A DNA stretch of 21,183 nt. Origin: a virus. A program made the translations under genes and the position numbers. The first letter of the stretch is position 1; each line of letters begins with the position of its first letter. Of this stretch, positions 1 through 21,183 are shown in pieces. Under the pieces are notes generated by a model. That model did not search any database. It saw nothing but the letters and a program-made list of their open reading frames with translations, and had not been told where the DNA came from. The stretch covers positions 1 to 21,183 of the IMG/VR virus record IMGVR_UViG_3300042353_000221; one strand, 5' to 3'.

Positions 1-1
1 G

Positions 2-73
2 TTCAAGATGGACGGTAAATATCACCGTGTTATGCAACGAAAATGGAAACTAGATGCGCCACAAACAGCCTGA
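2..73 (+). CDS. C-terminal fragment of an unidentified gene (partial at window edge)
   Basis: Frame 2 is open from the window edge to a TGA at 71-73. It gives 23 residues ending in KWKLDAPQTA, rich in basic and aromatic residues. The next gene starts at 54 inside this frame, which fits the overlapping-gene style of the cassette. The fragment is too short to assign a function, and it could be a chance open frame. Confidence 0.35.
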   Translation, partial: FKMDGKYHRVMQRKWKLDAPQTA

Positions 74-245
74 GATCGTGACGATCTACTACAAGATGCT
101 CGAGGCCGGCCCGCCCAAGTGCTGCCATAGCTGCGAGTTCTACGGCACGGACGGCCTGTGCGTGGAGTTTTTCAAGGAGCCGCCGGAGGAGTTCGCCGCC
201 ACGCCGGATGCCTGCAACAAATGGGTGATGGACCTGCCCTTCTGA
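54..245 (+). CDS. small cysteine-rich phage protein, possible metal-binding
   Basis: A 63-residue protein. Visible pattern: C23-C24-x2-C27-x8-C36-x17-C54-x2-W57, with aromatic residues after the second and third cysteines (CEFY, GLCVEF) and the motif PPEEF between. Small phage proteins with a CxxC...C...CxxW layout are common. They are presumed to hold zinc or an iron-sulfur cluster, but no function is established, so the metal is my inference. The start is chosen because GGAA lies just upstream of ATG 54. Its stop TGA shares a base with the ATG of the nuclease gene (TGATG), so the two are probably co-translated. A similar cysteine layout recurs in the protein at 15753-16154. Confidence 0.75.
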   Translation: MRHKQPEIVTIYYKMLEAGPPKCCHSCEFYGTDGLCVEFFKEPPEEFAATPDACNKWVMDLPF

Positions 246-580
246 TGAAAACAGAACACGAAGAGCAGCGCGAACTGGTGCAGTGGATCCGCCAGGCCTG
301 CGAAGTGCGGGTGTTTGCGATCCCGAACGGTGGCCTGAGAGGCATCGCCGCCGCCGGACGCCTGAAGGCCGAAGGCGTATCGGCTGGCGTGCCCGACCTG
401 TTCATCCCGGCCTGGCTGTGCTGGATTGAGATGAAGCGCGAGAAGGGCGGCAGCGTCTCGCCAGAGCAGCGGGATTGGCACGACTATCTGACCGGCCTGG
501 GGCACCATGTGATCGTCGGGCGCGGACAGGAAGATGCTAAAGAAAAGATGCGAAACCTAGGGTTTGTACCTAGGAATTGA
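245..580 (+). CDS. VRR-NUC domain nuclease
   Basis: A 111-residue single-domain protein of the VRR-NUC family (PD-(D/E)xK superfamily), which are stand-alone phage nucleases thought to act on branched or structured DNA. Visible core: N-terminal EHEEQ (residues 4-8), PNGG (27-30), then GVPD with D51, a hydrophobic strand, and E62-M-K64 (IEMK), forming the D...ExK metal-binding site. SPEQ follows at about 71-74, and a terminal VIVGRG strand is present. The length is normal for the stand-alone form. I chose ATG 245, which overlaps the previous stop as TGATG, over the longer frame from 158, because the family motif begins here. The 3' end contains a CCTAGG inverted repeat. Confidence 0.92.
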   Translation: MKTEHEEQRELVQWIRQACEVRVFAIPNGGLRGIAAAGRLKAEGVSAGVPDLFIPAWLCWIEMKREKGGSVSPEQRDWHDYLTGLGHHVIVGRGQEDAKEKMRNLGFVPRN

Positions 581-591
581 TGCTTTTTTTT
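556..591 (+). other. CCTAGG inverted repeat followed by T8 tract
   Basis: CCTAGG at 556-561 and 569-574 can form a 6-bp stem with a 7-base loop at the end of the nuclease gene. Eight T residues follow at 584-591. The T tract starts nine bases after the stem, which is too far for a standard Rho-independent terminator. This is a possible weak terminator or mRNA-end structure only. Confidence 0.2.
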
Positions 592-637
592 GGGTATTAT
601 GCTTCTCACACCAACCCGCAACCGGACCGGAGCCAAC

Positions 638-997
638 ATGAACCTTAAAAAACTTGACGAATGCCGCCAGGCCTTTACCGCTGCTGAGGCCGCAGCGTAT
701 GACAGTCTTGGGAATGTCATCAACGCCGCCGCCCTGCAAGACTTTAGCCGCGCGTCGGATGCGCTGGCAGATGCCAATTTCAACGCGCCAGCCAAGGCCG
801 ACGCCACCGGTCGCCAGTGGCGTTTAGCCGGCTTTGCGGCGCACGCCGAGCTGTGGCGCGCTGACGACGCCAAATTGATGGCGCACGGCTGGGCCGTCTG
901 CGATCCCGGCGATGAGCCGGATCACGCAACGTGGTCCACGACAACCACCGAGGCCATTGCGCGTCAGTGGTTTGCTCAACGTGTGCCTTTCTTTTGA
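638..997 (+). CDS. conserved-type small phage protein, unknown function
   Basis: A 119-residue, mostly alpha-helical, alanine-rich soluble protein. It begins with NLKKLDECRQAFTAAE and ends with a tryptophan-rich tail (WSTTTTEAIARQWFAQRV). I prefer ATG 638, which has CGGAG six bases upstream, to the TTG start at 590 that would add 16 residues without a ribosome-binding site. It lies 57 bases after the nuclease, one of the few real gaps in the cassette. No family is recognised; cytoplasmic location is assumed because there is no signal peptide or membrane segment. Confidence 0.65.
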   Translation: MNLKKLDECRQAFTAAEAAAYDSLGNVINAAALQDFSRASDALADANFNAPAKADATGRQWRLAGFAAHAELWRADDAKLMAHGWAVCDPGDEPDHATWSTTTTEAIARQWFAQRVPFF

Positions 998-1041
998 ACC
1001 ACAACCCAGCCCGGCCCAGCGCCGGGCACCAAGGAACCCCC

Positions 1042-1116
1042 ATGATCTCTGACGCCCTCTTCGCCATAGCCCTCGGGCTTGCTGGCGCCACCTTCCTTTT
1101 CTTTGCCCTGTCATGA
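1042..1116 (+). CDS. 24-residue membrane peptide
   Basis: A very short gene: ATG 1042 has AAGGAA five bases upstream, and its TGA overlaps the next ATG (ATGA at 1113-1116). The peptide is nearly all hydrophobic (SDALFAIALGLAGATFLFF), consistent with a single transmembrane helix. The ribosome-binding site and exact coupling to the next frame argue that it is translated. Function is unknown. Possibilities include a membrane peptide that modulates lysis or acts against the host, but the sequence does not decide. Confidence 0.5.
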   Translation: MISDALFAIALGLAGATFLFFALS

Positions 1117-1277
1117 TCGCAACCAAACACAAGCTCTTGCTCGCCAACGCTTTCGGCATTGCCGGATACAAGCGTGCCTTGTTCGACGCGCTCAACGCCT
1201 CGGTGGCGGAAGAGTGCGATGGCGAGCGCCTGGTAGCGCTTAACTTTGCAGACGGCTCGCGCCTGGTGTTCGCATGA
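1113..1277 (+). CDS. small soluble phage protein, unknown function
   Basis: A 54-residue frame starting at ATG 1113, inside the end of the 24-residue peptide gene (ATGA), and ending at TGA 1275-1277, which overlaps the next ATG at 1274. It begins with MIATKHKLLLANAFG and ends with FADGSRLVFA, giving a helix followed by a probable beta-hairpin. No ribosome-binding site is evident, so translation would depend on coupling. Coupling at both ends is the main support. No family recognised. Confidence 0.5.
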   Translation: MIATKHKLLLANAFGIAGYKRALFDALNASVAEECDGERLVALNFADGSRLVFA

Positions 1278-1552
1278 ACGGCGCCCCACCCTGCCCAATC
1301 GACAGCGTAGAGTTCATCTACAACATAGACGATGTGAGCGAGCCGCTGGTCTGCCACCTGGACTACGAGCCCGAGTGCGCAGGCCACGGGGATCACCCCG
1401 ATTACCCAAGCACTATGTGCTTGGCGGCGGCCTACATCAAGGACACCGACATTCTGGGCCTTCTGAGCCCGGACAAGATTGAGGCAATCGAACTGCTCGC
1501 CTTAGACGAGCAAGAGCGCTTTGATGGCGATGGTGGGTACGATGAAGAATAA
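1274..1552 (+). CDS. acidic small phage protein, unknown function
   Basis: A 92-residue acidic protein. Its first 60 residues have scattered cysteines (C7, C27, C35, C49) and many Asp and Glu. Its end is strongly acidic (EQERFDGDGGYDEE). The start ATG 1274 overlaps the previous stop. Its last 11 bases overlap the next gene. There is no membrane segment. The negative charge resembles small inhibitors or DNA mimics in a very general way, but that alone does not support a function. Confidence 0.6.
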   Translation: MNGAPPCPIDSVEFIYNIDDVSEPLVCHLDYEPECAGHGDHPDYPSTMCLAAAYIKDTDILGLLSPDKIEAIELLALDEQERFDGDGGYDEE

Positions 1553-1751
1553 GCCGCCGCCGAGCATTGGATGGTGGCCCACCGGCGAGCACAGGGTTCG
1601 CTGGTGGAACGGCGAGTACTGGTCATGGGTCTGCTTTGACTCTGACAACATGCATGCAGTGGCAGCCTACGGCAATCGGGCTGACAAGCACGCGAAGAAC
1701 GTCCAGTGGTATCCAAGGCCAGACAGCTGGCCAGAGAGGAGCAAGACATGA
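1542..1751 (+). CDS. tryptophan-rich small phage protein
   Basis: A 69-residue protein starting MKNKPPPSIGWWPTG and containing eight tryptophans, among them WW pairs, NGEYWSWV and VQWYPRP. I prefer ATG 1542, with GGTGGG upstream, to ATG 1521 or 1524, because the shorter form gives a compact 11-base overlap. Its TGA overlaps the next ATG (ATGA at 1748-1751). The tryptophan-rich beta pattern resembles small phage proteins of unknown role. No function assigned. Confidence 0.6.
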   Translation: MKNKPPPSIGWWPTGEHRVRWWNGEYWSWVCFDSDNMHAVAAYGNRADKHAKNVQWYPRPDSWPERSKT

Positions 1752-1852
1752 AAGACAGAGAAGAGTACTTCTGTAAGGCTGCGGCCCGCCAGAGCCTGTT
1801 CTGCGCAGTGTGGATCGTCGCCCTAGTGGCGCTGATTGCGTGGCTAGCGTGA
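1748..1852 (+). CDS. 34-residue single-helix membrane protein
   Basis: Starts at ATG 1748, overlapping the previous stop by ATGA, and ends at TGA 1850-1852, which overlaps a GTG start. The first half is charged (MKDREEYFCKAAARQ). The second half is one hydrophobic helix (VWIVALVALIAWLA), giving a likely N-in single-pass inner-membrane protein. GAGGAGCAAGAC lies upstream as a ribosome-binding site. Function unknown. Confidence 0.6.
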   Translation: MKDREEYFCKAAARQSLFCAVWIVALVALIAWLA

Positions 1853-1980
1853 CGCACATCGGCTGGATGGTCAGCGAAGGCGAGGTTTGCATCCTGCTCA
1901 CTAGGCGCTGGGAGGAGAAGGAATACTGGGTGGGCCTCGGATGCGTTGCAACACCGCTCTATGCGTTGCCCGCTGTGTAA
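1849..1980 (+). CDS. small phage protein with C-terminal PLYALP motif
   Basis: A 43-residue frame from GTG 1849 (GTGA overlap with the previous stop) to TAA 1978-1980. It starts THIGWMVSEGEVCILLTRR and ends ATPLYALPAV. A terminal PLY(A/T)xP motif is often seen in small phage proteins that also carry a WMV-type start; the protein at 4526-4765 here has both (AWMVYT, ALPLYTKP). This resemblance supports a real gene, though the family's function is not known to me. Confidence 0.6.
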   Translation: MTHIGWMVSEGEVCILLTRRWEEKEYWVGLGCVATPLYALPAV

Positions 1981-2218
1981 CGCACCGACCAGCGTTGTCT
2001 CAACTCGCCACCAGCCCAACAACACAACCCGAAGGAGATACGAATGCTTCAACAACCACCGGTTCAGCACAATCGAACGACACGCCGTTTTCCCAGGTCG
2101 CTCGAAGAAGCCTTTGGCGGGGACGGTTACGCCATTACCCACTACCGCAACAGATGGAGTTGGGCCAACCGCGCCGCCGCTTTTATTGTTTGGGTGCTGG
2201 CGATCGCTTACGGAGTGA
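1961..2218 (+). CDS. small zinc-ribbon protein (NrdR/Ogr-like finger)
   Basis: An 85-residue frame. Its first 40 residues form a zinc ribbon: C3-P-L-C6, then TTRRRYEC29-FNN-H33-RFSTIER. NrdR-type and phage Ogr-type proteins have CPxC...RRRxC...RF(T/S)TxE. Here the last ligand pair is C29-x3-H33. Such proteins usually bind nucleic acid and may regulate transcription; the target is unknown. Start ATG 1961 sits inside the end of the preceding gene. From codon 28 onward the frame overlaps the gene at 2044-2232, so the C-terminal half may be poorly constrained. Confidence 0.72.
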   Translation: MRCPLCNAPTSVVSTRHQPNNTTRRRYECFNNHRFSTIERHAVFPGRSKKPLAGTVTPLPTTATDGVGPTAPPLLLFGCWRSLTE

Positions 2219-2232
2219 CGTTATGGACTTGA
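2044..2232 (+). CDS. small membrane protein upstream of the lysozyme
   Basis: A 62-residue protein with a basic N-terminus, an EEAFGGDGYAITHYRNRW segment and one C-terminal transmembrane helix (residues about 40-62, ANRAAAFIVWVLAIAYGV). ATG 2044 has a near-ideal AAGGAG six bases upstream, which is the strongest ribosome-binding site in this stretch. It lies in a different frame from the zinc-ribbon gene, with 175 bases shared, and overlaps the lysozyme start by 10 bases. Adjacency to the lysozyme suggests a lysis accessory role, but no holin or spanin signature is visible. Confidence 0.68.
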   Translation: MLQQPPVQHNRTTRRFPRSLEEAFGGDGYAITHYRNRWSWANRAAAFIVWVLAIAYGVTLWT

Positions 2233-2645
2233 AGAGCCAGCTGCTACGCGAGGAGGGCGCCGAGTCCTGCGCCTATCAAGACTCGCTTGGGTACTGGACG
2301 ATCGGCGTCGGGCGCTTGATCGACTCGCGCAAGGGCGGCGGGTTGTCCAACGATGAGATCAACTACTTGTTGGACAACGACATCAAAGCCAAGACCCGCG
2401 AGGTATTGCTGGCGCTGCCGTGGATGCCCAGACTGTCCGAGCCGCGTCAGGCCGTGTTGATTGGCATGGCGTTTCAGATGGGCTTGAAGGGTCTGCTCCA
2501 GTTCAAGCGGATGTTGTCGGCGGTTGAAGACGGCCAGTTCTTTGAGGCCGCTGCGCAGATGATAGAGAGCACTTGGGCACGGCAGACGCCAGCACGAGCG
2601 CATCGCATGGCGTTACAGATGGAGACAGGCGAATGGACCCTCTAA
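2223..2645 (+). CDS. endolysin, T4-type lysozyme (glycoside hydrolase family 24)
   Basis: A 140-residue muramidase that cleaves the beta-1,4 MurNAc-GlcNAc bond of peptidoglycan at lysis. The catalytic triad falls at exactly the T4 lysozyme positions: E11 (REEGAES), D20 (YQDSLGYW) and T26 (WTIGVGR). The C-terminal part carries the expected QAVLIGMAFQMG and W-A-R-QTPARAHRM segments. There is no signal peptide, so release should depend on a holin. ATG 2223 has CGGAG seven bases upstream; the longer frame from 1941 is upstream noise. It overlaps the downstream holin by 13 bases. Confidence 0.95.
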   Translation: MDLKSQLLREEGAESCAYQDSLGYWTIGVGRLIDSRKGGGLSNDEINYLLDNDIKAKTREVLLALPWMPRLSEPRQAVLIGMAFQMGLKGLLQFKRMLSAVEDGQFFEAAAQMIESTWARQTPARAHRMALQMETGEWTL

Positions 2646-3010
2646 CCGCAGGCGTCGAACTGGCGCAAACAGTCATTACGCGCATCTGGCCTGACAAGTC
2701 AGCCGCCGAGGCAGCGCAGCTCGCTGCCCAGGTCGCCATCGTGCAAGGCCAACTAGACGTCAACCGCGCCGAGGCGTCGAGCCCGAGTGCGTTCACTTCA
2801 GGCTGGCGCCCAGCGATTGGCTGGGTCTGCGCATCGGCGCTGGCCTGTCAATACATCGCTAGGCCACTGGTGCAGTGGACCGGCATTGTGCTCGACCACC
2901 CGCTGCCGACGCTGCCTGGCATTGACGATAACTTGTGGCAGTTGATGTTGGGGATGCTTGGGCTTGGTGGGTTGCGCACGTTTGAGAAGACGAAGGGAGT
3001 TGCGTCGTGA
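2633..3010 (+). CDS. holin, 3TM (GTA_holin_3TM-like) family
   Basis: A 125-residue membrane protein. A helical N-terminal half (to about residue 50) is followed by the family signature FTSGWRPAIGWVCASALACQY (residues 54-74), which begins the first clear membrane helix. A second hydrophobic segment lies around 101-116 (LWQLMLGMLGLGGLRTFEK). Proteins of this family pair with endolysins and form the membrane lesion. ATG 2633 overlaps the lysozyme end by 13 bases, so translation is probably coupled. Its TGA overlaps the next GTG start (GTGA). Confidence 0.88.
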   Translation: MDPLTAGVELAQTVITRIWPDKSAAEAAQLAAQVAIVQGQLDVNRAEASSPSAFTSGWRPAIGWVCASALACQYIARPLVQWTGIVLDHPLPTLPGIDDNLWQLMLGMLGLGGLRTFEKTKGVAS

Positions 3011-3246
3011 CCGATGAACGCATTGCCGAACTGATGGGATGGCGTTGGCCAACTAGCCTTCACCCTGATGACATGCTTGCGAAAGTGCGGACCGTTGTAC
3101 GCGAAGCAGTACGCACTGAAGGGGGTGAGACATTTGCAGACCGATGCAAGCTAGCAACGGACTGCCTGCCCCAGTCACCCTACCGGGTGATGCTGGAGAA
3201 CCTGCATCGAGAGATGTTGGGCATTAATCAGAGGATTGAGCCATGA
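3007..3246 (+). CDS. small phage protein, unknown function
   Basis: A 79-residue soluble protein starting at GTG 3007 (GTGA overlap with the holin stop). It begins TDERIAELMGWRWPTSLHPDD and continues helical with charged residues. The opening (x-ERI-x-LM) matches that of the next protein (NERIRKLMDGC), suggesting distant relatedness or a shared N-terminal helix. Its stop overlaps the next ATG by ATGA. No family function is known to me. Confidence 0.65.
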   Translation: MTDERIAELMGWRWPTSLHPDDMLAKVRTVVREAVRTEGGETFADRCKLATDCLPQSPYRVMLENLHREMLGINQRIEP

Positions 3247-3443
3247 ACGAAAGAATTAGAAAACTAATGGACGGCTGCTTCGACATTACCGTTGACCACC
3301 GTGGGCGGGAAGACTTCTCGACTGACTACGCCGGCATTGAGCGGTTCTCTGATTTGATTGTCCGGGAGTGCGCGGAGTTGAGTATTGACTATCCCGGCAA
3401 CGTCAAGTTGTTAATCCTGAACCATTTTGGGATGGAACCATGA
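3243..3443 (+). CDS. small phage protein with LIVRECAEL motif
   Basis: A 66-residue protein. MNERIRKLMDG at the start and FSDLIVRECAEL near residue 45 match a layout frequent in small tailed-phage proteins of unknown function. ATG 3243 overlaps the previous stop, and its own TGA overlaps ATG 3440. It is soluble and helical. No biochemical role is assigned. Confidence 0.7.
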   Translation: MNERIRKLMDGCFDITVDHRGREDFSTDYAGIERFSDLIVRECAELSIDYPGNVKLLILNHFGMEP

Positions 3444-3685
3444 CCGAGCGCGATGCGTTTGAAGCGTGGTGTGATGACTATTGGGAAACAAGTTCGTATC
3501 TGCACAAGAGCAAAACATGCGGGGAGTGGGCGGCTTGGCGGGCTGCTCGTGTTGATCTGCCGGTTATTCTGGCGCAGGTTGACAGTTTGCGAACGGCGTT
3601 AAAGCGGGTGCTGGACGCGCAAAACAAAGAGACGAAATTGCAGGCCCGAACGCTACTATTGACGCTGAAAAGAGTTGAGCCATGA
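3440..3685 (+). CDS. small phage protein with EAW-type N-terminus
   Basis: An 81-residue protein. The first 40 residues (DAFEAWCDDYW ... CGEWAAWRAARVDL) match a recurring phage pattern of aromatic residues followed by a WAAWxAA helix. The C-terminal part is a probable coiled-coil helix (ILAQVDSLRTALKRVLDAQ). Starts at ATG 3440 and is coupled by ATGA overlaps on both sides. Function unknown. Confidence 0.7.
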   Translation: MTERDAFEAWCDDYWETSSYLHKSKTCGEWAAWRAARVDLPVILAQVDSLRTALKRVLDAQNKETKLQARTLLLTLKRVEP

Positions 3686-3771
3686 TTGATCGTGAACTAT
3701 ACAACTTAATGCTTTTCCTGATATGGACGTTCGTAGTGTTTTGTTATGGCGTAGGTTGGGGTAGAAAATGA
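3682..3771 (+). CDS. 29-residue single-helix membrane peptide
   Basis: ATG 3682 overlaps the previous stop (ATGA), and TGA 3769-3771 overlaps the next ATG 3768. The peptide has a short charged N-terminus (MIDRELYN), one hydrophobic helix (LMLFLIWTFVVFCYGVG) and a basic end (WGRK). Exact coupling on both sides supports translation. It is the third tiny membrane protein of this operon. Function unknown. Confidence 0.58.
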   Translation: MIDRELYNLMLFLIWTFVVFCYGVGWGRK

Positions 3772-4037
3772 ACGTTAACCCAAACCCTTGGATCATTGAA
3801 TCCCGCATTGAATACTGCAAAGACAGAGCCAAACAAAATGGGTTCCGTCTTGAGCGTGGAGATGGTAATAACACCATCAACATTGTTGCGGACAAGCCGC
3901 CCTACGGCAAAGACGTTGTCATTGCTCGGTTATATGATTGGTCACTCGTAGAGATGTATCTTATCGGGTATGAGCAGGGCAAGATGGAGACGAGCATTAT
4001 TGCTACGCTGGCAAAGTCTAAGAAGGAGAAACCGTAA
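3768..4037 (+). CDS. small phage protein, unknown function
   Basis: An 89-residue alpha/beta protein from ATG 3768. It starts NPNPWIIESRIEYCKDRAKQ and has alternating strands (FRLERGD, NTINIVADKP, VVIARLYD) and a terminal helix. It is AT-richer than the structural genes. Coupled at both ends (ATGA upstream; TAATG with the next gene). No family recognised. Confidence 0.65.
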   Translation: MNVNPNPWIIESRIEYCKDRAKQNGFRLERGDGNNTINIVADKPPYGKDVVIARLYDWSLVEMYLIGYEQGKMETSIIATLAKSKKEKP

Positions 4038-4186
4038 TGTCATGCGACTGGGGGAAAACTGAAGGGGAGGAAGACCTGCCCGAACCTGAGCACATTGATA
4101 GCGAAACCTGCTGGTGCAAACCTGTATTAGATTACACAGACCCCGATACAGGAGTATCGGTATACGTTCACCGGAGAACGCAATGA
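4037..4186 (+). CDS. small phage protein with CWC motif
   Basis: A 49-residue frame. ATG 4037 overlaps the preceding stop (TAATG) and has AGAAGGAGAAA upstream. The pattern H19-IDSETCWCKP, then a tail ending VSVYVHRR, resembles a frequent small phage protein type with an acidic first half, a CWCxP turn and a VxxHR end. A zinc site from the His and Cys residues is possible but unproven. Its TGA overlaps ATG 4183. Confidence 0.68.
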   Translation: MSCDWGKTEGEEDLPEPEHIDSETCWCKPVLDYTDPDTGVSVYVHRRTQ

Positions 4187-4533
4187 CGCAGGGGGACTGC
4201 GGGGAAACGTGTAAACGAGCAATGCTCTGCTACGCCTGTTCAAAAGAGTTGGGGGCGCTAACCAGAGGAGACATCTTGAGATGCATTGAAACCGACGAAC
4301 TTTGCACTGTAGAGGCTACATCTACCACCGGCAAAACGCTGGTTAAATGGAATGATAACGACTTTGCAGAGTACACGGCAGAGCAGATTGGTGAGTTGTT
4401 CTGGATTGAACCGAAACCCCAATGGCAGGGGCTAGCTAAACTACATGCAAAGCTTATTGCCGAAAACTCACCAAATATTGAGTGGGCAATAATGTTGACA
4501 GAGCAAGCACTTAAGGAGAAAAACGGTGGTTGA
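4183..4533 (+). CDS. small phage protein, cysteine-rich start and QWQGL motif
   Basis: A 116-residue protein from ATG 4183 (ATGA overlap with the previous stop). Five cysteines lie in the first 34 residues (DCGETCKRAMLCYACSKE ... LRC). A middle section of beta strands (CTVEATSTTGKTLVKW) may be a small SH3-like barrel. A C-terminal helical part follows the motif EPKPQWQGLAKL. KPQWQGL recurs in the next protein. No function is known; the cysteine cluster could bind metal. Confidence 0.65.
   Translation: MTQGDCGETCKRAMLCYACSKELGALTRGDILRCIETDELCTVEATSTTGKTLVKWNDNDFAEYTAEQIGELFWIEPKPQWQGLAKLHAKLIAENSPNIEWAIMLTEQALKEKNGG
4417..4431 (+). repeat. 15-base direct repeat, copy 1
   Basis: CCCCAATGGCAGGGG, identical to 4640-4654, 223 bases apart. 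Each copy encodes part of PQWQGL, so protein-level homology between the two neighbouring genes probably explains it. Each copy could also form a 4-bp CCCC/GGGG stem. Confidence 0.6.
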
Positions 4534-4765
4534 ACCCGTAGCATGGATGGTTTACACAGAAGACGGTAAATCTGTGTATGTAACCGATAACCCAACCGAC
4601 ATCCAGCAAGGCCAACGAGCTTTGCCGCTTTATACGAAGCCCCAATGGCAGGGGTTGACGAAGGCTGATGTAAATAAACTCACAAGATTCGTAATTGCGT
4701 TCAAAAGCGAGGTTGTGGAGTTTATTAGAGAAGCGGAAGCCAAACTCAAGGAGAAGAACACGTGA
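4526..4765 (+). CDS. small phage protein of the AWMVYT ... PLYTKP type
   Basis: A 79-residue protein starting at GTG 4526, eight bases inside the previous gene and preceded by AAGGAGAAAAAC. It reads EPVAWMVYTEDGKSVYVTDNPTDI, then ALPLYTKPQWQGL, then a charged helix. The AWM ... PLY(T/A)xP arrangement recurs in many small phage proteins of unknown function. Ends in a GTGA overlap with the next gene. Cytoplasmic, role unknown. Confidence 0.72.
   Translation: MVEPVAWMVYTEDGKSVYVTDNPTDIQQGQRALPLYTKPQWQGLTKADVNKLTRFVIAFKSEVVEFIREAEAKLKEKNT
4640..4654 (+). repeat. 15-base direct repeat, copy 2
   Basis: Second identical copy of CCCCAATGGCAGGGG (see 4417-4431), within the codons for PQWQGL in the following gene. 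Probably a trace of a shared protein motif. Confidence 0.6.
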
Positions 4766-4959
4766 CCGAAACCGAGAGAAACCTAGACCTCCTGCTGGGC
4801 GATGCCTTAGCAGAAAATGAGCGGCTGCGGCGAGAGTTGAAGTACCAAGACGCCAGGGAAGGTTACATTGGCACGCACAGCCCAGACTGCTGGTCATGGG
4901 GGCCGCGTCACTACGAGTGCGCACTGCGGCACATAGGCGGCTCGAATGATGCACCCTGA
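4762..4959 (+). CDS. small coiled-coil phage protein
   Basis: A 65-residue protein from GTG 4762 (GTGA overlap). The N-terminal 30 residues form a heptad-like helix (LLLGDALAENERLRREL). A short C-terminal part follows with cysteine, tryptophan and histidine residues (HSPDCWSWGPRHYECALRH). Those residues could hold a metal, but there are too few to be sure. Overlaps the next gene by 14 bases. No function known. Confidence 0.62.
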   Translation: MTETERNLDLLLGDALAENERLRRELKYQDAREGYIGTHSPDCWSWGPRHYECALRHIGGSNDAP

Positions 4960-5356
4960 CACCGAGTTGCTGATGCACCTCGCCGCCAACATAGTACGCG
5001 AGTACCCCAACGGCGTCAGCACGGTCGACATGCATTTGCGCATGGCAATCTCGCTGGACAAGGCCCGCAAGATTCTTTGCTTTGCTCGCAAGGCGCGGCT
5101 GCTGGGCGTGGCCGGTAGCGGCGTCACTGCTCGATGGGCATCACCTGAGCGAGCAGCAGAGCTAGACGCTGGGCGCTGGACGAAGCGCAAGCTGCAGCAC
5201 AAGGCGTGCAGGGATCGTAGGACCGCCAAGATTGCTGCCCGCCAAGCTGCGTCAGAACTGGCGCCAAGGCGGGTAGCCAAACCGTTCAGGATCAACGCAC
5301 CGAATTCAGTATGGCAACTAGTGGACTTCCCATGCGACCAACTAAAGCGGCGATAG
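4946..5356 (+). CDS. basic protein with probable winged-helix N-terminus
   Basis: A 136-residue protein. Residues about 8-60 (LAANIVREYPNGVSTVDMHLRM ... ARLLGVAGSGVTARW) look like a winged helix: helix, turn, recognition-type helix, then a short wing. The rest is strongly basic (RWTKRKLQHKACRDRRTAKIAARQ), suggesting DNA or RNA binding. It could be a small phage regulator, but this is inferred from composition and fold pattern only. ATG 4946 (or 4949) lies 14 bases inside the previous gene with GGCGG upstream. Confidence 0.65.
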   Translation: MMHPDTELLMHLAANIVREYPNGVSTVDMHLRMAISLDKARKILCFARKARLLGVAGSGVTARWASPERAAELDAGRWTKRKLQHKACRDRRTAKIAARQAASELAPRRVAKPFRINAPNSVWQLVDFPCDQLKRR

Positions 5357-5553
5357 ACGCCATCCGCGAGGCCTACATGGCTGACGTTCTGACGATCAGA
5401 GCGCACATCCTGGCGCTCAATGATCCGCATCTGGAGGATGCCTGGGCCGGGATCGAGACGTTCGCTGCCGTGGCGCTGCGGGTGATGGCGAAGACCAACC
5501 CTAGCAAGCTCAAGAGCGAGATGGTGACTGTGGGGATTTCGGCGCTGCTATGA
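5332..5553 (+). CDS. small helical phage protein, unknown function
   Basis: A 73-residue helical protein (RPTKAAIDAIREAYMADVLTI ... EDAWAGIETFAAVAL). ATG 5332 is chosen because the conserved-looking helix begins here; ATG 5311 would add seven residues. It is the last gene of the plus-strand cassette. Its TGA (5551-5553) overlaps the end of the oppositely oriented gene by six bases. No membrane segment and no recognised family. Confidence 0.6.
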   Translation: MRPTKAAIDAIREAYMADVLTIRAHILALNDPHLEDAWAGIETFAAVALRVMAKTNPSKLKSEMVTVGISALL

Positions 5554-5784
5554 CCTGTCGACCTTGCCGTCCAGCTTGTCAAAGATGCGCCCCAGCAGGT
5601 CGCGGATCTCTTTGAGGTCTGACCTGTAGTCGTCCCGCGTCACATAGGTCTTGGGTAGCTCGACCGACAGGCGGGTCAGGTCGGCTTTCAACTCCTTGAC
5701 CGCTGACCACAACTCCCTTGCGAACCAGCCGGTAACCGCACAAGCGGTAGCAAGGCCAATGTCGATCAGGTGTTGCGAATCCAT
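5548..5784 (-). CDS. single-pass membrane protein with cytoplasmic or periplasmic coiled coil
   Basis: A 78-residue protein. An N-terminal membrane helix (DIGLATACAVTGWFARELW, residues about 7-25) is followed by a heptad-rich charged helix to the end (VKELKADLTRLSVELPKTYVT ... IRDLLGRIFDKLDGK). Phages often have such TM-plus-coil proteins near lysis or tail genes, and their role is usually unknown. I chose ATG 5784, which overlaps the upstream stop by ATGA, over a longer start at 5826. It is the last gene of the minus-strand operon and collides with the plus-strand cassette. Confidence 0.75.
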   Translation of the reverse strand: MDSQHLIDIGLATACAVTGWFARELWSAVKELKADLTRLSVELPKTYVTRDDYRSDLKEIRDLLGRIFDKLDGKVDRS

Positions 5785-6044
5785 CAGATCATCCTTGCGA
5801 GCAGTGGCACCGCCCCGCCGGCACACGTTGCCAGGGCATCAAACCATTCTACCCCGTGCGTGGGCGTCAAGCCTGCTCTGATAGCACGTTGGTTGGAGAG
5901 CCAGTCGAGCACCTCCTTGCCAACTGCGGCCAGCACTACGAGGCCATAGGCAGCGTCAGGGCGGCGCAGGACCACTAGGGCGGCTAGGAAGATCAGCGCG
6001 CCGTAGATGGCGTGGTTGGCCTTGTCGGCGGGCAGTTGAGGCAT
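5784..6044 (-). CDS. membrane protein resembling the YfiM/DUF2279 layout
   Basis: An 86-residue protein with the pattern DKANHAIYGAL, then GKEVLDW, then D-ALATCAGG, spread over two hydrophobic segments (about 12-25 and 33-45) and a weaker third. The conserved DKxxH...GKExxD...DxxxxxxGG arrangement is seen in YfiM-like predicted lipoproteins and in phage proteins, function unknown. I prefer ATG 6044 (TGATG with the upstream stop) to GTG 6047. Coupled by ATGA to the next gene; both could act at the envelope. Confidence 0.68.
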   Translation of the reverse strand: MPQLPADKANHAIYGALIFLAALVVLRRPDAAYGLVVLAAVGKEVLDWLSNQRAIRAGLTPTHGVEWFDALATCAGGAVPLLARMI

Positions 6045-7651
6045 CACGGGTTAGCCTGAGCGTCTTCGTACTTGAACACAGCCCCGACAGTCGTGGCAAC
6101 GTAGGTATTGCTGCCGGATGCGTTGTAGCTCGCTGAACTGCTGCGCACCTTGAAGCCGTTTGCCAGCTTGTCTGCATGGGTTCCAAAAGTCACTGCGTTG
6201 CCGTTGATGGTCATCGCCGTGGGGGTGCCGTTCAAGTACACCATCGGGCCGTCTGTGCTAAGGTTGCCGGTGAACGTGCCGCTGGTGGTGACTGTGCCTG
6301 CTGTGAGGTTGTAAGTGTTGAGTGGAAGGTAACCAGTAGGCAAGGTGGGATAAGTAAAAGGGCGTTGACCGAAGTTAGCATGAGCTAAAGTAATCTGATT
6401 ACCTTGATCTGTCAGGTACGGGAAATATGTATCGTTGAGATTACTATATGCCACTCCTTGACTTACACCGTTTTTATAGAAAGTAAGTGTTCCAGCGTCC
6501 ATATCCAATGCAACGCCAATAACATCATTAAGCCCCAAAAACGTTGCCCCGTATGAAACAACAACGCTGTTGTTTCTTTTTTGCCCGCTGTACGCCATGT
6601 AGATGTACGAACCCGCTGAAATGCCCGGCCCGTTCTGAGCGTCAGTGTAAACGTTATTGGTAATGCCTACAGTCAAATCAGTAGTTGAACCTTGAGTAAT
6701 TTCCCAATAGAACTTACCAGATGACACGCCTATTGTGGCAACAGCATAGTTGTAGTACGTTGCTCCAGACTTTGTAAACGTCAGATTTCCGTTTTGTATG
6801 ACTGCGGTTGATCCTACCTTTGCCAACGGATTCAACACAGCATAGTTCGCCGCAGTAGCACTTGTGAGTGTCGGCACATCAGTCAGTGAGTCGTATGTGG
6901 ACCCGGCTGTGAGGCTGATGTTGTTGGGTGTCCAGTTGTTACCGTTGCCGCTGGAGTCTGCTACTAGGGTAGATGTGCTGGTGGTGTTGGTGAACGGCAA
7001 ATAGAACCCATTGGTCCCGTATGTCCCGGCGTACTTGATGGGGAGCCACTGGTTGTAGATGCTGGATGCGCCGAAGGCTGTGGGGGCTAGCTGCTGCCCA
7101 TCAATAAAGTTAAACTCTGCTAGTTCGCCGTCAAGGTATTGGTTATAGCTGCCAGAGTACAAAGCGCCAATTGCTTGGACCGCGCCGCTTCTATTGATAG
7201 CTGAAACGCCATTTAATGAGGGATAAGTAGCAGTGGAAAAACTTGTAACCTGCGTACCGTTTACATACATCTTCATGCGGTTGGAAGAAGTTGCTTGAGT
7301 TGTATCCACCGCTACTATAACGTGATACCAAGCTGCTGGGTCACGAAACAGTTGTGTGGTTATAATCTCACCATTTGCCCCGCCATTATTAACCCAAAAA
7401 GCCAAACTAGTGTCCGTATTAAACTGAAACGAACTGTAATCCCCTGCGGAACCGCTACCAGCAGAAAAAATTGAATATGCTGCAAACGTTCCACGCTTAA
7501 CCCAAACGCTTATGGTGTACTTGGTTTGGGCGGTGGGAGTGCCCGCAGTCCTGTTCAGGTACGCACTCGCAGAAGACCGGAAACGCAGGGATTTGTTCAG
7601 GAAGTACCCCGTCACCGCACGGGTCAGGAAGGAGTTGAGTGCTGCAAACAT
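6044..7651 (-). CDS. LamG-SPRY phage adhesin (tail or receptor-binding protein)
   Basis: A 535-residue virion-type protein, probably surface-exposed. Residues about 20-190 form a LamG-like concanavalin fold (SLRFRSSASAYLNRT, YTISVWVKRG, AWYHVIVAVD, MKMYVNGTQV, YLDGELAEFNFIDG). Residues about 285-430 form a SPRY-like domain (GKFYWEI, DVIGVALDMDAGTLTFYKNG, ANFGQRPF). The end (NGFKVRSSSASYNASG ... FKYEDA) matches a terminal motif common in such phage proteins. ATG 7651 overlaps the upstream stop by one base (TAATG). The DNA is AT-richer than its neighbours, for example 27 of 60 G+C at 6361-6420. Carbohydrate binding is inferred. Confidence 0.82.
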   Translation of the reverse strand: MFAALNSFLTRAVTGYFLNKSLRFRSSASAYLNRTAGTPTAQTKYTISVWVKRGTFAAYSIFSAGSGSAGDYSSFQFNTDTSLAFWVNNGGANGEIITTQLFRDPAAWYHVIVAVDTTQATSSNRMKMYVNGTQVTSFSTATYPSLNGVSAINRSGAVQAIGALYSGSYNQYLDGELAEFNFIDGQQLAPTAFGASSIYNQWLPIKYAGTYGTNGFYLPFTNTTSTSTLVADSSGNGNNWTPNNISLTAGSTYDSLTDVPTLTSATAANYAVLNPLAKVGSTAVIQNGNLTFTKSGATYYNYAVATIGVSSGKFYWEITQGSTTDLTVGITNNVYTDAQNGPGISAGSYIYMAYSGQKRNNSVVVSYGATFLGLNDVIGVALDMDAGTLTFYKNGVSQGVAYSNLNDTYFPYLTDQGNQITLAHANFGQRPFTYPTLPTGYLPLNTYNLTAGTVTTSGTFTGNLSTDGPMVYLNGTPTAMTINGNAVTFGTHADKLANGFKVRSSSASYNASGSNTYVATTVGAVFKYEDAQANP

Positions 7652-8235
7652 TATGCGAACGCCTGGGCTGCGTTACCGTACCAGCTGGTGCCGATGTAGA
7701 CAAAGCTGAGAATGTCTTCTGCACTGGCTGTTGCCGTGATTGTTGGCACAGTGCCACCGGGCCATTTGACGCCGGTGAAGGTGGCCGTGGTCATGCCTGT
7801 TGCTGCTTGGGTCAAGCGAAGGATGAACGAATTGCCTGCTGTAGGGGAAGTCGGCATTGCGAACGTACAAGGCGTTGAGGCCGTCAGCGTAGCGGTGACA
7901 ACTGTGCCTGCCGTAATGACGATTGTTGCCGTGCCTGTAACCGTTCCCAGCGCAGCTACTGACTCAACGTAGCCCGAGATCGTGGGGGTTGTCAGCGTCG
8001 GTGATGTGCTCAGGACAACCGCCACGGTGCCAGTGCTTGAGGCCACTCCAGTCCCGCCACTAGCCACCGGCAACGCAGTGGTTAAGCTCAGGCTCAAAGC
8101 ACTCACAGCCCGCCCAGCGGTCAAGTTGGCCACCGAGACCTGCTTGGTGGTCGAGCTTTGGACAATCGGCAGAACCTCGGTGCCCGCTAGGGGCGTAGTA
8201 CTTGCCGGGAGGGCACTGATTTTTGAGTCAGCCAT
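7651..8235 (-). CDS. short tail-fibre-like virion protein
   Basis: A 194-residue protein starting MADSKISALPASTTPLAGTE, followed by VLPIVQSSTTKQVSVANL. This K-I-S-x-LP ... G-E-xLPI ... K-x-V-S-x-x-xL opening is typical of phage fibre and head-fibre proteins. A Thr/Ala/Val-rich beta region includes a GGTG turn (ASGGTGVASSTG). The C-terminus (ILSFVYIGTSWYGNA) is a common ending for trimeric fibre proteins. It has a ribosome-binding site (AAAGGA) before ATG 8235, and sits between tailspike and LamG-SPRY adhesin. The protein at 20143-20598 has the same N-terminal plan. A fibre or adaptor role is inferred. Confidence 0.72.
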   Translation of the reverse strand: MADSKISALPASTTPLAGTEVLPIVQSSTTKQVSVANLTAGRAVSALSLSLTTALPVASGGTGVASSTGTVAVVLSTSPTLTTPTISGYVESVAALGTVTGTATIVITAGTVVTATLTASTPCTFAMPTSPTAGNSFILRLTQAATGMTTATFTGVKWPGGTVPTITATASAEDILSFVYIGTSWYGNAAQAFA

Positions 8236-8253
8236 TTTGCTTGTTCCTTTGCT

Positions 8254-10857
8254 TTATGATACACGAACAGAGTTGATGCGAGCGTTGATGGCCGTCCCAG
8301 CCGTCTCCTGCAGCACAGACACTAGGCGCAACTCAATCCGGTCTGTAGCAGCAAGTGTTGCGCCTGTGACCGTAAACACATTGTCCGTTGCTGCGTTGGT
8401 CAATGTGATGGCTGCCGACCCCAGGTTAGACCCATGAGCGCCGGTTAAGTTGTTGATTCTGTACGCTGTGAGCGTAAGCGTTTTGGTGCCTGCTGTGCCT
8501 GCTCCGCTGTAGTAGGCATTGGCTGTAACGCTAAGATCGCGGCCCGAAAAGTACCCGTTGCCAGGCTGATATTCCCAGATGACGGTGGATGTAATAGTGG
8601 CGCTGAGTGCGTTGGCAGCGAGCAGGAACGTTGAAGTACCCGGCGTGTTGCTGATGCCAAAAGTAGTGGCCGAAGAGCTTGCTGTAGCCACAGACCCATC
8701 GGCGTTGCGAGCAGAGGTCAGCGCCAGATTGGAGGCCGGGGAGATGCCCGATGCAACTGGCTTGATTGCCCAAGTGTCAAGCACGTAGCCGGTTGTGCCG
8801 GTGTAGCCATAGACCCAAACGGATACAGGGCCGTTGGGGGCGGTGAACGTTGTGCTTGAGGTAGCACTTAGAACCCAAGTCCCGGTGGTTATGGTTGTTG
8901 ACCCGCCGTTGTATCCGTTGCGGATGTATAGGCCGCCAGCAGTGTTGCCGGTTGCGGCAGTGGCGAAAAATGTTACCTTGTACTCGGCCCCAGGGGTAAG
9001 GCCAGGGAGGTTGATGTAAACATCAGAGTTGTTAACTGGCGATCCCGTAAGGGTGATTACGCCAGCAACCGCTGTTACCGTTCCTGTATTGCCAGTAATG
9101 AGGCCAACGTTGTCATCGTTGTAGAAGTCATTTACAAACTTTTCCGAAACAGTGTCCATGCTGAGGAAGCCAGGAAGGACGCCTTCAAACAAGCCAACGC
9201 TGTCTAAATAGAATATTTCTCCAACATCCGACCCATCGGCAGCGCCAGCGTAGACGGTAACCGTAAGTTTTGTGTGCGTGAGAGGAATGGTAAGCGTAGA
9301 GATGACCCACTGCCATCCGCCATTGCACACGGCGCCACGGGGGTAGCTGGTAAAGCTAGACGAAGAGGTAACGTTATCCGTGGACGTAATGTCCAGGCGG
9401 CCCCCAAGCAAGCCAAGACCGGCCTGGGTCCAGACTCGCGCTATTGCGGTGACTGTTTTTCCCACCAAGTGCGGAATAGCAAGGCTTGCGTCGGTCGTAA
9501 TGACCGGACTTGCTCCAGCGCCAATTGTGATCTGCGCAGAGTACAGCGATCCATCGGTTACGCTGACATTCTTTGTGGGAACGCAATTGGTAAACGTCCA
9601 GCCGGAAGGGTTGCTGCCTGTGTCCCAGGTTATAAAACGAGGGTTGTAGATGTAATTGGTTGGCGTCTGCGAAAGCGGGTTGACGCCTTGCGGGCCAAAG
9701 TTCGTGTAGCGCGGAGGCTCGGCCATGACGCGCTGGACCTCTTCGCACCAGACTTGGCTGCCTAGGGCGCTTGGGTGTGTCTCGTCTGTGTATAGCGCTG
9801 CCGGGTCTGGGTACGTCTCAAATGCGGTGTATACATCGATGACGCCAGCACCGACCAGATCGGCAGTTTTGCGCCAGGCGCTTGTGAGCCGTGCGGACTG
9901 GTTTGCTCCGGCAACGCTAGTGCGTGGGTTTTGCAGCGTAATGAACAACCCGGCAAGCGGGGCCATTAGCCTGCAATGGCTGGCGGCAATCACCCATTCT
10001 GGCAGCGCCTCCACTTCAGTGGCGTTGGTGCCAATGTTGTGGCCGTAGTTGATGATGACCAGATCGTAATTAATCCCGGTCCAGATTAGGCTTTGCCGTC
10101 CTCCGTCCGTATAGAAGGTGTTGGTTCCGCTAACGCTGGCGTTGTCAATGAAGACTGTCTGCGCACCGCTGCCGGTGCTTATCGTAGTGTAGGCAGCCCA
10201 TCCCGTAGTATCGTCATACAGGCGGTACTTGATGGTGTGCGTGGTGAGCTCTGTGGCCAGCCATTGGGCGGTAAGGTACACCCATTCGGTGGTCTCATTT
10301 CCGGTAGAGTCGCCGGTGACAAACATGTAGACGTTTGCTTGATTGGCGCGAGACTTCGCCCAGAAGTGCTGCGCCTGTGCCTGCGCCTGGCGTAATTCTG
10401 CGGCCACCGTGTTCGCGGCAGAACTGTTCAGGTAATCGTACCCAACTTGCGCCGCCCCAGCGGATGAGTTTATTTCCTGCAGCTCAGAGCCTACCGTGTC
10501 AACCGGATATGTTTCTGTTGAAAAATAGGAAACATCCCCGGCATTGATGACAAATCCATACCTTGCCGTAGATTCTGATGCGCTATATACCGCACTCCCC
10601 TTGGCGTTTTGAACCAAGATGCTGTAATCGCTGTCCGCGTAAATTACTGCCGGCGTGCCTGAGTTGACAATGTAGCCGCCAGATGTGCGCAGTGGCTGCG
10701 CTGCTGTCTGCGTCAGCGCGGCGTCCCAATAGATGCTGATCGGGTTGGTCTGCGGCGCCAGATTGACCGTGCCGATCCAGATGTAGCCATTGTCCAGCGG
10801 CTGGCCCGCCGTATCGGTGAAGATTGGGTAGGCGGGTTGGATTGATAGTGCGGTCAT
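8254..10857 (-). CDS. tailspike: P22-type head-binding domain fused to SGNH esterase
   Basis: An 867-residue protein. Residues 1-105 are a P22 tailspike-type head-binding domain (IQPAYPIFTDTAGQPLDNGY, then IWIGTVN, IYWDAALTQTAAQPLRTSGG), which attaches the spike to the tail. Residues about 172-385 look like an SGNH hydrolase: GDS (182-184) with S184, an NYGHN block (270-274) and D358-ETH361. The family removes acyl groups, so this spike probably deacetylates host O-antigen or capsule. The C-terminal third holds beta modules, including a carbohydrate-binding-like segment from about 398 (NYIYNPRFITWDTGSNPSGW). Unlike P22, no beta-helix endorhamnosidase is evident. ATG 10857 has AGGAAAG upstream and abuts the previous stop. 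Confidence 0.88.
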   Translation of the reverse strand: MTALSIQPAYPIFTDTAGQPLDNGYIWIGTVNLAPQTNPISIYWDAALTQTAAQPLRTSGGYIVNSGTPAVIYADSDYSILVQNAKGSAVYSASESTARYGFVINAGDVSYFSTETYPVDTVGSELQEINSSAGAAQVGYDYLNSSAANTVAAELRQAQAQAQHFWAKSRANQANVYMFVTGDSTGNETTEWVYLTAQWLATELTTHTIKYRLYDDTTGWAAYTTISTGSGAQTVFIDNASVSGTNTFYTDGGRQSLIWTGINYDLVIINYGHNIGTNATEVEALPEWVIAASHCRLMAPLAGLFITLQNPRTSVAGANQSARLTSAWRKTADLVGAGVIDVYTAFETYPDPAALYTDETHPSALGSQVWCEEVQRVMAEPPRYTNFGPQGVNPLSQTPTNYIYNPRFITWDTGSNPSGWTFTNCVPTKNVSVTDGSLYSAQITIGAGASPVITTDASLAIPHLVGKTVTAIARVWTQAGLGLLGGRLDITSTDNVTSSSSFTSYPRGAVCNGGWQWVISTLTIPLTHTKLTVTVYAGAADGSDVGEIFYLDSVGLFEGVLPGFLSMDTVSEKFVNDFYNDDNVGLITGNTGTVTAVAGVITLTGSPVNNSDVYINLPGLTPGAEYKVTFFATAATGNTAGGLYIRNGYNGGSTTITTGTWVLSATSSTTFTAPNGPVSVWVYGYTGTTGYVLDTWAIKPVASGISPASNLALTSARNADGSVATASSSATTFGISNTPGTSTFLLAANALSATITSTVIWEYQPGNGYFSGRDLSVTANAYYSGAGTAGTKTLTLTAYRINNLTGAHGSNLGSAAITLTNAATDNVFTVTGATLAATDRIELRLVSVLQETAGTAINARINSVRVS

Positions 10858-13248
10858 TTATTGGCTTTCCTGGTCAAATTGGCGCTCAGTCTGGGCCGCA
10901 GTCTGCAGCCATTGAATTCTGGCATCCAATGTTTTCGGCAATTTGGCCGCGTCTGCAAATTTCTGGAAGGATTGTGACATGGCCGCACGACGAATGCTAG
11001 CAGCGCTTGGCGCGCCCCTGGTTGCGGCTTCGACCGCGAGCTTCTGAAAACCCTCATCAGCGAACAGCTTTCCGGCCGCCTTGAGAGCGTCCTTGTTGCC
11101 TTGTGTCATGGCAGTGGTTATCACGGATGTTGCTGCTGCCGCAACTGGGCCGCCCATTGCTGCTGCGCCAGTCACCAGGCCCTTGGCCAATGTGCTCTCC
11201 ATCACCTTGCCGATCAGGCTTTCGGCCTGCATGCCTTGCATCAGCGCCTGGTTCGCCTTGCCGGTGGTCAGGACGTTGGCCCTGGCATCGGTGACGCGCT
11301 TAGAGATTTCGTACAGATCACGCAGCACATTGGATGATCCCTCGCCGAGCGTGTCCACGATGGTCTTGTAGACGGGCGGGTTGGCGCGCAGCTTCGGGTA
11401 AATATCTGCAAACTCTGAGAATCCAAAGCCACCCTTTTCGGCGCCCCTGGCCGAGCGAGTGACGGACGCCAGCGCAGTAGCCACCGTCTCTTTGCGTAGG
11501 TCTTCAGGGACAGTCTTGAGTAGGCGGTTGAACTCTCCCGCATCGCCCTTGGCCGCGCCAGTGATGGCGGTACGCATCTTGTTGGCCAGACTGCCTTCAA
11601 TGTCCTGGCCAAACGCATTCACGATGCGCTTGCCGAGTGCTCGCTCTTTGGCATAGATCAGATTGGCTGCGCGAAGTTGCCGGCGTAGTTCCTCGCCGCC
11701 GATGTTGCCAACGTTCGTCAGTTGATCGTCAGCCAGTGCCGCATACAGGCGCTTGAGGTCCGCTTCGGCCATGCTGCCGTAAGGCGACTCCATCTTGTCA
11801 ATGGCTTTGCCAATCAGGGATTTTTCGCGCTTGAGCAGGCCATATGTCATGCCACCGCGCTCAATCATATTGGCCAGTTTTCGCTCTGCTGCCGACATGC
11901 CCTCTTCGGTTACCTCGGCTTTGACGGCGGCAAGGGTTGCTTGGAGCTTTGGCAGACTGACTGGCGATGTTTTTGGCACCACCTTATCGACCGCAATGTA
12001 AAGGTCGCCCGCTTCAGTATTAAGGTCTGAGCGCGTCTTGGTCAGCGAGTCTTTGATCTTCTGCGACACCACGCCTGGCGCAATTGTTCCTTCAATAAAC
12101 TGAGCATCAAACTGCTTGATTACATCGTCGGCCTTGTCCACGGCCTGCGTGACGGTGTTGCGCCAGGCGGCTTCGGCCTCGCTGCCTGCGGCGGATCGGG
12201 TCAGGCCTGCGGCTGCCCTGATCTGCGGGTTGTCGCTGAACACATCGGCAGGAAGCACAATGCCCAGGCGTTCGGCTGCCTCCTTGGCCGCCACGTTGAC
12301 TTGGGCAAGATCGGCCAGCCGATCGCGTGCGCCAGCCGAGCCGAAACCTGTGCCGGCAGCCTGCTTGACTAGTTTCCCGACTTCCTCTTCTGCAATGACG
12401 GATACGGTAGGCGCTGCGGCTGGAGTTACTGCCGGGGCCACCGCCTGGGCAACCGGGGCAACTGGCGGCACAGCCTCCGGCACCGCCGCAGGAATCTCCG
12501 GAGCCATCATGGGCTCAACGCGAACTGCTGGCGTCGGCATAGGGGTTGGAGCTCGGCCACCCGTAACGCTTTGCGCGCCTCTCCTGACCGCCTGTACAGC
12601 CGGAGGGATCACGCGCTGCAAAACCTGTCCTACTGGGCCGGTGCCTGCTGCAATACCTATTTCAGCAAGGTCTGTTAAACCAGTTCTGCCGCCAGTTGCT
12701 GCTTGACTTACCTCAATCGCTGCTTGAGTTGCGCCAGCGCCAACGATTGCGCCGGGGATGGTTGCCGCACGGCCTGCCGGTGTGAATGCTGCAAGCGCAG
12801 CCGCACCCCGAGGCACATCTTGCAAAGTTACCCCAGGTTCAATAACGTATTCTTTTCCGTCAGTAGGTGAGCGCATAAACACAGTTCCCTGTGCATCAAG
12901 GCGATACGTCAAGCCTGGGAAGTTGGCGGCAAAAATTTTAGCCCGCTCTTCTGAGCCAGCCATCAGCCCACCAAGTGCCGACTTCAACAAGCCAAAAGAC
13001 ATCTGATTGGTCTCTGGCATGTTGTAAATTGTGCGTTTTTCAGAAAGCGCCGCAGCCACTTCAGGTGATGAGGAGCGTCTTGATCCAGTGACCGATTCGG
13101 CCAGGCTTTCAAAAAACCCCATCTTAGGCTGTGATGCCGCCCACTGCTCTGGCGACATTGGGGCCGCTGCAGGCGCCGTAGGAGCGGGCGTAGAGGCCGC
13201 TGGCGCAGCCTGCTTGGTCTGAGATGCCAGCCATTCCTCTGGACTCAT
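10858..13248 (-). CDS. large DNA-ejection protein in the P22 gp16 position
   Basis: A 796-residue protein, last of the three ejection genes and directly upstream of the tailspike, as in P22 (gp16, about 609 residues). I infer a pilot protein that leaves the virion with the DNA and helps it cross the envelope. Layout: an N-terminal repeat (MSPEEWLASQ at 1-10, MSPEQWAASQ at 31-40), a Gly/Ala-rich hydrophobic stretch (about 145-195), a Pro/Ala linker (about 230-285), a long helical part, and a second Ala/Gly hydrophobic segment near 695-720 (LVTGAAAMGGPVAAAATSV). The direct sequence resemblance to gp16 is not provable by eye. ATG 13248 is chosen because it overlaps the upstream stop by ATGA. Confidence 0.75.
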   Translation of the reverse strand: MSPEEWLASQTKQAAPAASTPAPTAPAAAPMSPEQWAASQPKMGFFESLAESVTGSRRSSSPEVAAALSEKRTIYNMPETNQMSFGLLKSALGGLMAGSEERAKIFAANFPGLTYRLDAQGTVFMRSPTDGKEYVIEPGVTLQDVPRGAAALAAFTPAGRAATIPGAIVGAGATQAAIEVSQAATGGRTGLTDLAEIGIAAGTGPVGQVLQRVIPPAVQAVRRGAQSVTGGRAPTPMPTPAVRVEPMMAPEIPAAVPEAVPPVAPVAQAVAPAVTPAAAPTVSVIAEEEVGKLVKQAAGTGFGSAGARDRLADLAQVNVAAKEAAERLGIVLPADVFSDNPQIRAAAGLTRSAAGSEAEAAWRNTVTQAVDKADDVIKQFDAQFIEGTIAPGVVSQKIKDSLTKTRSDLNTEAGDLYIAVDKVVPKTSPVSLPKLQATLAAVKAEVTEEGMSAAERKLANMIERGGMTYGLLKREKSLIGKAIDKMESPYGSMAEADLKRLYAALADDQLTNVGNIGGEELRRQLRAANLIYAKERALGKRIVNAFGQDIEGSLANKMRTAITGAAKGDAGEFNRLLKTVPEDLRKETVATALASVTRSARGAEKGGFGFSEFADIYPKLRANPPVYKTIVDTLGEGSSNVLRDLYEISKRVTDARANVLTTGKANQALMQGMQAESLIGKVMESTLAKGLVTGAAAMGGPVAAAATSVITTAMTQGNKDALKAAGKLFADEGFQKLAVEAATRGAPSAASIRRAAMSQSFQKFADAAKLPKTLDARIQWLQTAAQTERQFDQESQ

Positions 13249-14651
13249 GGCGCCCCCACTGATTTTTTGTACTCGGCCCACTGCGCATCATTGAAGTTTG
13301 CGGGGCGCGTGTAATTCCGGCCGCCAACTATCACAATATTTGGATCGTTGGTTGCCGTTGTCTCAGGCCCGAACACGTTGTCAGGATTGAGCTTGTAGTT
13401 CTTGACCACCACGCCGAGCGCTTTCTTGTCATCGCCTGCCTTCTTCTGCGCTGAGTCTAGGTATTGCTTGGCAAGGTTGACGAATTCTTCTCGTTGTTTT
13501 GGCTGCAGGAACTGGCCGCTTTCTGCTTTCTTCAAACTGTTTTCAAGTCTTGTGTACAGGCCGGCAGTATCGCGGGCCGTTGCGAATTCAGTCTCACGCA
13601 CAACCGAACCGGGGTCGAGCATTTTCATGAATCCTGTGATTAGCGCAATGTCGCCTGGGCCTGTTTTTACTTTGGCGGATGATTCAATGTTTGAATAAGT
13701 AGTGCCAAGCTCGCCGTAAACCTTGGTGCGGGCTTGGAATTCCTTGCGTAGCTTTTCCTCTTGATCGAATGCTTTAGCTGGATCGGGGGTGCCGGCTTTG
13801 AGTGCCTCCAGTTCAAGCGCAATCTTTTGTGTTTCTCTGCCTAATTTATTGGTCTGAGCCAGCGCCGATCCGGTCTGAGCTTTTGTCAGGCCAAGGGCGG
13901 CGGCTTTGCTTGCAAGGTCCGCAACTGCGGTCTTTTCTGCAAACTTAGCATCTACCGCCGCTTTTTGTGCGTCCGCCATTGCTCTGGCCGCGTCAGCTGT
14001 TGCCTTTTCCGCTGCGTTGCCAGCAGTAGCCTGGGCCGTGGTTGCATCTGCTACGGCCTGGTCAGCCTTTGCCCTAGCCTCAATCACTTTAGATGGGGCC
14101 AAAGCCGCAGTCCTGCGCTCTTCCCTTACTTTTGTAATGCCCTCATACCAATCTTTTCCAAAAGCTGCAGTGCCAAGTAACTCAACATTATCAGCAGCTA
14201 TTTTAGGCGATATGTTTATTGTTTTTAACATATCTTGCCATGCAAGTTTTTGCTGCGGGTTTGTCTCTGCGTCTATGCGATTTTGCAAAATTGTTTTTGC
14301 AGTCTCTGGATTTTGCTCCAAGGAAACAAGCAATTGACCATAAAGACGCTTAGATGAATTCAACTGTTCATCATTCATATTTTTAGCAACAGCCTGCAAT
14401 GCGTCAAATTGCTGCTTATTGGCCCCAACTAGAAGAGGTTCAATATCAGAATAAGTGCGTTCTGCGGCCGGTTTCTTGAAAAAAGCATCAATCCCAGTTT
14501 GATAGGTTTTAGCTTTCTCACGCGCTTGCGTTTGCGCCTGCACCTCTGCACCAGCAGCGCCAAGTTTGAACCCGCCCAGTGCCGCCTCGAATGGGCTCTG
14601 CACGTCTATTGCGTAATTCATCGGCGGTTGGAATGGATTGATGCCTGCCAT
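13245..14651 (-). CDS. DNA-ejection protein in the P22 gp20 position
   Basis: A 468-residue protein, close to the length of P22 gp20 (471). An N-terminal helical part is followed by an alanine-rich coiled region (about 186-286, such as KADQAVADATTAQATAG). Next comes a segment GPGDIALITGFMKMLDPGS with VVRETEF (331-356), which I know as a recurrent motif of phage internal and ejection proteins. It probably enters the host envelope with gp7- and gp16-like partners. ATG 14651 has AAAGGAT five bases upstream. It is coupled to the next gene by ATGA. Assignment rests on motif, length and gene order. Confidence 0.8.
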   Translation of the reverse strand: MAGINPFQPPMNYAIDVQSPFEAALGGFKLGAAGAEVQAQTQAREKAKTYQTGIDAFFKKPAAERTYSDIEPLLVGANKQQFDALQAVAKNMNDEQLNSSKRLYGQLLVSLEQNPETAKTILQNRIDAETNPQQKLAWQDMLKTINISPKIAADNVELLGTAAFGKDWYEGITKVREERRTAALAPSKVIEARAKADQAVADATTAQATAGNAAEKATADAARAMADAQKAAVDAKFAEKTAVADLASKAAALGLTKAQTGSALAQTNKLGRETQKIALELEALKAGTPDPAKAFDQEEKLRKEFQARTKVYGELGTTYSNIESSAKVKTGPGDIALITGFMKMLDPGSVVRETEFATARDTAGLYTRLENSLKKAESGQFLQPKQREEFVNLAKQYLDSAQKKAGDDKKALGVVVKNYKLNPDNVFGPETTATNDPNIVIVGGRNYTRPANFNDAQWAEYKKSVGAP

Positions 14652-14661
14652 TTTTTATCCT

Positions 14662-15306
14662 TTAGAACCCAAAACCTGGCTTTTTGCCAGCGCCGATTTG
14701 AGCGCCGACAAACTGGCCTGGCAAGTTAAACAGTTGCCCATAGGCCTTGGCCTCGCCAAGGATGCCGCCAGCTTCTGCGGAGCCCTGCTGGCCGAGCAAG
14801 TTGGCAATGTTGGTGCCAGTCTCCATGCCGGCCGCTCCAACGCCAGCGGCGGAGGCTTGGCCCAGGTTTGTCATGCCGCCGAGTCGACCGTACTGCTGCT
14901 CAATCAGGTTGGACAGGAGTTGCGGCCTAAACTGACCTAATGCGCCCTGCAGATTGCCGCCGCGCAGCCCGCCGGTGGCCGATGCCTGCTGTAGCAGCGC
15001 GTTTTCGCCCTGCGCAGCCAGGGCCTTGAACGTCTCGCCACCGGTGAGCCTGGCAATAGCGGCCTGCTCTGCTTCCGGCCCTCTGAGGCCTAGCAATGTC
15101 TGCTGCTGCTCCAGTGCCGGAATGCCCGCTTCGGTGTACGGCTGCAGGAGTTTGCGCATCTCGTCAAACTGGCGGCGCTGCTCTTCAATGCCGGCCTGGG
15201 ATGCAGCGCCTTGAGCGGCGGCGGCGTCACCGGCTGCGCTAGCCTGCATCGAACTGCCGACCAGCTGGCTCCCCGCCACAATCATTCCGGTTACTGGATC
15301 AGGCAT
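14662..15306 (-). CDS. gp7: P22 gp7-like DNA-transfer (ejection) protein
   Basis: A 214-residue protein, close to P22 gp7 (229). It has the family's typical order: a Gly/Ala-rich start (MIVAGSQLVGSSMQASAAGD), PYTEAGIPALEQQQTLLGLRG (57-76), QGENALLQQASATGGLRGGN (99-118), then FRPQLLSNLIEQQYGRLGG. In P22, gp7 is ejected with the DNA and contributes to a channel across the periplasm. ATG 15306 lies inside the end of the upstream gene with an 8-base overlap; the gp20-slot gene follows directly. This is the most recognisable of the three ejection proteins. Confidence 0.86.
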   Translation of the reverse strand: MPDPVTGMIVAGSQLVGSSMQASAAGDAAAAQGAASQAGIEEQRRQFDEMRKLLQPYTEAGIPALEQQQTLLGLRGPEAEQAAIARLTGGETFKALAAQGENALLQQASATGGLRGGNLQGALGQFRPQLLSNLIEQQYGRLGGMTNLGQASAAGVGAAGMETGTNIANLLGQQGSAEAGGILGEAKAYGQLFNLPGQFVGAQIGAGKKPGFGF

Positions 15307-15748
15307 TGCCGAACTCCTTCATGTAATCTTCAAATTTCTCGCCGTACAGGTTCATGACAAGATGTGCGTTTTTGGTTGCGAAGCCCGAGCCATGCGATAG
15401 CGTAACAGCCATCAGGATCAGATCATAGTACCCGGCTCGCCAGATGAAAGATTTTGCATCCGCATGCCCGCTGCGCTCGGCGCTGTCTGATGCCTGCCAC
15501 TTCAAGACCGAGACCGCAAGCATTGGCACCAGGTGGTGCGAGTTGGCGGCAAAGAATTGGTTCTGCGGCATGCCTACGAAAACGTTCCAGATGGTGGCGT
15601 TCAGGTCTTTGCGCTTGACCGCATCGCCGTCTGCAATGTCATCAAAAACTTGGATGGCGTCATAGACCATCACCAGCCACTCGATGGCTGGCTCTGGCAA
15701 GATAAAAACCTTGCGCAGGTTTTCTATGAGCCATTCGGAGTGGGTCAC
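15299..15748 (-). CDS. conserved virion-module protein in the P22 gp14 position
   Basis: A 149-residue helical protein (P22 gp14 has 153). Visible features are a start THSEWLIENLRKVFILPEPA, an acidic FDDIADGDAVKR segment and aromatic-rich helices (FIWRAGYYDLILMA). Proteins of this appearance often precede gp7-type ejection genes in podovirus genomes. P22 gp14 is needed for head assembly or ejection, but similarity to gp14 itself cannot be shown by eye. I chose GTG 15748, four bases after the upstream stop and preceded by GGAAG; the longer frame starts at GTG 15775 inside the upstream gene. Either start is possible. Confidence 0.7.
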   Translation of the reverse strand: MTHSEWLIENLRKVFILPEPAIEWLVMVYDAIQVFDDIADGDAVKRKDLNATIWNVFVGMPQNQFFAANSHHLVPMLAVSVLKWQASDSAERSGHADAKSFIWRAGYYDLILMAVTLSHGSGFATKNAHLVMNLYGEKFEDYMKEFGNA

Positions 15749-15752
15749 AACG

Positions 15753-16154
15753 TCAATCTTCCATCTCAAATTCACGCTCGTCCCAGGCCTGGCAGACGCG
15801 CAGATCGTGGCAGATGAACTCGAACTTGTTGCAGTAGCCTCGGAACCCGGCCTCGGTGTCCCAGTCGTTGCGAGGGATGCGCTCCATTTTAGCCTGCGTC
15901 ATGGTGCTGTTGTCGTAGTACTCGCAGTTCGAGCACCGGCGGCGGCGAGCCTCCTTCTCGTCAACCTGCATGGCTTTGCCAACAGCGACCCAATAGACCT
16001 TGTTGGCCGTTGGCTCGTTGGATGGGTTCTCAGGGCCGAGCATCCAGTCCTCGATGACGGTATCGGTGTTCTTCTTGTTCTCCGCCGTGCTGATGAACTC
16101 CTCGCCCATCGGCAGGCCTGCAAAGCCCTTGGGGATGACCATAAATTCCTTCAT
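15753..16154 (-). CDS. cysteine-rich phage protein, possible iron-sulfur or zinc site
   Basis: A 133-residue protein. Following a conserved-looking N-terminus (MKEFMVIPKGFAGLPMGEEF), the C-terminal half carries C74-x2-C77-EYY, then GYC108-NKFEF-x-C115-x5-C121-x2-W124. The GYCxxF and terminal CxxW steps recall the cluster ligands of HiPIP-type proteins, but a zinc fold is equally possible. ATG 16154 has AAAGGAT upstream; the frame could extend to 16232 but without a ribosome-binding site. It is the first gene after the HNH insertion. Function in the virion or cell is unknown. Confidence 0.72.
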   Translation of the reverse strand: MKEFMVIPKGFAGLPMGEEFISTAENKKNTDTVIEDWMLGPENPSNEPTANKVYWVAVGKAMQVDEKEARRRRCSNCEYYDNSTMTQAKMERIPRNDWDTEAGFRGYCNKFEFICHDLRVCQAWDEREFEMED

Positions 16155-16267
16155 GTTGCGATCCTTTGCTGTAAAATTGACTGGCAGCTTACCCGACGGG
16201 GGACAGGCGGTTTCATCCACCGCTTGCTGCAACTTTCAGGATGTTTTTCACTTTGATGAGGTGCAAC
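16155..16267. promoter_or_regulatory. divergent intergenic region beside the HNH gene
   Basis: A 113-base gap between the divergent starts at 16154 (minus) and 16268 (plus), the longest non-coding gap in the window. It contains a hairpin-forming repeat at 16205-16225 (AGGCGGT, 7-base loop, ACCGCTT, one G-T pair) and ribosome-binding sites on each side. I see no convincing -35/-10 pair on either strand, so a promoter is inferred only from gene orientation. Confidence 0.35.
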
Positions 16268-16744
16268 ATGCCTACACAAGCGCGAATCCACGAGCTTCTT
16301 TCCTACGATCCTGAGACTGGCATTATGACGCGACGCGTTAATAAAGGCCATGTTAAAGCCGGTCAAGTTGCAGGAAACCCAACTCGCGGCTACTTGCAAT
16401 TGATGATTGATGGTCATATGACTTTCGTTCATCGTTTTATTTGGCTTTACGTTTATGGCAAATGGCCTGATGGAAATATTGACCATATAGACGGAAACAG
16501 ATCAAACAATCGACTTTCTAACTTGCGTGATGTTTCGCAAGCAATGAACATTCAAAATCAAAGAAAACCAAAAATCAATAACAAATCTGGGTTTCTTGGC
16601 GTCAAGGCTAACCGGGGGCTTTGGAAGGCTGAGATAAGCGTCCACGGAAAAACCAAGTTTCTCGGACGGTTTAAAACACCCGAGGAAGCGCATCAGGTTT
16701 ACCTTGAGGCGAAGCGCAGATTGCATCCTGGCTGCACCATTTAG
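16268..16744 (+). CDS. HNH homing endonuclease with C-terminal AP2-like domain
   Basis: A 158-residue free-standing homing endonuclease. The HNH core is H55-R, then YGKWPDG with NIDHIDGN (D72-H73), NNR (N80-N81) and NLRD (N85-R87), with N94 in a following helix. An AP2-like DNA-binding domain follows (NKSGFLGVKANRGLWKAEIS, then GRFKTPEEAHQVYLEAKRR). Such genes cut alleles lacking them and spread by repair. ATG 16268 has GAGG six bases upstream. It is the only plus-strand gene in the structural arm and ends with a 4-base convergent overlap with the next gene. It is AT-rich, with 21 of 60 G+C at 16501-16560, consistent with acquisition. Confidence 0.92.
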   Translation: MPTQARIHELLSYDPETGIMTRRVNKGHVKAGQVAGNPTRGYLQLMIDGHMTFVHRFIWLYVYGKWPDGNIDHIDGNRSNNRLSNLRDVSQAMNIQNQRKPKINNKSGFLGVKANRGLWKAEISVHGKTKFLGRFKTPEEAHQVYLEAKRRLHPGCTI

Positions 16745-17079
16745 GACGTAATTTCGCGGCCTGACACGCGCAGCGTGAGCGCCGTGGCGTTGCTAGCGAT
16801 CGTGCTAATAAATGCACCGGCGTCCAACTCTTGGCCGACCAACTCCGGGCACAGGTAGGTCTCGCCTGGCACCACGGCTCGGTCATCAATAATCAGGTTG
16901 GCATTGCCTGCGCTGCCGCCGGACTGCACCAGGTTAACGCTGAATGTTCGGTTCGCCGTGTCGGTGTTGGTCACCGTGGCCTTGTCGATCAGCGCCTTGA
17001 CAGAGTTTGCCGTGTACTGCGTTGTTTGCGAGGCCTCCATCTGCTTGGGGGCCACTAGGGTTTTGACAATTACGGTCAT
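16741..17079 (-). CDS. small virion-type protein, beta-rich
   Basis: A 112-residue protein: VKTLVAPKQMEASQTTQYTA, helical SVKALIDKATVTNTD, then beta segments with LIIDDRAVVPGETYLCPELVG and a terminal ALTLRVSGREITS. This arrangement (NLI...RxxxPGExYxCPELVG) is common in small phage structural-region proteins that look like virion decoration or tail components. It overlaps the upstream gene by ATGA. Its TAA lies within the last codons of the opposing HNH gene, so the HNH insertion may have supplied or trimmed its end. Exact role unknown. Confidence 0.72.
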   Translation of the reverse strand: MTVIVKTLVAPKQMEASQTTQYTANSVKALIDKATVTNTDTANRTFSVNLVQSGGSAGNANLIIDDRAVVPGETYLCPELVGQELDAGAFISTIASNATALTLRVSGREITS

Positions 17080-17873
17080 TGGACACCTTCGATGTTGTTG
17101 TTGACTGTAAGAATTATGGACGGGATGCCGGGATGCGGTACGGCGGCAGGGAATGTCTTCAGCTCAACACTCAAGTCAGTGACCGAGAACATTAGCTCAA
17201 CATAATCGCTGGCCTTGAGGTCAAAAAAGTAATTCAGCGATGAGAAAATCTCAGCATTGTTACCTTGAATTGTTATTCTGCTGGCGCTGTTTGCCACATC
17301 AGCGCCATTTAAGCGAAACCAGAAATCAAAAACCGCTGTGCCGCCGCTTGTTTTGTCTAGCTGAAACGAGGTGTCAAAATTGTAGATGCCCTCGCTGTCC
17401 ACAATGATGCGCGAGGTGGGCGAGCCGATATACACGCCATTGCTCAGGTCGGTGCCGTTGAACGTGATCGCCTTGGCCGTGTTGATGACCGTTGCTGTTT
17501 GCGTGGTGGTGTCGTAGAAGGAGCCGTACCTTGATCGCTTGAACTCTCTGGCCGGCGGTGCCATCTGCAGCCCTTCGACCGAAGCCGCCAGGCTCCCGAG
17601 CATGGCCATGGCTTGATTGGCCTTGTTCTCGGCCAGCGCGGCATTGATGGCCGATTCTTGCGCCAGTGAGGAGATCATGGACAGCGCTTGCACGGCGGTG
17701 GTCTGAGCAATGCCGGCTGCAATGTTGACCTCCAGCACGCCATCAGGCCCGATGGCATCAACGGCCGCAAACAGCATTTCGAACTGTCTGATCTGCTGCT
17801 GATCGGTCAAAAACTGCGCGAGTTGATCCCGCGTCAGATTGAGCTTCCGAGAGTTCGGAGCGGTGGTTGCCAT
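17076..17873 (-). CDS. candidate tail-needle or knob protein (helical stalk plus jelly-roll-like domain)
   Basis: A 265-residue protein in the slot that holds the gp26 tail needle in P22 (after gp10). Residues about 14-105 are helical and alanine-rich (LTRDQLAQFLTDQQQIRQFE, then ALAENKANQAMAMLGSLAAS). From about 115 a beta domain follows (RYGSFYDTTTQTATVINTAK, GVYIGS, GIYNFDTSFQLDKTSGG, FWFRLNGADV), resembling TNF/C1q-like jelly rolls found in phage fibres. Sf6 has a knob of this general type on its needle. The needle role is inferred; an external fibre is an alternative. Starts at ATG 17873, just after the gp10 stop; GAGGCG upstream. Confidence 0.72.
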   Translation of the reverse strand: MATTAPNSRKLNLTRDQLAQFLTDQQQIRQFEMLFAAVDAIGPDGVLEVNIAAGIAQTTAVQALSMISSLAQESAINAALAENKANQAMAMLGSLAASVEGLQMAPPAREFKRSRYGSFYDTTTQTATVINTAKAITFNGTDLSNGVYIGSPTSRIIVDSEGIYNFDTSFQLDKTSGGTAVFDFWFRLNGADVANSASRITIQGNNAEIFSSLNYFFDLKASDYVELMFSVTDLSVELKTFPAAVPHPGIPSIILTVNNNIEGVQ

Positions 17874-17876
17874 GGA

Positions 17877-19391
17877 TTAGAACGCCAGCGCCTCTAGCTG
17901 GGCCTCGAGCCTGGCAAATGACACGTGGGCGCTACTGTCGCCCCTGAAGCGCTGGATGCGCCAGTTGCGCATGTGGCCTTGCTGAAACCATGCCAGGCGC
18001 TTCTTGGTGTCTCCTGCTGTGCCGACTGAGATGAACCTGTCCTGGCTCCATGATCTGCCGTCCAGCGAGTAGCTTGTGCTGATCTGCGGGTTTCCGAGTG
18101 CCGCTGAGTTTAAGACGGCGAGCTCGAGCAGGATGTATTCGCCATTCTCTTGCAGCAAAAAGAACCCGTTTTCTTGGAGCAAGCCGTTGACCACCTGCGT
18201 GGCCAGGGCAACGCTTCCCGTCAATGCCACCAGTTCTAGCTTGTTGAAGATGGCGCCATTGCTCTCGGCGTAGACGATGAGCGTACCGAATTCCCAGCGC
18301 ACCTGTTGGCCCCAGTGGTGGCCGGTGTCCTGCACGAGATACCCGATGGCGCTGGACTGCGGATCGCCGACCAGCCACTTGTTGTAGCACCAGACGATGT
18401 TCCTGGCCCGGTACTGCGCGATGCCGGTGGTGGTGCTGGCTAGAACAAACCAGACCTGTTCCTGCAACTCTCGCGAGGCCGATGCGTCGTAGACCAGCGT
18501 CTGGTCTGGCAGGTGTACGTACAGGTGTTCGTGAGCCTTGTCGTTCCTGGCCTCCAGCTTTACACCACTCAACTGGTCTTCGGTGTACTGCAGCAGAATG
18601 TTGTCGATCTCCTGAGTGCTGACCTTTGTTGTCGTTGCGGAGACGCCAAGATAGATGCCGGGTGCCTCGTTCCGCCCGCCGCCAAGGAAGGCCATTGCAT
18701 CAACAAAAACGCAGCAGGCCTGAGTGCCGATGCAACCCTTTTGAATCTGAGCGCCTTCGATCCTTGCGAACGGGAAGAGATCGCCGCCCACGTTGTTGAA
18801 GACCTCAATGGTGTGCCGATTGAGAGCGTAGACCTCGTTGCGGAGCTTGAGCAGCGCCAGTATTGGGTCGGGGTCTGCTTCGCTTGACCCGTACTTCAGC
18901 GGGTTAACGGCAAATGGATCGTTTAGCTCTGTGACGATCAGATACTGGCCATCGGTGGTCATGAAGTAGCCATCGACCCAACAGAAGTCGATCACGAAGC
19001 CCAGGTCCGGGTCTGTGACTTGCAGCAACCCTGCAGTGCTGTTCCAGTAGTACAGGCGGCCACCGGATGCGACCGCCAGGCTGGTGAAGCTGTAGTCAAA
19101 GGTCACTAGGTTGGTGGTTGGCCCGCCAACGTCGCCAAGGACGGTTACCGCGCCGCTGCTTGAGACAGAGACCAGCTTGGTGCCCATGACCCGGTAGCAG
19201 ATGTTGTTCCACTCGATGCCGCCACGGTCAACGCCTGGGCCTGTCCCATTGGAGACAATGCCATCACCTGGGCGAAGGAAGCCGTTGCTGATGCCGCTGA
19301 CCTTTGGCACGGGCACCAGATTGACGGGGTAGCTGGTGCGGATCTCCGGCGTGCCGTCAGTGTAAATTCCGTTCAGGATTGGAATTTGCAT
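17877..19391 (-). CDS. gp10: P22 gp10-like packaged-DNA stabilisation protein
   Basis: A 504-residue tail hub protein (P22 gp10 has 472). In P22 it forms a hexameric plug below the gp4 ring and holds packaged DNA. Visible family segments are QIPILNGIYTDGTPEIRTSY (2-21), ELNDPFAVNPLKYGSSEADPD (155-175), ALNRHTIEVFNN (189-200) and SYSLDGRSWSQDRF near the end (440-453). Residues about 404-423 hold two LLQENG units that look inserted relative to the usual core. ATG 19391 follows the upstream TAA by three bases; the ribosome-binding site is weak (GGTAAG). Confidence 0.88.
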   Translation of the reverse strand: MQIPILNGIYTDGTPEIRTSYPVNLVPVPKVSGISNGFLRPGDGIVSNGTGPGVDRGGIEWNNICYRVMGTKLVSVSSSGAVTVLGDVGGPTTNLVTFDYSFTSLAVASGGRLYYWNSTAGLLQVTDPDLGFVIDFCWVDGYFMTTDGQYLIVTELNDPFAVNPLKYGSSEADPDPILALLKLRNEVYALNRHTIEVFNNVGGDLFPFARIEGAQIQKGCIGTQACCVFVDAMAFLGGGRNEAPGIYLGVSATTTKVSTQEIDNILLQYTEDQLSGVKLEARNDKAHEHLYVHLPDQTLVYDASASRELQEQVWFVLASTTTGIAQYRARNIVWCYNKWLVGDPQSSAIGYLVQDTGHHWGQQVRWEFGTLIVYAESNGAIFNKLELVALTGSVALATQVVNGLLQENGFFLLQENGEYILLELAVLNSAALGNPQISTSYSLDGRSWSQDRFISVGTAGDTKKRLAWFQQGHMRNWRIQRFRGDSSAHVSFARLEAQLEALAF

Positions 19392-19394
19392 GGC

Positions 19395-19679
19395 TTACCA
19401 CTTGACCTTATCGGCCCAATACGCTGCGCTCATCTTGCCCTTGGAGATGTTCCCGGCGTGCCTGGCCTTGAATGACTCTCGGCGAGCCTGGGACGCCTTG
19501 GACTCGCCCTCCATCTTCGGCGACCCGGAGACGCCTTGCTGCCCGAAGCGGATGGTCTTTACTTGGTCGCCGGCCTTGGCTACGACGACATGGCTTTTTG
19601 TCGGGTGCGATGGCGTGCGCTTGGGCTTGTTGTAGCCCTCGACGCCAGCCCGATCCAGTCTTGAGTCTTTGGCGCCCAT
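19395..19679 (-). CDS. basic conserved phage protein of unknown function
   Basis: A 94-residue, strongly basic protein. Motifs: AGVEGYNKPKRTPSHPTKSH, KTIRFGQQGVSG, ARRESFKARHAGNISKGKMS and an aromatic end AAYWADKVKW. This set looks conserved as a unit in phage structural regions, but I know no function. The high Lys/Arg content could suit contact with packaged DNA or a negatively charged surface. ATG 19679 starts six bases after the 44-residue gene. Ribosome-binding site weak (AGGG). Confidence 0.72.
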   Translation of the reverse strand: MGAKDSRLDRAGVEGYNKPKRTPSHPTKSHVVVAKAGDQVKTIRFGQQGVSGSPKMEGESKASQARRESFKARHAGNISKGKMSAAYWADKVKW

Positions 19680-19685
19680 GATGCC

Positions 19686-19820
19686 CTAGTCAAGCAAAAT
19701 ATACGCGCCATCCTCTTGCAGCAGGAAGAACCCATCCTCCTGCAGCAGCGCTCCGGCAACTGGGCCGCCACCGATATTCCAGAATCGAATACGGAAGCGC
19801 AGCCGAGTCAGCGGGTACAT
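19686..19820 (-). CDS. 44-residue protein with LLQEDG repeat
   Basis: A short gene from ATG 19820, two bases after the upstream stop, to TAG at 19686-19688. The N-terminus is basic and aromatic (MYPLTRLRFRIRFWNIGGG). The end carries LLQEDG twice, then AYILLD (residues 25-44). The same 20-residue unit occurs in the gp10 homologue at 18123-18182, matching at 16 of 20 residues. Position between two clear genes with near-zero spacing and this shared motif support it as real. Function unknown; a small beta structure that associates with the tail is one possibility. Confidence 0.7.
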   Translation of the reverse strand: MYPLTRLRFRIRFWNIGGGPVAGALLQEDGFFLLQEDGAYILLD

Positions 19821-19821
19821 C

Positions 19822-20124
19822 TCAGAAGCCCTCGCCGGGCATGACGTGCAGGGACGTGCCGGCTGCGGAGATGTACGCCATTAGGCTGTAATCGCCGGGC
19901 TTGGTGATGGTTACCTGCGCGCCTCCCGGCACCGGGTAATCTGCCGTGGTTGCGACCACCGGGGCGGTTTCGCCGAAGCGGATGTAGCAGACATTTGCGC
20001 CGAGGTTGGTCAGGCAGACGGTCTGCGTGGCGCCGGTAACCGTTGCGGTGGCCGATGCCGCTCCTGGGGACACGATGACGCCACGGTTGTAGCCTGGCGA
20101 AAATGGGGCTGAGTTGTAAGGCAT
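19822..20124 (-). CDS. small beta-rich virion protein
   Basis: A 100-residue beta protein. It begins MPYNSAPFSPGYNRGVIVS and continues with TQTVCLTNLGANVCYIRFGE, DYPVPGGAQVTITKPGD and a terminal SLHVMPGEGF. This looks like small phage decoration or fibre-base proteins with a TNLG...YIRxG core and a PGEGF end. AGGAG lies eight bases before ATG 20124. It stands between gp4 and gp10 homologues, where P22 has no extra gene. Virion location is inferred. Confidence 0.72.
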   Translation of the reverse strand: MPYNSAPFSPGYNRGVIVSPGAASATATVTGATQTVCLTNLGANVCYIRFGETAPVVATTADYPVPGGAQVTITKPGDYSLMAYISAAGTSLHVMPGEGF

Positions 20125-20142
20125 TGGGTTCGCTCCTGAAGA

Positions 20143-20598
20143 TTAGCCGATGCGATACCAAGAGTTGGTCGCTTGGTAAAAACGCATGGTGAAGAACGCA
20201 TTAGCGGCCAGGGTGGTCGGCGCTCCGAATGCCGCAGCAGCTCCGTTGAGCGCCAACGTGAATGCCGTGATGATCTGCGTGGTGGTCACCAGCAACTGCG
20301 TCCCGTCTGGCGTGCCGGTATTGAGCGGGAGCGTGATCGTGCCGGTGGCCAGCGTGCCGGCTGGCTGCAGCAACATCCACTGCTGCTCGCTGACCGGCGT
20401 CGGCACGGTGATGTTGAACCCGGCGCCTGGGGTGTAGAGGTTCGTGGAGACGGTTGGCGCTGCGAATACGGTCTGAAAATACGCCAGCAGTTGACTGACA
20501 GAGACCTTGCGAGCATCGCCGTTGTTCGGGACGTAGATCGGCAGAAGATCGCCGCCGGATATCTGACTGAGGCCTGCTAGTTGATTGATCGTCGGCAT
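20143..20598 (-). CDS. fibre-like virion protein (head or collar fibre candidate)
   Basis: A 151-residue protein starting MPTINQLAGLSQISGGDLLP, followed by IYVPNNGDARKVSVSQLLAYF. This is the same N-terminal plan as the protein at 7651-8235 (I-x-x-L ... G-xxLPI ... K-VSV-x-L). The rest is beta-rich and ends FFTMRFYQATNSWYRIG, again like a fibre terminus. GAGG lies six bases before ATG 20598. Its position beside gp4 suggests attachment at the head-tail junction, but that is inference. Confidence 0.7.
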   Translation of the reverse strand: MPTINQLAGLSQISGGDLLPIYVPNNGDARKVSVSQLLAYFQTVFAAPTVSTNLYTPGAGFNITVPTPVSEQQWMLLQPAGTLATGTITLPLNTGTPDGTQLLVTTTQIITAFTLALNGAAAAFGAPTTLAANAFFTMRFYQATNSWYRIG

Positions 20599-20610
20599 GT
20601 GTGGCCTCTT

Positions 20611-21093
20611 TCAGGTGTATTCGAGCGGGCCGTCCTGGCCGGCCAGGGTTGGGTAGACAGGCTGCGCCAGGAATGGATTGTCGTAGACCCTCCAAGGCTT
20701 GTTGCCCGCTCCAGATGGCATGGTTCCTGGCATCTGCTGCTCAATCGGCATGGCGGCCCTGGACAGGAGGGTATTGTACGTCTCCTTGGCTGTCATCTTG
20801 GTGTCGGGCATGACCTGCTTGCCGTAACTTGGGGCCAGCTTGATGCCGAGATTGGTGTAGATCGCTTCGTTGGATGAATCCGGGACGTTGGTCTGCTCGT
20901 CCAGATCGCTATCCTGCGGGCTCGATGGGAGCGGGTAGCCCAAGCGGATGCCGAGTGCATTCCACGATGCAATCATGGTATCGAGTCGGCGCAGAGCGCT
21001 GTCGAGTTGCTCCGGCGTGAGATCAAAGACGTAGGACGCCAGCCCGATTTCCTCGAAGGCCTGCGTTACGAACTGGCGCTTGGTCCATCCCAT
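20611..21093 (-). CDS. gp4: P22 gp4-like head-completion / tail accessory factor
   Basis: A 160-residue protein, close to P22 gp4 (166), with the family's N-terminal helix MGWTKRQFVTQAFEEIGLAS, then LDSALRRLDTMIASWNALGI, GYPLPSS and a region AIYTNLGIKLAPSYGKQV. In P22, gp4 forms a ring below the portal after packaging and allows gp10 and the tailspike to join. AGGAG lies eight bases before ATG 21093. Its place upstream of the gp10 homologue matches P22. Confidence is high because these motifs are specific. Confidence 0.9.
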   Translation of the reverse strand: MGWTKRQFVTQAFEEIGLASYVFDLTPEQLDSALRRLDTMIASWNALGIRLGYPLPSSPQDSDLDEQTNVPDSSNEAIYTNLGIKLAPSYGKQVMPDTKMTAKETYNTLLSRAAMPIEQQMPGTMPSGAGNKPWRVYDNPFLAQPVYPTLAGQDGPLEYT

Positions 21094-21096
21094 TGC

Positions 21097-21183
21097 TCAG
21101 ACTCCTGTGATTCGGTGCTGGATCAATTGTCCCAGCTTTCTGTCCGGCGTGCGACCGTCGAAGCGAATGTCTAGCTCTCGCGC
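21097..21183 (-). CDS. C-terminus of an unidentified gene (partial at window edge)
   Basis: An open frame from the window edge to TGA 21097-21099 gives the last 28 residues (ARELDIRFDGRTPDRKLGQL, then IQHRITGV). It ends three bases before the gp4 start and contains the gp4 ribosome-binding site. P22 order would place the coat protein gene somewhere upstream, but this tail does not look diagnostic, so no product is named. Confidence 0.55.
   Translation of the reverse strand, partial: ARELDIRFDGRTPDRKLGQLIQHRITGV

Follow-up and report, generated by a model that had tools for sequence, protein, structure and literature searches.

A candidate tail needle with a C1q/TNF-type knob encoded directly behind the gp10 gene of an environmental P22-type phage

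In phage P22 the gene after gp10, the nozzle gene, encodes the tail needle gp26, and the same arrangement is seen in Sf6. The question raised by the locus described here is what occupies this slot in an environmental phage that is only distantly related to P22. We analysed IMG/VR record IMGVR_UViG_3300042353_000221, positions 1 to 21,183 (hereafter the window, the whole stretch of 21,183 nucleotides), in which the head-to-tail genes are arranged as follows:

20611..21093, minus strand: gp4 homologue (head-tail adaptor), 160 aa (PF11650, 5.4e-13; phrog_637, 1.4e-30)
20143..20598, minus strand: 151-aa protein between gp4 and gp10
19822..20124, minus strand: small protein of 100 aa, present in part of the relatives
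19395..19679, minus strand: 94-aa protein (phrog_7595, unknown function)
17877..19391, minus strand: gp10 homologue (packaged-DNA stabilisation protein, nozzle), 504 aa (PF11134, 2.7e-35; phrog_578, 4.6e-98; PDB gp10 chains)
17076..17873, minus strand: needle-slot protein, 265 aa, with N-terminal anchor, helical stalk and C1q/TNF-like knob
17736..17843, minus strand: anchor, residues 11-46, consensus LTRDQLAxFLxDxxQIRQFExLF, directly behind gp10 in the relatives examined
17565..17747, minus strand: predicted stalk helix, residues 43-103 (61 residues; AlphaFold2)
17088..17540, minus strand: knob, C1q/TNF-type jelly roll, residues 112-262
16741..17079, minus strand: 112-aa protein directly behind the needle slot, its start overlapping the needle stop
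16241..16744, plus strand: HNH endonuclease gene, on the opposite strand
15753..16232, minus strand: 159-aa protein of unknown function, conserved in relatives
15299..15775, minus strand: gp14-slot protein, 158 aa as listed (phrog_21390)
14662..15306, minus strand: gp7 homologue (ejection protein), 214 aa (PF25688, 2e-9; phrog_598, 1.3e-36)
13245..14651, minus strand: gp20-slot protein, 468 aa
10858..13281, minus strand: gp16-slot protein, 807 aa, with distant gp16 similarity (phrog_770, 7.5e-12)
8254..10857, minus strand: tailspike with gp9-like N-terminus and GDSL/SGNH-type domain, 867 aa

The preliminary description of this locus had proposed that the P22 gene order is retained with similar gene lengths. 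The reading frames exist on the strand and at roughly the lengths it gave, and Pfam and PHROGs matches place homologues of gp4, gp10 and gp7 in the P22 order, together with gp16, albeit weakly (phrog_770; hhalign against P22 gp16 with probability 94.1, E 1.3e-7 over 359 columns). The order is interrupted by six extra genes, those of 151, 100 and 94 aa between gp4 and gp10, and the 112-aa, opposite-strand HNH and 159-aa genes between the needle slot and the gp14 slot. Lengths depart from P22 for gp16 (807 vs 609) and the tailspike (867 vs 667), and the 149 residues given for the gp14-slot protein require a start internal to the listed 158-aa frame. The gp14- and gp20-slot proteins correspond to those of P22 by position and not by detectable sequence similarity: comparison of each protein with its P22 counterpart by hhalign gave no detectable homology (probability 0.1 in both cases), and the gp14-slot protein has no Pfam match at E 0.01. 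The tailspike N-terminus may resemble that of P22 gp9 (hhalign probability 76.9, E 2.1e-5, 30% over 86 columns) with no Pfam head-binding match at 0.01. Among the extra genes, the 112-aa gene is kept in nearly all relatives whose sequence extends to that point, and the HNH gene is missing at the corresponding site in three of them (L006, L007, L012). The profile of the 151-aa gene also matches the needle-slot proteins of three relatives (L194, L200, L201) and other long reading frames of relatives; its product is perhaps another appendage.

For the gp10 homologue, an hhalign profile built without P22 and Sf6 sequences aligns with P22 gp10 over 422 columns at 30% identity (probability 99.9, E 8.3e-31), and the window protein matches three solved gp10 sequences in the PDB at 1.7e-31 to 4.9e-28, with a fourth match, a 'stabilization protein', at 2.9e-6.

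The 265-aa frame directly behind it (17076-17873) is a real, conserved gene, for which the best 80 of 588 matching stretches in IMG/VR were kept as relatives. It had been described as a helix-plus-beta protein, and its single-chain AlphaFold2 model indeed contains helices at residues 15-21, 25-40 and 43-103 followed by a jelly roll at 116-258. The jelly-roll block is predicted with high confidence (pLDDT 87-98), and residues 11-50 reach only 56-69, which we count against the needle reading. Of the 50 matches listed in a structure comparison of the model, with Z from 16.5 down to 13.6, most are folds of the C1q/TNF type. They include the phi812 central-spike knob (9eul, Z 14.9), and across BclA, BxpB, C1q, 9eul and a chain of the cyanophage A4 portal-tail complex (9k09_A) the fold resembles residues 112-262 at Z 14.1 to 16.5, with a sequence identity of 9-16%. 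The window protein itself has no match in Pfam or PHROGs scans; among 62 members of the family, BclA_C is found in 30 (best 2e-4) and C1q in one at E 0.01. PDB sequence matches of the window protein and of the 62-member profile (best E 0.21 and 0.23) were taken as chance. By its predicted fold the knob thus belongs to the C1q/TNF-type jelly-roll superfamily. The Sf6/HS1 needle tip is a TNF-like knob (passages of PMC3741392), and a specific link between the two had been suggested; this found no support: the likeness is to C1q/TNF folds in general, and the knob sequence does not resemble that of Sf6. The 50 structure matches listed contain no Sf6/HS1 knob entry, which excludes nothing.

It is the anchor, and not the C1q domain, that defines the family of needle-slot proteins, and these N-terminal ~40 residues are tightly linked to gp10. 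An anchor-only scan, for which the best 80 of 196 matching stretches were kept, finds gp10 directly upstream in 80/80 loci: 77 by the picked ORF start, and three (L198, L207, L237) whose starts were picked too far upstream but whose anchor begins, by arithmetic, at most 11 bases from the gp10 stop. With the whole protein as query, gp10 lies directly upstream in all 78 loci that can be judged out of 80 (77 by picked start, and L042 after start correction; L001 and L064 are too near a contig edge), a linkage made less surprising by the selection on the whole protein. Conversely, when gp10 alone is the query (best 80 of 435 matching stretches kept, 79 examined), the anchor is found directly downstream in 75 of 76 evaluable new loci, three of these positives (L306, L320, L340) having a picked ORF start well inside gp10. 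In the remaining four of the 79, three contigs end within 110 bases and one (L302) has a similar-looking but unmatched N-terminus; the 80th stretch (L259) also carries the anchor behind gp10. Some contigs recur between scans, so that the three counts are not independent. A genome scan yielded seven loci, with the anchor behind gp10 in two (L278, L281), gp10 followed by a C1q protein without detectable anchor in two others (L276, L277), and neither arrangement in the other three. Such C1q proteins after gp10 without a detectable anchor occur in more distant phages (L276, L277, L170-L172) and are counted against the needle reading.

Between anchor and tip, AlphaFold2 predicts a long helical shaft both in the window protein and in a relative, L203 (helices 41-95 and 99-146, at lower confidence than the window helix). 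The stalks of many relatives differ by a 25-residue unit, as seen from quantised lengths and from self-similarity at 25 residues. Against this we count that, of 116 distinct stalks, 37 belong to none of the classes that 25-residue steps connect; lengths of 0, 27 and 44 are misplaced domain borders, and the other off-class lengths are real or unexplained. A Fourier test of the periodicity is marginal, its value being reached by 17 of 500 shuffles in both classes, and the 74 class peaks at 22, not 25. A 7-7-11 hydrophobic pattern, chosen after the data were seen, was reached by none of 2000 shuffles.

How does this protein compare with known needles? The nozzle gene is immediately followed by the needle gene in the P22 and Sf6 records (P22/Sf6/HS1 gp26; phrog_1219, phrog_1030) and in the Kuravirus SU10, according to passages of PMC9509320. 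Like the window protein, gp26 of P22 and Sf6/HS1 has a base, a helical shaft of variable length and an exchangeable tip (passages of PMC3741392), and SU10 gp18 combines a coiled coil with a C-terminal beta domain (PMC9509320, in part), its tip being a beta prism whereas that of the window protein is a C1q fold. The window shaft is shorter than that of P22/Sf6 gp26, and lengths here often change by 25 residues, whereas 11 to 16 heptads are reported for P22/Sf6/HS1-type needles. The short helical part had been raised as a worry; this carries little weight, given the 61-residue window helix, the 11 heptads described for P22 and Sf6 in passages of PMC3741392 and the longer stalks of relatives.

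The proposed membership in the gp26 family found no support. By hhalign, neither anchor, shaft nor knob is similar to P22 or Sf6 gp26 (probabilities 0.07-0.3; 0.2 for the anchor), while the positive control, P22 against Sf6 needle, gave probability 100 and E 2e-38; Sf6 relatives kept from IMG/VR are 97-99% identical and useless as a profile. No needle PHROG is among the 15 PHROGs matched by the 62 members at E 0.01. Nor is similarity to SU10 gp18 detectable by hhalign. This missing gp26/gp18 similarity is weak counter-evidence, because the control of P22 gp26 against SU10 gp18 fails as well (probability 1.5). That same failure, the unchanged slot behind a homologous gp10 and the shared plan of base, shaft and exchangeable tip would fit a genuine gp26 homologue that has diverged strongly and carries a different knob, in place of a separate needle lineage that has taken over a homologous gp10. 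This is compatible with the needle reading; with no similarity between anchor and gp26 and no needle PHROG, we consider it somewhat unlikely. The needle-slot protein is most likely a functional counterpart of the P22/Sf6 needle, and not a demonstrated member of its family.

A separate needle gene elsewhere in the genome had been named as an observation that would speak against the reading. A profile search of 15 records, most of which may be fragments, found none in 12; the positive controls P22 and Sf6 matched, and a single weak match to the P22 needle profile (E 2.8e-4) lies in MW202475 inside an ORF annotated zapB, which we count against the reading. Needle profiles also gave signal in 3 of 14 control genomes. 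The needle knob profile matched P22 and Sf6 only among the searched records, and the 112- and 159-aa genes, considered as other needle candidates, have no similarity to gp26. Two of the relatives, both from Manatee Spring, are complete and circular: MW202867, without a P22/Sf6 needle-profile match, and MW202475, with the weak one. Directly behind gp10, both encode a needle-slot protein with the same anchor as in the window (51% between MW202867 and MW202475). In MW202867 an extra fibre module precedes the C1q domain; in MW202475 the protein has 520 aa, a fibre-like remainder and no C1q match, and no other gene is annotated between gp10 and that of the ejection protein.

The distal tip is exchanged between phages on a kept base. 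In L215, L209 and L345, residues 1-95 are 79-85% identical, with total lengths of 430, 337 and 137 aa, and the modules behind the anchor comprise C1q knobs, S74/endosialidase-type fibres, other modules or none. Several relatives have tips that are long and fibre-like (738 and 1036 aa; S74; endosialidase-type); when 10 members of non-C1q or fibre-like kind were scanned, two (L346, L297) proved to have an S74 chaperone tip. As such tips are more usual for side fibres, they count against the needle reading and favour instead trimers arranged around the gp10 nozzle for receptor binding, the channel being closed by gp10 or another protein. Short fibres bind the nozzle in SU10 (passages of PMC9509320), and for marine phages a receptor-binding role of C1q proteins has been proposed (PMC3909814, in part). 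However, two contigs encode members that consist of the rod and lack a tip, with 108 aa (L202/L295, the same contig) and 122 aa (L304); these make little sense as side fibres and favour a plug or needle. The tailspike already appears to have a gp9-like base of its own, which makes a side-fibre role less likely, and in P22, Sf6 and SU10 it is the needle gene that lies at this position; we regard side fibres as improbable. Other short candidates were discarded: the 106-aa ORF of L226 appears to be a frameshifted copy, and in members of 136-138 aa (L329, L343, L345, L347, L351) the stalk is still followed by a short C-terminal piece. The protein might instead decorate the head or form a capsid fibre with its C1q knob, its gene lying near the tail genes only by chance. 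This might be suggested by Acinetobacter phage phiAC-1, where the annotated capsid gene is immediately followed by one whose product shares the fibre module and the C1q domain; that stretch has baseplate annotations, and nothing in it is annotated as gp10-like. But the family-defining anchor, not the C1q domain, is what is tightly linked to gp10, and this explanation is very improbable.

The needle with helical stalk and jelly-roll knob of the preliminary description thus stands as the best reading, on position, gp10 linkage and fold, shorn of gp26 kinship and of an Sf6-specific knob: 17076-17873 probably encodes the tail needle of a short-tailed phage of the P22 type, which would serve as central plug and as probe. 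Its position, linkage, predicted monomer fold, stalk repeats and tip exchange come from computation; beyond these we infer a trimer in a central location, with plugging and release. Because of the tight gene linkage, the first ~40 residues would hold the protein on the gp10 nozzle; the ~60-residue helix would form the shaft, probably a parallel trimeric coiled coil, and the predicted C1q/TNF-type jelly roll the distal knob. C1q and S74 tips suggest trimers. In the virion the needle would close the gp10 channel and keep the packaged DNA inside; once the tailspikes seat the phage, the knob would come into contact with the outer membrane, and needle release would open the channel for ejection proteins and DNA, a step modelled on passages describing P22 (PMC3741392) and SU10 (PMC9509320). 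P22 lacking gp26 is reported to package its DNA and then to leak it (passages of PMC3741392). Across the lineage the base stays the same, shaft length often shifts by the 25-residue helical unit and the tip is swapped between phages.

Most likely, then, the gene right behind the nozzle gene encodes the tail needle in many environmental phages distantly related to P22. It is possible, if short of probable, that these form a widespread P22-type lineage with a modular needle cartridge, in which gp10 is homologous and the base seated on it has no kinship to gp26 (one needle lineage having displaced the other), the shaft gains or loses whole 25-residue helical units, and tips are exchanged so that a phage may carry a C1q knob, a fibre with an enzyme or chaperone, another module or no tip at all, the central needle thereby being also a major receptor-binding fibre. 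A large natural series in which one conserved base carries shafts of stepwise length and tips of many kinds, or no tip, would make it possible to compare the length of the shaft and the type of tip with ejection and with the host envelope. The anchor motif would also allow the needle gene to be named in many environmental phages where it is now 'hypothetical'.

By our reading, positions 8254-21093 of the window, a virus record of 21,183 bases, form a minus-strand operon interrupted by a single plus-strand gene. The homologues of gp4, gp10 (the tail nozzle) and gp7 give firm matches in Pfam and PHROGs; for the gp10 homologue, a PDB sequence search adds three solved gp10 sequences (1.7e-31 to 4.9e-28), and its identity with P22 gp10 is 30% across 422 columns. 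The gp16 slot shows a distant likeness to gp16, and the tailspike begins with a gp9-like N-terminal stretch. For these genes the P22 order proposed in the preliminary description stands; the gp14 and gp20 slots are assigned by position only, and extra genes interrupt the order: three with products of 151, 100 and 94 aa separate gp4 from gp10, while the needle slot is parted from the gp14 slot by a 112-aa gene, a plus-strand HNH gene and a 159-aa gene.

Features of the window discussed here
6044-7651, minus strand: protein of 535 aa encoded downstream of the tailspike gene, carrying laminin-G and SPRY domains
8254-10857, minus strand: tailspike, with a GDSL/SGNH lipase-type domain at residues 215-368 (PF13472, 2.3e-7; sub-cutoff at 31.9 bits, cutoff 32.9)
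16241-16744, plus strand: HNH endonuclease gene, an insert that runs opposite to the operon
17076-17873, minus strand: 265-aa needle-slot protein, directly behind gp10
20143-20598, minus strand: 151-aa gene between gp4 and gp10

In the relatives L006, L007 and L012 (L-numbers denote loci found in our scans), the flanks of the HNH site, 91.5-97.1% identical, adjoin each other or nearly do, suggesting that the HNH gene entered the window recently. The GDSL/SGNH domain suggests an esterase spike, and the laminin-G/SPRY protein is perhaps another adhesin. In relatives, ORFs matching the profile of the 151-aa gene are between about 110 and more than 600 aa long, and stretches of three needle-slot proteins are among the matches; the gene's product is probably another appendage with exchangeable ends. 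The 112-aa gene type occurs as two tandem copies in L209, L212, L217, L226, L227, L241 and L251. In L304 the gp14 slot (7252-7710) is occupied by a DUF2824 protein (PF11039, 5.6e-6), a member of the same family as P22 gp14; it also matches GNAT acetyltransferases, weakly and under the cutoff, which hints that P22 gp14 itself may be GNAT-like.

For the needle-slot protein, Pfam and PHROGs gave no match, and the one found among PDB sequences was at chance level. The protein's AlphaFold2 model (61 relatives as input; mean pLDDT 85.4) bears out the helix-plus-jelly-roll architecture read from the sequence, with helices at 15-21, 25-40 and 43-103 followed by a jelly roll at 116-258 of C1q/TNF type (BxpB, Z 16.5; F-BclA, 16.1; Caprin-2 C1q, 15.4), which also resembles the phi812 central-spike knob (14.9) and chain A of the cyanophage A4 portal-tail complex (14.5). 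Pfam BclA_C is matched by 30 of 62 members (best 2e-4) and C1q by one, at a threshold of E 0.01, and the window protein itself matches neither.

What the family retains, even in proteins otherwise different, is an anchor motif at residues 11-46. We counted its linkage to gp10 in three scans, keeping the best 80 loci of each, some contigs being common to several scans. With the whole protein (588 matching stretches in IMG/VR, several perhaps per contig), an anchor ORF was present in 80/80 loci, with gp10 directly upstream in all 78 judgeable ones (one after correction of an over-long start). With the anchor alone, gp10 was directly upstream in 80/80 (77 by the picked ORF start, 3 after such correction). 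With gp10 of the phage record MW202475, an anchor ORF adjoined gp10 in 75 of 79 new loci; three of the other four contigs end within 110 bases, and in the fourth, L302, the N-terminus of the ORF behind gp10 resembles a diverged anchor without a profile match. MW202867 and MW202475, both complete and circular, were the only ones among 50,697 phage records where the anchor exceeded chance level, and in both it lies directly behind gp10. The linkage ends in more distant phages: in L276, L277, MW202462, MW202710 and MW202481, the gene behind gp10 encodes a C1q protein that begins with a different N-terminus. In the last three (L170, L171 and L172), where this protein lies directly behind gp10, the sequence reads as if the C1q domain were embedded in another beta domain.

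The stalk between anchor and knob falls mostly into length classes, as counted on 116 distinct stalks.

Stalk classes, in residues
74: 9 distinct stalks
77 (window type): 26
102 (largest class): 32
124: 1
226 and 251 (type with an extra fibre module): 3 and 8

These classes, linked by 25- or 50-residue steps, hold 79 of the 116; stalks of 98 (5) and 117 (1) residues are linked by a 19-residue unit, and the remaining 31 fit no such step, three owing to misplaced borders. Compared with themselves, stalks of the 77, 102 and 124 classes are most similar at an offset of 25 (mean z of 2.8, 5.0 and 10.5, a single sequence standing behind the third value). For the 74 class the strongest offset is 22, followed by 25; stalks of 98 and 117 residues peak at 19. 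When the 102 class is read in units of 25 residues, each made of three heptads and a four-residue step, a pattern picked after the data were seen, the core positions average a hydropathy of 2.46 (shuffles at most 2.27, n=2000), against 1.61 for a strict heptad and 0.83 for a hendecad; a plain Fourier test was marginal (17/500). The model of the long-stalk relative L203 (pLDDT 76.4 overall, lower in the stalk) has helices at 41-95 and 99-146 where the window protein has 43-103. In this series of lengths, the window stalk is one of the short ones. The preliminary description had noted a helical part much shorter than that of P22 gp26; given the series, and the 11 heptads of the P22 and Sf6 needles and 16 of HS1 reported in PMC3741392, this concern is weak.

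Behind the anchor, the tips vary widely. The C1q profile is found in 50 of 69 intact anchor ORFs among the best 80 loci of the anchor-alone scan, where ORF lengths run from 106 (probably a frameshift) to 1036 residues. Some anchored proteins carry a module known from tail fibres of other phages; the tips of L194, L200 and L201 have a stretch in common with the 151-aa gene, L346 and L297 carry Peptidase_S74 tips, the latter also with an endosialidase-type stretch, and L209 and L341 show, at a score under the Pfam cutoff, a cement-like module. Residues 1-95 of L215, L209 and L345 are 79-85% identical in proteins of 430, 337 and 137 residues; further downstream, L215 and L209 share 36% identity over 194 residues. 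Tipless proteins, an anchor with a helical rod, occur in L202/L295 (108 aa, one contig) and L304 (122 aa).

The long, fibre-like tips of some members would suit a side fibre, but we consider this unlikely, since tipless members exist, the tailspike has its own gp9-like base, and the gene lies directly behind the nozzle gene, as do the needle genes of P22, Sf6 and SU10 (PMC9509320 for SU10); in MW202475 no annotated gene other than that of the anchored protein separates gp10 from the ejection protein. A separate needle gene elsewhere, which would have spoken against the needle reading, was not found in 12 of 15 records with the P22 needle profile (the window record, ten relatives' contigs, most of them possibly fragments, and MW202867). 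P22 and Sf6, as positive controls, both matched; MW202475 gave one weak match, inside an ORF annotated zapB, and the same search matched 3 of 14 control genomes. A knob profile matched only P22 and Sf6 among the 15 records, and one of the 14 controls. The needle-slot protein is thus probably a tail needle.

Anchor, stalk and knob show no detectable sequence similarity to the gp26 family, while the P22 and Sf6 needles find each other at E 2e-38. On this comparison the protein cannot be assigned to the family of gp26. The same test also fails between the P22 needle and that of SU10, seen by cryo-EM; needles can therefore diverge beyond such tests, and a deep homology with gp26 may still exist. 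The protein would quite likely work as the P22 and Sf6 needles do.

Proteins with C1q domains were proposed as receptor-binding proteins of marine phages in 2014 (PMC3909814), and tail fibres are well known to keep a constant N-terminus while the C-terminus is exchanged (PMC10386132). No description of the anchor family was found in the open-licence literature, mostly surveyed by listing. As far as the literature found shows, three points are new: a base in the needle slot that is linked to gp10, stalk lengths that change in steps of 25 residues, and the breadth of tips.
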